Of a stretch of DNA of 64,000 nucleotides, positions 1 through 64,000 are shown in pieces. This stretch comes from Ensifer oleiphilus. GTDB taxonomy: Bacteria; Pseudomonadota; Alphaproteobacteria; Rhizobiales; Rhizobiaceae. Position 1 is the stretch's first letter, and each line of letters opens with the position of its first letter. The stretch is from assembly GCF_013371465.1 (NCBI RefSeq), contig NZ_JABWDU010000012.1, positions 1 through 64,000 on the forward strand, read 5' to 3'. Both the position numbers and the translations under genes were made by a program. The notes under the pieces are model-generated. The model searched no databases. It was given only the letters and a program-made list of their open reading frames with translations, and had not been told where the DNA came from.

Positions 1-148
1 GGTCGCCTTCGGCCCGAAGGAGGAGATCCTGCCGTCGCAGAAGATGCGGCCGCTGGTGGTGGAGAAGAACCGCAGGGACGCCGCCGGCAGGGCGGATGCC
101 GGCATGGGCCAGGCAATGGGCCAGCCGCAACGGGTGCCGGCGGAATAG
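1..148 (+). CDS. Type I secretion system permease/ATPase, C-terminal end (partial)
   Basis: Only the last 48 codons are inside the window; the reading frame starts at base 2 and ends in TAG at 146-148. The tail reads VAFGPKEEIL followed by a polar, low-complexity end. The same AFGPKxE motif occurs near the C-terminus of the complete PrsD-type ATPase at 60772-62523, so this is very likely the end of a paralogous RTX-exporter ABC subunit. It is followed by an RTX-like cargo gene and an HlyD-type fusion protein, which fits a complete ATPase-cargo-fusion protein unit cut by the window edge. The nucleotide-binding motifs lie outside the window, so the assignment rests on the tail and the context. 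Confidence 0.7.
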   Translation, partial: VAFGPKEEILPSQKMRPLVVEKNRRDAAGRADAGMGQAMGQPQRVPAE

Positions 149-273
149 CCGGTGCGCCCCCCCAGGGGATCGGCCGCCTTCGGGCGGCGGATCCCATCAG
201 ACGTCAAGCGACACGAGGCCAAGGCGCAAGACACGCTCCGCGATAGGAGCCAGCACCGGCCGAGGAGGATGTC

Positions 274-3200
274 ATGGACGAGAAGCTCATCCTGAAGCGA
301 CCCGACAGCCAGCAGGCGGTCGCGCCGATGAACCGTTACGAGATCGCCGACAAGCCGGAGCGCAAGCGCGGCCGCATGCTGTTGTCGGCCCTGTTTCTCG
401 GCGGTCTCGGCTCGGTGTTTGCCGGCCGCGACGAGGCGGGCGGCAATACGCCGGCGCATCAGCCCCTTGGCGACGACGGGGCGATCGCGCCGGAACCCGA
501 GCAGCCAACCGGGCCGGATCTGGCCGGCGCGCTCGATGTCGTCAACGATGTCGCCGATTATTTCCGCGAGCTGATGGCCGACTTCGCGCTGACGACCGGC
601 ACGGTGCCAACGGTGACCGGCCGGCTGCGCGCCTCGGTGCGGCTGTCCTTCGACGACGGCCGTCCCGATACCGGCCTGGTCGACGACCGGCCGCTCCAGC
701 AGAAGGCCCGCTCGGCCAACGACAATGGCCTGGAGAGCTTCAACTTCCCGCGGCTGTCTTCCTTCGGCAACCTGCCGTCATCAGGCGGCCGCAAGGACGA
801 CGACGACAATGACGACGACCACGGCGGTGGTGACGATGATAATGACGACGGCAATGGCAATGGCAATGGCGGCAATAACGGGGGAAACAACAACGGCGGC
901 GGCAACAACGGCGGTGATGACGACGACGACGATGACGGCGCCACCCGCACCAACCGGCTGCCGGTGGTCACCGGCCGCAACATTCTTGCCAACGGCTTCA
1001 TGAACCTGTCGGCGATCATCCTGCTCGATGATCTGCTCGCCAACACGCTCGATCCCGACGGCGACCGGCTGACGATCGCCAATCTGACCGTTTCTTCCGG
1101 TTCGGTGCGCGCTTACGCCGACGGCATGTGGCTCTATACGCCCGATCGCGGTGACATCGGCGAGGTTACCTTCAGCTATACCGTCTCCGACGGCAGCGGC
1201 AGCGTCGCCAATGGCGCGCTGCTTTCGCTGCTCGACTGGCCGGCCAACGAGATCAAGGGCACCGAGGGACCCGACGTGCTCCTCGGCACGCCGCGCCCCG
1301 ACATCATCGCCGCCCTTGGCGGCGACGATATCGTCTATGGCCGCGAGGACGACGACCTGATCCTCGGCGGCACCGGCAACGACACGCTCTTGGGCGGCGA
1401 CGGCAACGATACCCTTCATGGCGAAGACGGCGATGACCGGCTGTTCGGCGGCAATGGCAACGACATTCTGTTCGGCGGCGCCGGCAACGACCAGCTCTAT
1501 GGCGAGGCCGGCGACGACATCCTCATCGGCGAGGCTGGCGACGATACTCTGTCGGGCGGCACCGGCGACGACCGGCTGTTCGGCGAGGACGGCAAGGATC
1601 GTCTCGAGGGCGATGCCGGCGACGATCTGGTCGATGGCGGCAGCGAGGACGATACGCTTGCCGGCGGCACCGGCGACGACACGGTTCTGGCCGGCGCCGG
1701 CAACGACGTCATCGTCACCGGACCGAGCAGCGAAGAGGCTCGTCTGGCACAGGCATCGCAGGCAACACCGGCCGCAACCACCGACGACGACGATGGCGAC
1801 GACCATTATTCCGGCGGCACCGGCTTCGACACGCTCGATGCCAGCACCACCACGAACACCATCGTCGTCGACCTCGAAGCCGGCACGGCGTCAGGCGAAG
1901 AGATCGGCTCCGACACGCTCGACAGCATCGAGGCGGTCATCGCCGGCTCGGGCGACGACCAGCTTTCCGGCGATGCCGCCTGCAACACGTTGATCGGCAA
2001 TGACGGTGACGACACCATCGATGGCCGCGCGGGCGACGACACGCTCACAGGCGGAAACGGCGACGACACCGTCAAGGGCGGAAACGGAAACGACACCGTC
2101 CTCGTCCAGGCCCGCGCCGAAGACCACAGCGACGATGACGACGGCGATGACACATACGAAGGCGGCGCGGGAACCGATACGCTCGATGCCAGCGCGACGA
2201 CCGAGAGCATCGTCGTCGATCTCGAAGAGGGAACGGCCACGGGCGAGGAGATCGGCTCCGACACGCTCGACAGCATCGAGACCGTGATCGCCGGTTCCGG
2301 CGACGACGAGCTTTCGGGTGACGCGGCGAACAACACACTTGTTGGCAATGACGGCAACGATGCCATCGATGGCCGCGACGGCGACGATACGCTGGCCGGC
2401 GGCTGGGGCGACGATGTCGTCTCCGGTGGAGGCGGCGATGACACCATCGTCGTCGAGGCTCCGGTTTGCGCGCCTGGTGAGACGAGCGACGGCAACGATA
2501 CCTATACTGGCGGGACCGGCTTCGACACGCTCGATGCCAGCGCTACCACCGAGAGCATCGTCGTCGATCTCGAGCAGGGAACGGCCACGGGTGAGGAGAT
2601 CGGTTCGGACACGCTTCAACGGATCGAAGCCGTTATCGGCGGCTCCGGCGACGATCAGCTTTCGGGCGATGCCGAAGGAAACACCCTCTTTGGCAATGAC
2701 GGCAACGATGTCATCGACGGCCGCGCCGGCAACGACACGCTGGCCGGTGGCCAGGGGAACGATACCGTCTCTGGCGACCAGGGCAACGACACGGTTATCG
2801 TCGTCGTGGCTGAAGGTGCCGGCAATGACGGCAATGACAGCTATTCGGGTGGGGACGGCATCGATACGCTCGACATGTCAGCGCTGGTGCAGGCCGTGCT
2901 TGCCGATATCGAGGCCGGTATTGCCGAAGGTGAGGAGATCGGTTCGGACCTGATCGACGGCTTCGACGTCATTGTCGGTGGCGACGGTGGCGACCGCCTG
3001 TCGGGTGGGGCCGGCAACAATATCCTGTCGGGCGGCGAGGGCAACGACGTGCTGCGCGGCCGCGGCGGCGACGATGTTCTCGTCGGGGGTGGCGGCAGTG
3101 ACAAGTTGGAGGGTAACACCGGCAACGACACCTTCCTCGTGGTGATCGCGCCGGATGCAAGCGGTGACGACGGCAACGACCTGATCGACGGCAACGAGGC

Positions 3201-3741
3201 GGTCGATACCTACGACGCCTCGGCAGCGATGCAGGCCGTGGTGATCGACCTCGATCGTGGCACGGCCGAAGGGGTGGAGATCGGCACGGACCTGTTGACC
3301 TCGGTCGAAGGTGCTGTCGGCGGCAAGGGCGACGACGTGCTCATCGCCGGCAATGCCGTCAACTTCCTCGCCGGCGGCGACGGCGCCGACATCTTCGTCT
3401 TCCGCACGACCGCGTCGCTGGCCAATGACGGCAGCGGCCGCGACGAGATCCGCGACTTTGAGGTCGGCGACCGCGTCGACCTGTCGAAGATCGCCGAAGC
3501 CATCGGCGGGCTCGTCTTCGGCGGACTGCTGGAGGACGGCCAAGCACGGGAGGTGCACCAGATCACCTTCTATCACGAGACCTTCGGCGACGGCGAGCGC
3601 ACCGTCGTTCGCGCCGTCGTCGACCTCGAACGCGATGAGGATCTGCAGTTCCTGATCGCCGGCCGCCACGAGCTCACCGAACAGGACTTTATCCTGGCCG
3701 CAACCGAAAACCCGGCGGACCAGTCGAGAGACACCGTCTGA
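274..3741 (+). CDS. RTX-like calcium-binding protein with five tandem repeats, probable T1SS cargo
   Basis: This 1155-residue protein is predicted to be exported by the adjacent type I secretion genes. In order it shows a basic N-terminus with a short hydrophobic stretch (about residues 33-51), an Asp/Asn/Gly-rich low-complexity linker (about 174-223), a cadherin-like segment ending in a YTVSDGSGS motif, and a block of RTX nonapeptides of GGxGNDxL type (about 328-482). Then come five imperfect ~115-residue units, each beginning with a GGxxxDTLDAS-like motif and containing GEEIGSDTL (about 508-1035). The C-terminal region, with DIFVF and IRDFEVGDRVDLSKI, resembles RTX secretion-signal domains. 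No enzymatic domain is recognised. The start is backed by a GAGGAGG Shine-Dalgarno just upstream. RTX repeats fold on calcium outside the cell; an adhesin or matrix role is inference. The hydrophobic N-terminal stretch is odd for a T1SS cargo. Confidence 0.85.
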   Translation: MDEKLILKRPDSQQAVAPMNRYEIADKPERKRGRMLLSALFLGGLGSVFAGRDEAGGNTPAHQPLGDDGAIAPEPEQPTGPDLAGALDVVNDVADYFRELMADFALTTGTVPTVTGRLRASVRLSFDDGRPDTGLVDDRPLQQKARSANDNGLESFNFPRLSSFGNLPSSGGRKDDDDNDDDHGGGDDDNDDGNGNGNGGNNGGNNNGGGNNGGDDDDDDDGATRTNRLPVVTGRNILANGFMNLSAIILLDDLLANTLDPDGDRLTIANLTVSSGSVRAYADGMWLYTPDRGDIGEVTFSYTVSDGSGSVANGALLSLLDWPANEIKGTEGPDVLLGTPRPDIIAALGGDDIVYGREDDDLILGGTGNDTLLGGDGNDTLHGEDGDDRLFGGNGNDILFGGAGNDQLYGEAGDDILIGEAGDDTLSGGTGDDRLFGEDGKDRLEGDAGDDLVDGGSEDDTLAGGTGDDTVLAGAGNDVIVTGPSSEEARLAQASQATPAATTDDDDGDDHYSGGTGFDTLDASTTTNTIVVDLEAGTASGEEIGSDTLDSIEAVIAGSGDDQLSGDAACNTLIGNDGDDTIDGRAGDDTLTGGNGDDTVKGGNGNDTVLVQARAEDHSDDDDGDDTYEGGAGTDTLDASATTESIVVDLEEGTATGEEIGSDTLDSIETVIAGSGDDELSGDAANNTLVGNDGNDAIDGRDGDDTLAGGWGDDVVSGGGGDDTIVVEAPVCAPGETSDGNDTYTGGTGFDTLDASATTESIVVDLEQGTATGEEIGSDTLQRIEAVIGGSGDDQLSGDAEGNTLFGNDGNDVIDGRAGNDTLAGGQGNDTVSGDQGNDTVIVVVAEGAGNDGNDSYSGGDGIDTLDMSALVQAVLADIEAGIAEGEEIGSDLIDGFDVIVGGDGGDRLSGGAGNNILSGGEGNDVLRGRGGDDVLVGGGGSDKLEGNTGNDTFLVVIAPDASGDDGNDLIDGNEAVDTYDASAAMQAVVIDLDRGTAEGVEIGTDLLTSVEGAVGGKGDDVLIAGNAVNFLAGGDGADIFVFRTTASLANDGSGRDEIRDFEVGDRVDLSKIAEAIGGLVFGGLLEDGQAREVHQITFYHETFGDGERTVVRAVVDLERDEDLQFLIAGRHELTEQDFILAATENPADQSRDTV
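1255..1725 (+). repeat. RTX nonapeptide-coding repeats, first block
   Basis: Degenerate 27-bp units encode GGxGxDxLx-type calcium-binding nonapeptides. They vary in third codon positions, so they are coding repeats and not a satellite. Confidence 0.85.
1795..3390 (+). repeat. Five tandem ~345-bp coding repeats
   Basis: The equivalent position of each unit (the residue before the GG of GGxxxDTLDAS) falls at 1807, 2155, 2503, 2842 and 3184, giving periods of 348, 348, 339 and 342 bp. Units 1-3 are most alike, sharing IVVDLExGTAxGEEIGSDTL. Unit 5 is the most diverged. The pattern indicates internal duplication of one module with in-frame length changes. Confidence 0.85.
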
Positions 3742-3787
3742 ACAACCACAGAACCCAGTCGTCACGCGTTATCGGGAGAAGAAGACC

Positions 3788-5113
3788 ATGAAGACCACGG
3801 ACAAGAGCACGACAGAGGCGACCGCCATGACAGTCCCACCGCCGGAAAAACCGCAGTTCGGCATCACCTCGCGCATCGCCGTGTCGGCGATCTTTGCCGC
3901 AACGCTGGTGTTCGGCGTCGGCGGCTGGGCCGCCCAGGCGAAGCTGTCGGGCGCCGTCATCACCCAGGGCCAGGTCGCCGTGTCCCAGCAGGTCAAGTTG
4001 ATCCAGCACCGCGACGGCGGCATCGTCTCGGCCATCCCCGTCAAGAACGGCACCCATGTCCGGAAGGGCGACGTGCTGCTGCAGCTCGACGAGACCCAGA
4101 CCCGGGTCGAGCTGTCGATCGTGCGCGGCCAGCTGCAGCAGTTCTACGCCATGCGCGCCCGGCTGACGGCCGAACGCGACGGCGACGCCACCGTCTCCTT
4201 CGGCGAGTTCGATATTCCAGAGGTGCTCAAAGCCAGCGAAGTGAAGCTGTTCGAAGCCAATCGCCGGATGATCACCAGCCAGGAAGAGCAGATGCGGCTG
4301 CAGATCGGCCAGTTCGAGGAGCAGATCCGTGGCCTCAAGGCCCAGACCGGTTCCAGCGACAAGGAGAAGGAGATCGTCGAGAAGGAGATCACCAAGCTCG
4401 ACACGCTGCTCAAGAGCGGCCTGGTGCCGGTCTCCGAGCATCGCGACCTGTTGCGCCAGATGGCCCGCATCGACGGCTCCAAGGGGGAACTCTTGGCGCG
4501 CATCGCCGAGGCGCTCGGCCAGATCAGCGAGCTGCGCATCAAGCTGATGTCGATCGACCAGAACAACCGCAAGGAAACGCAAGGCCAGATCGTCGGGCTC
4601 GAGGCCAAGATCGCCGAACTGACGGAACGGGCGGTGGCGGCAAAGGACCGGCTGTCGCGCATGGAAGTGCGTGCCCCCGTCGACGGTCTCGTCTACGACC
4701 TGCAGGTCCACACCATCGGCGGCATCATCGCGCCCGGCGCCACCGCCATGTCGATCGTGCCCGAGGGCGAGGACCTGACGGTGGAGATCCGCATCCCGCC
4801 TGTCGACATCGACCGCATCGCGCCCGGCCAGAAGAGCCGCATGCGCTTTACCGTCTTCAACCAGCGAACGACCCCCGAACTCGACGGCCGCATCGACGTC
4901 ATCGCCGCAGCCACCACGCTCGACCGCAACACCGGACAGCCCTTCTATCTCGCAACCGTCGAGATCACCGAACCGCTCGACAAGCTCGGTGGCCGCAAGC
5001 TCATGCCCGGTATGCCCGTCGAAGTCTTCGTCCAGACCGACGAGAGAACCGCGATCTCATACCTCACGAAACCATTCACAGACCAGATGCTCAGGGCATT
5101 CCGCGAGGAGTGA
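3788..5113 (+). CDS. HlyD-family type I secretion membrane fusion protein (PrsE-like)
   Basis: This 441-residue periplasmic adaptor would link an inner-membrane ABC exporter to a TolC-type outer-membrane channel. One transmembrane segment lies near residues 30-52. A biotinyl-lipoyl-like segment with GGIVSAIPVKNGTHVRKGD follows, then a long coiled-coil hairpin (about 105-290), and a C-terminal beta domain with RAPVDGLVYDLQVHTIGG and LMPGMPVEVF. The end, ISYLTKPFTDQMLRAFREE, closely matches the end of the second fusion protein at 62520-63830, so the two are paralogues. The start has a GGGAGAAG ribosome site. It lies 46 bp downstream of the RTX gene, suggesting co-transcription. The symbol prsE is withheld because the copy at 62520 is the equally good candidate. 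Confidence 0.92.
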   Translation: MKTTDKSTTEATAMTVPPPEKPQFGITSRIAVSAIFAATLVFGVGGWAAQAKLSGAVITQGQVAVSQQVKLIQHRDGGIVSAIPVKNGTHVRKGDVLLQLDETQTRVELSIVRGQLQQFYAMRARLTAERDGDATVSFGEFDIPEVLKASEVKLFEANRRMITSQEEQMRLQIGQFEEQIRGLKAQTGSSDKEKEIVEKEITKLDTLLKSGLVPVSEHRDLLRQMARIDGSKGELLARIAEALGQISELRIKLMSIDQNNRKETQGQIVGLEAKIAELTERAVAAKDRLSRMEVRAPVDGLVYDLQVHTIGGIIAPGATAMSIVPEGEDLTVEIRIPPVDIDRIAPGQKSRMRFTVFNQRTTPELDGRIDVIAAATTLDRNTGQPFYLATVEITEPLDKLGGRKLMPGMPVEVFVQTDERTAISYLTKPFTDQMLRAFREE

Positions 5114-5135
5114 GGGGAGACGGTCGGTAAGGGCT

Positions 5136-5162
5136 AAATGATAGCGACAGGAGCTATCGTTT
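5136..5162 (+). terminator. Stem-loop after the fusion-protein gene, possible terminator
   Basis: AAATGATAGC pairs with GCTATCGTTT (one G-U pair) around a 7-base loop, 23 bp after the stop codon. There is no long T-run, so it may be a weak terminator or an mRNA-end stabiliser. Confidence 0.4.
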
Positions 5163-5375
5163 GGTGAACCGGCACCGGATGAGCAGATACACTCAGTATC
5201 TTTCGCTTCGGCGGTTGTGTCGCTTGGCTGGCCATCGCTCTTTGGGCCATGAGAAGGGGCGCATTTCCATCCGGTCCACACAGGGGGGAGCCCGTTAATG
5301 CAGTTGGGCCAAATTGTCGAGATCGCCTACACTGGCGCTCGTCGCCGCAGACATACATCGCTCGGAGGCTTGAAG

Positions 5376-5798
5376 ATGACATGCCCATACTGCGGAAGAG
5401 GCACACTCGTCAGAGATACGCGCGATGTTCCCTATGTCTACAGAGGGGTGGGCATTCTTATCGAAAAGGTGGCGGGCCGATTTTGCAATGAATGCAATGA
5501 AGTTGTTCCAGATGACACGGACGGGAGGCGGATCATCAAGGCGATGCTCGAACTCAAGAAGAAAGTGGATACAGAGAAGGTCGATCCGCGATTCATTACG
5601 ACTGTTCGAGAGAAACTACATCTCGGCCAGAAGGAGGCGGAAGAGCTGTTCGGTGGCGGAATCAACTCATTCTCGCGTTACGAAACAGGGGAGTCAAAGC
5701 CGCCGCTGTCTCTCGTTAAACTGTTCTGCATACTCAACCTTCACCCGGAATTGCTTATCGAGGTTCGCAGTGGGTGCCCCACATTACCCGAGGAATAA
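5376..5798 (+). CDS. MqsA-type antitoxin / YgiT-type zinc finger plus HTH protein
   Basis: This 140-residue protein has an N-terminal zinc-finger module with two CxxC pairs (CPYC near residue 3 and CNEC near 41), followed by an Xre-like helix-turn-helix (LGQKEAEELFGGGINSFSRYETG) typical of MqsA antitoxins. MqsA binds DNA through the C-terminal HTH and, in complete systems, neutralises the MqsR ribonuclease. The start at 5376 is preferred because family members begin with M-x-CPxCG and a GGAGG lies just upstream. An in-frame ATG at 5298, also with a purine-rich upstream sequence, would add 26 residues with no family match. No MqsR-like ORF was found on either side, so it may be a solitary regulator. 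Confidence 0.8.
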   Translation: MTCPYCGRGTLVRDTRDVPYVYRGVGILIEKVAGRFCNECNEVVPDDTDGRRIIKAMLELKKKVDTEKVDPRFITTVREKLHLGQKEAEELFGGGINSFSRYETGESKPPLSLVKLFCILNLHPELLIEVRSGCPTLPEE

Positions 5799-6206
5799 AG
5801 GCCGACAAAACTCGGAACCACTCAATGAGTTACTTCCTTCCAAGGTAGCGTTTTGCGCCATTAGTCTGTGAAGAAAGGGTCCCGCCCTCAGGAGCCTTCT
5901 CCCACTACTCTTAGCGGCAAGCACCTTCTTGCGCGATTGCTCACCGCGGGTTGCGACTGGATAGACGTCTGTCGATCTCATCGGGACACCGACCGCAGTC
6001 TCAGACGAACCGGGTCCGCGGGTTCACCCAACATCGCAGGGCATGCAGCCCATTTTGCTCGTATCGAGCCCGCCGAATAGTTTCGCAGTATGCGCGAGGG
6101 TGCTGATCCTGTGCCTGACGCCCATCACCCGGCGTGCCGATGACGAACGTTCGCCGGTCAAGCCGGGCAGACCCGGCAGTCATTGGTTGGATCAACTGAC
6201 TTCGGA
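5799..6206. other. Intergenic stretch, no supported gene
   Basis: This region of about 400 bp lies between the MqsA-like and BrnA-like genes. Short open frames exist on both strands, but none has a convincing ribosome site or recognisable motif. It was inspected for MqsR or BrnT toxin sequences and none was seen. Confidence 0.5.
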
Positions 6207-6434
6207 TCAAGCATCCTTGTCGAGATCGGTCGTATCTCGTAGAGCTTTCTGCATTCTTGCGCGCCAATCCCCACCAGATGCCTTGAACCAGGCGATTACG
6301 TCGATATCGACGTTGAGGGTGAGTTTGGTTGTAGACCCGTCGGAGGGTGGCGCTTGCTTCTTGAGTGCTCGCGGACGTTCGAGAACCTGCTGCACCAGGT
6401 CGCCGGTAGCGCGTGTGGAAATTGCTTTCGCCAT
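6207..6434 (-). CDS. BrnA-type antitoxin
   Basis: This 75-residue protein ends with KLTLNVDIDVIAWFKASGG and WRARMQKALRD, the pattern of the BrnA antitoxin domain, in which a ribbon-helix-helix fold follows a disordered N-terminus. BrnA normally pairs with the upstream ribonuclease BrnT and represses the operon. The ATG is preceded by TAAGG. In transcription order, no BrnT-like frame is seen upstream (6435-6825) or downstream, so the antitoxin appears orphaned. It could be a decayed module or an immunity-type protein against incoming BrnT. Confidence 0.75.
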   Translation of the reverse strand: MAKAISTRATGDLVQQVLERPRALKKQAPPSDGSTTKLTLNVDIDVIAWFKASGGDWRARMQKALRDTTDLDKDA

Positions 6435-6825
6435 ATGCCAGCCTTACGTCGTTTTGATGCCAGGCAGTATGTCACGCTTCCATCTGGCCGCCTTATCATT
6501 TATTGGCCCCGTGTGGGCACGCAATCGCTTTGCGGGGAACTTCGGGCAATGAACGCTGGTCTGCGCCGGAGCAAGTGCAACTTTGACCTTCTTCACGCAT
6601 TCCCATTGCGCGTCTGGTCGCGCAGCCGAACTTGGCTGCTCCATTCTCTCAGGAATTGATGCCTTGATGGGGTGGTCGATTTAGTCGGTAGGGCGGTGCA
6701 TAAAGAAGGCTCGGGCAGCAATGGGTAACGAGGGGCGCTGAGCCAGCCCCCATTCGCCTCATCGCGTCACTGACCGGAATTTGCGTTATGATGTAAGAAA
6801 TTAGCGCGTCGCAGTGGAGAGGGAT
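6435..6825. other. Intergenic stretch between divergent brnA-like and cyclase genes
   Basis: This region of about 390 bp should hold the promoters of two divergently transcribed genes. Short open frames on either strand show no toxin or other known motif. I cannot place a confident promoter. Confidence 0.45.
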
Positions 6826-7488
6826 ATGAGGCCGACACGGAGTTTTGTGCACGCTTCGGCTACCGTTGCGTTTATTGATCTGGCCGGATTCAGCGCAATT
6901 GCCGACGTTTATGGAGATTCCACCGCGATTGGCATTCTTGAACTTTTCGAGAGCATGGTCTGCGAAGCTCTTAACGGCTATGAGCCTCCGATCAAATGGA
7001 TTGGAGATGAGGCAATGCTCTCGTTTCCTGAGCCGCAAATGGCGATCCAGGCGCTGGGAACGCTGTTGCAGGCATGCCGGAACGAACCCCGCCTACCGCT
7101 TACTCGGGCAGGGCTGAACCACGGACCCGTCATCCTTAGAGCAGGTGATCTCTTTGGCTCGACCGTCAATATCGCAGCTCGCATCGCCGCGCTCGCATCT
7201 CCCGGTCAATTGCTTGCTACCCGAGCCATTGCCGAGGCGGCTGCCGCAAACGGTATTGTTGTAACTGATCTCGGGACGGTGGCGCTTCGCTCGGTAACCG
7301 GGGATATCGCTCTTTACGAGATCGAGTTTGCGCCATCCGCGGATCCGGCCTGGATCGATCCGGTCTGCAAGATGCATGCACCGTACTCGGCCTATCGTCG
7401 CGCCGCGCCGCAAGGGCCGTGGTTCTGCTCGCCGCGATGCGAAGAGGCATTTCGCAAATCGCCGCAGACCTACGGCTTGCCCCGCTGA
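6826..7488 (+). CDS. Class III adenylate/guanylate cyclase with C-terminal YHS domain
   Basis: This 220-residue soluble protein has a class III cyclase homology domain with FIDLAGFSAIAD (metal-binding region) near residue 15, WIGDEAMLSF near 60, and GDLFGSTVNIAARI near 108. The last ~45 residues form a YHS-like domain: DPVCKM near 177, then WFCSPRCEEAFRKSPQTY at the end. YHS domains occur in metal-transporting ATPases and other metal-linked proteins and suggest metal sensing. Predicted product is cAMP or cGMP; the substrate cannot be chosen from sequence by eye. The ATG at 6826 is preferred because GGAGAGGG precedes it; an in-frame GTG at 6814 is the alternative. There is no membrane segment. 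Confidence 0.85.
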   Translation: MRPTRSFVHASATVAFIDLAGFSAIADVYGDSTAIGILELFESMVCEALNGYEPPIKWIGDEAMLSFPEPQMAIQALGTLLQACRNEPRLPLTRAGLNHGPVILRAGDLFGSTVNIAARIAALASPGQLLATRAIAEAAAANGIVVTDLGTVALRSVTGDIALYEIEFAPSADPAWIDPVCKMHAPYSAYRRAAPQGPWFCSPRCEEAFRKSPQTYGLPR

Positions 7489-7928
7489 CGATGCGCTAAC
7501 GAATAGATCCGGCCACCGCAGCCCGTCGGGCGGCCGTAAAGGTGACCGGCGGACCTGTTGGTGAGCGTTCCCCAGCGCGATAGCCGCGCGCATGTTCCAA
7601 ATCCCACGAGGGGCAAGCAAGTTTGCTTCACCGCATGCCTCAAATTCTACGCCGGAGCCTGTGGCGAGATCCTTGGGAACTCTCCCGGCAGTGATTTTGC
7701 CCTCATAACAGCGGTCTGCAAGGCACTTAACGCACGTTTCGCACCAGGAGCACTCGCCCACAGCGAAAGAGGTGCGAGTAGCTTGGTCCCGAAATCGCAA
7801 AGGGCGGCATTCTAGGCAATACGCCATCGTCGATACAGCCTTCAGCGGGTGACGAGCGCCTACCAGGCACAGGAGGCAAGCTTCGGGCCGATGTTCTCCG
7901 CTGCGGCCAAAGTCGATGCCAACGATCG
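7489..7928. other. Intergenic stretch with a possible gene remnant
   Basis: This region of about 440 bp lies between convergent genes. Apart from the Cys-rich frame annotated separately at 7650-7827 on the minus strand, nothing recognisable was seen. Confidence 0.45.
7650..7827 (-). pseudogene. Possible small Cys-rich (DUF1272-like) remnant
   Basis: The frame starting at ATG 7827 reads MAYCLECRPL, then GECSWCETCVKCLADRC. This resembles the closely spaced CxxC pattern of small DUF1272 zinc-binding proteins. Family members are short, whereas this frame runs on for 244 codons antisense to the cyclase gene, so an ancestral stop would have been lost. The similarity is recalled, not computed, and may be fortuitous. 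Confidence 0.25.
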
Positions 7929-8171
7929 CTAGCCACGCGCAACGCGGCTCGTCGCGGGCTCAAGCCCCTTGCCGCGATAGGCGACCGGGATGCCCAATGT
8001 CTCATGGGCCGTTGCCAACGCCTCGAGCCAGGTCGCCAGTTCTGCCGGCACCTTTTCGTCGCCCGTTTCCATCGCCTCGATCCACGCCAGATTGCAATGG
8101 AGCGCGCTCGCGAGATTGATCGGCGTCCAGCGAAGGGCAAGTAGGCATTGGGTAAATCGTGCGGGGGTCAT
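7929..8171 (-). CDS. Small helix-turn-helix-like protein
   Basis: This protein of about 80 residues, MTPARFTQCLLALRW onwards, resembles small rhizobial Xre/HTH-like proteins in which a four-helix HTH (LASALHCNLAWIEAMETG, about residues 20-38) is followed by a helical tail (WLEALATAHE). The ATG at 8171 fits the family start better than an upstream TTG at 8204. There is no partner gene in an operon. A DNA-binding role is inferred from the fold pattern; the target is unknown. Confidence 0.6.
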   Translation of the reverse strand: MTPARFTQCLLALRWTPINLASALHCNLAWIEAMETGDEKVPAELATWLEALATAHETLGIPVAYRGKGLEPATSRVARG

Positions 8172-8253
8172 TTTTTGCTCAGGGTTGCGAGGGCGTCTGT
8201 TCAATGAGGCTTTACACGTAGAAATGAGTCAAGGTGATGACGTGTCGCACCAC

Positions 8254-8265
8254 GATCACGTGATC
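8254..8265. promoter_or_regulatory. Perfect 12-bp palindrome upstream of trkH-like gene
   Basis: GATCACGTGATC lies between the divergent HTH-like gene and the potassium transporter gene. It could be a dimeric regulator site; no known box is matched. Confidence 0.3.
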
Positions 8266-8442
8266 ATGCGTCCGGTCCACAGCGATTGTCGGGATGGTGT
8301 GACACTTGCCGGTATAAGCGCCGCGTGATGTCGAACTTGCGTTCGTCGGCGCTGCCCGGTAATGCCGATGATGATGGCCGGCGACCCCGACTCGCGCAGT
8401 GCGAGCGGAGACCAGGACAGCCAAGACCGGGGCGATTGACCG

Positions 8443-9897
8443 TTGAACGCGACCATTTACCAGTCCGCCATCAACATTGCCGCAAAGGTCGGCCTCTATC
8501 TCTCGCTCACCATGTTCATCCCCGCGCTGGTCGATCTATATTTCGCTCATCCGGACTGGAAGGTCTTCGCCCTCTCGGCCTGCCTGATGGGCAGCCTTTC
8601 GCTGGTAACCGTGGCGGCCACACAAGGCGGTCCGCCAGTCTTCAACCGCAAGATGGGCTTTCTGCTCGTCAACCTGCTGTGGCTCGTCGTCTCGTTCGTC
8701 GGTGCCATTCCCTTCTGGCTGTCTTCGGTCAATCTCGATTTTGCCGAGGCTCTGTTCGAATCCGTGTCGGGCATCACGACCACTGGCTCGACCGTGATCG
8801 CCGGCCTGGACAACGCGCCGCCCGGTATCCTCGTCTGGCGCTCGCTGCTGCACTGGCTCGGGGGCATCGGGATCGTGGCGCTCGGCCTGTTCGTCATGCC
8901 GTATCTGCGCGTCGGCGGCCTGTCGTTTTTCAAGATGGAATCGTCCGATACCACCGAGAAGCCGTTTGCGCGCATCGTCACCTACACACGGGCATTCGTC
9001 CTGATCTACATCGTCCTGACGGTGACCTGCGCGATCATCTACGGCTATCTCGGCATGAACCGCTTCGATGCGATCAATCACTCGATGTCGACGATCGCGA
9101 CCGGCGGCTTTTCTACCCACGATGCCTCGCTCGGCTACTTCAACAGCCTGCCGATCCTGTGGGTGGCGACCTTCTTCATGACGGTCAGCAGCCTGCCGTT
9201 TTCGGTTTTGATCCTCTTCATCGTGCGCGGTCGGCTGGACACACTGAAAGACCCTCAGATCATCGTGTTCCTGTCCTATCTGACGGTACTGGCGATCGCA
9301 GCCAGCCTCTACCAGCGCCTGGAAAACGGCGTCGCCTTTCATGAAGCGCTGGCGCATTCGTTCTTCACGGTGTCGTCGATCCTGTCGACGACGGGCTTTG
9401 CCAGCGATGACTACATGCTGTGGGGGGATTTCATCGTAGCGCTCGCCTTTGCCGCGACCTTCATGGGCGGATGTTCCGGTTCGACGGCTGGCGGCATGAA
9501 AGCCTATCGCTTTATCATCATCTTCAATTCCATTCGGGCAGGGCTCTATAAGCTCATCTACCCGAACGGGATCCATACGGTTCGCTATGGCAAGGCGCTG
9601 GTCGATATCGACGTTCAGCGCACCGTCTTCCTGTTCTTCACCGCCTATATGTTGATCTGGGCCTTCGGCAGCCTTGCCATGGGAGCCTTTGGTTACGATC
9701 TCCTGACATCGGCGTCGGCGGTTGCCACGGCTCTTTCAAACGTCGGTGCCGGGCTCGGCCCGATCATCGGGCCGGCCGGAAACTTCTCCACCTTGCACGA
9801 TCCGGCACTCTATCTCCTGTCGATCATGATGCTGCTGGGACGTCTTGAGATCCTGACCGTTCTCGTCGTCCTGACCCCGCTGTTCTGGAAGGATTGA
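8443..9897 (+). CDS. TrkH family potassium uptake protein
   Basis: This 484-residue polytopic inner-membrane protein is of the TrkH/KtrB superfamily. Signature filter and pore motifs are visible: GITTTGSTV (about residue 112), HWLGGIGIVALGLFVMP (about 138), STIATGGFST (about 215), LSTTGFASDD (about 318), GGCSGSTAGGMK (about 345) and SNVGAGLGPIIGP near the end. It would be the K+-translocating subunit working with a TrkA/KtrA gating protein, which is not in the window. The start appears to be TTG at 8443; no in-frame ATG keeps the first membrane helix intact. It is monocistronic and convergent with exoP, 35 bp apart. Confidence 0.9.
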   Translation: MNATIYQSAINIAAKVGLYLSLTMFIPALVDLYFAHPDWKVFALSACLMGSLSLVTVAATQGGPPVFNRKMGFLLVNLLWLVVSFVGAIPFWLSSVNLDFAEALFESVSGITTTGSTVIAGLDNAPPGILVWRSLLHWLGGIGIVALGLFVMPYLRVGGLSFFKMESSDTTEKPFARIVTYTRAFVLIYIVLTVTCAIIYGYLGMNRFDAINHSMSTIATGGFSTHDASLGYFNSLPILWVATFFMTVSSLPFSVLILFIVRGRLDTLKDPQIIVFLSYLTVLAIAASLYQRLENGVAFHEALAHSFFTVSSILSTTGFASDDYMLWGDFIVALAFAATFMGGCSGSTAGGMKAYRFIIIFNSIRAGLYKLIYPNGIHTVRYGKALVDIDVQRTVFLFFTAYMLIWAFGSLAMGAFGYDLLTSASAVATALSNVGAGLGPIIGPAGNFSTLHDPALYLLSIMMLLGRLEILTVLVVLTPLFWKD

Positions 9898-9932
9898 GGC
9901 CGGAGAGCCAAGATCGATTGGGCTCCCGTCGT

Positions 9933-12290
9933 TCAGACCGGTTCCGCTTCGCGCCGGGTTGCGGCGTTGTCGACGTAGTACTTCTCGAAACGGTGGCGAT
10001 ACTGTTCGGCAGCGCCGAAGTCGCTGTATTTCGCCAATTCCCGCATGTCGGTCTTGTTGAGGATCACGCCCAGGATTTTTGCGTTGATCTCGGGTTCGGC
10101 GTGAAGCAGGTCGCGCACGAGGCGTGACGGCGTACGGCCCCATTCGGCGACGAAGAGGAAGCCGTCGGCAAGCGGCGAAAACGCCTTCGCATCGACGACA
10201 GGCGCGAGAGCTGCAAGGTCGACGATCACATAGTCGAAGGATTTGCGCGCATTGGCAATCAGGTCCGACATCGCCGGCGAGGCGAGCAGCTCGTGGCTGT
10301 CATGCGGATAGTGGTTGGTGGCCTCGCCACCGACCGGGAAGATCGCCAGCTTCGTCTGATGATCGATCTTGATGCCGGCCGGCCAGGAGGTCTCTCCGGT
10401 CAGCGCCTCGACAAGTCCGGTCTTCGGCGCCGGGTTGATCATCTTGCTCAAGCCTGGCTTGCGTATATCCGCATCGATCAGCAACGTCCGCTTGCCGCTG
10501 GCGGCGAGAAGAGCCGCATAGTTGGCCGCGACGATCGACTTCCCTTCGTCTGGCACCGCCGACACGATACCGACGACCCGACACGCGTTGCCGTGCAGCA
10601 TCTGGTCGCAAGCGAGCTTGGCGTTGCGGAAGGTCTCGGTAAAGGATGATCGCGGCGCGTCAAGCACGATGCGACTGACCCGTTCGAAGGGAACCGGGTC
10701 CGGTGTCGGTTGGACTGGTCCCTTGTCCTTCACCAGCCGCGCGCGCATCTGGTCCGCCGCCGTCGGTGGCCGCGGGCCGATCAGGGGGACATAACCCAGC
10801 GATCGGTGGCCGAGGATCGAGCGCACATCGCCTTCAAGGCGGAACGTGCGCTCGCGGAATTCCTGAAACGCCGCAAATGCGCCGCCCGCCATCATGCCGA
10901 GAACGGCGGAGAGCGCCAGGATCATCGTCTTCTTCGGGCTCGAGGGCGAAACCGGCACGCCCGCTTCGGAAATCACGCGGGCCTTCGCGATCGGAAACGA
11001 TCGCTGCTGTGCGGCCTGCTCATAGCGGCCGAGATAGGATTCGTAGAGCGTCTTCAGGGCTGCCGCCTTCTGCTCAAGTTCGCGCAGATGCACGAGTGAC
11101 CTATTGGCATCGGAGTTTCGGCCGGTGGTTCCCTCGATGTTTTCGCGCAGTGAGGCTTCCCGTGAGCGGGCGACTTCGTATTCATTACGGTAGCTGGACG
11201 TCAGCTGCTGCAGTTCCTGGTAGATCTGGCGGCCGATATCGTTCTTCTCGGTCCTGAGCGAAACCGCCTGCGGATGATCGGCGCCGAAGCTCTGCGTCAC
11301 TTCTTGTTCGCGCTTGCCGACGGAGAGATAGCGCGTCCTGAGGTCACGGATCACCGAATTGTCGCCGTCCTTGGACGAGATTGTCGCGTTGTCGACAGCC
11401 TTCTCCGGGCCCTGTTCGACGATTGCTTGAAACTGCTTGTAGCGGGCAGAAGCTGTGGCGGTGTCGGCCTGGGCAATGATGAGCTGGCTGTTCAGGTCAG
11501 AGAGCTGCTGCTCAGACATCAGTTCGCCGCGCGCAGAGGTCAGGCCATTGTCGGTGCGGAATTGCTCGACCTCAAGGGAAGCGACCTGCGACCGTTGCCG
11601 GAGGTCGGCGAGACGCTCCTGCAGCCACACGGATGCCCGTTCTGTCGCCTCGAAATTGGCGTTCAACTGGTCGGTCAGATAGGCGTCCGCATAGGCGCGC
11701 ACCACTTGCGCTGCCAGTTGCGGATCGCTCGAACGGAAGGAAAGGGCAACGACCGAGCTTCGTGACACGCGCTCAACCGCAAGGCCCTGCTGGATGAGGG
11801 CGGCTGCCTTCTGCCGCCGTCCGCTGCGCGCGGCCTCTTCTGAGACCTCAGGGCCTCCGCCAAAGACGCCGGTGATCGTCTTCATCCAATCCTTGACGAC
11901 ACCGAAAGGCGAGCGCGGTGGATTGAGGATAGTGCCGTTATCGGCAAGGTTGATCTTGTCGACGACGCGCAGTGCCAGTTCGCCCGACTTCAGGATTTCG
12001 ACGGCACTTGCTATCTGGGTATCGAGCAACTGGCTGTTCTGCGGCGAGGCCTCTTCTTCCGCGTATTTGGAGAGGTTCTCGTCGAGCAGGATCTGCGTCA
12101 TCGACGTATAGTTCGGCGTCGCGAACATAAGGTAGAGGCCGCCGAGCACGACGAACAGGGCAACGAAAAGCCCAACTGTCTTGCCGCGGCGAACCGCCAC
12201 CGAAAAAAGCCGGTCGAGGTCGATGAAGCCATCGGATTCCTCGGCTTGTCGGGGCAAGACGCTACTGAACGGTAGACTTCTTTGTTTCAT
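9933..12290 (-). CDS. exoP: Succinoglycan chain-length/transport protein ExoP (Wzz domain plus tyrosine autokinase)
   Basis: This 785-residue polysaccharide co-polymerase controls succinoglycan chain length and export. It has an N-terminal Wzz domain with TM1 near residues 38-58, a long periplasmic coiled-coil region, a proline-rich SPSSPKKT motif and TM2 near 455-475, then a cytoplasmic BY-kinase domain. Walker A is SAVPDEGKS (about 577-585), Walker A' is LLIDADIRKPGL (about 603-614) and Walker B is FDYVIVD (about 685-691). The C-terminus is only modestly tyrosine-rich. The length fits S. meliloti ExoP. It is last in the leftward exoHKLAMONP operon, with a hairpin separating it from exoN. 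ATG 12290 begins MKQRSLPF. Confidence 0.95.
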   Translation of the reverse strand: MKQRSLPFSSVLPRQAEESDGFIDLDRLFSVAVRRGKTVGLFVALFVVLGGLYLMFATPNYTSMTQILLDENLSKYAEEEASPQNSQLLDTQIASAVEILKSGELALRVVDKINLADNGTILNPPRSPFGVVKDWMKTITGVFGGGPEVSEEAARSGRRQKAAALIQQGLAVERVSRSSVVALSFRSSDPQLAAQVVRAYADAYLTDQLNANFEATERASVWLQERLADLRQRSQVASLEVEQFRTDNGLTSARGELMSEQQLSDLNSQLIIAQADTATASARYKQFQAIVEQGPEKAVDNATISSKDGDNSVIRDLRTRYLSVGKREQEVTQSFGADHPQAVSLRTEKNDIGRQIYQELQQLTSSYRNEYEVARSREASLRENIEGTTGRNSDANRSLVHLRELEQKAAALKTLYESYLGRYEQAAQQRSFPIAKARVISEAGVPVSPSSPKKTMILALSAVLGMMAGGAFAAFQEFRERTFRLEGDVRSILGHRSLGYVPLIGPRPPTAADQMRARLVKDKGPVQPTPDPVPFERVSRIVLDAPRSSFTETFRNAKLACDQMLHGNACRVVGIVSAVPDEGKSIVAANYAALLAASGKRTLLIDADIRKPGLSKMINPAPKTGLVEALTGETSWPAGIKIDHQTKLAIFPVGGEATNHYPHDSHELLASPAMSDLIANARKSFDYVIVDLAALAPVVDAKAFSPLADGFLFVAEWGRTPSRLVRDLLHAEPEINAKILGVILNKTDMRELAKYSDFGAAEQYRHRFEKYYVDNAATRREAEPV

Positions 12291-12325
12291 TGGGTCGCTC
12301 TGTCCGTTTCCATATAGTCAATCGG

Positions 12326-12350
12326 CCGGCGCCCTTGTTCAGGGCGCCGG
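12326..12350 (-). other. exoN-exoP intercistronic hairpin
   Basis: CCGGCGCCCT and AGGGCGCCGG form a perfect 10-bp stem with a 5-base loop between the exoN stop and the exoP start. No T-run follows, so it is more likely an mRNA-processing or stability element, or an attenuator, than a full terminator. Confidence 0.5.
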
Positions 12351-12358
12351 AGCCGGGT

Positions 12359-13264
12359 TTATGCCGCGCGGATGCGGCCTTCGTGAGACAAAACCATGTC
12401 CCGGACCGATTCGTAGACCAGGTCGCCGATATCTTCCCGGGTCAGGGCGAAGGCGACATTCGCCTCGATGAACCCATGCTTTGAGCCGCAATCGAAGGTC
12501 CGGCCATCATAGGGATGGGCGTGGAACGATTGATCTTTCGAAAGTTTCAGCATGCCGTCGGTCAGCTGGATCTCGTTGCCGGCGCCGCGCTGCTGGCGGG
12601 CGAGAATGCCGAAGATGTCGGGCTGGAGAACGTAGCGGCCATTGAGATAGAAGTTGGATGGTGCTTCTCCTGCGCGTGGCTTTTCGACCATTTCGGTGAC
12701 CGCGAAACCATGCGGAACACTCGCTCCCTTTCCGACGATGCCGTATTTGGAGGCATCCTCGGGCGCGCATTGTTCGACGCCGACGACGTTGCCGCCGGTT
12801 TGACGATAGAGATCCATCAGCCCGGCCATGCAGCCGCGCGCGCCATAGGAAAGCATATCAGGCAGTAGCAATGCGAAAGGCTCGTCGCCGATCAGGTCTC
12901 GAGCACACCAGACGGCATGGCCGAGGCCAAGGGGCGCCTGTTGCCGGGTGAAGCTGACGGAGCCTGCTTTCGGCAGCATGCTCTCAAGCTCTGAAATCTG
13001 CGCATTCTTTCCCGAGCGCGTCAGCGATGAAATCAACTCGGGCGTGTCGTCGAAGTGATCCTCGATCGCCTGCTTATTGCGGCTGGTGACGAAGACGATG
13101 TGCTCGATGCCGGCCTCGCGGGCCTCATCAACGGCATATTGCACGACCGGACGATCGACGATCGTCAGCATCTCTTTCGGCACAGCCTTGGTCGCTGGAA
13201 GGAAACGCGTGCCGTTGCCGGCAACCGGAATAACTGCTTTTCTGACAGTTCTGATACGGTCCAT
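12359..13264 (-). CDS. exoN: UTP-glucose-1-phosphate uridylyltransferase ExoN
   Basis: This 301-residue GalU-family nucleotidyltransferase makes UDP-glucose from UTP and glucose-1-phosphate, supplying the glucosyl donor for succinoglycan. The N-terminal nucleotide-binding motif reads [18 protein letters not shown] (about residues 15-32), close to the family [12 protein letters not shown]. Further motifs include LGLGHAV and YGIVG. ATG 13264 is preceded by AAAAAAGGAT, a strong ribosome site. It lies only 4 bp after exoO in a leftward operon. Position and orientation match exoN of the S. meliloti cluster; a housekeeping galU probably exists elsewhere. Confidence 0.95.
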
Positions 13265-13268
13265 GGCA

Positions 13269-14285
13269 TTATCCTTTTTTCGTGTGAGGGCTTTTGCCCG
13301 ATGTGGATCGTTCAGCCGCCACTGTCATCGTGGCGGGCTTCAAGCGCGACAGCGGCGCGACGAGGCGACGCAGACGCACGGCGAGCGGCATCCGGAGATG
13401 CCGAAGCGCGCGGGGGCTGGAGAGTGCCGTCGTGACGGCGCTGCCCAGCGATCTGGATTTGATGTTGTCGACAAGCGTCAGAAAGGCATGCGCTTCCTTG
13501 AGGCTGCGGCTGCGCTTGCGCTGCATCGCCATGGCAGGTCCATCGATGGTGTGGGTGCGCAGGAAGTCGGCATCGGCGGCAACCATCGCATCGATGTGAC
13601 TGCGTTCGAGCACGCGGGAGATCGAGCCTTCCCGGATGTGATAGCGATAGCCGGCTGATGGATCGACGACGCAGCGCCCGCCTTCGGCAAGGGCCGAGGC
13701 CAACAGGATATAGTCTTCGCCGATGCGGATATCTTCATTGAAACGCAGACGCTTCTGCTCGAGAAACCGACGGTCGAACATCGGCTTCATGTAGCCGAAA
13801 TTGTAGGTCGAGCGAAAAAGCACGTTAGAGCCGATGAAGGCGGCAAGGGTGAGGATTGGTGTCTTCTCAAGCGTAGCGTCGGAAAACATCCGCTCGCGTC
13901 GGCCATCGAGGTTCAAGACTTCCAGATTGTCGACGGCGATGTCAGCCCTTTCGCTGCGTGCCCGCGCGATCATTCGAGCCAGTCGTCCCGGCCGAACAGT
14001 GTCGTCGGCATCGAGAATGGCGACCCAGTCGCCGCGGGCCGCGTCCAGGCCGGCATTGCGTGCGCCACCGGGACCGCGATTGGCGGGAAGCCGGATCAGC
14101 CGGATGCGCGGATCTGTCATCGCTTCTACGACGGCTCCGGTTTCATCCGGTGAAGCATCATCAACGACGATGACCTCGACCACGATATCTTCCTGGGCAA
14201 GCGCACTGTCGATGGCGCGCACGATCGTATCCGCCGCCCTGAAAGCGGCGATGACAAAGCTGACATCCGGGTTCGTTTTCGTCAT
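13269..14285 (-). CDS. exoO: Succinoglycan glucosyltransferase ExoO (GT2)
   Basis: This 338-residue cytoplasmic family 2 glycosyltransferase has a GT-A fold. The N-terminal domain has [27 protein letters not shown] and the DxD-type motif AILDADDTV (about residues 92-100). Acceptor-side motifs include [11 protein letters not shown]. In S. meliloti ExoO adds the first beta-1,6-linked glucose that starts the side chain; this linkage is transferred here from gene order (exoN-exoO-exoM). Its start codon overlaps the exoM stop as ATGA, indicating translational coupling. Confidence 0.88.
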
Positions 14286-15229
14286 GGCGCTGCTACTTCC
14301 GATGCGCCGTATTGCTCAAGTTCGCGTACGCCGAAGAGGCCGCTGACGACGCCGGCGTGCATGATGGCACGCAGCGCATAGCGCGAGCGGACCACCGGCG
14401 AGGCGACGAAAAGCAGGCTTGCTGTAAGGCAGTACCCGGACTTGGCAGCCGCGCGCACGATCTCAGCTGTCTTGCCGCTGGCGGCCGCAGTTTGCACCAA
14501 CAGGCGGCCGTGGGTCTGGCCGGACCGAAAACGTCGTCTTGCCAGCCATTCGAAACGGGCGCGTTTTTCCGGCACGATCTCGTAGACCAGGGCATCCGGC
14601 GCATAGGCGATACCGCCGCCGTCGTTGTGCATATGGGTGAAGAACTCCGTATCCTCACCGCCGGTCCTGCCGAGCGCCAGGTTGAAACGCCGGCCGGCGA
14701 GTGAGGGTCTTTTGCGATCGAGCAGGACATTGCAGGTGTAGCCTGTCACGATCTCGCCGCCGACCCAGACCGGTCGCGTCGAATGGAAGTCGCCGCGGCG
14801 CATCCAGGACGGTGCGTCAAGGTCATACCCGGCGCGGACCGGGCCGAGAACTGCTTCCGCTCCGGTTGCTAGTGCCGTTTCCAGCAGGTGCGCCAGCCAG
14901 TCGCGCGAAACCGTTTCGTCGTCGTCGACAAAGGCAAGGTAGTCACCCGTAGCGTTGTCGAGGCAGGCGTTGCGCGCGATCGAGATATTGCTTGCCGGGC
15001 AATGTACATAGTCGATCTCGAAGGGAACCTCAGTCCGCAACGCGTCGACAAGTCCGGCAGCGCTTGGCTCGACATCGTTGTCGGCGACGATGATCCGGAT
15101 GGCCGCTCCGTTCGGCACGCTGATGGCCGCCAGAGAGCGCAGGGTTTCGGCAAGCTCGGGCCGGCGAAAGGTGCAGACCGCGATGTCGACCCGCACACCC
15201 CCAGGCGTTTCGATGGCTGCCTCCGTCAT
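14282..15229 (-). CDS. exoM: Succinoglycan glucosyltransferase ExoM (GT2)
   Basis: This 315-residue family 2 glycosyltransferase has VDIAVCTFRRPELAETL at the N-terminus, an ARNACLDNATGDYLAFVDDDE stretch containing the metal-binding acidic triad (about residues 86-104), and GGEDTEFFTHM as a likely catalytic-base region. A hydrophobic segment near residues 265-285 suggests membrane association. ExoM of S. meliloti adds a beta-1,4 glucose to the lipid-linked trisaccharide. Order and coupling (ATGA overlaps with both exoA and exoO) support the assignment. Confidence 0.9.
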   Translation of the reverse strand: MTEAAIETPGGVRVDIAVCTFRRPELAETLRSLAAISVPNGAAIRIIVADNDVEPSAAGLVDALRTEVPFEIDYVHCPASNISIARNACLDNATGDYLAFVDDDETVSRDWLAHLLETALATGAEAVLGPVRAGYDLDAPSWMRRGDFHSTRPVWVGGEIVTGYTCNVLLDRKRPSLAGRRFNLALGRTGGEDTEFFTHMHNDGGGIAYAPDALVYEIVPEKRARFEWLARRRFRSGQTHGRLLVQTAAASGKTAEIVRAAAKSGYCLTASLLFVASPVVRSRYALRAIMHAGVVSGLFGVRELEQYGASEVAAP

Positions 15230-16224
15230 GGTGCAACCCGCCTGTTGCGAAGGTCGAGCAATTCGCGCCAGAACCCGGCCGACCAGGCAAAATGCATCAC
15301 CATGGCTGAGATCGCAGCAAGCGGGCCGTAGGGATTTTTCTGGCCGAGCGCCATCCAGGCACCGTAGCCGATGCAGGCGGCGGCCCAGAGCACGACCGGG
15401 ACAACGGCAACCCAGTTGATCACGGCAAGAAGCGCGCCGATGGCAACAGGCGCGACTGCGAGCGGTAGCAATTGGCGCAGGCTCGGCACCACGCGATGCT
15501 TCAGCACATTGCGGGCGCGCCCACGGCCATAGCTGAAATACTGCCGGAACAGCGGCCCGACCTTGGCCCTGGGGTAATAGACCATGCTCGTTCGGTCGGT
15601 CATCCAGATGCGATAACCCGCCTTGCGGAAACGATAGTCGAACTCCGCATCTTCGTTGTGGCTGAAGCTTTCGTCATAACCGCCGATCGCCTGGAAGGCT
15701 GCGATCCGCATCAGCGCATGATGCCCGTGATCGGCCCAATGGCTTATGGCTCCGAGCCGGTGTTTGGCGCCGCCGTTTCCGAGTTTGGAATTCTGGGCGT
15801 AGGCGGTCGCCTTCTGAAAGGGCGTGAAGCCGACGGTCTCCATGGCGACGACGACGGAGTCGGCGCCGGTTGCGATCACTTCCTCGATCAGCTTCTGGCA
15901 ATAATCATCCGGATAGGTGCCGTGCGCATCGATGCGGATCAGAAAATCGAAGGCGGCTCCATATTCGGCGACCGCAAGATTGATCGCGGCACTCTGGATG
16001 CGCCTGGGATTGTCGAGCACCAGGACGGCCGGATCGTCTTGGGCGAGCCGCGCTGCGATTGCGCGTGTGCCATCGGTGCTGCCGCCATCGGCAATCAGGA
16101 TGACGGCATTGAGCGGCGCCAGTGATGGTCGAAGCTTGGCGACCAGTGCCTCGATATGGTCTGCCTCATTGAGGCAGGGGATGACGATCAGGCTGCGCGT
16201 CGACGTCAGATCTGTTGTGTTCAT
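15226..16224 (-). CDS. exoA: Succinoglycan glucosyltransferase ExoA (GT2, membrane-anchored)
   Basis: This 332-residue GT2 enzyme has an N-terminal catalytic domain showing LIVIPCLNEADHIEALV, LIADGGSTDGT and the acceptor-metal motif LIRIDAHGTYP (about residue 95). Two or three C-terminal transmembrane helices follow (about 245-310). ExoA of S. meliloti adds a beta-1,3 glucose to the initiating galactose. The ATG at 16224 has AAGGTGG upstream and overlaps the exoL stop as ATGA. An in-frame extension to 16323 would run into exoL and has no family support. Confidence 0.9.
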   Translation of the reverse strand: MNTTDLTSTRSLIVIPCLNEADHIEALVAKLRPSLAPLNAVILIADGGSTDGTRAIAARLAQDDPAVLVLDNPRRIQSAAINLAVAEYGAAFDFLIRIDAHGTYPDDYCQKLIEEVIATGADSVVVAMETVGFTPFQKATAYAQNSKLGNGGAKHRLGAISHWADHGHHALMRIAAFQAIGGYDESFSHNEDAEFDYRFRKAGYRIWMTDRTSMVYYPRAKVGPLFRQYFSYGRGRARNVLKHRVVPSLRQLLPLAVAPVAIGALLAVINWVAVVPVVLWAAACIGYGAWMALGQKNPYGPLAAISAMVMHFAWSAGFWRELLDLRNRRVAP

Positions 16225-17423
16225 GACAAACCACCTTCGTTTTGACGGGCGTGGGAAAGGGGCGTTGTCGGCTCCGGGGTCGTCGTTGCGATGGTCGACA
16301 GGCGGCGCACGAGGTTCTCGCAATCATTGCGACCAAAGACCCAGGTGTCGGAATTGCACGCAGTCACGCGGTGCGACGCATCGGCGTAGCTGACCGCGTC
16401 GACGGCGCCGAGAAGTGCAACCAGATTGTCCGGCTCTGCCTCATCAAGCAGAAATCCGAGACTGCGGACTGCGAGAAAGCGTGCGGTCTCCGTGCCGCGC
16501 ATGGCGATCGGAACTCGACCATAGCGGCAGCCCTCGTAGAGCCGGTTCGGAAGCAGCCATCTCGAGTTCTGGCCCTCCTCGAAGAAATCGATCGCCCAGG
16601 TGAAATCGACCTCTTCGTAGATGGCGCCGAGGTCCTCCGGGCTGCGATACGGGCCATGGAAGGTCATGTGCGGTTCGTTGCGAACGAAACCATCGAAATC
16701 GTCGAACTCGGAATAGGCGGGACGGCCGCGCAGAACGATTTCGAAGCGGCCCTCCATACGCCGGGAAAAGGCAGACAGCAGTTCGAGCGATTTGCGGCAG
16801 CGCAGCGCGCCGAACCAGCCGATCCGCCAGGGTCTGTCCATGCGTGGGGTGGTGACTGCTGCGAGCGGCGGATCACTGCGCTCGCCAAGCGCAAGCACCT
16901 TGTTCTCAATCAGCATGATCGGCGCGTCCAGGCCCGACCGCGGGCGGAAATAATGCTCGACGAAGGCGGGGGAACTGGTGATCAACAGCCGTGCGTTTCG
17001 TCCGAGATGGGCCTCACAGGCGCGCATGGCGCGTCCGGCCATATCGCTGCGCAGAAGCAGGCGATGAATGTCGAGGCATTCATAGACAATGGGAACGTCG
17101 CCGCCGAAAAGGCACACGGCCCTGTTGGCGACAGCGAGCATGTCGAGGTTGCGGGCAATAATCAGGTCCGGCCTGCCGACTGCGCGCAACTTGGCGGACA
17201 GCGACAGGCATGCCTTGGCGATCGCCCCCACCCGATGGGCAAAACGACCGTCACGTGTCGTCCCGAGCTCGATCGGCACGATGCCCTCGACGGCAGCCAA
17301 CGCGTTCGAACCACGGCGAAAGCCGGCTAGCGTCACGCATGCACCGCCCGCCTGGAGCATCAGGATCCGGCGGCGGACCGCGGGGTCAGCCAGATCCTGT
17401 GCCAGATAGAGTATCTTCAGCAT
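16221..17423 (-). CDS. exoL: Succinoglycan glucosyltransferase ExoL
   Basis: This 400-residue protein has a GT-B-like appearance: MLKILYLAQDLADPAV at the start, LIIARNLDMLAVANR near residue 105, YECLDIHRLL near 130, WRIGWFGALRCRKSLELL near 225, and a C-terminal donor-site-like stretch with LPNRLYEGCRYGRVPIAM (about 315-332). ExoL adds a beta-1,4 glucose in S. meliloti succinoglycan. The start at 17423 is chosen because the match to this family begins at MLKILYLAQ; the frame is open upstream to 17576 but that part is unlike the family. It lies between exoK and exoA as in S. meliloti. Confidence 0.88.
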   Translation of the reverse strand: MLKILYLAQDLADPAVRRRILMLQAGGACVTLAGFRRGSNALAAVEGIVPIELGTTRDGRFAHRVGAIAKACLSLSAKLRAVGRPDLIIARNLDMLAVANRAVCLFGGDVPIVYECLDIHRLLLRSDMAGRAMRACEAHLGRNARLLITSSPAFVEHYFRPRSGLDAPIMLIENKVLALGERSDPPLAAVTTPRMDRPWRIGWFGALRCRKSLELLSAFSRRMEGRFEIVLRGRPAYSEFDDFDGFVRNEPHMTFHGPYRSPEDLGAIYEEVDFTWAIDFFEEGQNSRWLLPNRLYEGCRYGRVPIAMRGTETARFLAVRSLGFLLDEAEPDNLVALLGAVDAVSYADASHRVTACNSDTWVFGRNDCENLVRRLSTIATTTPEPTTPLSHARQNEGGLS

Positions 17424-17529
17424 GAAAACGTCCGTTTTCCTGCTCAGCCAAAGCCAAGCGTCATTCAAGAAATCATGCGTCGCGACATTGGTGGCGCGAT
17501 GCACGGTTGCGGGTGGCGCTTTGGCGGCT

Positions 17530-18312
17530 TCAGTCCAATTTGCAGGCGACGGATTCGGCGAACTGGCACTTGTCATCGGGCGCCGTGAAGGCGACCCGGT
17601 CGATCTGCAGCGCTGTCGGTCCCTTGTAGTTGAAGGTCCCCATCCAATCGCTGAGCGTGTCGGTCCCCCAAAGACTGAAGAAGATCTTCTGGGCGTTTGT
17701 CGGGATCTTGGCGGGATCGGTCACCTCGTGGACCAGCTCGCCATTGACGTAGTAGCGGATCCGTTCCTTCTCCCAGACGAAGGCATAGTCGTTGAAGCCC
17801 TGATTGGCGCCGCCCGGTACGTCTGCGAGTTTCTCGTTGCCGCCCTTGGCTGACACATATTGGTTGAGCTGCACCTTGGCCGGGTTTTTGCCGAGCACCT
17901 CGAAGTCGATCTCGTCATGGGGCTTCTTGTCGGCCGGACCGATGTAAGTGAAGAAGGCGGAGTTCAGCCCCGATCCGTCGGCGGCCTTGATGCGGGCTTC
18001 GTAGGTGCCATAGCCGAAGCGCTTGCGGGTCTGGACTTCGCCGCAGGCATAGCTCCGCTCGCCCTTTTTGCCTTCCTCGAACTTGAGCTCAAGGATGCCG
18101 TCGACGACCACCGCCTGCTCCTTCGACCAGGTGCAGTTCTGGTGGGGGCCGTTGTTCCAGCCATCGGAGACATACCAATGGCCAGCGTCGAGCGTGTCGA
18201 AAGTGTCGAGGAACGAGGTGCCGGTGGCGCCTTGCTGCGCATATGCGGAGCCGGCAAGCCCGGCTGCGAGGATAGTGAGCAGGGCGAGGCGGTGAGGTCT
18301 GATCGATCTCAT
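17530..18312 (-). CDS. exoK: Secreted endo-beta-1,3-1,4-glycanase ExoK (GH16)
   Basis: This 260-residue enzyme has a signal peptide (MRSIRPHRLALLTILAAGLAG, cleavage likely after AYAQ) and one GH16 domain. The catalytic motif HDEIDFEVLG (about residues 123-132) contains both nucleophile and acid/base glutamates. WSKEQAVVVDGILELKF and the YGTYEARIK segment are typical of the family. ExoK trims nascent succinoglycan to lower molecular weight in S. meliloti. AAAGGA precedes ATG 18312, and the gene is 2 bp from exoH, so the two are coupled. Confidence 0.94.
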   Translation of the reverse strand: MRSIRPHRLALLTILAAGLAGSAYAQQGATGTSFLDTFDTLDAGHWYVSDGWNNGPHQNCTWSKEQAVVVDGILELKFEEGKKGERSYACGEVQTRKRFGYGTYEARIKAADGSGLNSAFFTYIGPADKKPHDEIDFEVLGKNPAKVQLNQYVSAKGGNEKLADVPGGANQGFNDYAFVWEKERIRYYVNGELVHEVTDPAKIPTNAQKIFFSLWGTDTLSDWMGTFNYKGPTALQIDRVAFTAPDDKCQFAESVACKLD

Positions 18313-18314
18313 GG

Positions 18315-19430
18315 TCAGGTCCTTTGCTGTGGCGAGTAATCGGAACGTCGTCCTGAGCCTGGGTGTGCGCTGGCTTGGGAGGCGCCGGTGCGGCTGCCGG
18401 TCAGGACGGCGGTGAAGCCCGGTGCGAGGCGCTTGGCAAAAGCATGCGCGGCAACGAGAAGGGCAATCGTGATGAATGGAATCACGAAGTAGAACAGGCG
18501 GTAGTCGGTGAAGCCGGTGCGGTTCCACACCATCCAGAAAAGGATGAGCACGGGGTAGTGGGCACAGAATATCCAGAAGCTGAGGCCGCCGGTGCGCGCC
18601 AGCCGTGAGGCGAACTTGGTGCGCATGAGAAGCGCGGAAACCGTCCAGGAACCGACGATGCCGGAAAGGGCCGTCAGGCTGCGCAGCATATCGACCCAGG
18701 CGGGAAAATCAGGTCCCGTCTGGTACAGAACGATCGACAACGCGACGGCAGCGGTAAGGAAGGTGGCGGCGACCAATCCGGCATAGGGATCGAGCCGCTT
18801 CACGTCGATGCGGTGCAGGCTCAGATAAATGCCGGTTGAAAAGCCGAACAGGATCGATTTTTTCAGGAAGATGCCGTTCGGCAGCGGAAGCACTGTGTAG
18901 GCCAGCAGCAGGCCAAGTGTCTGCAGCGGATAGCGCTTGATCAGCCAGGCGAGCAATGGCGAGAGCAGGATGCACAGCAGCAGATCGCGCAGGAAATAGA
19001 GGGGCACATTGATCGGCAGGCCCTCGAGCGCAAACGCCAGGCTTAGCCATTCGCGCGGATTGGCATTCGCCACATCCGGAAGGTAGCCGAAGCCGATATT
19101 CTTGAGTTGCGCGAGATAGACAAGTGCCAGAAAAGCGAGGTTCCACAGTAGGAAGGGAAGCAATACCGTGCGCGCTTTGGTTCGAAGCGTCTTCCTGTAG
19201 TCGAACGACTCCAAACCGCGGCGGAACAGCAGGTAGCCGGAGATCGCACTGAGGCACGGAACGCCGACGCGAAACAGGCTATCGCCCAGAAAAACGCGCA
19301 GCCAGTCCCATAACCCATAGGTCCCGAGGAATGGGCTCGTCTGCGGATCATGCGGCACATGTACGAAGACGATGCCCGAGATCAGCACGATGCGCATCAA
19401 ATTGATCCGCGAGGAAATGTTCGCGTCCAT
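18315..19430 (-). CDS. exoH: Succinoglycan O-succinyltransferase ExoH (acyltransferase 3)
   Basis: This 371-residue polytopic acyltransferase-3 family protein has about ten transmembrane helices. The N-terminal family motif carries the conserved histidine: RIVLISGIVFVHVPHDP (about residues 12-28). It is followed by RVGVPCLSAISGYLLFRRG (about 57-75). ExoH transfers succinyl groups to succinoglycan; in S. meliloti this is needed for symbiotic activity and for cleavage by ExoK. ATG 19430 gives the family-like start MDANISSRINL. First gene of the leftward exoHKLAMONP operon. Confidence 0.9.
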   Translation of the reverse strand: MDANISSRINLMRIVLISGIVFVHVPHDPQTSPFLGTYGLWDWLRVFLGDSLFRVGVPCLSAISGYLLFRRGLESFDYRKTLRTKARTVLLPFLLWNLAFLALVYLAQLKNIGFGYLPDVANANPREWLSLAFALEGLPINVPLYFLRDLLLCILLSPLLAWLIKRYPLQTLGLLLAYTVLPLPNGIFLKKSILFGFSTGIYLSLHRIDVKRLDPYAGLVAATFLTAAVALSIVLYQTGPDFPAWVDMLRSLTALSGIVGSWTVSALLMRTKFASRLARTGGLSFWIFCAHYPVLILFWMVWNRTGFTDYRLFYFVIPFITIALLVAAHAFAKRLAPGFTAVLTGSRTGASQASAHPGSGRRSDYSPQQRT

Positions 19431-19840
19431 AGCCACGATATCCGTCACTCCTATCTGCCAGCGCCATTTTCGGCGCCGTTTCAACAGAGCAGACTAGAGC
19501 CCGCATCCCTTAAGCTAGGGCAGCGGCGAGGCCCAAAATATGGCGGTGCAGCAAAAGAATCGGCCATGTTTTGTTGCGTTGCAGCAATCGCCACATTTCG
19601 CTTTCACTGCAAATTGAACGCGAATTGACTGCTACTATCCTCAAAAGCGCACCGGTTGCCGCATGTTGCGCAACATTCTCATATTCTAATCAACCGTGTC
19701 TTTGAGTTGAGCTTACTTGAGATTTTCACCAGCAATAAGTGCAGAGATTTCTTCGTTGATCATTGTCAATTGGATCATTTTTGGCTCCGGCCGTGGGAAT
19801 TGCGGCGAGTGTGGGGCACCGCGCAGCTCACTAATCCATA
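19431..19840. other. exoH-exoT intergenic gap; exoI not found
   Basis: This region of about 410 bp lies between the exoH start and the exoT stop. S. meliloti carries exoI, a small nuclease-like gene, at this position; no matching ORF is present on either strand. The stretch is more AT-rich than its neighbours and should contain the exoH promoter on the minus strand. Short plus-strand frames at 19350-19628 and 19656-19883 show no family features. Confidence 0.6.
19571..19587. promoter_or_regulatory. Near-palindrome upstream of exoH
   Basis: TTGTTGC-GTT-GCAGCAA has 7-base arms with one mismatch, about 140 bp upstream of the exoH start. It is a possible regulator site for the exoH operon; no known box is claimed. 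Confidence 0.3.
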
Positions 19841-21334
19841 TTATTCCGCAGGTTCTGGAGCCGGTGTCGCTGCGCCACGTTGACGGATCATTTGCTGCAG
19901 TTTCCCCAACAATTTGCGCTCCATCAGAGCCATCAAAATGAGGTAGATGACACCGCCAATGGCAGCACCGACGAGCAGCTGCAGGACGGCACTGGGAACG
20001 TGCGAGCCGAAGCGCTCAAGGAGGAAGCGCACCGCAAGCGCCATGGCAAAGGCTGCAAACATTGGTCTCGTCGACACGAAGAAACCTCTGAAGAACGGCA
20101 TGCGGTCCGCGCGGAAAACCACCCAGGAGTATCCGACCAGCGTCAGGACGTTGACGATGCAAAGGGCGATCATTGCCTCGACCAGCGAGCCGTTGATGGC
20201 GCCATAGGCAACTGCTCCGGTGGTGACGACCGCGCGGATCACCGCCCACCAGAACAAAACAGCGCCCTGGCCGATGCCCTTCAGATAGGGCACGTAGGTG
20301 CTGCACGGCGTAAGGATGCCCTTGGACAGGGCCAGAAGGCCGAGAACCGGCCAGGCGGCCGCCCATTGGCTGCCGAAGAGCACGAGCATTGCCGGCTCGG
20401 CGAGCGCCCACAGCCCGAACATCATCGGGGCGAGCAGCACGGTGGTCACCTGCGTGCTCAGCATCAGCGCCTGCGACCGGCGCGCACGGTCCTCGCCCAT
20501 GTGGCTGAAGGCGGGGAAAAGCACGCCCATGACCGCCGACAGCACGATCTGGTTCGGGATGCTGGAGAAGCGGTTGGCGGCGGAATAGGCGCCCGCATCG
20601 GAAAGACCGAGATAGCGCGAAATCACCACCATCGGCGACTGGAAGGTAATAAAGTTGGCGATTTCTGAGCCCATCATGCCAAGACTGAAACGGCTCAATG
20701 TCCAGACGCGTCGAAACGAGAAGACCAGTCGAGGCACGTAGCCGGACACGGCATAGAGCCCGGCGAGGCGGATCAACGCCGATACAAAGAGCTGCCCCAA
20801 GAGCGACCAGACACCGAAGCCGGCAAGCGCCATGATGACGGCGACGAGTGCGCCAACCGTCTCCGAGATCATGCTCCAGGCGGCATCCTTGCTGAAATTC
20901 ATGCGTCGGGCGAGAAGTGCATATGCGACATCGCCACCAAGCTGAAGCGGGATCAGCAGGCTCATGATCCGCAGCAGGTAAGCGGCATCGGGCGCGCCGA
21001 GCAGCGTCGCGATTGGCAGCGCAAAGACGAAAAGTCCAAGCGCCATAGCCATAGAAATCGCCAGATTTGCCCAGAAAGCCGAGTGGACGATGTCCATTTC
21101 CTCCTCGCGCTGAATGATCAGCGCAGAGGCCAGACCGGCGCCGCCGATCATCGCCAGAAACTGCACGACGGTGAGCGCGACGGCCACCGTTCCGAACTCT
21201 TCCGGCGTCAGGATGCGTGCAAGAATGGGCACGGTGACAAATTTCAGCCCGAATGTGCCTGTCTTTGAGAGCACGCTCCAGCCGACGTTGCGGGTGACGG
21301 ATTTGACATTGACGGTTGAGGGCAAGGCGAACAT
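19841..21334 (-). CDS. exoT: Succinoglycan flippase ExoT (polysaccharide transport, MATE/Wzx-like)
   Basis: This 497-residue protein has about 12-14 transmembrane helices and fits the oligosaccharide flippase family. It begins MFALPSTVNVKSVTRNVGWS and contains the family-type segment VPILARILTPEEFGTVAVAL. ExoT acts with ExoP and ExoQ in moving and polymerising the lipid-linked octasaccharide; in S. meliloti it favours low-molecular-weight product. ATG 21334 has AAAGGG upstream; the frame extends to 21772 but that part overlaps exoW antisense and is not conserved-looking. Divergent from exoW across 114 bp. Confidence 0.9.
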   Translation of the reverse strand: MFALPSTVNVKSVTRNVGWSVLSKTGTFGLKFVTVPILARILTPEEFGTVAVALTVVQFLAMIGGAGLASALIIQREEEMDIVHSAFWANLAISMAMALGLFVFALPIATLLGAPDAAYLLRIMSLLIPLQLGGDVAYALLARRMNFSKDAAWSMISETVGALVAVIMALAGFGVWSLLGQLFVSALIRLAGLYAVSGYVPRLVFSFRRVWTLSRFSLGMMGSEIANFITFQSPMVVISRYLGLSDAGAYSAANRFSSIPNQIVLSAVMGVLFPAFSHMGEDRARRSQALMLSTQVTTVLLAPMMFGLWALAEPAMLVLFGSQWAAAWPVLGLLALSKGILTPCSTYVPYLKGIGQGAVLFWWAVIRAVVTTGAVAYGAINGSLVEAMIALCIVNVLTLVGYSWVVFRADRMPFFRGFFVSTRPMFAAFAMALAVRFLLERFGSHVPSAVLQLLVGAAIGGVIYLILMALMERKLLGKLQQMIRQRGAATPAPEPAE

Positions 21335-21448
21335 CCCGTGAGCCCTTTGAAGCATGAGTGACAAAGGACAAGCAACAGATATACGGCCGCGACCCGGTGG
21401 GAGGTGACCACGCAAGACTCTTTGTAGAGAAACCGCAGGGGCGAAAAG

Positions 21449-22414
21449 ATGGCAAAGCTTACGATTATTATCCCTTACTATCAGAAGGAGCCGGGCATTC
21501 TTCGGCGGGCGCTGAAGTCCGTGTTCGATCAGACATTTCAGGACTTTCACGTCTTGGTTGTCGATGATCAGTCGCCTTATCCCGTCGATGACGAATTGGC
21601 GCCGCTTGGCGAAGATCTGCGCGCGCGCATCACCATTGTGCGCCAGGCCAACCAGGGGCCGGGCGGTGCGCGCAACACCGGCCTCGACCATGTTCCTCAT
21701 GACGCGGAGTTCGTGGCATTCCTCGATTCCGATGATGTCTGGACGCCCGACCACCTGAGGAATGCCTATCAAAGCCTGACGCGATTCGGTGCCGACTGCT
21801 ACTGGGCCTCAATCTCGGGCGGCGATGCCTTCTATTATCATTTCGGTGTTGCCGATCTCCTGAAGAGCGATACCTGCATCCGGCTCCAGGAGAGACCGCT
21901 GGTGGTGGAACTGCCCGATCTTTCACAGGTGATGTTGCGGAATTGGAGCTTTCTGCACCTGTCTTGCATGGTCATCGGGCGCCCTCTGTTCGAGAGAATT
22001 CGCTTCGATGCCGCACTCCGGCTCGCGGCAGAAGACGTCCTGTTCTTCTGTGATTGCGTGCTTGCAGCGAAACGGGTGGTGCTCTGCGACGCAGCCGGCG
22101 CCGAACGTGGCGAAGGCATCAACATCTTCCATTCGATCGACAACGATTCGCCCGAATTCCTGCAGCAGCAGTTCAACACTTTCGTGGCGCTAGAAACGCT
22201 CGAAGGCAGGTTTTCGCGCCGGCCGCAGGAGATCGCCTCGATCCGGTCCTACCAGCACACGGCGCGCCGACAGGCCCTGTGGAGCCAGGCGCGGCGGCTG
22301 CGTCGCAAGCAAGCCCCGCAGTTGAGGCTGCTGGCACGCTGGGTTTGGCGCGATCCAAAATTGCTGCAAAGCGCGCTCCAACTGGCCGTCGGCAAACTAT
22401 CACCGCAACGCTGA
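21449..22414 (+). CDS. exoW: Succinoglycan glucosyltransferase ExoW (GT2)
   Basis: This 321-residue GT2 enzyme has LTIIIPYYQKEPGILRRAL at the N-terminus, VLVVDDQSPYP, GGARNTGLD, and the DxD-type motif FLDSDDVW (about residues 90-97). In S. meliloti ExoW adds the terminal beta-1,3 glucose of the side chain, which ExoV then ketal-pyruvylates. GCAGGGG precedes the ATG. It is followed by exoV on the same strand after 83 bp. Confidence 0.92.
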   Translation: MAKLTIIIPYYQKEPGILRRALKSVFDQTFQDFHVLVVDDQSPYPVDDELAPLGEDLRARITIVRQANQGPGGARNTGLDHVPHDAEFVAFLDSDDVWTPDHLRNAYQSLTRFGADCYWASISGGDAFYYHFGVADLLKSDTCIRLQERPLVVELPDLSQVMLRNWSFLHLSCMVIGRPLFERIRFDAALRLAAEDVLFFCDCVLAAKRVVLCDAAGAERGEGINIFHSIDNDSPEFLQQQFNTFVALETLEGRFSRRPQEIASIRSYQHTARRQALWSQARRLRRKQAPQLRLLARWVWRDPKLLQSALQLAVGKLSPQR

Positions 22415-22497
22415 TCACAAAGACAGCATCCCTCAGGAGGGAACAGGGACGCCGCACGCGGCGCCGGACACATTTCATTTGAGAGAAGGGACCGCTT

Positions 22498-23448
22498 ATG
22501 AAGCCCTATTATTGGGAATCACATCACGGAAATTTCGGAGACGACCTCAATCTTTGGCTCTGGGATTTCCTCTTGCCTGGTTTCCGCGACAGCCATGACG
22601 ACATCCTGCTCGTCGGCGTCGGTACGGTGCTCAACCGAGCGTTATTGCCCGACGGTATGCGAAAACTCGTGCTCGGCAGCGGCTTCGGCTATGGCACGCT
22701 GCCGGATATGCGCGACAAGGCGGAGTGGGACGTGCGCTGTGTGCGCGGTCCGCTGACCGCCGAAAAGGTCGGTATCGCGCCTGAGCGCGGCATCATCGAC
22801 CCGGCCGTGATGGTTGCCGAGATGCCCGAGTTCCGAAACCTGCCGAAGATCCACAAGCGCAGCTTCGTGCCGCATTGGGAGAGTGCTATCGCCGGCATGT
22901 GGCCGACGACCTGCGGCACGGTCGGCCTGCACTATATCGACCCGCGCGGCGAGGCAGGAGCCGTCATCAGGGAGATCGCCCAGTCAGAGTTGATCGTGGC
23001 GGAATCGATGCACGGTGCAATCTTGGCCGATGCTTTTCGGGTTCCCTGGGTGGCTGTCTCGACATCGGACAGCATCAACAGCTTCAAGTGGAACGACTGG
23101 GCGCAGACGGTTGGGGTCACCTATCGCCCTCGCCATGTTCCGGTGTCGAGCCGCGCCGAAGCGATGATCAAGGGCACAAAGTTCTGGGGCGTGGGTTTCG
23201 ATGTCGCTGAAACCGACGCTGAAGACCCGAACCGGCGGCAGATCGACGGTGGTCTGGTCGTCGATGCGGCGCCGCCGAGGCAGACTTTCCTGCGCGGTGC
23301 CGCCAAGCAGTTTCTAGCCGCGCCATCGACGTTGGCCTTGTGGCAGGCGAGCAGAGTCGCGCCGCAGCTGAGCGAAGACCGGGTGCTTGCCGAACGCAAG
23401 ACGCGCTTCCGCGAGGTTCTCGACACCGTTCGTCGCGACTATCTCTAA
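22498..23448 (+). CDS. exoV: Succinoglycan pyruvyltransferase ExoV
   Basis: This 316-residue polysaccharide pyruvyl transferase family protein has ESHHGNFGDDLNLWLWDF at the start, VGVGTVLN (about residue 41), VRGPLTAEKVGI, and ESMHGAILADAFRVPW (about 165-180), which are hallmark positions of the family. It would transfer pyruvate from phosphoenolpyruvate to the terminal side-chain glucose as a 4,6-ketal. AGAAGGGA precedes ATG 22498. It ends 44 bp from the convergent exoU, with a strong hairpin between. Confidence 0.93.
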   Translation: MKPYYWESHHGNFGDDLNLWLWDFLLPGFRDSHDDILLVGVGTVLNRALLPDGMRKLVLGSGFGYGTLPDMRDKAEWDVRCVRGPLTAEKVGIAPERGIIDPAVMVAEMPEFRNLPKIHKRSFVPHWESAIAGMWPTTCGTVGLHYIDPRGEAGAVIREIAQSELIVAESMHGAILADAFRVPWVAVSTSDSINSFKWNDWAQTVGVTYRPRHVPVSSRAEAMIKGTKFWGVGFDVAETDAEDPNRRQIDGGLVVDAAPPRQTFLRGAAKQFLAAPSTLALWQASRVAPQLSEDRVLAERKTRFREVLDTVRRDYL

Positions 23449-23458
23449 GGAAAACAGA

Positions 23459-23483
23459 AACGGCGCCCGAAGCGGGCGCCGTT
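23459..23483. terminator. Convergent exoV/exoU hairpin terminator
   Basis: AACGGCGCCCG and CGGGCGCCGTT form a perfect 11-bp stem with a 3-base loop. On the minus strand the stem is followed by a T-rich TTTCTGTTTTCC, so it can terminate exoU transcripts. On the plus strand the T-run is short (GTTCC), so termination of exoV is less certain. Confidence 0.75.
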
Positions 23484-23492
23484 CCAGCAACG

Positions 23493-24512
23493 TTAGCTCA
23501 ACTCGGCCGAGGCCGGCAGCAGATAGCGCAACTGTCCTGAGTGGCCGGCTTCGGCAAGCGTCTCGGACTTGCTCGTCCTCATACGCTCGGTCTTGTCGGC
23601 AAAAATTCCACCTGCAACTGCCGAAAACGCTGCCGGTTTGCCGAGCAGATAGCTGATGGCGGCGATCGGGCCGCCTTCGCGTTTTATGTCGAGGAACCGC
23701 CGGTGTTCGTAGCGTCCACGGATATGGCGTTCGTGCCGACGGATGACCGCGGCCGCCTCCGCGCTTAATCGATTGTCGGCGAGAATGACACGGTCGGCCT
23801 CATAAAGCCTTCTCAGATCTTCGGTGCGGTGACTGCCGCTGAGCGAGTTGCCGCGCACGATCGCCGCATAGCCGCAGCTGTGGATGATCTTGTAACGCGC
23901 GCCCTTGGCGAGCGCCCGCAGGTAGAGGTCGTAGTCTTCACCGAGACGAAGGGCCTCGTTGTAGGCGAGCTGATGCGTCAACAGGAAATCACGCCGCATC
24001 AGCGGTTTCAAAAAGCCGATCTCGCCACGCCTGACGCCGCGGCGAGATATATTGCCCTCGACGAAGCCGGTGAGATCGAGCAGGCGTGGTTCCGGTTGGA
24101 ACCGTCCGACGTCGACTGCTGCGCTGGCCGCAGCCGCCTCGTCCATGAAGGCGATGTTGTCGGCAACGAAGTCCCAGTCGGGCACATCAACAAGCTGCGC
24201 GAGCCTCCCCGGCAGAAAGAAGTCGTCGGCATCGAGGATGGCAAGGATAGGCGAGCGGCTGATCGCGATCGCGTGATTTCGTGCGGCTGCCGGTCCTCGA
24301 TTGCGCTCAAAGCGCACGATGTTCAACCGTCCGGTGTCATCTGCGGCGGAGAGGGCAGCCGACGCGGTCGCGTCGCTCGAGCCGTCGTCGATGACGATGA
24401 TCTCGGCGGTTTCGGGTTCGGCGAGCGCCGAAGCGACGGCCCTTGCAATCGTTTCGGCGGCATTCTTTGCGGCGATGATGACACAGACGTCCATCGTTGC
24501 AGCTGCGCTCAT
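23493..24512 (-). CDS. exoU: Succinoglycan glucosyltransferase ExoU (GT2)
   Basis: This 339-residue GT2 enzyme has MDVCVIIAAKNAAETIARAV at the start, EIIVIDDGSSDATA, AARNHAIA, and LAILDADDFFLPGRL (about residues 88-102) with the acidic metal site. LGEDYDLYLRALAKG is the likely acceptor-side motif. ExoU adds a beta-1,6 glucose to the side chain in S. meliloti. The ATG at 24512 is chosen because a clear GGAGG sits 7 bases upstream; the frame extends to 24575 through three other possible starts with weaker sites. Confidence 0.88.
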   Translation of the reverse strand: MSAAATMDVCVIIAAKNAAETIARAVASALAEPETAEIIVIDDGSSDATASAALSAADDTGRLNIVRFERNRGPAAARNHAIAISRSPILAILDADDFFLPGRLAQLVDVPDWDFVADNIAFMDEAAAASAAVDVGRFQPEPRLLDLTGFVEGNISRRGVRRGEIGFLKPLMRRDFLLTHQLAYNEALRLGEDYDLYLRALAKGARYKIIHSCGYAAIVRGNSLSGSHRTEDLRRLYEADRVILADNRLSAEAAAVIRRHERHIRGRYEHRRFLDIKREGGPIAAISYLLGKPAAFSAVAGGIFADKTERMRTSKSETLAEAGHSGQLRYLLPASAELS

Positions 24513-24602
24513 TGTGGCCTCCAGCGTTACATCGGGCATGGCCGGCATCGCTGTTGCTTCGCCGGTTCGCCGCAAGATGCAACGGGATCGTGTCGTAACC
24601 GC

Positions 24603-24616
24603 GTCAAAACGTTGAC
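24603..24616. promoter_or_regulatory. Inverted repeat upstream of exoU
   Basis: GTCAA-AACG-TTGAC is a 14-base dyad in the exoX-exoU gap, next to a T6 run on the plus strand. On the minus strand TTGACG resembles a -35 element for exoU, but no good -10 is seen at 16-18 bp. It may be an operator. Confidence 0.3.
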
Positions 24617-24666
24617 TTTTTTGTCGATGGTATCATTGGCGTCAGGGGGACGCCGCTTTTTGCGCG

Positions 24667-24951
24667 TCAGGGATTGAAGTGGCCCGGCCTGTTCAAACGC
24701 CCGGTCGAGACCTTGCCGGTCTGCTTTTCTTCTGTCGCTGTTCGTGCGTTCTCGGCTGCCTGCCGGTCGCGTTCGCGCGCCTTCTTCCACACGAGGAAGA
24801 CGACCGCCAGAAAATAGCCGACCTGCATTAGCACGGCGCAGATCAAGGTCTGGATCAGGGTCGAAGTCAGCGAACCGTTCAGCAGGTAGGTGACGATGGC
24901 AAAGACCGTCAAGGCGCCAATCATGCTCGCAAAGACGCGGGGTGCGAACAT
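24667..24951 (-). CDS. exoX: Exopolysaccharide production repressor ExoX
   Basis: This 94-residue inner-membrane protein has two transmembrane helices (about residues 5-22 and 30-52) and a highly charged cytoplasmic tail (KKARERDRQ onwards). It begins MFAPRVFASMIGALTVFAIV, as rhizobial ExoX/PsiA-type repressors do. In S. meliloti ExoX lowers succinoglycan output after transcription, and the exoX:exoY ratio sets the level, probably through contact with ExoY. The start at 24951 is chosen from the family; the longer frame to 25074 has no support. It is divergent from exoY. Confidence 0.88.
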   Translation of the reverse strand: MFAPRVFASMIGALTVFAIVTYLLNGSLTSTLIQTLICAVLMQVGYFLAVVFLVWKKARERDRQAAENARTATEEKQTGKVSTGRLNRPGHFNP

Positions 24952-25722
24952 CGCGCTACCTAGCTTTCGGATCTGTTGTTGGTATCTCCATCGGAGCCAA
25001 GGCCCTTCCCACCACAGAGGTTCAATATATTGGCGGTTACGCCTGGGTTCAACCGGCAATAGCCGCAGACGCAATATATGCGGCTATAGCCCCCAAAATG
25101 TTTATGTCGCCTTTAGAACAGGCCGGCGCCAATCAAATTCCGTTGATTTGGTATTCGGGAGAGGCCGAGGGAATCGATTTGTGTCGGCCGAATTACGGCT
25201 GTCCACGGACCGGAGAGAACGTCCCGTTTTCCACCCACTGTGGGTTTCGCCTTGTTTCGTTCGTCTCGAGGTTGGCGTTCGATCCGCTTTCATTATCAAC
25301 TTTTGTTACAAGCTTCGGGTTGGTGACGGCTTTGTGCGTGCAATGCAAAAGATTGCTGCACTGCAAGATGCGCCGACCAATTTGACGGATTTCAATTTAC
25401 GCAGAGGGCAAATTTCCCGATGCAAGACGAAAGCAAACATCCTGATATCAAGGTACGGTCGATTATTTCATGAGTAATTTCGATCTATCCGGAAATTGCA
25501 TCGGCATCTTCAGGAATACACTTGGTCTCCCATGAATAGATGATCTTCGTTGTCGGGGAAATATTACATATTCGCAATCGATGATATACGTCTGAGGGAT
25601 GTGCGGGGGGTGGTGGTCATCTTTTCGCCTTTAAAAAGCAAATCCTAACCATACACTCATTCTTGGATACGAGTGCGCCCCAAGGGGACCGACCAATCGC
25701 CAACGTAAATGGAGTCTTCTCT
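24952..25722. promoter_or_regulatory. Long exoX-exoY divergent regulatory region
   Basis: About 770 bp without a supported gene separate divergent exoX and exoY. The region is more AT-rich than the coding DNA, especially 25380-25640. A long, multi-promoter control region upstream of exoY is known in S. meliloti, where MucR and other regulators act. Visible elements are an inverted repeat at 25059-25087 and a palindromic CAATATATTG at 25023-25032. Plus-strand open frames here (24890-25477, 24942-25385) lack family features. Confidence 0.7.
25059..25087. promoter_or_regulatory. Inverted repeat in the exoX leader/promoter region
   Basis: ATAGCCGCA and TGCGGCTAT form 9-base perfect arms around 11 bases that include CAATATAT. 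It lies about 110 bp upstream of the exoX start and could be an operator or a leader hairpin. Confidence 0.4.
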
Positions 25723-26403
25723 ATGAAGTCTGCGACACGATCGGCCAATTCGCCGTTTTTCAGTACCGCAGAGTCGGGAGCATATCGTCCGGTAGGAGGA
25801 ATTTCGAAGCGTGGCTTCGACGTCTTTACCGCTTCGCTGGCTCTCGTCTTTCTCAGTCCGCTCTTTCTGCTCTTGATGATGCTCGTCAAGTTTTCCGATG
25901 GTGGATCCGTCTTTTACGGCCACCGCCGTATCGGCCACAACGGCCGCTCATTTCGCTGCCTGAAGTTCCGCACGATGCGGGCCGACGGTGATCGGCTCTT
26001 GCAGGACTATCTCCGCAACAATCCGGCCGCCTACGAGGAGTGGCGAGCGACCCGCAAACTACAGGACGATCCGCGCGTAACCGTCGTCGGCAGCGTGTTG
26101 CGCAAGCTCAGCCTCGACGAACTGCCGCAGTTGATCAACATCATCCGCGGTGAAATGAGCATCGTCGGCCCGCGACCTGTCGTGGAGGACGAACTCGAAC
26201 TCTACGACGCAGCGGCCGTCTTCTATCTGCAGACTCGGCCGGGCCTGACGGGCCTTTGGCAGATCAGCGGTAGGAATGACGTTTCCTACGCTACACGCGT
26301 GGCCTTCGACACCCACTATGTGCAGAACTGGTCGCTGATCCGCGACGTCTCCATCGTCTTCAAGACGATCCCCGCAGTCTGCTTTTCTCGCGGCAGCTAC
26401 TGA
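25723..26403 (+). CDS. exoY: Undecaprenyl-phosphate galactosyl-1-phosphate transferase ExoY
   Basis: This 226-residue sugar transferase of the bacterial_transf family starts succinoglycan by moving galactose-1-phosphate from UDP-galactose to the lipid carrier. One N-terminal transmembrane segment (about residues 33-55) is followed by the catalytic core: GRSFRCLKFRTM, LRKLSLDELPQLINIIRGEM, SIVGPRPVV and RPGLTGLWQISGRND. The start at 25723 has GGAG upstream; the longer frame from TTG 25663 is less likely. First gene of the rightward exoYFQZ group and the known control point for ExoX. Confidence 0.95.
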   Translation: MKSATRSANSPFFSTAESGAYRPVGGISKRGFDVFTASLALVFLSPLFLLLMMLVKFSDGGSVFYGHRRIGHNGRSFRCLKFRTMRADGDRLLQDYLRNNPAAYEEWRATRKLQDDPRVTVVGSVLRKLSLDELPQLINIIRGEMSIVGPRPVVEDELELYDAAAVFYLQTRPGLTGLWQISGRNDVSYATRVAFDTHYVQNWSLIRDVSIVFKTIPAVCFSRGSY

Positions 26404-26479
26404 CCATCGCTGCGCCACGGAGCCTGACGACCTCGGTCGTTGGACGCCGGCGCGCGCGAACCGCAACCGGGAAACCGTA

Positions 26480-27751
26480 ATGACAGATCAAATTGCCAGC
26501 GGGAGATCCGTAATCTCCCTTCGAAAGACCTATTCCCTGAAGGTCGCCCTGCTGGCGGCCGTTACCGTGTTGGGCACGCTGCCTGTCCAAGCCGACGAGT
26601 ACCATCTCGGCGTCATGGACAAGTTGAAGATCCGCGTTGCCGAATGGCAGACAGCCGAAGGCGCGGTGCGCGACTGGTCGGTGGTGAGCGGCGAATACAC
26701 CGTCGGCGCCTCCGGCATGGTGTCCATCCCCTTCATTGGTGACTTGCCGGCGGCGGGCAAGACGACGAACGAGATGAGCGAGGCGATCGGCGTCAAGATG
26801 CAGACGCTGTTCGGCCTGCGCGACCGTCCCTCGGCCTCGGTCGAACTCGCCCAATATCGTCCGGTGTACCTCTCAGGCGAGATTCAGAAGCCCGGCGAGT
26901 ACCCTTACGCACCGAACCTGACGGTGCTGAAAGCCGTCAGTCTGGGTGGCGGCTTAAGACGCTCGGAAAGCGGACAACGTTTCGCCCGCGACTACATCAA
27001 TGCCCGCGGAGATTCGAGCGTGCAGGTCTCCGAGCGCAACCGGCTCCTGATCCGGCGCGCGCGCCTGCAGGCGGAGATAGCCGGCAGAGACAAGATCGAG
27101 CTGCCGAAGGAACTCAAGGATGCCCCTGACGTCGCCGGCCTGCTCGAAAGCGAGACGGCCTTGATGGTTTCTCGCGACAAAAGGCAGAAGCGGCAGTTGG
27201 CATCGCTGGCCGATCTCAAATCCCTGCTCGAAAACGAAATCGAGGCGCTGGCGAAAAAGTCCGAGACCCAGAACCGCCAATTGGACCTGGTGATCGAAGA
27301 TCGGGACAAGATCGAAGGCCTTGCCGAAAAGGGGCTGGCATTGGCCGCGCGTAAGCTCGCTCTGGAGCAGCGCGTGGCGGAGTTGCAGGGGGCCGTTCTC
27401 GATATCGACACAGCATCCTTGAAGGCAAAACAGGATGTCAGCAAGGCGACGCAGGACGACACCAACCTGCGCAACGATTGGGATGCCCAGCTTGCTCAGG
27501 ACCTGCAGAACACCGAGGCCGAGCTCGACACATTGGCGATCAAACTCGGCACCAGTCGCGATCTCATGACCGAAGCGCTGCTGCAATCGGCCGAGGCAGC
27601 GCAGACCAAGGACAACATGTCGGAGGCGGTGATCAGCTATTCGATCGTCCGCGAGAAGGACGGCAAGGCGATTGAGATTGCGGCCGATGAGAACACGCCG
27701 GTTCAGCCGGGCGACGTGATCAAGATCGAAGCCAACGTAGCGATGCGCTAG
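26480..27751 (+). CDS. exoF: Succinoglycan export protein ExoF (outer-membrane polysaccharide exporter family)
   Basis: This 423-residue periplasmic/outer-membrane protein has a signal peptide ending near VQADEYHLG (about residue 37). A Poly_export domain follows (LGVMDKLKIRVAEWQ to about residue 115), then an SLBB-type domain (VYLSGEIQKPGEYPYAP, about 128-144). A long central coiled coil (about 185-385) is typical of rhizobial ExoF but not of enteric Wza. ExoF works with ExoY in the first step and in export. It lies 76 bp after exoY and is probably co-transcribed. Confidence 0.93.
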   Translation: MTDQIASGRSVISLRKTYSLKVALLAAVTVLGTLPVQADEYHLGVMDKLKIRVAEWQTAEGAVRDWSVVSGEYTVGASGMVSIPFIGDLPAAGKTTNEMSEAIGVKMQTLFGLRDRPSASVELAQYRPVYLSGEIQKPGEYPYAPNLTVLKAVSLGGGLRRSESGQRFARDYINARGDSSVQVSERNRLLIRRARLQAEIAGRDKIELPKELKDAPDVAGLLESETALMVSRDKRQKRQLASLADLKSLLENEIEALAKKSETQNRQLDLVIEDRDKIEGLAEKGLALAARKLALEQRVAELQGAVLDIDTASLKAKQDVSKATQDDTNLRNDWDAQLAQDLQNTEAELDTLAIKLGTSRDLMTEALLQSAEAAQTKDNMSEAVISYSIVREKDGKAIEIAADENTPVQPGDVIKIEANVAMR

Positions 27752-27860
27752 CGCGCTTCAGCGAGCAGTGCGAGGCGGGACCGTCAGGAAGCGCTTGAGA
27801 ACAAAGAGATAGAGCGTTTCTCTGATGCCCCATTATCGAGAACCGCTTTGAAGGATCGCG

Positions 27861-29144
27861 ATGAAGATTTCCAAGGCAAGCCTCGTTTCTCCTGGTGAAA
27901 ACCAGGCCTACGGCACGTTTGCGCTGGCAATTTCGTTCTTCGTCTTTGCCTATTCCTCGCGGTTCGGGCAAGCGTCGATCCTCGTCTATTATGCGCTGTG
28001 GCTGCCGCTTGTCCTCGTCGACTATCGACAGGTGCTCGGCAATTACGGCAGATACATCTGGATCCTCACCTTTGCCGTCTTTGCATGTCTGTCGGTGTTC
28101 TGGTCGGCAGCGCCGGGGATGACGGCAAGGACAGGGGTGCAGTATCTCTCCCACGTCGTGTGCGCCTTGATCGCCATGCGCACGATCGACATCCGCACGC
28201 TCGTTCGCGGTGCGCTTGTGGGTGTCGGTATCGTCCTCGTCTATTCGTTGCTGTTTGGCGTCTACCACCTCGATCCGCTCGACGGCACCTATAGCTTTGT
28301 CGGCGCCTTCGCCTCGAAGAATCAGCTCGGCTTCTATGCGTCGCTCGGGATCTACTTTGCCTTTATCGCGCCTGTTGCGCTTAGGGAGCGCAGGCTCTGG
28401 CTCGGCATTGCGGGGGCCGTGGGGCTGATATCGGCCTATTCGCTGTTTGCCTCGCAATCGGCGACATCCGTCCTGACGGCCGTCGCTATCGTGTGTTGCT
28501 GGCTCGGCATGCGCGCTGTCGGCATGCTGTCACCCAGCCATCGCAAGGGGCTGTTTCTCGCTGCCGTCGTCGTGGGCGGGGTTACGGCCATTGCCGCAGT
28601 CTATGGTGGTGGCGTCGATCTCGTTCTCGGCCTCTTCGGGAAGGATTCGACGCTGACCGGTCGAACCTATCTCTGGCAGCAGGGCATTGAGGCTGCGCTC
28701 TCCTCGCCGGTCGTCGGCGTGGGCTACCAGGCCTATTGGGTCCAAGGTTTCTCCGAACCGGAGCGGCTGTGGGAAGAGTTCTTTATCGCGACCCGATCTG
28801 GCTTCCATTTTCACAACACTTTCATCGAGGCGATGGTGGAGACAGGTGCGATCGGGCTCGTGTTCCTTTGCGCCGCGCTTCTGGTGACCGTCTTCGGCCA
28901 TATCAAAAGACTGCTCACCTATGACCATCACACGGAATCGTCCGTTCTGTTCGGCGTGGCGATGCTGCTTCTCGTACGGGCGTTCGTCGAGATCGACATC
29001 ATGAACCCCTATCACGTCGGCTCCTTCCTGCTCTATTTCGCAGCCGGGAAGCTGACGATCAGGCAGGGTCGGAAGGTTGCCAGCGAGCGCCGCGTCGCTG
29101 AGGGCAGGGTGCTCGCGAGCCACCACCCGCAGCTGAGGTTCTGA
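27861..29144 (+). CDS. exoQ: Succinoglycan polymerase ExoQ (Wzy-like)
   Basis: This 427-residue protein has about 11-12 transmembrane helices, matching O-antigen ligase/polymerase-type enzymes. The hallmark periplasmic-loop region near residues 280-325 reads VGVGYQAYWV, then FHFHNTFIEAMVETGAIGL. ExoQ polymerises octasaccharide repeats into high-molecular-weight succinoglycan in S. meliloti. Its TGA overlaps the exoZ start (TGATG), so the two are translationally coupled. Confidence 0.92.
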   Translation: MKISKASLVSPGENQAYGTFALAISFFVFAYSSRFGQASILVYYALWLPLVLVDYRQVLGNYGRYIWILTFAVFACLSVFWSAAPGMTARTGVQYLSHVVCALIAMRTIDIRTLVRGALVGVGIVLVYSLLFGVYHLDPLDGTYSFVGAFASKNQLGFYASLGIYFAFIAPVALRERRLWLGIAGAVGLISAYSLFASQSATSVLTAVAIVCCWLGMRAVGMLSPSHRKGLFLAAVVVGGVTAIAAVYGGGVDLVLGLFGKDSTLTGRTYLWQQGIEAALSSPVVGVGYQAYWVQGFSEPERLWEEFFIATRSGFHFHNTFIEAMVETGAIGLVFLCAALLVTVFGHIKRLLTYDHHTESSVLFGVAMLLLVRAFVEIDIMNPYHVGSFLLYFAAGKLTIRQGRKVASERRVAEGRVLASHHPQLRF

Positions 29145-30160
29145 TGGCGCAAACGCTGATGAAAACCATCCATGGCATCCAGTATCTGCGCGCGCTTGCC
29201 GCACTCGGCGTGGTGCTGTTTCACGCGGCCGAACGCACGGGCCATCATTTTGCGATCGGGGCGGCCGGCGTTGATGTCTTCTTCGTCATCAGCGGCTTCA
29301 TCATGTGGGTGATCAGTGATCGTCGCCCGGTCGCGCCGATGGCGTTCCTAAAAGAGCGGCTGCGCCGGATTGCGCCGATCTATTGGCTTGCCACACTGGT
29401 GATGATCGGTGGCGGAGTTGCCGGCCTCTTCCCCAACCTCGTTCTGATGATCGAACATGTCGTCGCATCCTTGCTGTTCATCCCGGCACGGTCGCCGAGC
29501 AGCGGCGAGATCTGGCCGGTGCTCGTGCAAGGCTGGACATTGAATTTCGAGATGTTTTTCTACCTCGTCTTCGCCGCCTCACTGATGTTGCCGAGGCATC
29601 GCCGACTGGCAGCGATGGCGGTGTTGTTCCTGTCGTTGGTGGTGACAGGGATCGCTATCGATACGGAGAACGCGCTGATGCTGACCTACACGCGTCCAGT
29701 CATTCTCGAATTTGTCGCTGGCATGATTGTCGCCGATTTCTGGCTGCGGGGCCGGATTGCCGGGCCACGCTTCGGCATCGTGCTTGTCGTCTGTGCATTC
29801 CTGGGGTTCGCGGCCCTTGCCGTCCTGCGCCTGCCGTTTGACGAACGCATCTTGGGGCCGCTGGCGGTGATGCTTGTCGTTGGCACGCTCGCCCTTGAAG
29901 CCGCCGGCTGGTTTCGAAAGTGGGCGTTGCCGACCTTGCTCGGAGATGCCTCCTACTCGATCTACCTGTGGCACACCTTTGCCATATCGGTCGTCGTCAA
30001 GGCTGCGGCGATGGTGGGTCTGAATTCAGCGCTGACGCTGCTCGGCGCGTTGGCCGCCGGCACGATTGCCGGTATCGCGGCCTATCTCCTCATCGAGCGT
30101 CCGCTTATGCGACGTACCCGCTCCAGATTGCCCCTGAACCGGGTACGCCAGGCATCCTAG
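29144..30160 (+). CDS. exoZ: Succinoglycan O-acetyltransferase ExoZ (acyltransferase 3)
   Basis: This 338-residue acyltransferase-3 protein has about ten transmembrane helices. The conserved motif carrying the functional histidine is YLRALAALGVVLFHAAER (about residues 14-31), followed by GVDVFFVISGFIMW and the FLKERLRRIAPIYW arginine-rich motif (about 67-80). ExoZ adds the acetyl group of succinoglycan. ATG 29144 overlaps the exoQ stop; a second ATG at 29159 is possible. It is last in the rightward exoYFQZ group and convergent with exoB. Confidence 0.92.
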   Translation: MAQTLMKTIHGIQYLRALAALGVVLFHAAERTGHHFAIGAAGVDVFFVISGFIMWVISDRRPVAPMAFLKERLRRIAPIYWLATLVMIGGGVAGLFPNLVLMIEHVVASLLFIPARSPSSGEIWPVLVQGWTLNFEMFFYLVFAASLMLPRHRRLAAMAVLFLSLVVTGIAIDTENALMLTYTRPVILEFVAGMIVADFWLRGRIAGPRFGIVLVVCAFLGFAALAVLRLPFDERILGPLAVMLVVGTLALEAAGWFRKWALPTLLGDASYSIYLWHTFAISVVVKAAAMVGLNSALTLLGALAAGTIAGIAAYLLIERPLMRRTRSRLPLNRVRQAS

Positions 30161-30188
30161 CCATGAAGCCAGGGATGCGATCAGTCGC

Positions 30189-30208
30189 GGTGCCTGATCT
30201 CAGGCACC
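30189..30208. terminator. Hairpin at the exoZ/exoB convergence
   Basis: GGTGCCTG and CAGGCACC form an 8-bp perfect stem with a 4-base loop, overlapping the exoB stop codon. No T-run lies on either side, so termination is plausible but not certain. Confidence 0.4.
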
Positions 30209-31186
30209 CTGGTTGCGGCGGGAATGCCAGTTCCAGGCCGTGCGCGTAATCGCCGCCAGGTCATACTGCGGCTCCCAGCCGAGCACTTCACGGGCCTTGT
30301 CGTTGTTGGCGACGAGCGTGGTCGAATCGCCTTCGCGGCGATCGACATAGTCGATGCCGAACGAGCGTCCGGAGACTTCGGTAATGGCGTTCAGAAGTTC
30401 CTTCACCGTCGTGCCGGTGCCAGTGCCGAGATTGAGTTCGACGCTGTCGCCGCCATCAAGCAGGTATTCGACGGCGCGGACATGGGCGTCGGCGAGATCG
30501 AGCACATGGATATAGTCGCGCACGCAGGTCCCGTCGCGGGTTTCGTAATCGGTTCCGAAGACCTTGAAGCCATCGCGGCGACCGAGAGCCGCGTCGATTG
30601 CCAGCGGGATCGCATGGGTCTCAGGCTCGTGCCACTCGCCGATCCGCCCCTCAGGGTCGGCACCGGCGGCGTTGAAATAGCGCAGGATGACAGATCGCAG
30701 ACCCTTGTATTGCCCGTAGTCCTTCAGCGCCTGCTCGCAGACCCACTTTGTTCGGCCATAGGGGTTGATCGGCGCCTGGCGATGCTGTTCGTCGATCGGT
30801 ACGCTTTCCGGCAGACCATAGGTGGCGCAGGTGGACGAAAACACGAAAGCCTCGATGCCGGCCGCCAGGGCCGCCGACAGAAGGGTCAGGGTTCCAATGA
30901 CGTTGTTGTCATAGAAGGAGACTGGATCCTTGACGGATTCTCCAACCTCGATCATCGCCGCGAAATGCAAGATCGCGCGCGGCTTGTGTCGTGCCAGCAC
31001 CTCGTCCAGCCGTTGGCGGTCGCGGATGTCTCCCTTTTCCAGAACACCCCATTTGACGAACTCCTCATGACCGTTCGACAGATTGTCATAGACCACGGGC
31101 TCGAACCCCTTGGAGGCCAACTGAAGGCAGGTGTGCGAGCCGATATAGCCGGCGCCACCGACGACAAGAACCTTGTTATTTGTCAT
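30200..31186 (-). CDS. exoB: UDP-glucose 4-epimerase ExoB
   Basis: This 328-residue extended short-chain dehydrogenase interconverts UDP-glucose and UDP-galactose, giving the galactose that ExoY uses. The N-terminal NAD motif is VGGAGYIGSHTCLQL, a VFSSTCATYG serine motif lies near residue 118, and the YxxxK catalytic pair is in NPYGRTKWVCEQ (about 145-156). ATG 31186 begins MTNNKVLVVGG; the frame is open to 31231 without family support. It is the outer gene of the exo cluster, as in S. meliloti. Confidence 0.95.
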   Translation of the reverse strand: MTNNKVLVVGGAGYIGSHTCLQLASKGFEPVVYDNLSNGHEEFVKWGVLEKGDIRDRQRLDEVLARHKPRAILHFAAMIEVGESVKDPVSFYDNNVIGTLTLLSAALAAGIEAFVFSSTCATYGLPESVPIDEQHRQAPINPYGRTKWVCEQALKDYGQYKGLRSVILRYFNAAGADPEGRIGEWHEPETHAIPLAIDAALGRRDGFKVFGTDYETRDGTCVRDYIHVLDLADAHVRAVEYLLDGGDSVELNLGTGTGTTVKELLNAITEVSGRSFGIDYVDRREGDSTTLVANNDKAREVLGWEPQYDLAAITRTAWNWHSRRNQGA

Positions 31187-31495
31187 GAATATCTCAATCT
31201 CGGGCTTGGAAGGAATTGGCAAAGTTTTCAATGAATAGGGGCCAAATTGTCAATGGCTCGTGAAGCGTTTCGCGCACGATGCGATACTTCAATTCAGCGC
31301 CCTGATCCGTTTGTCGCTTGAGACCAGCAAAAGAAGGCAGGGAGACGGCCTCGGGAGAAATATCTCCATCGCTTCCCACACGGAGATGCTTCTTTCCCTT
31401 CGCGCAAAACATATAGCATATTAATTTACTAGATTTAGTTGATAATAAGACGCATCCTCGTACGATAGCCTTCAGATTTTTGAAGGAAGGCTCCC
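31187..31495. promoter_or_regulatory. Divergent exoB / ABC transporter promoter region
   Basis: This region of about 309 bp without a gene has an AT-rich core (31405-31450, with AATTTACTAG and TTGATAATAAG). It should hold both divergent promoters. No specific operator is claimed. Confidence 0.5.
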
Positions 31496-33127
31496 ATGAC
31501 GACGAAACTGAAACGGCTCGCGCTGACGCTGGCGGCAATTTCCGCCTCCGGCCTGTTCCTGCCCGGCGCTTTTGCGAGCGACCCGGTCAAGGGTGGAACG
31601 CTGATCTATCTCGAGCAGCAGGCCCACACCAATCTCTACCCACCGGCCGGCGGCTTTTATCCGAACGGTGGCATCCTCAACCAGATCACCGACAAGCTGA
31701 CCTACCAGAACCCGAAGACGCTCGAAATCGAGCCCTGGATCGCCGAATCCTGGACCGTTAACGCCGATGCGACCGAGTACACCTTCAAGATTCGCTCGGG
31801 TGTGACCTTCTCTGACGGGACGCCGCTCGATGCTGCCGCGGTCGCGAAGAACTACGACGTTTTCGGCCTCGGCAACAAGGAGCTGAAGCAACCGGTCTCC
31901 GAGGTCATAAACAACTACGAGCGCAGCGAGGTCGTCGATCCCCAGACTGTCAAGTTCTACTTCAAGAAGCCGTCGCCGGGTTTCCTGCAGGGCACGTCTG
32001 TCATCGGTTCCGGCCTTGTCGCCGCAAGCACGCTGGCGCTTCCATTCGAACAACTGGGCGACGCTACCAAGATCATCGGTTCAGGCCCGTTCGTCGTCGA
32101 CAGCGAAACGATCGGTAAGGAGCTGAACTTGAAGGCGCGCGAAGAATACGCCTGGGGTCCGGCGAAGCTGGAACATCAGGGTAGGCCCTATCTCGACGGC
32201 ATCAAGTACATCATCACCGGCGAAGACAGCGTGCGCATCGGCGCACTGCTTGCTGGCCAGGCCGATTTTATCCGGCAGGTGCAGGCCTATGACGAAAAGC
32301 AGGTCGAGGCTCAGGATTACCAGATCTACGCGCCCTCGACGCGGGGCGTGAACAACAGCGTGGTCTTCCGACCCGACAATCCGCTCGTCGCAGACGTCAG
32401 GGTTCGCAAGGCGCTGTTGCATGCGACCGACGCCAAGGAAATCGTCACGACCCTGTTTTCAGCCAATTACCCGCAGGCAACATCAATCATCGCCTCCACG
32501 GCCCTCGGCTACCGCGATATCTCGGCAAAGCTCGCCTTCGATCCCGAAAAGGCGAAGGCCCTGCTGGATGAAGCCGGCTGGACGGTCGGAGCCAACGGCC
32601 TGCGGCAGAAAGACGGCAAGGAACTGGTGCTGACGGCATACGAATCCCTGCCGCAGCCGCAGAACAAGGAAACCTTGCAGCTCGTCGCCCAGCAATGGGG
32701 CAAGCTCGGCGTCAAGCTGACCGTTCTTGCAGGCGACAGCGGCAGCCGGATCGTCGACGATCTCGATCCGTTGAAGACGCCGGTATCGCCGGCCATGGTC
32801 GGTCGTGCCGATCCCGATGTGATCAAGAGCCAGTACTATCCGAAGAACCGTGACGTGCTGCGCCAGAAGGGCGGCCAGAGCGACAAGGTCCAGAGTTTTG
32901 CCGACGACAAGTTGAACGGCCTGCTCGAGGCGCTTTCCTCGGAGCCGGATCGCGAAAAGCGCCTGGCGATTGCCGGCGAGGTTCAGGACTACGTCGTCGA
33001 CCAGGCCTATGCGATCCCGATCTTCGAAGAGCCGCAAGCCTTTGCCGGTGCGCCTTACGTTCAGGGCATCGCCTTTGAGGCGGTCGGCCGCCCAAGCTTC
33101 TACAGCACCTGGCTCGCCGAACACTGA
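31496..33127 (+). CDS. ABC transporter substrate-binding protein, peptide/nickel type (SBP family 5)
   Basis: This 543-residue periplasmic protein has a signal peptide (LALTLAAISASGLFLPGAFAS) and a family 5 solute-binding domain. It begins KGGTLIYLEQQ and contains the typical AESWTVNADATEYTFKIRSG (about residues 83-102). Together with the two permeases, the fused ATPase, a luciferase-like monooxygenase and two CMD-type proteins downstream, it fits the conserved cluster described by TIGRFAM models for the KPN_01854/KPN_01858/Avi_7169/Avi_7170 proteins (from memory). The substrate is unknown. AAGGAAGG precedes ATG 31496. A stable hairpin follows the gene. Confidence 0.9.
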   Translation: MTTKLKRLALTLAAISASGLFLPGAFASDPVKGGTLIYLEQQAHTNLYPPAGGFYPNGGILNQITDKLTYQNPKTLEIEPWIAESWTVNADATEYTFKIRSGVTFSDGTPLDAAAVAKNYDVFGLGNKELKQPVSEVINNYERSEVVDPQTVKFYFKKPSPGFLQGTSVIGSGLVAASTLALPFEQLGDATKIIGSGPFVVDSETIGKELNLKAREEYAWGPAKLEHQGRPYLDGIKYIITGEDSVRIGALLAGQADFIRQVQAYDEKQVEAQDYQIYAPSTRGVNNSVVFRPDNPLVADVRVRKALLHATDAKEIVTTLFSANYPQATSIIASTALGYRDISAKLAFDPEKAKALLDEAGWTVGANGLRQKDGKELVLTAYESLPQPQNKETLQLVAQQWGKLGVKLTVLAGDSGSRIVDDLDPLKTPVSPAMVGRADPDVIKSQYYPKNRDVLRQKGGQSDKVQSFADDKLNGLLEALSSEPDREKRLAIAGEVQDYVVDQAYAIPIFEEPQAFAGAPYVQGIAFEAVGRPSFYSTWLAEH

Positions 33128-33137
33128 AGTCGACCTC

Positions 33138-33163
33138 CCGGCCACGCGTTTCGCCGTGGCCGG
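33138..33163 (+). other. Hairpin after the substrate-binding-protein gene
   Basis: CCGGCCACG and CGTGGCCGG form a 9-bp perfect stem with an 8-base loop between the binding-protein gene and the first permease gene. No T-run of terminator type follows. Such elements often protect the upstream message and give more binding protein than permease. Confidence 0.55.
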
Positions 33164-33196
33164 TCTTTGCAATGAGACCAAGCAGAGGAACGTCTG

Positions 33197-34141
33197 ATGT
33201 CCGGATATTTGCTCAATCGGCTGGGGCAGGCGTTGTTCGTCCTGTGGGCGGCTTTCACCATCTCCTTCGTGTTGCTGCAGGCCATGCCCGGTGACGCCAT
33301 CCTCATCAAGTTCCAGAACCCGGAGCTTGGGCTAAACCCGCAGCAGATCGCCGACATCCGCGCGTCCTATGCTGCCGACAGTGCCATCTGGGTGCAGTAT
33401 ATTCAGACGATCGGGCGGTTTCTCACCGGCAATTTCGGCTATTCCGTTCAGGTTGGCGTGCCCGTCAGCACGATGTTGGCCGCTCACCTGCCGGCGACGC
33501 TCAAGCTTGCATCGCTTGGCTTTCTGCTGGCTGCCATCTTTGCCGCTGTCATTGCTTTCGTGTCCAGCCTCACGCCCTTTGTCTGGATCCGGGGTGCGCT
33601 GCAGTCCGTGCCGTCGCTCTTCATCTCGATCCCGACTTTCTGGCTCGGCATCATGCTGATCCAGATCTTTTCGTTTCGGCTGAAGCTCGTACCGGTCATC
33701 AACCCCGGTCCCTGGCAGGAACTGATCCTCCCGGTCATCACGCTGGCCGTGCCGATCTCCGCCCCGCTTGCCCAGGTCCTCGTCCGCAATATCGACGATG
33801 TGCTTACAAGCCCCTTCGTTGCCGTTGCCCGCGCCAAGGGGGCGACCCGCCAGTGGGTGCTGTGGCGGCACGTCGCCAAGAATGCGCTGCTGCCGACGCT
33901 GACGATCGCCGGCGTGCTCTTCGGCGAACTTATCGCCGGTGCGGTCGTCACCGAGACGGTGTTCGGCCTCAACGGCATCGGCGGCCTGACCGGAAGGGCC
34001 GTCGGCAGTCAGGACGCCGCCGTGCTTCAGGCGATCGTTGTGTTCTCGGCGCTCGCCTTCGTCATCATCAATCTCATCGTGGATCTGCTCTTTCCTGTGC
34101 TCGATCCCCGCCTTCGTACAAAAGCTGGAGCCACGGCATGA
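33197..34141 (+). CDS. ABC transporter permease, DppB type
   Basis: This 314-residue inner-membrane permease has six predicted transmembrane helices. The N-terminus, MSGYLLNRLGQALFVLWAAF, with the MPGDAI motif is typical of DppB/OppB subunits. The EAA loop that contacts the ATPase is seen as ARAKGATRQWVLWRHVAKNA (about residues 212-231). It forms a heterodimeric channel with the next permease, whose ATG overlaps its stop (ATGA). Confidence 0.93.
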   Translation: MSGYLLNRLGQALFVLWAAFTISFVLLQAMPGDAILIKFQNPELGLNPQQIADIRASYAADSAIWVQYIQTIGRFLTGNFGYSVQVGVPVSTMLAAHLPATLKLASLGFLLAAIFAAVIAFVSSLTPFVWIRGALQSVPSLFISIPTFWLGIMLIQIFSFRLKLVPVINPGPWQELILPVITLAVPISAPLAQVLVRNIDDVLTSPFVAVARAKGATRQWVLWRHVAKNALLPTLTIAGVLFGELIAGAVVTETVFGLNGIGGLTGRAVGSQDAAVLQAIVVFSALAFVIINLIVDLLFPVLDPRLRTKAGATA

Positions 34142-35022
34142 CCACGTTCGATACGATCCACCACGACGCCATCGCGTCCAGGCATGGACAGCGGGCGGGC
34201 AGGCGCTTCTCGGTCCCTCATCTCATCCGACGGTTGCCAGTCGGCCTCGCCCTATCCTGGCTGGTTCTCGCCATCGCCTTCCTCTGGGCCGTCGCTCCGT
34301 GGCTTTTCACCAGCTACAATCCGCTCGAAGGGGTCGGCGGCGAACAGTTGCGCCGGCCGGATGCCAGCCATCTGCTTGGCACCGACGCGCTCGGACGCGA
34401 TCTCTATGCCCGCATCGTCTATGGCGCGGTGCATTCGCTGACCGGCGCATTTGTCGCCGTGGCACTCGGTCTTGTCGTCGGCACCAGCATCGGGGTCATC
34501 GCAGGCTCGGTCCGGCGCCGCATCGACGATGCAATCATGCGCCTCATCGATGTCTTGCTGTCGATACCGCCACTCATGCTTTCACTCAGCATCATCATCC
34601 TGCTCGGTTTCGGCACGGTCAACGCGGCCATTGCCGTTGGCGTGACCTCGGTTGCGCGCTTTGCCCGTCTGTCGCGTTCTGAAGTCGTTCGTGTCCGGCG
34701 CAGCGATTATGTCGAGGCAGCGTTCGGCAGCGGCGGCACGTTCGCTGCGGTCCTCTGGCGGCACGTGCTACCGAACTCCCTGACCTCGGTCCTGGCTATT
34801 GCGGCGTTGCAGTTCGGGTCGGCGGTGCTGCAGATCTCGACGCTCGGCTTCCTGGGCTATGGCGCTCCGCCACCGACGCCAGAGTGGGGCTTGCTGATTG
34901 CCGAAGGCCGCAACTACATCTCGACGGCCTGGTGGTTGACCACTGCACCCGGCGTCATCGTCGTTCTCGTGGTTCTGGCTGCAAACCGCGTCAGCCAATC
35001 GTTCGGCAAGGTGGCAGCATGA
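34138..35022 (+). CDS. ABC transporter permease, DppC type
   Basis: This 294-residue permease has a cytoplasmic N-terminal tail, six predicted helices and the DppC/OppC hallmark HLLGTDALGRDLYARIVYG (about residues 78-96). The EAA loop is EAAFGSGGTFAAVLWRHVLP (about 195-214). The start at 34138 overlaps the DppB-type stop; a longer frame from 33853 is only the antecedent reading frame through the other permease. Its TGA overlaps the ATG of the ATPase gene. Confidence 0.93.
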   Translation: MTTFDTIHHDAIASRHGQRAGRRFSVPHLIRRLPVGLALSWLVLAIAFLWAVAPWLFTSYNPLEGVGGEQLRRPDASHLLGTDALGRDLYARIVYGAVHSLTGAFVAVALGLVVGTSIGVIAGSVRRRIDDAIMRLIDVLLSIPPLMLSLSIIILLGFGTVNAAIAVGVTSVARFARLSRSEVVRVRRSDYVEAAFGSGGTFAAVLWRHVLPNSLTSVLAIAALQFGSAVLQISTLGFLGYGAPPPTPEWGLLIAEGRNYISTAWWLTTAPGVIVVLVVLAANRVSQSFGKVAA

Positions 35023-36668
35023 GCGCGTCGAGTGTTCCCCACCCACCAGTGCTTGAGGTCGAGAACCTGTCGATCGCCTATCATGACGGCATTGCGCATC
35101 GCCGCGTCGTGCACGACGTCTCTTTCCGGATCGATCCCGGCGAGGTCGTTGCGCTGGTGGGCGAATCCGGATCCGGCAAGACGACGACGGCGCAATCGAT
35201 CATCGGCTTGCTCCATGCCAATGGACGCATTGATGGCGGCAGCATCAGGCTCAACGGCACGGACATTTCGCGCTGGTCCGATCGCCAACTCGATACGGTC
35301 AGGGGCGCCAAGATCAGCCTGATACCGCAGGATCCGGCAAGCTCGCTCAATCCGGTCAAGACGATCGGCGCACAGGTCGGTGAGATTCTGCGCATCCATG
35401 GCGCCGCCAGCGGCCGCGATTTGGACGCGCGGGTGATTTCGCTTCTGGAGCGCGTGGGCTTGAGCGAACCAGCCCTCAGGGCGCGGCAATATCCGCACGA
35501 GCTGTCCGGCGGCATGCGCCAGCGCGTATTGATCGCCATTGCCGTCGCGCTGAAGCCGCAACTCATCATTGCCGATGAGCCGACCAGTGCGCTCGATGTG
35601 ACGGTGCAGAAGCGCATCCTCGACCTGATCGACGAACTGCGCACCGAATATGGAACGTCGGTGCTGCTCGTGACTCACGATCTCGGCGTGGCCGCCGATC
35701 GCGCTGATCGGCTCGTCGTCCTGCAAGGCGGGCGTGTTCAGGAAGCGGGAGCGACCAAGGTCGTGCTCGCCGCACCGCGGTCAGCCTACGCCAGACAGCT
35801 ACTGGCCGACGCGCCGTCGTTCTCGGCCGTTGCGCGCAAAGCGCCGGCGACCGCACGCGAAAAGCCTCTGGCATCAGGCGATGACGTTATCATTGTCGAT
35901 GGCCTTGTGCAGGACTTCACTCGGACGGATGGCAACGGCAAATCGTTTCGCGCCGTCAATGACCTGAGCTTCCGGGTCCGTCGAGGCACAACCCATGCCA
36001 TCGTCGGCGAGTCCGGCTCCGGCAAGACCACGACGATCCGGGCCATCGTCGGATTTCAGAAGCCGACTGCGGGCCGGATCGAGATCGATGGCACCGATCT
36101 ATCGACGCTTCGTGGAGAGACGCTGCGTCAGTTCCGGCGCAAGATCCAGCTGGTCTATCAAAACCCGTACGGCTCGCTCGATCCGCGGCAGACGGTCTTC
36201 GAGATCGTCGCCGAGCCGCTTCTGAATTTCGGCAGTCTCGCCCGCCCGGCACGCGAGGAAAAGGTGCGGGCGATCCTCAGCCGTGTCGGCCTGCCGGAGC
36301 CGGCGCTTGACCGCCGCCCACACGCGCTTTCGGGCGGCCAGCGACAACGCGTGGCGATCGCCCGCGCACTGGTGCTCGACCCTGACGTGGTCGTTCTCGA
36401 CGAAGCGGTCTCGGCCCTCGATGTGACGGTGCAGGCCCGCATCCTCGATCTTCTCGATGAACTCCAGCGTGATCTCGGGCTGACCTACCTGTTCGTGTCC
36501 CACGACCTCGCGGTCGTGCGGCAGATCTCGGACACGGTGTCGGTGCTGAAGGACGGCCGGGAGGTTGATGGAGGAGCGGTCGAGGACGTCTTCGAGCGCC
36601 CCGGCAGCGACTACACCCGCGAACTCATCAACGCCATCCCCGGACAAAAAAGAGCAGCCCTCGTCTGA
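35019..36668 (+). CDS. Fused dual ABC transporter ATP-binding protein (DppD-DppF type)
   Basis: This 549-residue protein joins two nucleotide-binding domains. The first has Walker A GESGSGKTTTAQ (about residue 47), signature ELSGGMRQRV, and Walker B IIADEPTSALD. The second has Walker A GESGSGKTTTIR (about 328), signature [16 protein letters not shown], and a Walker B ending VVVLDEAVSALD, where the usual DEPTS is DEAVS. It energises the two permeases. The ATG at 35019 overlaps the preceding stop. No Cys-rich oligopeptide-transporter tail is evident in either half. Confidence 0.94.
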   Translation: MSASSVPHPPVLEVENLSIAYHDGIAHRRVVHDVSFRIDPGEVVALVGESGSGKTTTAQSIIGLLHANGRIDGGSIRLNGTDISRWSDRQLDTVRGAKISLIPQDPASSLNPVKTIGAQVGEILRIHGAASGRDLDARVISLLERVGLSEPALRARQYPHELSGGMRQRVLIAIAVALKPQLIIADEPTSALDVTVQKRILDLIDELRTEYGTSVLLVTHDLGVAADRADRLVVLQGGRVQEAGATKVVLAAPRSAYARQLLADAPSFSAVARKAPATAREKPLASGDDVIIVDGLVQDFTRTDGNGKSFRAVNDLSFRVRRGTTHAIVGESGSGKTTTIRAIVGFQKPTAGRIEIDGTDLSTLRGETLRQFRRKIQLVYQNPYGSLDPRQTVFEIVAEPLLNFGSLARPAREEKVRAILSRVGLPEPALDRRPHALSGGQRQRVAIARALVLDPDVVVLDEAVSALDVTVQARILDLLDELQRDLGLTYLFVSHDLAVVRQISDTVSVLKDGREVDGGAVEDVFERPGSDYTRELINAIPGQKRAALV

Positions 36669-36682
36669 CGACGCGGGAATGA

Positions 36683-37744
36683 ATGACAGGACAGACAATG
36701 ACAAAGACGACGCCACGCAAGCGCCTTGGGTTCTTTACACGTCTCCTCGACGACGTCCCCGCAGGCGCCCGCTACCACTATGCGGCGGAGCAGATCGCCA
36801 CCGCAGAGCGTTTCGGCTTCGATACCGCCTGGGTGGCCCAGCATCATTTCCATGCCGACGAAGGTGGCCTGCCGGCGCCGCTCGTCTTCCTGGCGCATGT
36901 CGCCGCACAGACCTCGCGCATCGGGCTTGGCACAGGCGTCATCACCCTGCCGCTCGAAAACCCGATCCGGGTTGCCGAGGACGCAGCGGTCCTCGACCTT
37001 CTCTCCTGCGGGCGTGTCGAGATCGGCTTCGGCACCGGCGGCACGCCGTCGTCCTTCACCGCGTTCGGCCTTGAGAGTGCGGAGCGTGGCGATATTTTCA
37101 GCCGATACCTGCGCGTCGTTCTCGACGCGTGGGCCGGGCGTAGCCTTGCAGGCGGCGACCAACTCTATCCGACTGCTCCGCAACTGCTCGACCGGATCTG
37201 GCAGGCGACGTTTTCTGTCGCGGGCGGTGAGCGGGCAGGGCGCGCCGGGGACGGCTTGATGCTGTCGCGCACCCAGCCTCGGTTGGCGGACCGCCCGACT
37301 GCCTCGCTCGGCGAACTGCAGAACCCGATCATCGATGCCTATCTCGCGGCATTGCCGGCAGATCGCACCCCGAAAATTCTGGGGTCCCGCAGCCTCTTCG
37401 TGGCTGACAGCCGAGACGAGGCGCTGCGCCTGGCCGAGATAGGTTTGCGCCGTGGCGCGGAGCGCTTGATTGGATCAGGTCTGAAGCCTGCCGGCAACTC
37501 GCTCGCCGATTTGATTTCCGCCTTCGACGTTCATGTGGGGACGCCCGATGACGTGATCGAAAGCCTGCGTGCGGATACGACACTCGATCGGGTCACAGAC
37601 CTCGTCTTCCAGGTTCACTCCATCGATCCGCCGCACCCGCTGATCCTGCGCTCGATAGAGCTGATCGCGACCAAGGTGGCGCCGGCGCTCGGCTGGGCAC
37701 CGGAAGAGAAATTTGCCCCCCGACGGCTCGGAGCCGTCGGCTGA
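36683..37744 (+). CDS. LLM-class flavin-dependent oxidoreductase (luciferase-like monooxygenase)
   Basis: This 353-residue TIM-barrel monooxygenase is of the bacterial luciferase family, normally using FMNH2 from a separate reductase. It starts KRLGFFTRLLDDVPAG and contains AWVAQHHFHADEGGLPAPLV (about residues 48-67), LGTGVITLPLENPIRVAED (about 86-104) and GRVEIGFGTGG. Context and N-terminal pattern fit the TIGRFAM family named for KPN_01858 (from memory). It likely oxidises the compound imported by the upstream ABC system. A second ATG at 36698 is also possible. A 9-bp hairpin (37720-37740) overlaps its 3' end. Confidence 0.88.
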   Translation: MTGQTMTKTTPRKRLGFFTRLLDDVPAGARYHYAAEQIATAERFGFDTAWVAQHHFHADEGGLPAPLVFLAHVAAQTSRIGLGTGVITLPLENPIRVAEDAAVLDLLSCGRVEIGFGTGGTPSSFTAFGLESAERGDIFSRYLRVVLDAWAGRSLAGGDQLYPTAPQLLDRIWQATFSVAGGERAGRAGDGLMLSRTQPRLADRPTASLGELQNPIIDAYLAALPADRTPKILGSRSLFVADSRDEALRLAEIGLRRGAERLIGSGLKPAGNSLADLISAFDVHVGTPDDVIESLRADTTLDRVTDLVFQVHSIDPPHPLILRSIELIATKVAPALGWAPEEKFAPRRLGAVG

Positions 37745-37792
37745 CGGTCTCGACGCCAGCGGCGTCGCTCAATTCAACGAAGGAGACTTCAA

Positions 37793-38410
37793 GTGACCAC
37801 ATCGACACCCGATATCATCGACCTGCTCGCCGGCATCAAGCCGGGCTCATCGCTTGATCGTATTCGCACCCAGCGACCGGAGACGCGCGAGCAGGCGCAG
37901 AAGAGCTATCTTGCGCTTTTCGAGCCCGATAATGCTGGCGACGTTTCGCTGGTCGAACGCCAGGCCATCGCCAGCTTCGTTGCCGGGCTGCACCGGCAAC
38001 CGGATATCTTCGAATTTTACGTCAGTCCCCTGGAGGAAAGCGAAAAGAACCGCTGGTTGGTCGAGGTGCTGAAGGCCGAAATCGGTGCGGCGCACGCTGT
38101 CGGCCCCTATGGTCGATACCCGGCCGGTCCGCTGAGCATCGAGGACTCATCCGGTCCGATCCACCGCGTCTCGGACGCCGGCCGGGAAGCGCTCGGCGAA
38201 AAGCTCGCCGCAGCGCTTGAACATGCCCATCTGCTCATCTTCCACCTGCGCGACGCAAGCCCCAAGGCACTGCAGGCGCTTCTCGATGCGGGTTGGACGA
38301 CAAACGGCATCGTGACGTTGTCGCAGCTCGTTTCATTCGTCGCGTTCCAGATCCGGGTGATCGCCGGCCTCGGCCTGCTTGCCGCGTCTGTCCGGCGCGC
38401 AGCCGCCTGA
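37793..38410 (+). CDS. CMD-domain protein, Avi_7170 type, without cysteines
   Basis: This 205-residue protein resembles the carboxymuconolactone decarboxylase/AhpD-like family by its helical pattern (VSLVERQAIASFVAGLHRQP; LVSFVAFQIRVIAGL) and context. It contains no cysteine, so the CxxC peroxidase site of AhpD is missing. I link it to the TIGRFAM family named for Avi_7170 by neighbourhood and recall. It may be a structural or binding partner of the next protein. The GTG start has AAGGAG six bases upstream. Operon position: after the monooxygenase, 19 bp before the Cys-containing homologue. Confidence 0.8.
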   Translation: MTTSTPDIIDLLAGIKPGSSLDRIRTQRPETREQAQKSYLALFEPDNAGDVSLVERQAIASFVAGLHRQPDIFEFYVSPLEESEKNRWLVEVLKAEIGAAHAVGPYGRYPAGPLSIEDSSGPIHRVSDAGREALGEKLAAALEHAHLLIFHLRDASPKALQALLDAGWTTNGIVTLSQLVSFVAFQIRVIAGLGLLAASVRRAAA

Positions 38411-38429
38411 GCCTCAAAAGGAGTTTGTC

Positions 38430-39035
38430 ATGACCGACCACATCATCACGCCCGCGATCGAAAATCGCCCGGTGTCGTTCACGCAGGCCGAGATCGGCTG
38501 GACACCCTGGCTTGAGCCGCTGGCGGAAGACGATCTGACGGAGGCGCATCTTGCCGGGCTCGTGGAGGCGTCGCGCGCCAAGTCGCCATATTTCCGTCTG
38601 CTCGTTCGCGATCCGGCGGTTCTCGAGGCAAGGACGAAGACGGACAAGGATATCTTCTACAATACCCGCACGGGCCTGCCGCGTGCCGAGCGCGAGCTTG
38701 CAGCGACGGTCGCATCGCGGTCGAACGGCTGCATCTTCTGCGCATCCGTGCATTCACGTTTCGCCTCGCACCATTCCAAGCGCGGCGACGACGTACAGAA
38801 GCTTCTCGACGACGGTGTGGGGGTGGATCTCGGCGAACGCTGGAACGCGATCGTTGCGGCGTCGGTGGCGCTGACGGCGACGCCGCCCACATTCGGCAAC
38901 GATCATATCGAGCGCCTGTCCGCAGCCGGCCTCAATGAACTTGAGATCGCCGACGTCATCCACGGCGCCGCTTTCTTCAACTGGGCGAACCGCTTGATGC
39001 TTTCGCTCGGGGAGCCAACACCGGCAGTGCAGTGA
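38430..39035 (+). CDS. Alkylhydroperoxidase-domain protein, Avi_7169 type
   Basis: This 201-residue AhpD-like protein has the redox motif CIFCASVHSRFA (about residues 94-105), where CxxC and the following His match the peroxidatic centre of the family. It may remove peroxide released by uncoupled turnover of the flavin monooxygenase, or act on its product; both are inference. The ATG at 38430 has a near-perfect AAAAGGAG; an in-frame start at 38379 overlaps the previous gene and is less likely. It appears to be the last gene of the cluster. Confidence 0.87.
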   Translation: MTDHIITPAIENRPVSFTQAEIGWTPWLEPLAEDDLTEAHLAGLVEASRAKSPYFRLLVRDPAVLEARTKTDKDIFYNTRTGLPRAERELAATVASRSNGCIFCASVHSRFASHHSKRGDDVQKLLDDGVGVDLGERWNAIVAASVALTATPPTFGNDHIERLSAAGLNELEIADVIHGAAFFNWANRLMLSLGEPTPAVQ

Positions 39036-39281
39036 ACTGAGATTGAGGGGCGGGGGGAACTGGCGCACAGTATCAACGGATTCCGCCACCGCGGTTTCGT
39101 GGTGGAGAATCGGTACCGAGAACTAGGCCGTAACCTTAGCGATACGGCCACGCCGCATTGCTCCGCCCCTGCGACAGCAGGCGAAACGAGGCGCGAGCGT
39201 TCCGCGCCTCGTCTGCGTTCGATAGGGAAGCCACCAGCAGGGCTGCCGGCTAGGGTTCAATGCCCGTCAGGCAATCTGTGC

Positions 39282-39692
39282 CTATTGCGTTGGAGCGAGC
39301 GGCGGCTCAACCTGCCTGCGCACGAGCTTTCCTTCCTCGGCCTTGTAGAAGAACTGGCTTGAGACCAGCCAGCCTTTCAATGGTCGAAGCGGCGGAATGC
39401 ACGTCAGTAACATGAACGGACCGGTCACCAGCAGGTGCATCCAGAGCGGTGCACTGTATTGCACCTCCAGCCAGACGCCGAGCAGCACGCTCGGCACGCA
39501 ACCGAAGCAGATGACGAAGAAAGCGGGCCCGTCAGCGGGATCGGCGAAGGAGTAGTCGAGGTCGCATACCTCGCACGTCTTGCGCATCTTCAGGAAGCCT
39601 TCGAACAAATGCCCCTGGCCGCAACGCGGACAACGGCCGCGTAAGCCGGTTTGCATGGGAGGGATGGGCGGCCAATCGTGATCCGAAGACAT
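39282..39692 (-). CDS. DUF983 family membrane protein
   Basis: This 136-residue protein has an N-terminal zinc-ribbon-like region with RCPRCGQGHLF (about residue 19) and CEVCDLDY (about 37), then two transmembrane helices (about 55-75 and 82-102). This is the DUF983 layout; the function is unknown. AAAGGAA precedes ATG 39692. It lies downstream of the MocR-type gene on the same strand, and its promoter region carries the same 13-base motif found before that regulator, so regulation by it is suggested. Confidence 0.88.
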   Translation of the reverse strand: MSSDHDWPPIPPMQTGLRGRCPRCGQGHLFEGFLKMRKTCEVCDLDYSFADPADGPAFFVICFGCVPSVLLGVWLEVQYSAPLWMHLLVTGPFMLLTCIPPLRPLKGWLVSSQFFYKAEEGKLVRRQVEPPLAPTQ

Positions 39693-39827
39693 ATGCGTTC
39701 CTTTCAGGCGTCTGCGGCGCAGCCTTTGCCAGTGCGCCTGCTGAGTTGCCTGGGTGCGGTCAACGAATGTCCTGTGCCGCCTCAGGCCTGCGGAGATTAA
39801 AGCGCCCAAAACCGTACATTGTCAATT

Positions 39828-39842
39828 TATTGTATGCATACA
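39828..39842. promoter_or_regulatory. Palindromic operator candidate upstream of the DUF983 gene
   Basis: TATTGTATGCATA, extended as the perfect palindrome TGTATGCATACA (39831-39842), lies about 135 bp before the DUF983 start. The same 13 bases occur at 41296-41308 before the MocR-type regulator. Confidence 0.6.
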
Positions 39843-39879
39843 TTACTGCGACAATTTCGCCAGTCGGCGACGAAATGCC

Positions 39880-41277
39880 TTAAACGACGAGGCTCGATGC
39901 GGCCGGCGTTTGCTGGAGCAGATCCGCAATCGTCATTAGGCTGCGCTGCAGTTCGTCGTGCGTTCGCGCTGCGCCAAGGCCGAGGCGCACGGCCTCTGGC
40001 GCCGGACCGATCGCGAAAGCATCGCTGGCGACAACGCTGATGCCCGATGCACGCAGTCGGCCTGCAAAATCGCCCCGCGTCCACGGTGGCGGCAGGCGGA
40101 GCCACAGGTGAAAGCCTTCCTGGTCCGTCTGGATAATGTCCTTCGGCAGCAAGCGACTGACCATGGCCTGCCGCATCGTCACCTCCTGGCGAATGGCGCG
40201 GAGGACTTCGTTTGCTGTTCCGTCTTCGATCCATCGTGTCGCAACGGCGGCGTTGAAGGGGGGAGCCATGCCGCTCGTCGCGCGGATAGCGCCTTCCACG
40301 CGAACGGAGCTTTGGCGATCGGGAACGACGAGATAGGCAATCCGCAATGCTGGCGAAAGGCACTTGGCGAGGCCGGCGATGTGGTAGACGAGATCAGGTG
40401 CAAGGGATGCCAAGGGTGGCGGGGCTGCGAGCGGTATGGCGCCATAGGCGTCGTCTTCGATGATCGCCACGCCATAGTGGCGTGCTACGTCAATGATGGC
40501 CTTGCGGCGCTCGAGCGGAAGCGTTGATGTGGTGGGATTGTGGAGTGTCGGATTGCAATAAAGCGCCTTTAATTTTTTACTTTTGCAAAGCGCCTCAAGT
40601 TGTTCTGGTATCATGCCATTCTGGTCGATGGCGATCCCACAGTGTTCGATGCCGAGATGGGCTGAAAGCGCCCTCAGGCCGGGATAGGCAATGGCCTCCG
40701 ACGCGATCGCGTCGCCAGGCTTTGCGAGTATGCTTATCGCAGCCAGCAGCGCGCTTTGCGCTCCCGCGCAGATCAGCACGCGCTCGGGCGGAATTTCTCC
40801 TAGCCGTGGCTGCAGCCAACTGGCTCCAACAGCGCGATTGTGCAGCGCGCCTCCCGCGGCCTGATACCGCATCAACAGGTCAAGCCCGTGTTCGTTCTGC
40901 AGGCTGCCTATGCCGCTCCAAAGTCGCGCCGTCAGTGCGTCATCGTCGAAGAGCGGCGGCAAGTTCATGCTCATGTCGACAAGGCCATCGGTTGCCGGCT
41001 GCACGCCCGTCGTCCTTCGCGCCTTGACGTAAGTACCCTGGCCGACGCGGCCTTCCACCAATCCGCGGTGTCGCGCCTCGTTGTAAGCGCGGCTTACCGT
41101 AGTGAAGTCGATGCCCAGTGCGGCGGCAAGCGCGCGCTGGGGGGGCAGTCGCGCCCCTCCTGAAAGCCGCCCTTCGGCGATATCAGCAGCGATGGCGTCG
41201 GCGATGGCGATATAGAGCGGTCCGTCCGCCTTCCTGATGGCTGGCAGCCAGGTCGGCTTCGGTGCATCGACGGTCAT
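39880..41277 (-). CDS. MocR/PdxR-type GntR regulator with aminotransferase domain
   Basis: This 465-residue protein has an N-terminal GntR winged HTH (RLPPQRALAAALGIDFTTVSRAYNEAR spans its core, about residues 36-62) and a C-terminal fold-type I aminotransferase-like domain. Putative PLP contacts are IIEDDAYG and the lysine in HIAGLAKCLSPALRIAY. Such proteins use the aminotransferase domain as a ligand/PLP sensor. ATG 41277 has GAAGGAAG upstream. Candidate operators with TATTGTATGCATA precede this gene and the DUF983 gene, consistent with autoregulation and control of the neighbour. The effector is unknown. Confidence 0.9.
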   Translation of the reverse strand: MTVDAPKPTWLPAIRKADGPLYIAIADAIAADIAEGRLSGGARLPPQRALAAALGIDFTTVSRAYNEARHRGLVEGRVGQGTYVKARRTTGVQPATDGLVDMSMNLPPLFDDDALTARLWSGIGSLQNEHGLDLLMRYQAAGGALHNRAVGASWLQPRLGEIPPERVLICAGAQSALLAAISILAKPGDAIASEAIAYPGLRALSAHLGIEHCGIAIDQNGMIPEQLEALCKSKKLKALYCNPTLHNPTTSTLPLERRKAIIDVARHYGVAIIEDDAYGAIPLAAPPPLASLAPDLVYHIAGLAKCLSPALRIAYLVVPDRQSSVRVEGAIRATSGMAPPFNAAVATRWIEDGTANEVLRAIRQEVTMRQAMVSRLLPKDIIQTDQEGFHLWLRLPPPWTRGDFAGRLRASGISVVASDAFAIGPAPEAVRLGLGAARTHDELQRSLMTIADLLQQTPAASSLVV

Positions 41278-41755
41278 GGCGCTTCCTTCGATCGATATTG
41301 TATGCATATTGCATGTTTGTCTAGGTTGGTGCAAGCCGTTGTATCTCTGTGCACATCCGACTGGCGAGTAGGTCCACGCCGTCGCAACGCAGGTGATAGC
41401 TGCGAGAAATCCGGTAGCACAAGTGTCGCTATTTCGGTTGTGTCGGAATTCCCTGTCAGTATTCATGAAAACGCGTTGAACCAATGGCCGGATATTGGGT
41501 TGTACTTATCTCGATTGGTCGCACGTGACGCTGCCCATCGTAGCGAGCGTTTGCGGTCGAGATTGACAGGTTTCAATCTCCCGCCATCGCGGCGAATCGT
41601 GTTGGCTATATCGCGCCGCTGACATTTGCGCGAAGGGCAACAATGTCATACGCTTAAGTGGTAACGCGCTCTTCCGGCGATTGTTTTAGCCTTCGATGCG
41701 CGCCAACGAGAAATGCAACAGAGCCGGTCCACATTATGGGCCGCGGAGCAGCGCC
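41278..41755. other. Intergenic region between MocR-type and pentapeptide-repeat genes
   Basis: About 480 bp with divergent promoters. The MocR-side operator candidate is at 41296-41308. The rest shows only short frames with no recognisable product. Confidence 0.5.
41296..41308. promoter_or_regulatory. Operator candidate upstream of the MocR-type gene
   Basis: TATTGTATGCATA is identical to 39828-39840 and sits about 20-30 bp upstream of the regulator start on the minus strand. That position fits repression of its own promoter. Confidence 0.6.
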
Positions 41756-42544
41756 ATGCATATCCCCAAGCAGAAGCCCATTCGTTCGTTTGTCGCAACC
41801 GGGGAGGGTGGGGTCGGCGACCCAATCGGGATCAGGCGCGCCGTTGGCGCGGGCGGCAAACGTTTGGCCCTCGGCCTGTCTGCATTCCTTGTGACGCTCA
41901 CCCTATCGAGCCTCGCCTATGCGGCGAATTGCAAGGATCCGTCGGCGCCGGGCGCCGACTGGAGCGATTGCAACAAAAAACAGTTGATGCTGGGCGGCAT
42001 CGATCTCGAAGGTGGCAACCTCGCCAACACTGATTTCACCCTGACGGATCTGAGAGGTGCCAATCTCGCTGCAGCAAACCTGGAGAAGGCGACGCTGGTG
42101 CGGTCGTCTCTCGCCGGCGCGAAAGCCGACAAGGCGAATTTCGCCAAGGTCGAAGCCTACCGCAGCAGTTTTGCCGGCATCTCCGCCGAAGGCGCGTCGT
42201 TCAACAGCTCCGAACTGCAACGAACCAACTTCAGCGGCGCCAAGCTCACAGGCGCGGATTTCGAGAAGGCCGAACTCGGGCGTGCCAATTTCGACAAGGC
42301 GGTGCTGACAGGCACGCGCTTCCCGATGGCCAATCTGTCGCGCGCCACCTTCTCCGGCTCCAGCTTCGAAGGCCCGATCGACTTCACCGATGCCTTCATG
42401 TTCCTGACGCGCATCGAAGGCGTGGATCTGTCGGCGGCGACCGGGCTTGAGCAGGAACAGGTTAACCTGACATGCGGAGACAGCGCCACCAAGCTGCCGG
42501 CCGGGCTATCCGTTCCGGCCAATTGGCCCTGCCCGGCCGACTAA
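41756..42544 (+). CDS. Secreted pentapeptide-repeat protein
   Basis: This 262-residue protein has a likely signal sequence (LALGLSAFLVTLTLSSLAYA, about residues 37-56) after a basic N-terminus. About 25 pentapeptide repeats of A(D/N)LxX type follow, such as ANLAAANLEKATL and TNFSGAKLTGADFEKAELG, which should form a right-handed beta-helix. Two cysteines near the mature N-terminus (ANCKD and DWSDCNKK) and one pair in the C-terminal tail (LTCGD and WPCPAD) could form disulphides outside the cytoplasm. ATG 41756 has GCGGAGC upstream. No function is known; a gyrase-mimic role is unlikely because of the export signal. Confidence 0.8.
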   Translation: MHIPKQKPIRSFVATGEGGVGDPIGIRRAVGAGGKRLALGLSAFLVTLTLSSLAYAANCKDPSAPGADWSDCNKKQLMLGGIDLEGGNLANTDFTLTDLRGANLAAANLEKATLVRSSLAGAKADKANFAKVEAYRSSFAGISAEGASFNSSELQRTNFSGAKLTGADFEKAELGRANFDKAVLTGTRFPMANLSRATFSGSSFEGPIDFTDAFMFLTRIEGVDLSAATGLEQEQVNLTCGDSATKLPAGLSVPANWPCPAD

Positions 42545-42572
42545 GCCCGGACCGCTAAGCGGGCTCGATCGC

Positions 42573-43148
42573 TCAGGCGATGTGTTGCTTGGCGGCAATC
42601 GCCAGGCATTCCTTGAAAGCCTCAAGGTCTGTCAGGCGGTCAGCTTCCGCCACTTCGCGCTTCACGAAGGTTCCGCCGCGCGCCAGGATGCCGCCATCGA
42701 GCATAAGGTTGTCGGCCATGTCGAAATCCTCGATGCTGACCCCGTCCAGCCCGGCCATGCGACCGTCCGGACGCAGCTCGGCCTTGCCGCCATAGTGGCC
42801 GTTGAGGATGCGATCGTAGTAGCTGCGCGAAGTGTTGGTGTAGGCATAGACATGGCGGCCGCGGCCGCACATGAAGCCGAGTTCGAAGACCGTTCCGACA
42901 TCGGCGCTGATGCCGCGAAACGGCGTCAGATTGGCGATGATCATGTCGCTGGCCAGCATCATGCCTTCGTCGACGCCGTAGATGGCGAGGCCGCGGGCAT
43001 GCTTGGTGTCGGCCGGCGGGATTTCCAGGTCGCCCGGCACCAGCGGGGTGAAGCCGGCCGCACGGGCAAGTGCTGCCTTTTGCGCCTGGATCTCCACGGC
43101 ATTGCTGAGGAACACTTCAGGCCCGGCCAGATAGACTTTCACGATCAT
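42573..43148 (-). CDS. Nucleoside 2-deoxyribosyltransferase family protein
   Basis: This 191-residue protein has the family start VKVYLAGPEVFLSNA, MMLASDMIIANLTPFRGISA (about residues 62-81), and VGTVFELGFMCGRG, in which the Glu of FELG is the usual catalytic nucleophile position. It would exchange bases on deoxynucleosides or hydrolyse the N-glycosidic bond, in nucleotide salvage. Monocistronic, divergent from the thioesterase gene. Confidence 0.88.
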   Translation of the reverse strand: MIVKVYLAGPEVFLSNAVEIQAQKAALARAAGFTPLVPGDLEIPPADTKHARGLAIYGVDEGMMLASDMIIANLTPFRGISADVGTVFELGFMCGRGRHVYAYTNTSRSYYDRILNGHYGGKAELRPDGRMAGLDGVSIEDFDMADNLMLDGGILARGGTFVKREVAEADRLTDLEAFKECLAIAAKQHIA

Positions 43149-43361
43149 GCCTCCTTGCGCATTTTTCGGGGCAGCCTAGGGAGGTCGCAGGCAAGTGCCT
43201 AGTAGGCGTGCTCGCGCGGCCGGCGCTTACCCACTGATATCTCGATACCGATCAGCAATGATTGCATAAGGGTCGCTGTTGCAACGGCATGGACAGGTGG
43301 CTTCGCCATCCGCTATCTCTCAGCCCTTTCGTCCAGGCATATCCTTCAGCGAGGTCCAGCA

Positions 43362-43781
43362 ATGTCGAACCAGCCTTTGACCACCTATGTCGGGGTTGCG
43401 CATCCCTGGATGTGCGACACGATGGGCCACATGAATGTACGCCACTACGCTGCGATGTTCGATGATGCCAGCTTCCAACTGCTCGGTCATGTCGCGGGGG
43501 TCGAGGCTGAAGGCGAGCCGGGCAGGGGCTGGGCCGATGTGCGGTCGGAAACGGAATACAAGCACGAAACCAAGGCCGGCTCGCTGATCACTATCCGCTC
43601 GCGGGTCGTCAAGCTCGGCCGTTCCTCGGTGACCTTCGAGCAGATCATGTCAGGCACGCTCGACGACGTCATTCATGCGGTCAACCGAACCGTCACGGTT
43701 CGGTTCGATCTTTTGGCGCGCACGGCGATGGCATTGGAGCCCGCCGCCCGTGCCCGCGCTGAGGCACTGCTTCAGGTTTGA
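43362..43781 (+). CDS. Hotdog-fold acyl-CoA thioesterase family protein
   Basis: This 139-residue protein fits the 4HBT-type hotdog family. The active-site region is CDTMGHMNVRHYAAMFDDAS (about residues 18-37) with the D-x-x-G-H-x-N pattern, and the second half shows the ETEYKHETKAGSLI strand. It would hydrolyse a short-chain or aromatic acyl-CoA; the substrate is unknown. It converges with the LysR gene, 21 bp away. Confidence 0.85.
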   Translation: MSNQPLTTYVGVAHPWMCDTMGHMNVRHYAAMFDDASFQLLGHVAGVEAEGEPGRGWADVRSETEYKHETKAGSLITIRSRVVKLGRSSVTFEQIMSGTLDDVIHAVNRTVTVRFDLLARTAMALEPAARARAEALLQV

Positions 43782-43802
43782 TCTGTCGCGACCCACGCGA
43801 CC

Positions 43803-44762
43803 TCAGTCCGCATAGATCCGGTCTTCGACCGGGGTTTCGGCGATGAGTGTCTGCAGACCAGCAAGCAGCGCCTTTTCCGCGCGATTCAACGCCTTGTCAG
43901 GGTTTGTCAAAAGAAAGATGTCGATGGCAGGCGGGGCTTCGTAAGGGGGCAGCCGCCAGAGCGCACCATCGGCTACATCGCGACGTGCCACGTGCAAGGG
44001 CAACGGGCCGACGCCCAGGCCGGCCATGATCATCCTGCGGACCTCTTCGAGACTGGAGGATACGCCGACGACGTTGGCATTCAGCTTAGCCTCGCTGCGC
44101 AGCAGCGCCACCGGCCGCAGCGCGTCGGCGATATGGTCGGTGTGAAACGATACCGAAGTCTCGCCTTTGAGATCGGCGAGTTTCAATCCTTCCTTGCCAA
44201 ACAGCCGGTGATGAGGGCCGCAGAAGAAGCCGAAGAACTCACGGAAGACCAGTAGGTAGTCCAGCGCCGGGTCGCGCACGCTGACGAGGCATAGACCAAA
44301 GGATGCCCGCTTTTCCCTGACCTGGCGGGTGACTTCGCCGCTTGCAGCCACTGAGATGTTGAGCGTTGCGCGCGGATAGTCGCGGTGAAACTCCATCAGC
44401 GCACGGTCGAAGATCGGGGAAACCACATGGCTGGCAACGGCGATCGTCACGTGCCCAGTCACGTCGTCGCTGACGCCGCGCACCAGTTGCGGCAGTTGGG
44501 ATATGGTGCCGAAGACCTCGACGGCCTGCTCATAGAGAAGCTGGCCGACTTCGGTAAGGTCGAAGCGGGTCGCATCGCGCTCGACCAGCCTGCGCCCAAC
44601 CCGGTCCTCCAGCCGCTTCAACGCATTGCTGACGCTCGGTTGTTTCAGGTTCAAGCGCTCCGCCGCACGCGTAATGCTTTTGACCTCCGCGATCACCACG
44701 AAGGTGCGCAGCAGGTTCCAGTCTAGCTCCCAGACGAGCCGTTCGGATCGAGGTGTTACCAT
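43803..44762 (-). CDS. LysR family transcriptional regulator
   Basis: This 319-residue LTTR has an N-terminal winged HTH (SITRAAERLNLKQPSVSNAL, about residues 30-49) and a periplasmic-binding-like effector domain. It is divergent from the ABC transporter operon starting at 44904. The 141-bp gap contains a TTGC-N11-GCAA dyad, the LTTR T-N11-A arrangement, so it is the likely activator of that operon. ATG 44762. Confidence 0.92.
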   Translation of the reverse strand: MVTPRSERLVWELDWNLLRTFVVIAEVKSITRAAERLNLKQPSVSNALKRLEDRVGRRLVERDATRFDLTEVGQLLYEQAVEVFGTISQLPQLVRGVSDDVTGHVTIAVASHVVSPIFDRALMEFHRDYPRATLNISVAASGEVTRQVREKRASFGLCLVSVRDPALDYLLVFREFFGFFCGPHHRLFGKEGLKLADLKGETSVSFHTDHIADALRPVALLRSEAKLNANVVGVSSSLEEVRRMIMAGLGVGPLPLHVARRDVADGALWRLPPYEAPPAIDIFLLTNPDKALNRAEKALLAGLQTLIAETPVEDRIYAD

Positions 44763-44797
44763 TCCTGAAATCTATGCCTTCTATTCCCATTATCTAT

Positions 44798-44816
44798 TTG
44801 CGCAATGCTGATGCAA
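44798..44816. promoter_or_regulatory. LysR-type box between regulator and transporter operon
   Basis: TTGC at 44798-44801 and GCAA at 44813-44816 are 11 bases apart, matching the T-N11-A pattern with 4-base inverted arms. It is placed 36 bp upstream of the regulator and 88 bp upstream of the binding-protein start. Confidence 0.55.
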
Positions 44817-44903
44817 AGGCAATCATGAAATTCGGAAGGCGCCTCGATGCCCGTCCCAAGCGCACGAGAAGGCGCATTCGTCCAGAGGAGCAAGGAACAT
44901 TTC

Positions 44904-45686
44904 ATGAAGACCATTTTCTCCGGCCTTTTGGCCGCTACGCTCACCATTGCCGCAACCTTCTCGGCCGTTTCGGCGCGCGCCGATGACCTCGAAGCCGTAA
45001 AATCGGCAGGTGAATTGAAGATCGCGATGAGCGGACAGTACCCGCCGTTCAACTTCGTCAACGAGCAGAACGAGGTCGTCGGCTTCGACGCTTCGATTGG
45101 CAAGGCCATTGCCGAGCGCGTCGGCGTCAAGGGCACTCTGGTGACGACAGCATGGGACGGCATCATCGCCGGCCTGCTCGCCAACAAATACGATACCGTC
45201 GTCGGCTCCATGACCATCACGCCGGAGCGTGAGAAGGTCGTCGATTTTGTCGGCCCGTACTATCACGCCGGCCGCGCCGTCTTTGTTTCGGAAGACTCCG
45301 CCGTTGAGAAACTCGACGAACTCAAGGGCAAGACGCTCGGCGTGACGCTCGGTGAAACCCACGAAAAATGGGCGCGCGAACAGGGCGGCTGGGACGTGCG
45401 CACCTACAAGGGCCTGCCCGAGCTGATGATGGAACTCAAAAGCGGCCGGGTCGATGCGATTGTCGTCGACAACATTCCCGTCATGGTCGCCGTCAAGGAA
45501 ACCGGCGAGAAGGTCCGTCGTCTCGAAACCCCTGATATCGAAGGCGGCAGCGTCGCCATCGGCATTGCCATCCGCAAGAACAATCCGGAGCTGAAGGCTG
45601 CCATGCAGAAGGCGCTCGAAGATATGCTGGCCGACGGCTCCTACGAGAAGATCGCCATGGAATGGGTCGGCAGCGACATCCGCTGA
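44904..45686 (+). CDS. Polar amino-acid-type ABC transporter substrate-binding protein
   Basis: This 260-residue SBP family 3 protein has a signal peptide (MKTIFSGLLAATLTIAATF, cleavage near SARADD). The mature domain shows LKIAMSGQYPPFNFVNEQ, VVGFDASIGKAIAERVG and GSMTITPEREKVVDFVGPYY (about residues 103-122), typical of amino acid and opine binders. AAGGAA precedes ATG 44904. First gene of a nine-gene rightward operon; the likely ligand is the amino compound processed by the downstream enzymes. Confidence 0.92.
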   Translation: MKTIFSGLLAATLTIAATFSAVSARADDLEAVKSAGELKIAMSGQYPPFNFVNEQNEVVGFDASIGKAIAERVGVKGTLVTTAWDGIIAGLLANKYDTVVGSMTITPEREKVVDFVGPYYHAGRAVFVSEDSAVEKLDELKGKTLGVTLGETHEKWAREQGGWDVRTYKGLPELMMELKSGRVDAIVVDNIPVMVAVKETGEKVRRLETPDIEGGSVAIGIAIRKNNPELKAAMQKALEDMLADGSYEKIAMEWVGSDIR

Positions 45687-45701
45687 TCCAAGCCTCGCCT
45701 C

Positions 45702-45737
45702 GTCTCCGGCCGCCCGCTGACGGTCGCGGCCGGAGAC
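45702..45737 (+). other. Hairpin after the substrate-binding-protein gene of the second ABC operon
   Basis: GTCTCCGGCCGC and GCGGCCGGAGAC form a perfect 12-bp stem with a 12-base loop in the 79-bp gap before the permease gene. No T-run follows, so it is likely an RNA-stability element separating binding-protein and permease messages. Confidence 0.6.
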
Positions 45738-45765
45738 CGTCGCATCCTCCCCCCGGAGTTTCCTC

Positions 45766-46413
45766 ATGGACTTTTCGCTGGTGCAGCGCGTCTTCCCGTT
45801 CTTCGTGGAAGCGGCGTGGATCACGATCGAGATATCGGCGCTTTCGCTGGCGCTCGGGCTCATGGTCGCCTTTCTCGTGGCGGCGGCAAAGATGTCGCGC
45901 TCCTTGCCTTTGCGCATGTTTGGTTCCGCCTATGTCAGCCTGTTTCGCGGCACGCCATGCCTGATCCAGCTGTTCGTCCTCTATTTCGGCGGACCGCAGA
46001 TCGGCATCAACCTGGAGCCGTTTGCCGCAGGGGTGATCGGCCTCGGGCTCAACATCGGCGCCTATATGGCCGAAGCCATTCGCGGCGCGATCATGTCTGT
46101 TGATCGCGGTCAGACCGAAGCTGCGCGCTCGATCGGCTTCAGCCGGTCCCAGACCATGCGCAAGGTGGTGTTGCCGCAGGCCGCACGATTGATGATCCGC
46201 CCGCTCGGCGTCAATGCGGTCGCTCTGGTGAAGGGTTCGGCGCTGGTCTCGACGATCTCTGTGGTCGAGCTTACCTACACCGCCCAGCGCTACATCGGCT
46301 CGACCTACAAGCCGTTCGAGATCTTCGGCGTCGCCGCCGTGCTCTACATGCTCATCGTTTATGTCGTCGCTCGGATCGTTGATCTCATCGACCGTCGCTA
46401 CGCCATAGTGTGA
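45766..46413 (+). CDS. Amino acid ABC transporter permease (HisM/HisQ type) 1
   Basis: This 215-residue permease has about five transmembrane helices. It contains the family motif FRGTPCLIQLFVLYFGGP (about residues 61-78) and the EAA loop EAARSIGFSRSQTMRKVVLP (about 117-136). It pairs with the next permease. It is 13 bp upstream of that gene. Confidence 0.93.
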   Translation: MDFSLVQRVFPFFVEAAWITIEISALSLALGLMVAFLVAAAKMSRSLPLRMFGSAYVSLFRGTPCLIQLFVLYFGGPQIGINLEPFAAGVIGLGLNIGAYMAEAIRGAIMSVDRGQTEAARSIGFSRSQTMRKVVLPQAARLMIRPLGVNAVALVKGSALVSTISVVELTYTAQRYIGSTYKPFEIFGVAAVLYMLIVYVVARIVDLIDRRYAIV

Positions 46414-46426
46414 GGGGGAGAAACGC

Positions 46427-47086
46427 ATGCAAGGTCTCGATTTCAGCGTCGTTCCGCCCTATGCCGATATTCTCTGGATGGGCGTCTGGTGGACAGTTGT
46501 CCTCACCGTCTCGGCGGCCGCGATCAGCTTCGTCTTCGGCGTGGTTTTCGCCCTCGTCGTGCTTTATGCGCCCAAGACGGTCGCATTGCCGGTGCGCGCA
46601 TTCATGTGGCTCTTCATGGGCACGCCGCTCTTGTTGCAGCTGTTCCTGATCTATTACGGGCTCGGGCAACTCGGCTTCAAGATTCCGGCGCTCGTCGCCG
46701 GCATCATCGGCCTCGGCCTCCATTTCGCGGTCTATAATGCCGATATTCTGCGCGCCGGTATTGTCGCGGTGGATGTCGGCCAGATGGAAGGTGCGCGCAG
46801 CCTCGGTTTCGGCCGCTTTCAGACGCTGCGCTACTTCATCGTCCCGCAGGCCGTGCGCAATACCATTCCGGCGATGGGCAACAACCTGATCGTGCTCCTG
46901 AAGGAGTCCTCGCTAGTGTCGATCATCGGCATTGCCGAACTGGTGCATGCCGCGCAGCTTGCGATCAGCGAAACCTTCCGACCGTTCGAATTCTACATCA
47001 CGGTTGCCGCCCTTTATTACATCCTAAACCTCGTGCTCGAAGCGGGTCTGCGCCGGGTCGAACAGAACGTGGAGGTATCACGATGA
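46427..47086 (+). CDS. Amino acid ABC transporter permease (HisM/HisQ type) 2
   Basis: This 219-residue paralogue of the previous permease has [18 protein letters not shown] (about residues 64-81) and the EAA loop [20 protein letters not shown] (about 122-141). It forms the second half of the membrane channel. Its stop overlaps the ATPase start as ATGA. Confidence 0.93.
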
Positions 47087-47847
47087 CCGCAGAGCGACCC
47101 ATGGTTGAAGTCAAGGGGGCACGTAAGGCCTATGGCGAGCTTCAAGTCCTGAAGGGCATCGACCTGTCGGTGGCCCGCGGGCAGATCGTCGCCATCATCG
47201 GCCCGAGCGGCTCCGGCAAGAGCACGCTACTACGCTCCATCAATCATCTCGAAACCTTGAATGGCGGCGAAGTCTGGCTCGACGGCGTCCAGGTCAACCA
47301 GGCCCTGCGCGGCCAGGCCTTCGAGCGCCATATCAATGCGGTGCGCCAGCAGATGGGCATGGTGTTCCAGCACTTCAATCTGTTCCCGCACCTGACGGTG
47401 ATCGAAAACGTTACGATGGGGCCCATCATCCTGAAAGGCATGGCGAAGGTGGCTGCCCGCGAACTGGCGGTCGAGCTCCTTTCGAAGGTCGGGCTCGCGG
47501 AAAAGGTCGATGCCTATCCCTCGCGGCTTTCCGGTGGCCAGAAGCAGCGCGTGGCGATAGCCAGAGCGCTTGCGATGCAGCCGAAGGTGATGCTCTTCGA
47601 CGAGGCGACCTCGGCGCTCGACCCCGAACTGGTCGACGAGGTCAATGCGGTGATGAAGCAGCTTGCTGCCGAGCACATGACGATGCTGATCGTCACCCAC
47701 GAAATGCGTTTTGCCGGAGAGGTTGCCGACCGTGTGCTGTTCATGGATGGCGGCGTCGTTGTCGAGCAGGGGGCCCCGAGCGAAATCTTCCGCGAGCCGA
47801 AACAGGAGCGCACGCGAACCTTCCTCAAGAAGTATCTTGCAGCGTGA
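47083..47847 (+). CDS. Amino acid ABC transporter ATP-binding protein
   Basis: This 254-residue ATPase has Walker [16 protein letters not shown] (about residues 35-49), Q-loop [11 protein letters not shown], signature [16 protein letters not shown] and Walker [17 protein letters not shown] (about 164-179). The sequence is typical of polar amino acid importers (HisP/GlnQ). Its stop overlaps the next start (TGATG), coupling transport and enzyme genes. Confidence 0.95.
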
Positions 47848-49493
47848 TGGATGCGATGAAGACGAGCAGCAACGAGTTTCCCGATTTCGGGTTGACGCCG
47901 GAGCAGCGCCGCGAAGCGGTGCTCGGCCACTATTACGAATATCCAGGAATGGATGGCGAGCGCGGCGAGATCTGGTGTTACACAGACGCCTATGCCTACC
48001 CCCCGGGTGCAACCGTCCGGCTTCAGGTGAGTTCGACCGCGCCCCAGTTCGCGCTGGAGATCGTGCGAGACGGCGCCGTCGAAACGAACGTCATGACACG
48101 GCGGGGCATCGCCGCCCGCTGGCAGGACACGCCTGATCAATGTTCCGTCGTCGGCTGCGGCTGGGAGACCACGCTTGAATTCAATGTGGACGAGAGCTGG
48201 CCCTCTGGCGCCTACCGCATCACCCTGACGGCCGAAGGTCGTGACGGGGCGTCCATTCGCTGCCAGCACCTCTTCATCGTCCGCCCTGAGGCCGGACGCA
48301 AGCCGGGCCGCGTGCTGCAGGTGGCGGCGACGGGATCCTGGACCTCCTACAACACCTGGGGCGGATCGAACCACTATCAGGGTATCACCGGTCCCAACCG
48401 CGACCAGTATGCAACGACTGTGAGTATTGAGCGGCCGTTCTGCCGCGGCTTTGTCACGCTCCCGACTGACGCACCGCGGGTGCCGCTGGAGATCTACTCG
48501 CCGATTGCGGTAGCGCCACGCTATCCCCACATGGAATGGGCCTATGCCAACGGCTATTCCAAGAAATACGCTTCCTCCGGATGGGCGAGCTATGACAGTC
48601 ATTTCTTTCGCTGGGCCGAGCGCGAAGGTTATGCCGTCGATCTCGCCAGCCAACACGAGCTGCATTTCAACCCGGAAATCCTCGACGGTTACGATTGCGT
48701 CGTCTTCGTCGGTCATGACGAATACTGGACCTGGGAGATGCGCGACGCGGTCGACAGCTACGTCGAGCGCGGCGGCCATGCTGCGCGCTTTGCCGGCAAC
48801 TTCATGTGGCAGACGCGTCTGGAGGACGGCGGCAAGCGGCAGGTGTGCTACAAATATCGCGCGCGCGCCGAGGACCCGGTCTATCGCTCCATTGAGCCGA
48901 CGCGCACGTCCGGATCCTGGGAGGCGAAGGAGATCGGACGTCCCGGCTCTTCGACCTTCGGGCTCATTGCCACGCGCGGGCTTTATGTCGGCTGGGGCGG
49001 CTGCGCCCCGCGCGGCGCCCGCGGTTTTCCGGTCTATCGCCCGGAGCATTGGGCTTTTGCCGGAACCGGTATTTACTACGGTGACATCCTCGGCGCGGAA
49101 GGCCATGCCTTCGGCTATGAAGTCGACGGCCTCGATTACATCATCCGTGGCGGGCTGCCTGAGCCGACGGAGGATAGCGGTGCCCCCGATGGTCTGGAAA
49201 TCCTGGCGCTCGGCATGTCGTCGCTGAAGGAAGAAAGTGCCGACATACCCGCCGACGATCAGTTCCTCTCCGACGCGGACGCCAAGTTCGTCGCGGAAAC
49301 GCTGATCGGCGATGCCGGCGAAGCCTCCGTCGACAAGGTCAAGCGTGGCTGCGGCATGATCGTCAATTTCCCGCGTGGCAAGGGCGAGGTGTTCCACGCC
49401 GGCAGCTGCGAATGGGTGGCTGCCCTGAAACGCGGCGACGCGATGGTCGAACGCGTCACCGCCAATGTTCTCAACCGCTACCTCAAACGCTGA
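47847..49493 (+). CDS. N,N-dimethylformamidase large-subunit-like protein
   Basis: This 548-residue protein resembles the beta (large) subunit of N,N-dimethylformamidase. An N-terminal beta-rich domain (about residues 20-150) precedes a larger domain carrying SWTSYNTWGGSNHY (about 168-181) and DCVVFVGHDEYWTWEMRDAV (about 285-304), and a C-terminal part with GCGMIVNFPRGKGEVFHAG. True DMFase is an iron enzyme hydrolysing a formamide C-N bond and also has a small subunit; no small-subunit gene is seen here. Activity on an amide or N-formyl compound is therefore inference. The start is ATG 47847, overlapping the preceding TGA; GTG 47844 is the alternative. Confidence 0.75.
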   Translation: MDAMKTSSNEFPDFGLTPEQRREAVLGHYYEYPGMDGERGEIWCYTDAYAYPPGATVRLQVSSTAPQFALEIVRDGAVETNVMTRRGIAARWQDTPDQCSVVGCGWETTLEFNVDESWPSGAYRITLTAEGRDGASIRCQHLFIVRPEAGRKPGRVLQVAATGSWTSYNTWGGSNHYQGITGPNRDQYATTVSIERPFCRGFVTLPTDAPRVPLEIYSPIAVAPRYPHMEWAYANGYSKKYASSGWASYDSHFFRWAEREGYAVDLASQHELHFNPEILDGYDCVVFVGHDEYWTWEMRDAVDSYVERGGHAARFAGNFMWQTRLEDGGKRQVCYKYRARAEDPVYRSIEPTRTSGSWEAKEIGRPGSSTFGLIATRGLYVGWGGCAPRGARGFPVYRPEHWAFAGTGIYYGDILGAEGHAFGYEVDGLDYIIRGGLPEPTEDSGAPDGLEILALGMSSLKEESADIPADDQFLSDADAKFVAETLIGDAGEASVDKVKRGCGMIVNFPRGKGEVFHAGSCEWVAALKRGDAMVERVTANVLNRYLKR

Positions 49494-49505
49494 CAGAGAC
49501 CGGAT

Positions 49506-50873
49506 ATGCTCAAGACGACAGCTTCCAACGAACGGCCCCCTTCACACCTGTTCTACCAGTCGCGTCTGCGTCGGCCGCTGGTCGACCGGGCCGAGGGCAT
49601 CTATCTCTGGGACCAGGATGGCCGCCGGGTGATCGACGGCTCGAGCGGCGCGATGGTGGTCAATATCGGCCACGGCAATCGCAACGTGCTCGAGGCGATG
49701 AAGCGGCAGATGGACCGCGTGACCTTCGCCTATCGCCTTCACTTCGAAAACGAACCGGCGGAAGAATTGGCGCGCCGCGCCGCCGAAAAACTGCCCGAAG
49801 GCATGGACAAGATCTTCTTCGTTTCCGGCGGGTCGGAGGCGGTCGAATCCTGCCTGAAGCTCGCCCGCCAATGGGCGGTGGCGACCGGCCAGAAGGACCG
49901 CTGGAAGGTGATCTCGCGCTTTCCGTCCTACCACGGCGGCACGCTTGGTGCTCTCGCCATCACTGGCTACGCGGCGCTTTCCGATCCGTTCTCGCCGATG
50001 ATGCGCGAAATGCCGAAAGTACCGGCACCGACCGCCTATCTCGACCGCGACAACCTGACGATGGAGCAGCGCGGCATCAAGTATGCCGACATGTTGGAAG
50101 ACAAGATCCAGTCCGAAGGGCCGGAAAGCGTGCTTGCCTTCATCATGGAACCGATCGGCGGCGCGTCGACCGGTGCCTTGGTGGCGCCTGACAGCTATTA
50201 CCGGCGCATCCGCGAGATCTGCGACAAATACGGCATCCTCCTGATCCATGACGAAGTCATGAGCGGGGCGGGCCGCACCGGGAAATTCCTCGGCGGCGAT
50301 CATTGGGACTGCAAGCCCGACCTGATCGCGCTATCGAAGGGCTTTGCCTCGGGCTATTGCCCCCTCGGTGCGATGGCGGCTCCGTCGAGGCTGGTTCAGC
50401 CCGTGCTCGACGCCGGTGGTTTCCAGCACGGCTTCACCTATGCCGGCAATCCGCTTGCCTGCGCTGCCGGTTTGGCGGTGTTGGATGAAATCGATCGCCT
50501 CGGGCTCATCGACAATGCGGCTGTCATGGGCGACGCGCTCAAGGCAGAGCTGGTTGCGCTTTCCGAGCGCTTCCCGTTTATCGGCGATGTCAGGGGCAAG
50601 GGCCTTCTGCTTGCCGCCGAGTTCGTCTCGGATCGCGAAACGATGAAGCCGCTGCCGAAGGAATTGAATGCGCACCAGCGGGTCGTCGATCTCGCCTATG
50701 AGCGTGGGCTGATCATCTATTCCAGGCGAACCCGCGGCGGCGTCGAAGGCGATCATTTCCTGGTCTGCCCGCCGATGATCATCACCCGGGAGCAGATCGG
50801 CGAGATCGTTGCCATCCTTGGCGATGTGCTCGAGCAGCTTGCGACCGAGCTTAATCTTCCCGTCAACCGCTGA
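49506..50873 (+). CDS. Class III PLP-dependent aminotransferase
   Basis: This 455-residue omega-aminotransferase family enzyme shows DGSSGAMVVNIGHGN at the substrate side, FFVSGGSEAVESCLKLAR (about residues 103-120) at the PLP-phosphate site, LLIHDEVMSGAGRTGKF (about 239-255) with the PLP aspartate, and LIALSKGFASGYCPLGAM (about 273-290) with the Schiff-base lysine. It would move an amino group from an omega-amino acid or diamine to pyruvate or 2-oxoglutarate. It sits 12 bp after the dimethylformamidase-like gene. Confidence 0.92.
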   Translation: MLKTTASNERPPSHLFYQSRLRRPLVDRAEGIYLWDQDGRRVIDGSSGAMVVNIGHGNRNVLEAMKRQMDRVTFAYRLHFENEPAEELARRAAEKLPEGMDKIFFVSGGSEAVESCLKLARQWAVATGQKDRWKVISRFPSYHGGTLGALAITGYAALSDPFSPMMREMPKVPAPTAYLDRDNLTMEQRGIKYADMLEDKIQSEGPESVLAFIMEPIGGASTGALVAPDSYYRRIREICDKYGILLIHDEVMSGAGRTGKFLGGDHWDCKPDLIALSKGFASGYCPLGAMAAPSRLVQPVLDAGGFQHGFTYAGNPLACAAGLAVLDEIDRLGLIDNAAVMGDALKAELVALSERFPFIGDVRGKGLLLAAEFVSDRETMKPLPKELNAHQRVVDLAYERGLIIYSRRTRGGVEGDHFLVCPPMIITREQIGEIVAILGDVLEQLATELNLPVNR

Positions 50874-50883
50874 GATCGACACC

Positions 50884-51831
50884 ATGACGAAAACCAAGAC
50901 GTCGCGCAGGAAGGTCATCATCACCTGCGCGGTGACGGGCTCGGTGCATACGCCGACCATGTCGCCCCATCTTCCGATCACCCCGGACCAGATCGCCGCC
51001 GAGGCGATCGCGGCGGCCGAGGCCGGCGCCTCGATCCTGCATCTGCATGCGCGCAACCCTGTTGACGGGCGCCCGTCGGCCGACCCTTCGCTGTTCATGC
51101 AGTTCCTGCCACGCATCAAGCAGTCGACCGATGCGGTCGTGAACATCTCGACCGGCGGCTCATCCTTGATGGCGCTGGAAGATCGGCTCGCTGCATCGTT
51201 GCGGGCCGAGCCAGAGATGTGTTCGCTGAACATGGGTTCGATGAACTTCGCGCTGTTTCCCGCACTGGATAAACCCGCCGAATGGAAACATGCCTGGGAG
51301 CCGGAGCTGCTGGAGGCGACGCGCAGCTCGATCTTCAAGAACACCTTCGCCGATATGGAATTCATCCTCACCCGGCTCGGACAGGGATGCGGCACACGGT
51401 TCGAATTCGAATGCTACGATGTCGGCCATCTCTACTCGCTGGCACATTTCCGTGACCGTGGGCTGGTTTCCGGCCATCTGTTCATCCAGTTCGTCTTCGG
51501 CATCCTCGGCGGCATCGGCGCCGATCCGGAGAACCTGACGCATATGAAGCGGATCGCCGACAAGCTCTTCGGCGACGACTACTCGTTCTCGGTGCTGGCT
51601 GCCGGCCGGCACCAGATGCCGATGATCACCATGGCGGCGGCGATGGGCGGCAACGTGCGGGTGGGTCTGGAAGACAGCCTCTACAATGGCCGTGGGCAAC
51701 TGGCGACCAGCAATGCCGAACAGGTCCACCGGATCCGCACCGTCCTCGACGCCTTGTCGCTGGAGGTTGCCACCCCTAAGGAAGCACGTGAACTTCTCGG
51801 CCTCAAGGGCGGAGATCAGGTGGCATTCTGA
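50884..51831 (+). CDS. BKACE (3-keto-5-aminohexanoate cleavage enzyme family)
   Basis: This 315-residue protein is a TIM-barrel enzyme of the BKACE/Kce family (formerly DUF849), which cleaves beta-keto acids with acetyl-CoA to give acetoacetate and a new CoA ester, using zinc. Visible motifs are VIITCAVTGSVHTPTMSPH (about residues 10-28), ASILHLHARNPVDGRPS (zinc histidines, about 48-64), VNISTGGSS and VRVGLEDSLY near the C-terminus. Placement after an omega-aminotransferase suggests that the keto product feeds into this enzyme. ATG 50884 is 10 bp after the previous stop. Confidence 0.9.
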   Translation: MTKTKTSRRKVIITCAVTGSVHTPTMSPHLPITPDQIAAEAIAAAEAGASILHLHARNPVDGRPSADPSLFMQFLPRIKQSTDAVVNISTGGSSLMALEDRLAASLRAEPEMCSLNMGSMNFALFPALDKPAEWKHAWEPELLEATRSSIFKNTFADMEFILTRLGQGCGTRFEFECYDVGHLYSLAHFRDRGLVSGHLFIQFVFGILGGIGADPENLTHMKRIADKLFGDDYSFSVLAAGRHQMPMITMAAAMGGNVRVGLEDSLYNGRGQLATSNAEQVHRIRTVLDALSLEVATPKEARELLGLKGGDQVAF

Positions 51832-51885
51832 CACCGGAGCTCGGGCGAGATCGCCGGTAGCTTCCGGGCGTCAGCATCAAGGGGG

Positions 51886-52395
51886 ATGATCGTGACGACA
51901 ACGCAGAGCTTGACGGCCGATATCCGCATTCGCACCGGGGAAATCGGCGACGCGGAAACGATACACGCAACGATCCAGGCCATGGGCCGCGGGCTCGATA
52001 TGGCCGGCAAGGTGACTTGCACGGTTGATGACTATCGCCAGTTCGGCTTCGGCCCAGACGCCGCCTTCAGCAGCCTGATTGCCGAAGTGGATGGAGGTTT
52101 TGCCGGTCTTTGCCTGTTCTTTCCGATCTTTTCGACCTGGCGCGGGCGGCCGGGCGTGTTCATCCAGGATGTCTATGTTGACGATCGCTTCCGTGGACTC
52201 GGTATCGGCGAGCGCCTGTTGCGGGAAGTGGCGGCCTGGTCGAAGGCGAGGGGCGGAGACTATCTGCGGCTGGAAGTGGACGTGGAGAACGTGGCCGCGC
52301 AGCGCCTTTACGAGCGGCTCGGCATCACCTGGCAGACGAAAGACCGCGCCCACGCCGCCTATGGCGATGCCTTCGTGGCACTCGCCGGAAAATGA
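51886..52395 (+). CDS. GNAT family N-acetyltransferase
   Basis: This 169-residue GNAT protein has the acetyl-CoA motif A as VFIQDVYVDDRFRGLGIGER (about residues 87-106; R-x-x-G-x-G/A type) and motif B as LEVDVENVAAQRLYERLG. It would acetylate an amine from acetyl-CoA. It is next to a deacetylase-like gene, so the pair might add and remove acetyl groups on the same amine. GGGGG precedes ATG 51886. Confidence 0.9.
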   Translation: MIVTTTQSLTADIRIRTGEIGDAETIHATIQAMGRGLDMAGKVTCTVDDYRQFGFGPDAAFSSLIAEVDGGFAGLCLFFPIFSTWRGRPGVFIQDVYVDDRFRGLGIGERLLREVAAWSKARGGDYLRLEVDVENVAAQRLYERLGITWQTKDRAHAAYGDAFVALAGK

Positions 52396-52425
52396 AAGTC
52401 ATAAGACGCAGGAATTGGAGAGAAC

Positions 52426-53457
52426 ATGAAAGCCTTCTATGCAGAGGAACAGAAGCGACACGATCCGAAGGCTTTCCTTTCGAGTGGCGCGCCGCAGCCG
52501 AACCCGGAGCAGCCGGAGCGGGTCGAGCGGCTACTCACCGGCGCCCGCGATGCCGGATGCACGATCCTTCGACCGGGTAATCACGGCCTCGGCCCGATCG
52601 CCGCCGTGCACACACCCGAGTATCTGGATTTTCTCGAACATATCTACGCTCGCTGGCAGCGGATCGCGGAGGCCTCGGACGAGGTGATCCCAAACATCCA
52701 TCCGCTCGCTCGAGATGGGCGATACCCGGCGTCTGCCGTGGGGCAGGCCGGATATCATATGGCCGACACCGCCTGTCCGATCTCCGGAGAAACCTGGGAG
52801 AGCGTGCGCTGGAGCGCCTGGAGCGCGGTCGATGCGGCGGATGCGGTGATGTCAGGCGATCGCGCCGCCTACGCACTCTGCCGGCCGCCCGGCCATCACG
52901 CCTTTGCGGATGTCGCGGGCGGCTTCTGCTTCCTCAACAATTCCGCCGTCGCCGCTCAGCGCTTTCTGTCGAATGCGGCGCGCGTCGTGATCCTCGATAT
53001 CGATCTTCATCATGGCAACGGTACGCAGGGCATCTTCTACCAACGCGCCGACGTGCTGACAGTCTCGATCCACGCGGATCCCGTGCGCTTCTATCCCTTC
53101 TTTTGGGGGCATGTCGACGAGCGTGGCGAGGGGCCGGGGCTCGGCTACAATCTAAACCTGCCGCTTGAGCGCAAGTCCGGCGACGCCGAATTCCTTGCAG
53201 CTCTCGATTTCGTCTTCCGCCGCATCCGTGCCTACGCACCGGACGCGCTCGTCGTGGCGCTCGGCCTCGACGCCTTCGAAGGCGACCCCTTCGGCGGCCT
53301 GTCCGTGTCGACGCCAGGCTTTGGAAAGATCGGTGCGGCGATCGCCGGCCTGGGCCTGCCGACGGCCATCGTTCAGGAAGGCGGCTACCTCTGCGATGCG
53401 CTGTCCGACAATCTTACATCCTTCCTGACAGGCTTCGGCACGGCAGCAAAGCTCTGA
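52426..53457 (+). CDS. Histone deacetylase family protein, acetylpolyamine amidohydrolase-like
   Basis: This 343-residue zinc amidohydrolase has RPPGHHAFADVAGGFCFLNN (about residues 146-165), the zinc ligands in VILDIDLHHGNGTQG (about 183-197), a third ligand in GLDAFEGDPFGG (about 281-292), and QEGGYLCDALSDNL with the catalytic tyrosine. The short N-terminus (MKAFYAEEQKRHDP) is like acetylpolyamine amidohydrolases. It would free the amine from N-acetyl-diamines or polyamines. GGAGAG precedes the ATG. Last gene of the operon, convergent with the LysR gene. Confidence 0.9.
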   Translation: MKAFYAEEQKRHDPKAFLSSGAPQPNPEQPERVERLLTGARDAGCTILRPGNHGLGPIAAVHTPEYLDFLEHIYARWQRIAEASDEVIPNIHPLARDGRYPASAVGQAGYHMADTACPISGETWESVRWSAWSAVDAADAVMSGDRAAYALCRPPGHHAFADVAGGFCFLNNSAVAAQRFLSNAARVVILDIDLHHGNGTQGIFYQRADVLTVSIHADPVRFYPFFWGHVDERGEGPGLGYNLNLPLERKSGDAEFLAALDFVFRRIRAYAPDALVVALGLDAFEGDPFGGLSVSTPGFGKIGAAIAGLGLPTAIVQEGGYLCDALSDNLTSFLTGFGTAAKL

Positions 53458-53492
53458 GGCTGACGTTACGTTAGGTGTCGGTCCTGGCTAAT

Positions 53493-54443
53493 CTATTGCG
53501 TCAGCAGTGATGTCGATGTGATTGTTTTAGCAATGTCTTTCCCGCGACGCACCGGCAGATGGAACGTCTCGCCAGCGTCGGGATGCAGTCGGCTTGCCTC
53601 GTCGATAAAACCGCGGATCAGCGGCAGATGGCGCCGCTCGGCGAGGCAGATCGCGTATTCGTCGATGACCTCTTTGGCGTCATCGATCGGCACGAAGGAA
53701 AGCCTGGCGTCGTGGCCGAATTCGAGGTCGGCAACCACCCCGAAGCCAACGCCATTGGCGATGGCCTCGCGCACGCCTTCGCGCGAGGAGATCTCGACAA
53801 GCTGATGAATCGAGATGCCGTGGTCGGCGATGTTCTTCTCGAAGATCTCGCGGGTGCGCGAGCCGCGCTCGCGCATGACGAAGGAGAGACCTTCGAGGTC
53901 CTTCATCGTGACCCCGTCGCGCGCTGCCAACGGGTGGGATGACGGCACGCAAAGGCCGAGCCGCATGCTCAGAAAGTGAACGCCGTGCAGGCGCGGATCA
54001 TCGGGGATCTGCGCCGTGATCGCCACGTCCGCGCGATAGTCGATGATCTGGTCGATGACGCGGGCGGAGTTGTCGACGGCAAGAGAGAAGGTCAGTTTCG
54101 GCCGGTCGACCTTCAAGCGCGAGAGGATCGGCAGCGCCAGGATGGGGCCGTCGGCAGCAACGCGCAGATGCCCGCCATTCACACCGGCTTCGCCGCGGAG
54201 GAACGCGTTGGCCTCCTTCTCCGCTTGGAACAGCCGCGAGGTGATCTCGAAGAGGCGCTCGCCATGGGCGCTGAGGCTGACGCCGCGTGCCTTTCGATCG
54301 AGCAGGTTCTGGCCGCAATCCGCTTCCAGTTCCCGCACGTGCTGCGACAGGGTCGACTGGCTGATCGCCATGTCGCGGGCGGCTTGGGAAAAGCCGCCGG
54401 ACAGGGCGACGATGTGAAAGGCTTTCAATTGAGTAATCGACAT
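53493..54443 (-). CDS. LysR family transcriptional regulator
   Basis: This 316-residue LTTR starts MSITQLKAFHIVALSGGFSQ, with HTH ARDMAISQSTLSQHVRELEA (about residues 22-41) and an effector domain containing HGVHFLSMRLGLCVPSSHPL. It converges on the amine operon 36 bp away and is divergent from the giant RTX gene, across 263 bp. It may regulate either neighbour. The ATG at 54443 is used because the LTTR match starts there; the frame continues to 54584. Confidence 0.9.
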   Translation of the reverse strand: MSITQLKAFHIVALSGGFSQAARDMAISQSTLSQHVRELEADCGQNLLDRKARGVSLSAHGERLFEITSRLFQAEKEANAFLRGEAGVNGGHLRVAADGPILALPILSRLKVDRPKLTFSLAVDNSARVIDQIIDYRADVAITAQIPDDPRLHGVHFLSMRLGLCVPSSHPLAARDGVTMKDLEGLSFVMRERGSRTREIFEKNIADHGISIHQLVEISSREGVREAIANGVGFGVVADLEFGHDARLSFVPIDDAKEVIDEYAICLAERRHLPLIRGFIDEASRLHPDAGETFHLPVRRGKDIAKTITSTSLLTQ

Positions 54444-54706
54444 TGCTTCCGGTTCTGTTGCCCGCGGGCATGGCCTGTTGGATCGATGCGGCATCATTGT
54501 CGGAGAAGCTGACAGCCGCATGACACAAGCAGTCGTGACATCTGCCGGAGCCCGGCGATGTGGGATGAAACCGATGGCAGCCATCGGAAAACGCTATGGC
54601 TGTTTTACGTTTTGTTAAGCAACTGTCATCTGCGCGGTAAGCGTGGCGGTTAACGGTGACGCACGGCCAAGAGCCGATCCCGTTCACCTTTAGAGAGAAA
54701 GCCGAC

Positions 54707-57700
54707 ATGACTTCCTCCCCCAATTCGATTGCGACTCCGATCCAATCCTCCCCCGATTGGCTCCTGAACATTCCGCGCGTGCAGGCCCAACAGGGCATAC
54801 TCGTGTCGCCCGGTGGCACCGGCACCGTGTCGTCCTACAGCCTCGTCTATGACGTCTATTTCCCGTCCGCCGGCTCCAGCGGCTGGATCCCGTTCCTGCA
54901 GACGGACGTCACCAACACGTCGGACGGCGACATCTTCGGTAAGGTCGGTGGCGAGAGCTTCGGCCTCGGCATCAACAGCGATTATCGCGGCTCTGCCAAG
55001 CTCGATGCCTGGAACCGCATCGGCCTGACGATCGACAAGGACACCAGCGGCGGCGTCTCGATGAAGAAATACATCAACGGCGATTTTGTCGCCGAACAGA
55101 AGATGACCGGTTCGCTGGCTGCCCGCTTCACCATCGACAAGGCTAAGGGCTTCCTGATCTTCGCCGACGAAGACGGCGAAACGTCATCGGGCTACCTCAG
55201 CAACTTCCTCTTCATCGAAAAGGTCCTGACCGGTTCGGAGCTGTCGGCGCTCGGCAAGGCCAAGCCGGAGGGCATCGTGCCGGACGCGCTGAAGACCGAC
55301 GCGCTCACCTCCAACGGTACCGAGTTCCGTTTCGGTGAAGGCTCGACCACGCCGGCCTTCGGGCAGGGTTCCCTCAGTGGCCAAGGCACCACCGTGACGA
55401 CGACGACGCCGGCATCGGCCGGCATTCCGGCCGTCGGCCAGGACACGACGAACCCCAACCCGGGCTCCGTCGTTAAGACCTTGGCCATCAAGGACATGAT
55501 GGTCACGCCGGATGCGGCCAATGTGACAATCGACCTGTCGCAGCACTTCTCCGGCGATAACCTGACCTTCACGGTGCAGAACAGCAAGGGTGAAGTGCTG
55601 AATGCCGTCCTCACCAACGGCAACAAGCTGGTGCTGGATTTCGCCGCACTCGGCCATTCCGACGTCCGCGTAACGGCAGCCGATCCTGCCGGCCACGTTG
55701 TCACCGACGATTTCCGCGTCCGCGTCGCTGGTGCGAATGCCTATACGATCGCCGTGTTCCCAGACACCCAGGACTACACGTCCAACGATGGCATCAAGCA
55801 CTTCTTCGGCGACATGACTCAGTGGCTGGTCGACAACCGCCAGAGCCACAACATCGTCTTCATGACCCATGTCGGCGACATCACCCAGAACAACCTTTCC
55901 GGTCAGTGGGACATTGCAGAAGCAGCCCTTCGCAAGCTCGACGGCAAGATCCCTTACGCGCTCCTGCCGGGCAACCATGACCAGGCGAACGGCGGCAATG
56001 CCGCAGACCACTCGTCGATCCACCTCGATCAGCGTTTCTCGCCCGACAAGCAGACGGCGACCAATCCGGGCACCTTCGGCGGCGCCTACGATCAGGAACT
56101 GATGAGCGCCCGCAACACCTACAGCACGTTCACGGCGCCTGACGGCACCAAGTGGCTGTCGATCTCGCTCGAGTTCGGCCCGCGTGACGACGTGATCCGT
56201 TGGGCAGGCGATGTCATCGAGGCCCATCCCGACTATCGCGTCATGCTCGCCACCCACTCGCTGACGAGCTATGCCGGCCGGCAGGACAATCTTGCCCTAC
56301 CGCTTTATGACGAAGGTGCCGGCTACGATTATGGCATGCGCAGCGACCAGCGCGGCGCCAATGATGGCGAATATGTTTCGCGCGAACTGCTCGCCCGCTA
56401 CCCGAACATCGTCATGACCTTCTCCGGTCACATCTTCGGCGATGGCGCTGAAACCGACATCACCTACAACCAGTATGGCGAGCCGGTGTTCCAGTTCCTG
56501 GTCAACTACCAGAACGGCGTGTCGCGCGAGATCACCGGCAACGGCAACGAGGCCAAAGGCAACAACGGCGGCAACGGCGCCATCCGCCTGATCACCATTG
56601 ACCCCGACAACAACCGCATTTCCACGGAAACCTACTTCACCGGCTTTGACGACTACCTCGACGGCTTCCGCACCAAGCCGGAACTCGATCGTGACGGCCT
56701 GACCGGTTACTACCGTGGCCATCAGGAAGTGTTCGAAAACATCGACGTCAGCGGCGGCAAGGCCCGCGCCATGGCCGAAGCCGGTGACGACATCATCGCC
56801 GACGCTGCGGCCGGCGCCTCTTCCGCCAATGTCGCGCTGTCCGGCGCCAAGTCGCTGCTGCCGGCAAGCGTCAAGAGCTGGGTATGGACCAACGAAAATG
56901 GCGATGTCGTCGCCGAAGGAAAGGACGCCCGCGCCGAACTGGAACTTGGCAAGCACAAGCTGACGCTGACCACGACCGACTTCAACGGCATCAAGACCAG
57001 CGACACGGTAGACGTCATTGTCCGCGGCGACCGTACGCTGCTGGTCGAGACCTTCAACGACGGCAATACCAATGGCTGGGCGACCGATATCGGGGCTGCT
57101 AACGGCAACACCGGCAACTTCCTGCTCAAGGGAACGGTCTTCTCGCGTCCGACCGGAGCAGTCGGGCTTGCCGCACCGGAGGCAGCGCTCTTCGATCAGA
57201 GCGATGCCGCCCGCAACAAGCTGGTCTTTGTCGGCGAAGGCTCGTCCACCTGGACGGATTACGTCTTCGAGGCATCGCTGACGCAACTCGACAACGACAC
57301 GATCGGCGTTCTCTTCTACTACAAGGACGCCAACAACCACTACCGCTTCACGCTCGATGGCGAGACGAACCGTCGTCAATTGGTCAAGGTTGCCAATGGC
57401 GTAGAGACCATCCTTGCATCGGTGAATGAAGGTTCGCCCTACAACATGGAAATCCCGCTGACGGTTGCCGTCACCGGCGGCGTCATCAACATTTTCCTTG
57501 GCGACAAGAATGTCTTTGCCGGGCCGGTCACTGACACCAGCGCACCGCTTTCCGGCGGCACGGTCGGTCTTTACTCCAGCGGCCAGCGCGCTTCGGTCTT
57601 CGACGACATCGTCGTCACCAGGGCAGACACGACGGCAAAGGCCGGCATCGACCAGCGGACCTACGACATCGACGGCGACGGCAAGGCGTCCGTGAAGCTC

Positions 57701-60646
57701 GACGCCTCGGGCTCTTTCGGCCCGAAGCAACTGGTCGACTACGTCTGGACCGACCTTGCCGGCAATGTCATCGCCAGCGGCAAGACTGCCAACGTCAACC
57801 TCGACACTGGCGTCAACAAGCTGCTGCTCAAGGTGACGGCGGTCGACGGCTCGGTTTCGACCGACCGTGTCGACATCACCGTCGTCGACCGCAGCAAGAT
57901 CCTGGTTGCCGAAGACTTCTCGTCGCCGCAGGCCCTGTCGCGTTTCAATATCGTCGATGAAGGCGAACTTGGCGGCATGGGACCGGATGGCAAGGCATCC
58001 GAATGGCTGCTTGCCGACGGCAAGCTGGTGCAGACGACGGGGCTTGCAAGCCGTGAGCTTACCTGGTCAGGTGCTACCGCCTCGGATCTGTGGAAGCGCG
58101 GCTGGAGCCCGCTCGGCGATGGTGTCAACGTCCTTCGTCTTGGCACCTACGCTCTGTTCAAGGACCCGGCAGCCCTTGCCTGGACCGACTATGCGGTTGA
58201 AGCGACGATCCAGACGCCGGACAAGGACGGCCTCGGTTTCCTGTTCCGCTACAAGGACAACAAGAACTACTACAAGCTAGAGCTCGATGCCGAAGGCATG
58301 CTCGACCGCAGCCCGGGCAATGGTGCCGGCAGCATCTTCAACCTCGTGCGCATGAAGAACGGCGTCGAGGAAATTCTGGCTCAGGTTCCGGGCAAATATG
58401 AGCCCGGTCAGGCGATGAAGCTGCGCGTCGAAGTCGTCGGCGACAAGATCACCGCCTTCCTCAACGATGAAGCCCTCTTTGCCTATCCAGTTGGCGACCG
58501 TGGTCTCGATGCCGGTACCTTCGGCCTCTATTCCTGGGGCAATGCCGGGCTCACCTTCGACGATCTGACGGTCGTCGATCTGAAGTCGGGCCTCGAAGGC
58601 GGCCAGGTCATCAACGGCACCAATGCCCGTGACATGCTGGTCGGCGGTGAGGCCGGCGAGTCGATCTATGGCCTTGGCGGCAATGACACTCTCATCGGCA
58701 ACGGCGGCGACGATCGCCTCGATGGCGGTGACGGCGACGATACCCTGTTGGGTGGCGCCGGACGTGACGCGCTTGCCGGCGGCAAGGGCAACGACGTGCT
58801 GATGGGCGGCGAGGGTGCCGACATCATTGCCGGCGGTCTCGGGGATGACGTAATCGAAGGTGGTGCCGGCAACGACGTGCTGGTCGGCGGCGACGGTTCC
58901 GATACCTACGTCTACGGACGTGGTGAAGGCTCCGACGAGATCGTCGAAACGGCAACGGCAGCAGGAGACAGCGACGTTCTCGTCCTGCACGACATCGCCC
59001 GCGGCGAAGCGGTCCTCCATAAATACGGTGAGGCAGTCGAAGTCGCGTTTGCCAATGGCGAAAAGCTGACCCTGAAGGGCCAGCTTGCCGGCGGCGGCGT
59101 CGAGCTCGTTACCTTCGCCGACGGCACAGTGATGAACCGGGCAGCGATCGCCAACGGCCTCGTCAACCGTGGCCCGCTTGCTGCAGCCGATACGCTTGCC
59201 GCGATCGACGAGGACGCACCGTCCTTCGTCATCCCGTTTGCGAGCCTGCTCGCCAACGACAGCGATGCCGACCTCGATCAGTTGAAGGTGACCGGCGTCA
59301 CCTCGGTCGTCGGCGGCACCGCCACCGTCGAGGAGGGCGGCATTCGCTTCACGCCTTCCGCCAACTTCAATGGCGAAGCCTCGTTCCGCTACCAGATCTC
59401 CGATGGTCGCGGCGGCTCGAGCGAAGCCGGCGCCACCTTCACCGTCAAGCCGGTCAATGATGCGCCTGTTGCTTCGTCCCTGACCGTCGAGACGAACGAA
59501 GACACGTCGGTCAGCGGCACGATCGCGGCAGCCGATATCGACGGCGATACGCTCGCCTACGCCGTCAAGACGGGGACCGGGCCGGCCAATGGCAGCGTCA
59601 CTGTTGACGGCAGAACCGGCGCCTGGACCTATGTTCCAGACGCCAATGTCAACGGAACGGACAGCTTCACGGTCGTCGTGTCCGACGGCAAGGGCGGAAG
59701 CAGCGAAAGCACTGTCAGTGTCACGATCAAGCCGGTCAACGATGCGCCGGTGGCTGTCGCCGATACGGGGGTCGTTGCCGAGAACGAAACCGCCACGTTC
59801 GACCTCGTTGCCAACGATACGGACATCGAAGGCGACCGGTTGACGCTCGTCGGTTTCGCGGTCACGGCCGTTGCCGGCCTGGCATTGACGAACGCGCAGG
59901 CGGCTACGGCCTTCTCGATCGTCGACGGCAAGCTCGTCGCCGATCCGTCCTCCGCCTTCCAAGCGCTGCAGGACGGCGAGGCCGCCACGGTCAACGTCAC
60001 CTATACGGTGCGTGACGCCCAAGGTGGCGAAACGACCGGTACGGCCACGATCAAGGTCGACGGCTACACCGAGTACAACGTGGTCGAAGGCACCGATGGT
60101 AACGACACGCTGGTCGCCACCGACGGCAAGGACATGATCGAGGCCGGCAACGGCAACGACACGGTGCTGGCAGGCGATGGCAACGACATGGTCGATGCAG
60201 GTGCCGGCAATGACCGGGTGGTCGCCGGTGACGGCAACGACGTGGTCGAAGGCGGTGCCGGCAACGACATCCTGATGGGCGGCGCTGGCAACGACGTGCT
60301 CAGCGGCGGCTCCGGCAACGACCAGCTCAATGGCGGTGCGGGCAACGACACGCTGAACGGCGGCACGGGCAATGACGTGCTGACGGGCGGTGCGGGTGCC
60401 GACACCTTCGTGTTTGCCGCCGGCGATGGTCGCGACGTGGTGCTGGACTTCCAGGCCGGTGCACATGGCGACGACATAGTCGTGCTGTCGAAGGATGTAT
60501 TCGCCGATTACCAGGCGCTCCTGTCCTCCGGCGCGTTTACCGATGGTGACGCCGGTGCGCAGATCGCGTTCGATGACGGGTCGTCCATCACCTTCAACGG
60601 TGTGAAGACGGAAAACTTCGTCATCGACGACTTCCGCTTCGCCTAA
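54707..60646 (+). CDS. Giant RTX protein with metallophosphoesterase domain, probable T1SS cargo
   Basis: This 1979-residue protein has the following order: N-terminal LamG/concanavalin-like segment (nt ~54820-55240), a linker, then a metallophosphoesterase domain (nt ~55745-56660) with [31 protein letters not shown] and SGHIFGDG, which together supply the metal ligands of the calcineurin-like fold. PKD-like and two concanavalin-like domains follow (nt ~56740-58600). Then come RTX block 1 (58602-58921), an RTX-linked beta domain, three cadherin/tandem-95-like repeats (59190-60060), RTX block 2 (60081-60425) and a C-terminal secretion region. The start at 54707 follows AGAGAAA; GTG 54656 is possible. 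No Sec signal. A strong terminator follows. Surface or matrix phosphatase/phosphodiesterase is inference. Confidence 0.88.
58602..58921 (+). repeat. RTX nonapeptide-coding repeats, block 1 of the giant protein
   Basis: About ten GGxGxDxL units, from [14 protein letters not shown] to [15 protein letters not shown], the latter resembling the RTX-linked beta motif of haemolysin-type proteins. Confidence 0.88.
60081..60425 (+). repeat. RTX nonapeptide-coding repeats, block 2 of the giant protein
   Basis: About eleven units, from [11 protein letters not shown] to [15 protein letters not shown]. The block ends in the ADTFVF motif that precedes C-terminal T1SS signals. Confidence 0.88.
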
Positions 60647-60655
60647 CCAAAACGA

Positions 60656-60684
60656 GGGGCGCACCATCCGGTGCGCCCCTTTTT
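60656..60684 (+). terminator. Rho-independent terminator after the giant RTX gene
   Basis: GGGGCGCACC and GGTGCGCCCC form a perfect 10-bp stem with a 4-base loop, followed directly by TTTTT. It lies 10 bp after the stop codon and separates the cargo gene from the secretion genes. Confidence 0.92.
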
Positions 60685-60771
60685 GCGCGGCGCGGGCTTC
60701 AGTCCCTTCAAGCATGTCATCCCCTTGTGATGCCTGCCTGTTACCGCCGCGATCTCAACGGATCAGGGACC

Positions 60772-62523
60772 ATGCGCGACAGTTCTTCCAATGGAAATTT
60801 CAGCCAGTTCAAGGGCGTATTCGCCGGTTGCGCCAGCGCCTTCGTCGGCATCGGCCTGATGAGCGCCGTCGTCAACGTGCTCTACCTCACCGGATCGCTC
60901 TTCATGATGGAAGTGTACGATCGTGTGCTTCCGAGCCGGAGCCTGCCGACGCTTGTCGCGCTTCTCGGTATCGTTGTCGTGCTCTACGCCTTTCAGGGTC
61001 TATTCGACGCGCTGCGCGGGCGGCTCCTGGTGCGCATCGCCGATCGGCTCGATCAGGCGCTATCGCCAAGGATCTACGATGCAATCGTCGGGCTGCAGCT
61101 GCAGGTGCCGATCAGTGCGCGTTATGCTCAGCCGTTGCGCGATCTCGATACCATCCGGGCCTTTCTGTCCGGCAGTGGGCCGACAGCCCTCTTCGATCTG
61201 CCCTGGCTCCCCTTCTATATTGCCATCTGCTTCGCCTTTCATTTCTGGCTGGGCGTCACCGCACTGGCCGGTGCGATCATCCTGGCGTGCATCACACTGT
61301 TGACCGAACTCGTTTCGCAACGGCCGGTCGAAGAGGCCGCGCGCCATTCCTCCAAGCGCAACCGCATGGCCGAAAGCGGTCGCCGCAACGCCGACGTGAT
61401 CTCGGTGATGGGCATGGGTCCGCATCTGAGGCGCCGCTGGCAGGAGGAAAACCGTGCCTTCACCCGCGAGCAGCGACAGGCAAGCGATATCTCCTCGGGT
61501 TTCGGCGTGTTGAGCAAGGTGCTGCGCATGATGCTGCAGTCCGGCATTCTTGCGGTCGGCGCCTGGCTCGTCATCAACGAGCAGGCGACCCCCGGCATCA
61601 TCATCGCCGGCTCGATCCTGTCTGCCCGGGCGCTGGCGCCGGTCGATCTGGCGATTGCGAACTGGAAAGGCTTCATCGGCGCACGCCAAAGCCGTCGGCG
61701 CCTGCAGAAAACATTGGCGCTCTTGCCCGACGCGATTGATCGCATGAATCTGCCGGCACCGAGCAGCACACTTTCCGTCGACCGCGTCAGCGCTCTTCCG
61801 CCGGAAACGACGGAAGCCGTCCTGCAGGACGTCACCTTTACGCTTGAAGCCGGAACCGGGCTCGGCGTCATCGGCGCCAGCGGCTCCGGCAAGAGTTCGC
61901 TTGCGCGTCTGCTCGTCGGCATCTGGCGCCCGGCGCGGGGCGCGATCCGGCTCGATGGTGCAACGCCCGACCAATGGCCGGCAGCAGCGCTTGCCCGCCA
62001 TATCGGTTACATGCCGCAATCAATCGAGCTCATCGACGGTACAGTCGCCGAGAACATCGCCTCGTTCGATCCGGATGCCGGGCCCGACGACATCATCGCC
62101 GCCGCCCGCGCAGCCCGAGTACACGATCTTATCGTCAGTCTGCCTGAGGGTTATTCCACCGAGGTCGGTGAAAATGGCCGGCCGCTCTCCGCCGGCCAGA
62201 AGCAGCGGATCGCACTGGCGCGGGCGCTGTATGGGAACCCCTTCGTCGTCATTCTCGACGAGCCGAATTCGAACCTCGATTCCGAAGGCGAGGAGGCATT
62301 GACCTCGGCGATTCTTAGCGTCCGGGAGCGCGGCGGCATCGTCATCGTCATCGCCCACCGACCGAGCGCTCTGCTGGCGGTGGACAAGGTGCTGATGCTT
62401 GCCGCCGGCCGCCAGCAGGCCTTTGGCCCGAAAGACGAAGTTCTCTCCAAGGTCCTGAGGCAAACGACCGGCAATCCGGGTGCGCTCAAGGTCGTGCAAT
62501 CCGCAGAAGCAGCAAAGGCATGA
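60772..62523 (+). CDS. Type I secretion system permease/ATPase (PrsD-like)
   Basis: This 583-residue half-transporter has an N-terminal six-helix membrane domain (about residues 20-310) and a C-terminal nucleotide-binding domain with Walker A GASGSGKSSLARLL (about 368-381), signature LSAGQKQRIALARAL (about 475) and Walker B VVILDEPNSNLD (about 496). LSAGQ instead of LSGGQ is usual in PrtD/PrsD-type protein exporters. It would export the RTX protein upstream with the fusion protein next to it and a TolC. PrsD of Rhizobium also exports EPS glycanases. CAGGGA precedes ATG 60772; GTG 60727 is possible. Confidence 0.92.
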   Translation: MRDSSSNGNFSQFKGVFAGCASAFVGIGLMSAVVNVLYLTGSLFMMEVYDRVLPSRSLPTLVALLGIVVVLYAFQGLFDALRGRLLVRIADRLDQALSPRIYDAIVGLQLQVPISARYAQPLRDLDTIRAFLSGSGPTALFDLPWLPFYIAICFAFHFWLGVTALAGAIILACITLLTELVSQRPVEEAARHSSKRNRMAESGRRNADVISVMGMGPHLRRRWQEENRAFTREQRQASDISSGFGVLSKVLRMMLQSGILAVGAWLVINEQATPGIIIAGSILSARALAPVDLAIANWKGFIGARQSRRRLQKTLALLPDAIDRMNLPAPSSTLSVDRVSALPPETTEAVLQDVTFTLEAGTGLGVIGASGSGKSSLARLLVGIWRPARGAIRLDGATPDQWPAAALARHIGYMPQSIELIDGTVAENIASFDPDAGPDDIIAAARAARVHDLIVSLPEGYSTEVGENGRPLSAGQKQRIALARALYGNPFVVILDEPNSNLDSEGEEALTSAILSVRERGGIVIVIAHRPSALLAVDKVLMLAAGRQQAFGPKDEVLSKVLRQTTGNPGALKVVQSAEAAKA

Positions 62524-63830
62524 ACATGGACGATTGGCAGACACTCAGACGATCGATCCGCACCCATCTCATTGTGGGCGCGCTCGGATTTGCCATCTTG
62601 GTCGGGCTCTTTGGCGGTTGGGCGATCGGCACGGAAATCGTCGGGGCGGTTATCGCTCAAGGCTCAGTCGTGGTCGAGAGCAGCCTGAAGAAGGTGCAGC
62701 ACCCGGTCGGTGGCGTCGTCAGCGATCTGATGGTGCGCGACGGCGACCGGGTCAAGGCGGGAGATGTCGTCATGCGCATCGACGCGACGATGACCAGAGC
62801 CAATCTGGCGATCATTCTGAAGAGCCTCGACCAGTTCGCCGCCCGCAAGGCGCGACTGGAAAGCGAGCGTGACCGCACGGAGCGTGTTGTCTTCCCGCAG
62901 ACATTGCTGTCGCGCGTCGATGATCCGGAAGTGGCGGCGATGATGCGCGCCGAACAACGCCTCTATGAAAGCCGCAGGGATGTGCGCGAAAGCAAGAAGC
63001 GCCAACTCGAACGCCGTGTACAGCAGCTGAACGACGAGATCCGCGGTATGGAAGCAGAGCGCACCGCCAGCAGTCACGAGCGCGTCCTGATCAACGAGGA
63101 GCTTGGTCGTTACACCTTCCTGCATGACAAGGGGCTGATGGAAAAGAGCCGGCTTAGCACGCTCGAGCGGCAGGCAACCGATATCGACGGCGAGATGGGC
63201 CGACTGCTTGCGGGTGTCGCCGGCGTGCATGAGAAGATCGCCGAGACATCGCTGCAGATCATTCAGGTCGATGAGCAATGGGCCGAGGAGGTTGGAACGG
63301 ACCTGCGCGAAATGGATGCCCGTATCGGCGAATATGTCGAGCGCAAGGTGGCGGCCGAAGACCAGCTGAAGCGGGTCGATATCGTCGCACCGCAGAACGG
63401 CATTGTCCATCAGCTCGCCGTTCATACCGTTGGCGGTGTGGTCGCGCCGGGCGAGCCGATCATGATGATCGTGCCTGACATCGACAAGCTCGTCGTCGAG
63501 GCCAGGGTCGCACCGCAGGACATCGACCAGATCTATTCCGGACAGAAGGCGATCCTGCGTTTTTCCGCCTTCAGTCAGAAGACGACGCCGGAAATCATTG
63601 GCGCGGTCGAGCGGGTATCAGCTGACGTGTCGGTCGACCAACGGACGGGTGCGAGCTTCTACGTCGCGCGCATCGCCATCACATCCGAACAGATAGAGAG
63701 GCTCGGCAACGTCTCGCTGATGCCCGGCATGCCGGTCGAGACGTTTATCACCACGGGCGAGCGAAGCGTGGCGTCCTATTTCATCAAGCCGCTGATGGAC
63801 CAGGTCAGCCGGGCGTTCCGCGAGAGCTGA
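62520..63830 (+). CDS. HlyD-family type I secretion membrane fusion protein (PrsE-like)
   Basis: This 436-residue adaptor has one N-terminal transmembrane helix (about residues 18-40), a lipoyl-like GGVVSDLMVRDGDRVKAGDV segment (about 61-80), a coiled-coil hairpin (about 100-290) and a C-terminal beta domain with APQNGIVHQLAVHTVGGVV and LMPGMPVETF. It ends in YFIKPLMDQVSRAFRES. The start overlaps the PrsD-like stop as ATGA, so the two are coupled. Paralogue of 3788-5113. Confidence 0.94.
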   Translation: MNMDDWQTLRRSIRTHLIVGALGFAILVGLFGGWAIGTEIVGAVIAQGSVVVESSLKKVQHPVGGVVSDLMVRDGDRVKAGDVVMRIDATMTRANLAIILKSLDQFAARKARLESERDRTERVVFPQTLLSRVDDPEVAAMMRAEQRLYESRRDVRESKKRQLERRVQQLNDEIRGMEAERTASSHERVLINEELGRYTFLHDKGLMEKSRLSTLERQATDIDGEMGRLLAGVAGVHEKIAETSLQIIQVDEQWAEEVGTDLREMDARIGEYVERKVAAEDQLKRVDIVAPQNGIVHQLAVHTVGGVVAPGEPIMMIVPDIDKLVVEARVAPQDIDQIYSGQKAILRFSAFSQKTTPEIIGAVERVSADVSVDQRTGASFYVARIAITSEQIERLGNVSLMPGMPVETFITTGERSVASYFIKPLMDQVSRAFRES

Positions 63831-63865
63831 GCCCTTCGCTACGCGATCTGTCGGCTGGTGCCATT

Positions 63866-63916
63866 AAAAAAGCAGTCCGTCCCATCTGGTCACCCGGCCA
63901 TGGTGGGGCGGGCTGT
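63866..63916 (-). terminator. Terminator facing left at the window's right edge
   Basis: GCAGTCCGTCCCA and TGGGGCGGGCTGT form a 13-bp stem with G-U pairs. On the minus strand the stem is followed by TTTTTT (63866-63871). It would end a leftward gene beyond base 64000, and could also serve the rightward PrsE-like gene weakly. Confidence 0.65.
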
Positions 63917-64000
63917 TTGGTATTCTGGAGGGGATGTCGCGGCAACATTCCCCCGGACTACCGCCCTGCTGTTGTTTGCATTGGACCCGTTGAGGTCGGT

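Follow-up and report, generated by a model that had tools for sequence, protein, structure and literature searches.

Layout of the locus

The question raised by this locus is which compound is consumed through an operon that joins the genes of an amino-acid importer to those for a DMFase-like protein, a class III aminotransferase, a beta-keto acid cleavage enzyme (BKACE), a GNAT acetyltransferase and an acetylpolyamine amidohydrolase-like (APAH) deacetylase. The operon lies at positions 44904..53457 of the window, that is, the whole 64,000-nucleotide stretch that was analysed (Ensifer oleiphilus GCF_013371465.1, contig NZ_JABWDU010000012.1, positions 1 to 64,000). Our proposal, to which we assign a probability of about one half, is that the locus works under LysR control as a unit for breaking down a beta,omega-diamino acid, the likeliest being L-beta-lysine or its N6-acetyl form. 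Gene calls and Pfam searches bore out the initial annotation of nine plus-strand genes with tight junctions. The features are as follows.

43362..43781, plus strand: hotdog-fold thioesterase, 139 aa (PF13279 4HBT_2, 7.3e-14)
43803..44762, minus strand: LysR1, divergent regulator (PF00126/PF03466)
44788..44807: operator-like box CATTATCTATTTGCGCAATG, conserved as CATT-N12-AATG
44904..45686, plus strand: family 3 solute-binding protein (SBP) of a polar amino acid importer (PF00497, 1.5e-39)
45687..45765, plus strand: intergenic hairpin 3' of the SBP gene (fold -37.1 kcal/mol)
45766..46413, plus strand: importer permease 1 (PF00528, 2.4e-24)
46427..47086, plus strand: importer permease 2 (PF00528, 1.2e-18)
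47083..47847, plus strand: importer ATPase (PF00005, 1.6e-37)
47844..49493, plus strand: compact DMFase-like protein, 549 aa (PF20254, 1.4e-67)
49506..50873, plus strand: class III aminotransferase (PF00202, 3.6e-95)
50884..51831, plus strand: BKACE (PF05853, 9.2e-109)
51886..52395, plus strand: GNAT acetyltransferase (PF00583, 1.1e-17)
52426..53457, plus strand: HDAC-type, APAH deacetylase (PF00850, 1.2e-73)
about 53493-54443: LysR2, convergent, 3' of the operon

Junctions between operon genes measure -4 to +54 bp, with the single exception of the 79 bp 3' of the SBP gene. The hairpin there is strong (z -4.32), and 0/200 shuffles equalled it. A simple scan of the plus strand saw no terminator-like site inside the operon. 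The thioesterase gene is a part of the locus that was absent from the initial annotation. By Pfam the polar amino acid ABC importer is complete, with its SBP, two permeases and ATPase. The nearest solved chains to the SBP are amino-acid binding proteins, and the ATPase scored 342.3 bits with the EhuA model, narrowly missing the cut-off of 345.4.

A conserved core with exchangeable parts

We surveyed other genomes for the gene set and its order from two seeds, the aminotransferase (19 other loci) and the DMFase-like protein (80 loci). The order recurred in many genomes, and the set is a conserved core with exchangeable parts. GNAT was present at an identity of at least 40% in 72 of the 80 DMFase-seeded loci and the APAH deacetylase in 74. 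The four importer genes stood together in 28, and the thioesterase accompanied the operon in 25 of the 80 and in 24 of the 28 with the entire importer. Thirty of these 80 loci carried the DMFase-like protein, aminotransferase, GNAT and APAH genes without BKACE, importer, LysR1 or window thioesterase; BKACE belongs to the set, as had been claimed, but is replaceable or missing.

Around the aminotransferase, BKACE was found in 15/19 loci and a 3-oxoacid CoA-transferase pair took its place in 3/19, either directly 3' of the aminotransferase gene or after GNAT. One or the other adjoined the aminotransferase, or stood one gene off, in 18/19. Both enzymes use beta-keto acids. Thiolase lay alongside the CoA-transferase in L183 and in the plasmid locus L206; L182 and L183 combine aminotransferase, GNAT, CoA-transferase A/B and an M20 deacylase. 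A candidate amide hydrolase was present in all 19 (DMFase-like, acetylpolyamine-type, M20 or creatininase-like, the creatininase-like one in L178 scoring below its models' cut-offs). APAH and M20 co-occurred only in L185, a near exclusivity that would follow from their having one and the same function. Four of the 19 had the DMFase-like protein, aminotransferase and BKACE but lacked GNAT, APAH and M20. In L167-L169 and L173, importer, DMFase-like protein, aminotransferase and BKACE are present without GNAT or APAH. A DauA-like dehydrogenase was added in 10/19. The Sinorhizobium medicae locus L232 places importer and DMFase-like genes with a LysR1-like gene, CoA-transferase, M20, thiolase, GNAT and a different, FumI-like aminotransferase.

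As controls, identical queries were run on 15 stretches of this genome that surround its other class III aminotransferase genes. None had a match to BKACE, GNAT, APAH, DMFase-like protein, thioesterase, CoA-transferase, M20 or thiolase; control L218 had, at its edge, a sequence matching the amidohydrolase of L206 at 29%.

A shared operator-like box

Both elements of the previously noted divergent LysR with its T-N11-A motif are present, the motif (44793/44805) lying within the longer box CATT-N12-AATG, which the initial annotation had missed. Allowing two mismatches, the genome has no second site like the box at 44788..44807, and 0/100 shuffles of the window contained it with up to three. Its core, ATTATCTATTTG, was exact in 36 of 52 regions upstream of LysR1 and matched with at most one mismatch in 41, the 52 including three pairs that are the same place fetched twice. 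LysR1 was found at >60% identity in 29/80 DMFase-seeded loci, and a relative of 51-63% identity in 15/19 aminotransferase-seeded loci. The locus is a putative catabolic unit under LysR control with a shared box. The second LysR is indeed there and convergent, but it is no member of the set: copies at 79-97% identity occur in only 5/80 related loci, all Ensifer or Sinorhizobium, and it therefore looks like a local neighbour.

Relationship to the Bacillus kam operon

The initial annotation knew of no described pathway with exactly this set; a related system exists nonetheless. Bacillus-family kam operons (L226, L227) run aminotransferase, CoA-transferase A, CoA-transferase B, M20-type 'peptidase', ablB and ablA, with ablB annotated as 'putative beta-lysine N-acetyltransferase' and ablA as lysine 2,3-aminomutase. 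We take this to be the yodT-yodS-yodR-yodQ-yodP-kamA operon. It shares with the window a class III aminotransferase of one wider tree group, a GNAT, a beta-keto acid step and an amide deacylase. It differs in having a CoA-transferase where the window has BKACE after the aminotransferase (CoA-transferase occurring only in sister loci), M20 in place of the HDAC-type deacetylase, and AblB, to which the window GNAT has no detectable similarity. The window has the importer, thioesterase and DMFase-like protein in addition, and no kamA in the operon. Excerpts of PMC6522883 describe YodT of B. subtilis as uncharacterised and KamA's function as undetermined.

The sequences suggest that the operon aminotransferase is related to the kam-operon enzyme. 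It scored 308 bits against the B. velezensis kam aminotransferase and 236 against the best of 15 relatives from its own genome, and fell below the NCBIfam equivalog cut-offs (PRK07483, 453.8 of 485; PRK06917, 426.5 of 535). In a tree of 48 chosen rows, including 28 operon aminotransferases, two Bacillus kam enzymes and 13 own-genome relatives, the 28 formed one group (support 100/98). A wider group of 34 (99/95) held these and both Bacillus enzymes but 0/13 own-genome relatives; the Bacillus enzymes clustered with L031 and L013, outside the operon clade.

Searching the E. oleiphilus genome for lysine 2,3-aminomutase (TIGR03820) gave no match at E <= 1e-100. Among 18 KamA-like loci from other Pseudomonadota, 0/18 had the operon aminotransferase, BKACE, GNAT or deacetylase nearby, and one (L201) had a CoA-transferase pair. 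This negative is weak because all those KamA matches fall below the TIGR03820 cut-off. A plasmid of Rhizobium CB3171 carries an aminotransferase gene accompanied by a BKACE remnant, GNAT and deacetylase; some 9 kb and 18 kb upstream of these are two genes whose annotation reads KamA family or lysine 2,3-aminomutase. It is a single case, in a region rich in transposases and remnants.

Enzymes of the carbon chain and its amides

The operon BKACE exceeds both its family cut-off (PF05853, 363.4 bits against 24.8) and that of NF053538 (522.7 against 430), a model that NCBI names for 3,5-dioxohexanoate. Its nearest solved chains are the uncharacterised 3e02 and 3e49, followed by Paracoccus denitrificans BKACE15 (8rio, 1.8e-114; also 8rip and 9hnf), with which it aligns over nearly its whole length. 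Tyr173 of BKACE15, thought to be catalytic according to excerpts of PMC12871164, is conserved (FECYD on FECYD of 8rio, position counted on the alignment). A beta-keto acid would be its substrate, with acetoacetate and a CoA ester as products. The tested substrates of BKACE15 are uncharged, as given in excerpts of PMC11961710, and the operon BKACE would for this reason fit an acetyl-capped chain.

The thioesterase may serve as the acyl-CoA hydrolase of the pathway. In Ochrobactrum/Brucella-type loci its gene is directly 3' of the deacetylase gene (in L015 APAH ends at 14515 and the thioesterase starts at 14512), and the Shinella copy is 43% identical over 123 aa; among aminotransferase-seeded loci, relatives of the window thioesterase were found in 0/19. 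Carnitine breakdown uses BKACE with a betainyl-CoA thioesterase, and thus resembles the locus in pairing BKACE with a hotdog thioesterase. There the ketone arises through a dehydrogenase, whereas in the operon it would come from the aminotransferase.

The deacetylase (PF00850, 248.5 bits) matches the solved chain 3men at 1e-98, and it has the zinc-site motif, since its HHGNGT and its GLDAFEGDP stretch line up with 3men, 9gkz and 6phr. We suggest an omega-acetamido acid as its substrate instead of acetylated polyamines, which would make it the decapping enzyme. This keeps the amide hydrolysis first ascribed to it but moves it from the start of the pathway to the end. GNAT, formerly a member of the set without a role, would cap the distal amine before transamination.

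The compact DMFase-like protein

The DMFase-like protein carries a DMFA2_C domain (PF20254, 229.2 bits against a cut-off of 27). A single-sequence search gave N-acetyl-(R)-beta-phenylalanine acylase as its top relative (2.1e-13), and a profile search placed DMFase first (2.8e-23 against 3e-21 for the acylase). What it shares with both is this domain and the iron-site His, Glu and one Tyr. At 549 aa it is shorter than either (about 775 aa), and the profile alignment to these long forms spans the C-terminal domain. None of the nine operon genes is a DMFase small subunit by Pfam. Residues H291, E293 and Y169 align to DMFase H519, E521 and Y399. The Tyr440 motif (Y..H.DG) occurs in 9/10 long relatives and in 0/81 compact sequences, and the protein lacks the full DMFase ligand set of Tyr399, Tyr440, Glu521 and the essential His519; Y227 is a possible stand-in for Tyr440. 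We consider it probably an accessory amide hydrolase with an altered iron site. Its part in the pathway is optional: the annotations of Shinella L204 and Phyllobacterium L235 show no such gene. In L136 a DMFase-like gene of 74% identity has none of the partners within 15 kb.

A bolder conjecture, which we think unlikely, is that the compact proteins are amidases of a new class, their iron site rebuilt, and that they act on natural conjugates, for example beta-lysyl antibiotics or N-acyl osmolytes, to set free beta-lysine or a diamino acid close to it. Plant-associated bacteria would then hold a complete scavenging system of importer, amidase, acetyl-capped chain cleavage and decapping under one conserved LysR box.

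Proposed pathway and alternatives

From the observed gene content, conservation, linkage, replacement pattern and common regulator box we infer the substrates, the order of steps and the pairing of enzymes with amides. The ABC importer would bring in the compound, and GNAT would acetylate its omega-amine, as a result of which the 3-keto compound could not cyclise and would become uncharged. The aminotransferase would convert the beta-amino group to a ketone, yielding 6-acetamido-3-oxohexanoate if the substrate is beta-lysine, and BKACE with acetyl-CoA would cleave this to acetoacetate and 4-acetamidobutyryl-CoA. The thioesterase would release 4-acetamidobutyrate and the HDAC-type hydrolase would remove the acetyl group to give 4-aminobutyrate. 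The compact DMFase-like protein, as an accessory amidase, would probably free the diamino acid from an N-acyl or amide conjugate, or trim one. The linkage to the aminotransferase (18/19) and the thioesterase in many loci give good support to the skeleton of the initial annotation: amide hydrolysis, transamination to a beta-keto acid, and its cleavage by BKACE into acetoacetate and a CoA ester. The imported compound may, as first proposed, already be N-acylated.

An aerobic L-beta-lysine pathway of this kind was reportedly described by Barker's group in Pseudomonas B4 in about 1979-81, as enzymology without genes. It is said to proceed by N6-acetylation, transamination to 3-keto-6-acetamidohexanoate, formation of 4-acetamidobutyryl-CoA, thioester hydrolysis and deacetylation to 4-aminobutyrate. 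Its transaminase and deacetylase are, to our knowledge, orphan activities. Judged by sequence, the locus has a candidate gene for each step.

Two points against the beta-lysine assignment are that the genome has no strong lysine 2,3-aminomutase match and that GNAT is unlike AblB. The DauA-like dehydrogenase also counts against it, since the route needs none. Further points on that side are the 30 DMFase-seeded loci without BKACE, the partnerless L136, the four loci without GNAT, APAH or M20, the sub-threshold aminotransferase scores, the position of the Bacillus enzymes outside the operon clade, the 3,5-dioxohexanoate name of NF053538 and the lack of thioesterase relatives in the aminotransferase-seeded loci.

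One rival keeps to the order of steps first envisaged: an imported N-formyl or N-acetyl amino compound other than a diamino acid would lose its acyl group at the outset, through the DMFase-like or HDAC-type enzyme, with transamination and BKACE cleavage to follow and GNAT being a side activity. We regard this as doubtful, though it draws on the linkage of aminotransferase and BKACE, on L167-L169 and L173, and on the acylase being one of the two solved DMFase-like relatives: it leaves unexplained both the recurrence of GNAT and deacetylase and the likeness to the kam operon. A polyamine or beta-alanine route, with acetylated polyamines deacetylated, beta-alanine converted to malonate semialdehyde and BKACE forming formyl-CoA and acetoacetate, is very unlikely. 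The importer in the window belongs to the amino-acid type, and Pfam finds neither an aldehyde dehydrogenase nor a polyamine oxidase among the nine operon genes. BKACE15 does act on malonate semialdehyde, but this is described as a non-native substrate (PMC11961710, in part). In favour of this route, the HDAC-type hydrolase is nearest to acetylpolyamine enzymes, and in all nine APAH-bearing aminotransferase-seeded loci the ATPase near the aminotransferase is a different one (33-37% identity); in L176, the one importer of these inspected, the binding protein is weakly PotD-like (3.1e-11).

We give very little credence to an ectoine-like pathway for an N-acetyl alpha,omega-diamino acid, in which the DMFase-like protein would open an additional amide or ring. 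The near-threshold EhuA score speaks for it, as do DMFase-like relatives (64-66%) on three Rhizobium plasmids that adjoin importer, aminotransferase, Xaa-Pro peptidase family, Lrp and M20 genes, two adding ornithine cyclodeaminase or EutB. However, an alpha-diamino acid yields no beta-keto acid, which leaves BKACE, CoA-transferase with thiolase, and thioesterase unexplained, and no Xaa-Pro-type ectoine hydrolase is among the nine operon genes. That only chance or shared regulation has brought these genes together, without a common pathway, is hardly credible and already disfavoured. Many genomes lack or have replaced several of the parts, and L136 keeps a close DMFase-like gene without partners, but the set recurs in order across several families, its parts are replaced by functional equivalents, the box is shared, and the partners are absent from the 15 control stretches.

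If the beta,omega-diamino acid reading is true, the locus supplies candidate genes for an aerobic beta-lysine pathway that has been on record as chemistry for decades, and suggests a job for the Bacillus kam operon. It would bring to light a subfamily of compact DMFase-like proteins whose iron site has changed. It would also point to a protect-cleave-deprotect logic built from exchangeable modules, with BKACE or CoA-transferase with thiolase for cleavage and an HDAC-type or M20 deacetylase for deprotection.

Operon layout and the operator-like box

Pfam searches agreed with the domains that the initial annotation had assigned to the nine genes: a family 3 solute-binding protein (SBP), two permeases, an ATPase, a compact DMFase-like protein (DMF; DMFA2_C), a class III aminotransferase (AT), a β-keto acid cleavage enzyme (BKACE), a GNAT protein and an HDAC-type hydrolase resembling acetylpolyamine amidohydrolases (APAH). 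The BKACE start was set at 50884; a longer frame from 50809 runs into the AT gene.

44904-53457, + strand: nine-gene operon; junctions range from −4 to +54 bp save a 79-bp gap 3′ of the SBP gene
43803-44762, − strand: divergent regulator LysR1
43362-43781: hotdog thioesterase of 139 aa (PF13279), adjoining LysR1
44788-44807: operator-like box CATTATCTATTTGCGCAATG, between LysR1 and the operon

The 79-bp gap, which separates the SBP gene from the first permease gene, folds as a strong hairpin (45687-45765, z −4.32) that may keep binding protein mRNA in excess. LysR sites generally follow a T-N11-A rule. The box was the sole genomic site at up to two mismatches in the 6.76 Mb searched, and the reversed-pattern control returned 0 sites. 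Its core, ATTATCTATTTG, occurred exactly in 36 of 52 LysR1-upstream regions and with at most one mismatch in 41 of the 52, three pairs of these regions being the same place counted twice.

A recurring core with exchangeable modules

Of the 424 relatives matched by the window DMF, the best 80 supplied the loci described here as DMF-seeded; they are biased towards close relatives, and nine of them are truncated close to the end of a contig. The nearest relative in genome contigs, from Ensifer adhaerens Lc04, is 96% identical. In the phylum sample of 398 genomes, 10 (counting the own genome) had near-full DMF matches of at least 1050 bits, and all 10 belong to the family of the window. Among the best 80 of 424, AT and APAH were each found in 74 loci, GNAT in 72 (at least 40% identity) and BKACE in 44, with the full importer in 28, LysR1 (>60% identity) in 29 and the thioesterase in 25. 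Within this same best 80, 23 loci held the complete set of AT, APAH, GNAT, BKACE, importer, LysR1 and thioesterase; 30, mainly from Mesorhizobium, held only DMF, AT, GNAT and APAH, and 14 more held these four plus BKACE.

Five loci of the best 80 had DMF alone by our filter, two of them cut by contig ends. One of the five (L031) carries an AT at 41% on the opposite strand, and another, from Microvirga (L076), keeps several partners close by in rearranged order: a paired BKACE and AT, a relative of LysR1 and a thioesterase. In Ferirhizobium (L013) the genes after APAH encode a class III AT of another kind and a further SBP. Compensation of BKACE loss elsewhere in the genome was considered for 13 of the 30 BKACE-less loci and set aside: all 13 genomes hold a BKACE at 60-63%, and none holds a closer one.

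The thioesterase was present in 24 of the 28 DMF-seeded loci with a complete importer; the 44 that have DMF, AT, GNAT and APAH without an importer all lacked it (both among the best 80 of 424). In Ochrobactrum/Brucella-type loci it lies directly 3′ of APAH, with a 4-bp frame overlap in one (L015), and a Shinella plasmid has a 43% identical relative beside a LysR gene. The convergent regulator beyond the operon end, LysR2, was rejected as a member of the set, as relatives at 79-97% occurred in only 5 of the best 80 of 424 DMF-seeded loci.

The window also holds a pentapeptide-repeat protein gene (41696-42544) and a nucleoside 2-deoxyribosyltransferase gene (42573-43148), whose relatives were found in only eight of the best 80 of 424 DMF-seeded loci (L001-L008). 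A 1996-codon open frame at 54656-60646 overlaps long opposite-strand open frames (for example 58277-60715); Pfam gave no match in four frames scanned within 55184-61739.

Some DMF relatives have other surroundings. A close one, 74% identical to that of the window (L136:4942-6528), had no AT, BKACE, GNAT or deacetylase within the 15 kb fetched. Fifteen loci with distant relatives (33-57%; L121-L135) contained no BKACE, GNAT, APAH, thioesterase or CoA-transferase, and gave only weak matches to AT (26-27% in L134 and L135) and to M20 deacylase (24% in L122). In two of these (L127:6757-13091 and L128:9567-15261) the distant DMFase-like genes adjoin a class III AT of another kind and a regulator that is GntR-like by eye; the first has long and compact DMFase-like genes in tandem, and its AT is very near the aminopentol aminotransferase FumI (6hbs, 7.4e-137). 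Three Rhizobium plasmids (L236, L237 and L238) carry DMFase-like genes of 64-66% identity with an importer, an AT, a member of the Xaa-Pro peptidase family, Lrp and M20 in an ectoine-utilisation-like cluster, and two of them also hold ornithine cyclodeaminase or EutB.

Searching 385 genomes of one class with the window AT (E ≤ 1e-170) gave matches in 20 of them, own genome included, leaving 19 other loci (AT-seeded loci). BKACE lay near the AT in 15 of them. In L178, L182 and L183 a 3-oxoacid CoA-transferase pair lies directly 3′ of the AT or after GNAT, with a thiolase next in L183 and likewise in plasmid locus L206; L175 had neither BKACE nor such a pair near the AT. Every AT-seeded locus encoded at least one amide hydrolase: APAH in nine, an M20 deacylase in six (L170, L171, L172, L182, L183 and L185), a DMFase-like protein in four and, in L178, a creatininase-like hydrolase that falls below the cut-offs of its models. 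APAH and M20 occurred together in L185 only. A LysR1 relative (51-63%) was found in 15 of the 19, and none was seen on the stretches of L170, L171, L172 and L178. None of the 19 showed the window thioesterase.

Ten of the AT-seeded loci, from other alphaproteobacterial families, contain a DauA-like D-amino acid dehydrogenase (L174, L176, L177 and L179-L185; 4.7e-99 against 3nyc for the copy in L182), a recurrence suggestive of a different substrate or an additional step. A RidA-like gene was noted by eye in L174.

As controls we took 15 stretches around other class III ATs of the same genome, spanning about 6 kb each side of the AT (L214 is cut); most AT-seeded loci extended roughly 8 kb. With the same queries, these held no BKACE, GNAT, APAH, DMF, thioesterase, CoA-transferase, M20 or thiolase; in one (L218) a sequence at the edge matched the L206 amidohydrolase with 29% identity. 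One small set of queries served for both the control and the AT-seeded stretches, and unrelated equivalents would escape it.

The initial annotation had joined all nine genes in one operon and pathway. Its core does recur in other genomes, while BKACE (44) and the full importer (28 of the best 80 of 424 DMF-seeded loci) are not fixed and DMF is not annotated in a Shinella locus (L204). These three are therefore modules and form no fixed block. One obligatory nine-gene pathway was rejected, because related loci lack or substitute each of DMF, BKACE, GNAT and the deacetylase.

Relationship to the Bacillus kam operon

Two Bacillus-family records have the gene order AT, CoA-transferase A, CoA-transferase B, 'peptidase', ablB (putative β-lysine N-acetyltransferase) and ablA (lysine 2,3-aminomutase). 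In yod nomenclature the Bacillus kam operon reads yodT-yodS-yodR-yodQ-yodP-kamA. The 'peptidase' shares 33-36% identity with the M20 deacylases found in L170, L182 and L206, and the CoA-transferase subunits share 45-50% with those of L182 and L206. The window AT matched the B. velezensis kam AT with 308 bits (38.5%), against at most 236 for 15 relatives in its own genome; the Bacillus AT reached at most 215 bits with the same 15. In a maximum-likelihood tree of 48 hand-chosen ATs, which 13 of the 15 own-genome relatives were long enough to enter, 28 operon ATs formed one group (100/98). These sat within a group of 34 (99/95) that also took in both Bacillus ATs, paired there with L031 and L013; all 13 own-genome relatives fell outside it. 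The window AT falls below the cut-offs of its two best NCBIfam equivalogs. Its best solved chain is 3I4J, the structure entry listed for Bacillus YodT in PMC6522883. In contrast, no similarity was detected between the window GNAT and Bacillus AblB.

Annotated plasmid loci show further combinations.

Gene content of annotated plasmid loci
Shinella L204: importer, AT, BKACE, GNAT, deacetylase, LysR, thioesterase; DMF not annotated
Pararhizobium L207: LysR, DMF, AT, BKACE, GNAT, deacetylase
Phyllobacterium L235: AT, BKACE, GNAT, deacetylase
Rhodobacteraceae M382 L206: importer, AT, CoA-transferase A/B, ArgE/DapE deacylase, thiolase
S. medicae L232: importer, DMF, then LysR (50% identical to LysR1), CoA-transferase A/B, deacylase, thiolase, GNAT, a different FumI-like AT
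Rhizobium CB3171 L210: two genes annotated as KamA family or lysine 2,3-aminomutase (some 18 and 9 kb upstream of the AT gene), AT, BKACE remnant, GNAT, deacetylase

The BKACE remnant of L210, a Rhizobium symbiont plasmid region with transposases, lies between AT and GNAT (24451-24852, 133 aa, Pfam BKACE 3.4e-10) and is annotated as hypothetical. Along part of their length, both L210 KamA-like proteins share 33-35% identity with B. velezensis AblA. On another Rhizobium plasmid (L228:3197-15802) a KamA-family gene has a type I polyketide synthase and a protein with an adenylation domain nearby, possibly a β-amino acid natural product cluster.

A wider link to KamA found no backing: KamA-like matches occurred at 23 places in 21 of 398 Pseudomonadota genomes, and none of the 18 stretches fetched had the AT, BKACE, GNAT or deacetylase of the operon. 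This is weak evidence against the link, because all the matches lay under the model cut-off. A model search of the own genome gave no strong KamA match.

Proposed chemistry

The genes, their linkage, the replacements and the shared box are observations; the pathway chemistry we infer. Since the AT is linked to BKACE or a CoA-transferase, in some loci with a thiolase, its product is very likely a β-keto acid and its substrate would thus be a β-amino acid. The pairing of GNAT with a deacetylase indicates that an amine is probably capped, by GNAT, and freed later by the deacetylase. The window BKACE scores over the cut-off of NF053538, a model for which NCBI names 3,5-dioxohexanoate as substrate. 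Its solved relative BKACE15 uses uncharged β-keto acids (PMC11961710), and one BKACE group is described in a survey as 'hydrophobic and non-charged polar' (PMC4922564). An acetyl-capped chain would be uncharged. The general logic, in which a capped β-amino acid is converted to a β-keto acid and then to an acyl-CoA plus an acid, we hold at a probability of about 0.8.

β-Lysine is a well-known natural β,ω-diamino acid. Pseudomonas B4 reportedly converts 6-N-acetyl-β-lysine through 3-keto-6-acetamidohexanoate, 4-acetamidobutyryl-CoA and 4-acetamidobutyrate to 4-aminobutyrate, and these steps match those proposed for the window operon. That pathway is credited to the Barker group, with EC 2.6.1.65 for its transaminase and EC 3.5.1.63 for its deacetylase; in carnitine breakdown (CdhA/B/C) a BKACE likewise goes with a hotdog thioesterase. 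Against β-lysine count the GNAT, which is not AblB-like, the lack of a strong KamA in the own genome, the absence of the window thioesterase from AT-seeded loci, the frequent DauA-like neighbours in other loci and the BKACE model named for 3,5-dioxohexanoate. Four loci with DMF, AT and BKACE yet without GNAT, APAH or M20, and the close DMF relative without partners (L136), weigh the same way. The full statement with β-lysine as the substrate is evenly poised between true and false. Among the papers listed by the literature searches, which covered few subscription journals, we saw no description of the gene set or pathway, a weak negative.

The DMFase-like protein

The DMFase-like protein has 549 aa, compared with about 775 aa for DMFase, and in a profile alignment it covers the C-terminal domain of that enzyme (hhalign probability 99.8). 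DMFase binds iron through Tyr399, Tyr440 and Glu521 and needs His519 (PMC7686228). Y169, E293 and H291 align with Tyr399, Glu521 and His519 and do not vary among the 13 compact sequences aligned, the window protein being one of them. The Tyr440 motif (Y..H.DG.G) was found in 9 of 10 long relatives, these and their frames having been picked by homology, and in none of 81 compact sequences, all 81 of which have GHDEY. The nearly invariant Y227 may stand in for Tyr440 as iron ligand. Judged by these alignments, the protein is probably an amidase, and it is the part of the operon most likely to hold something new.
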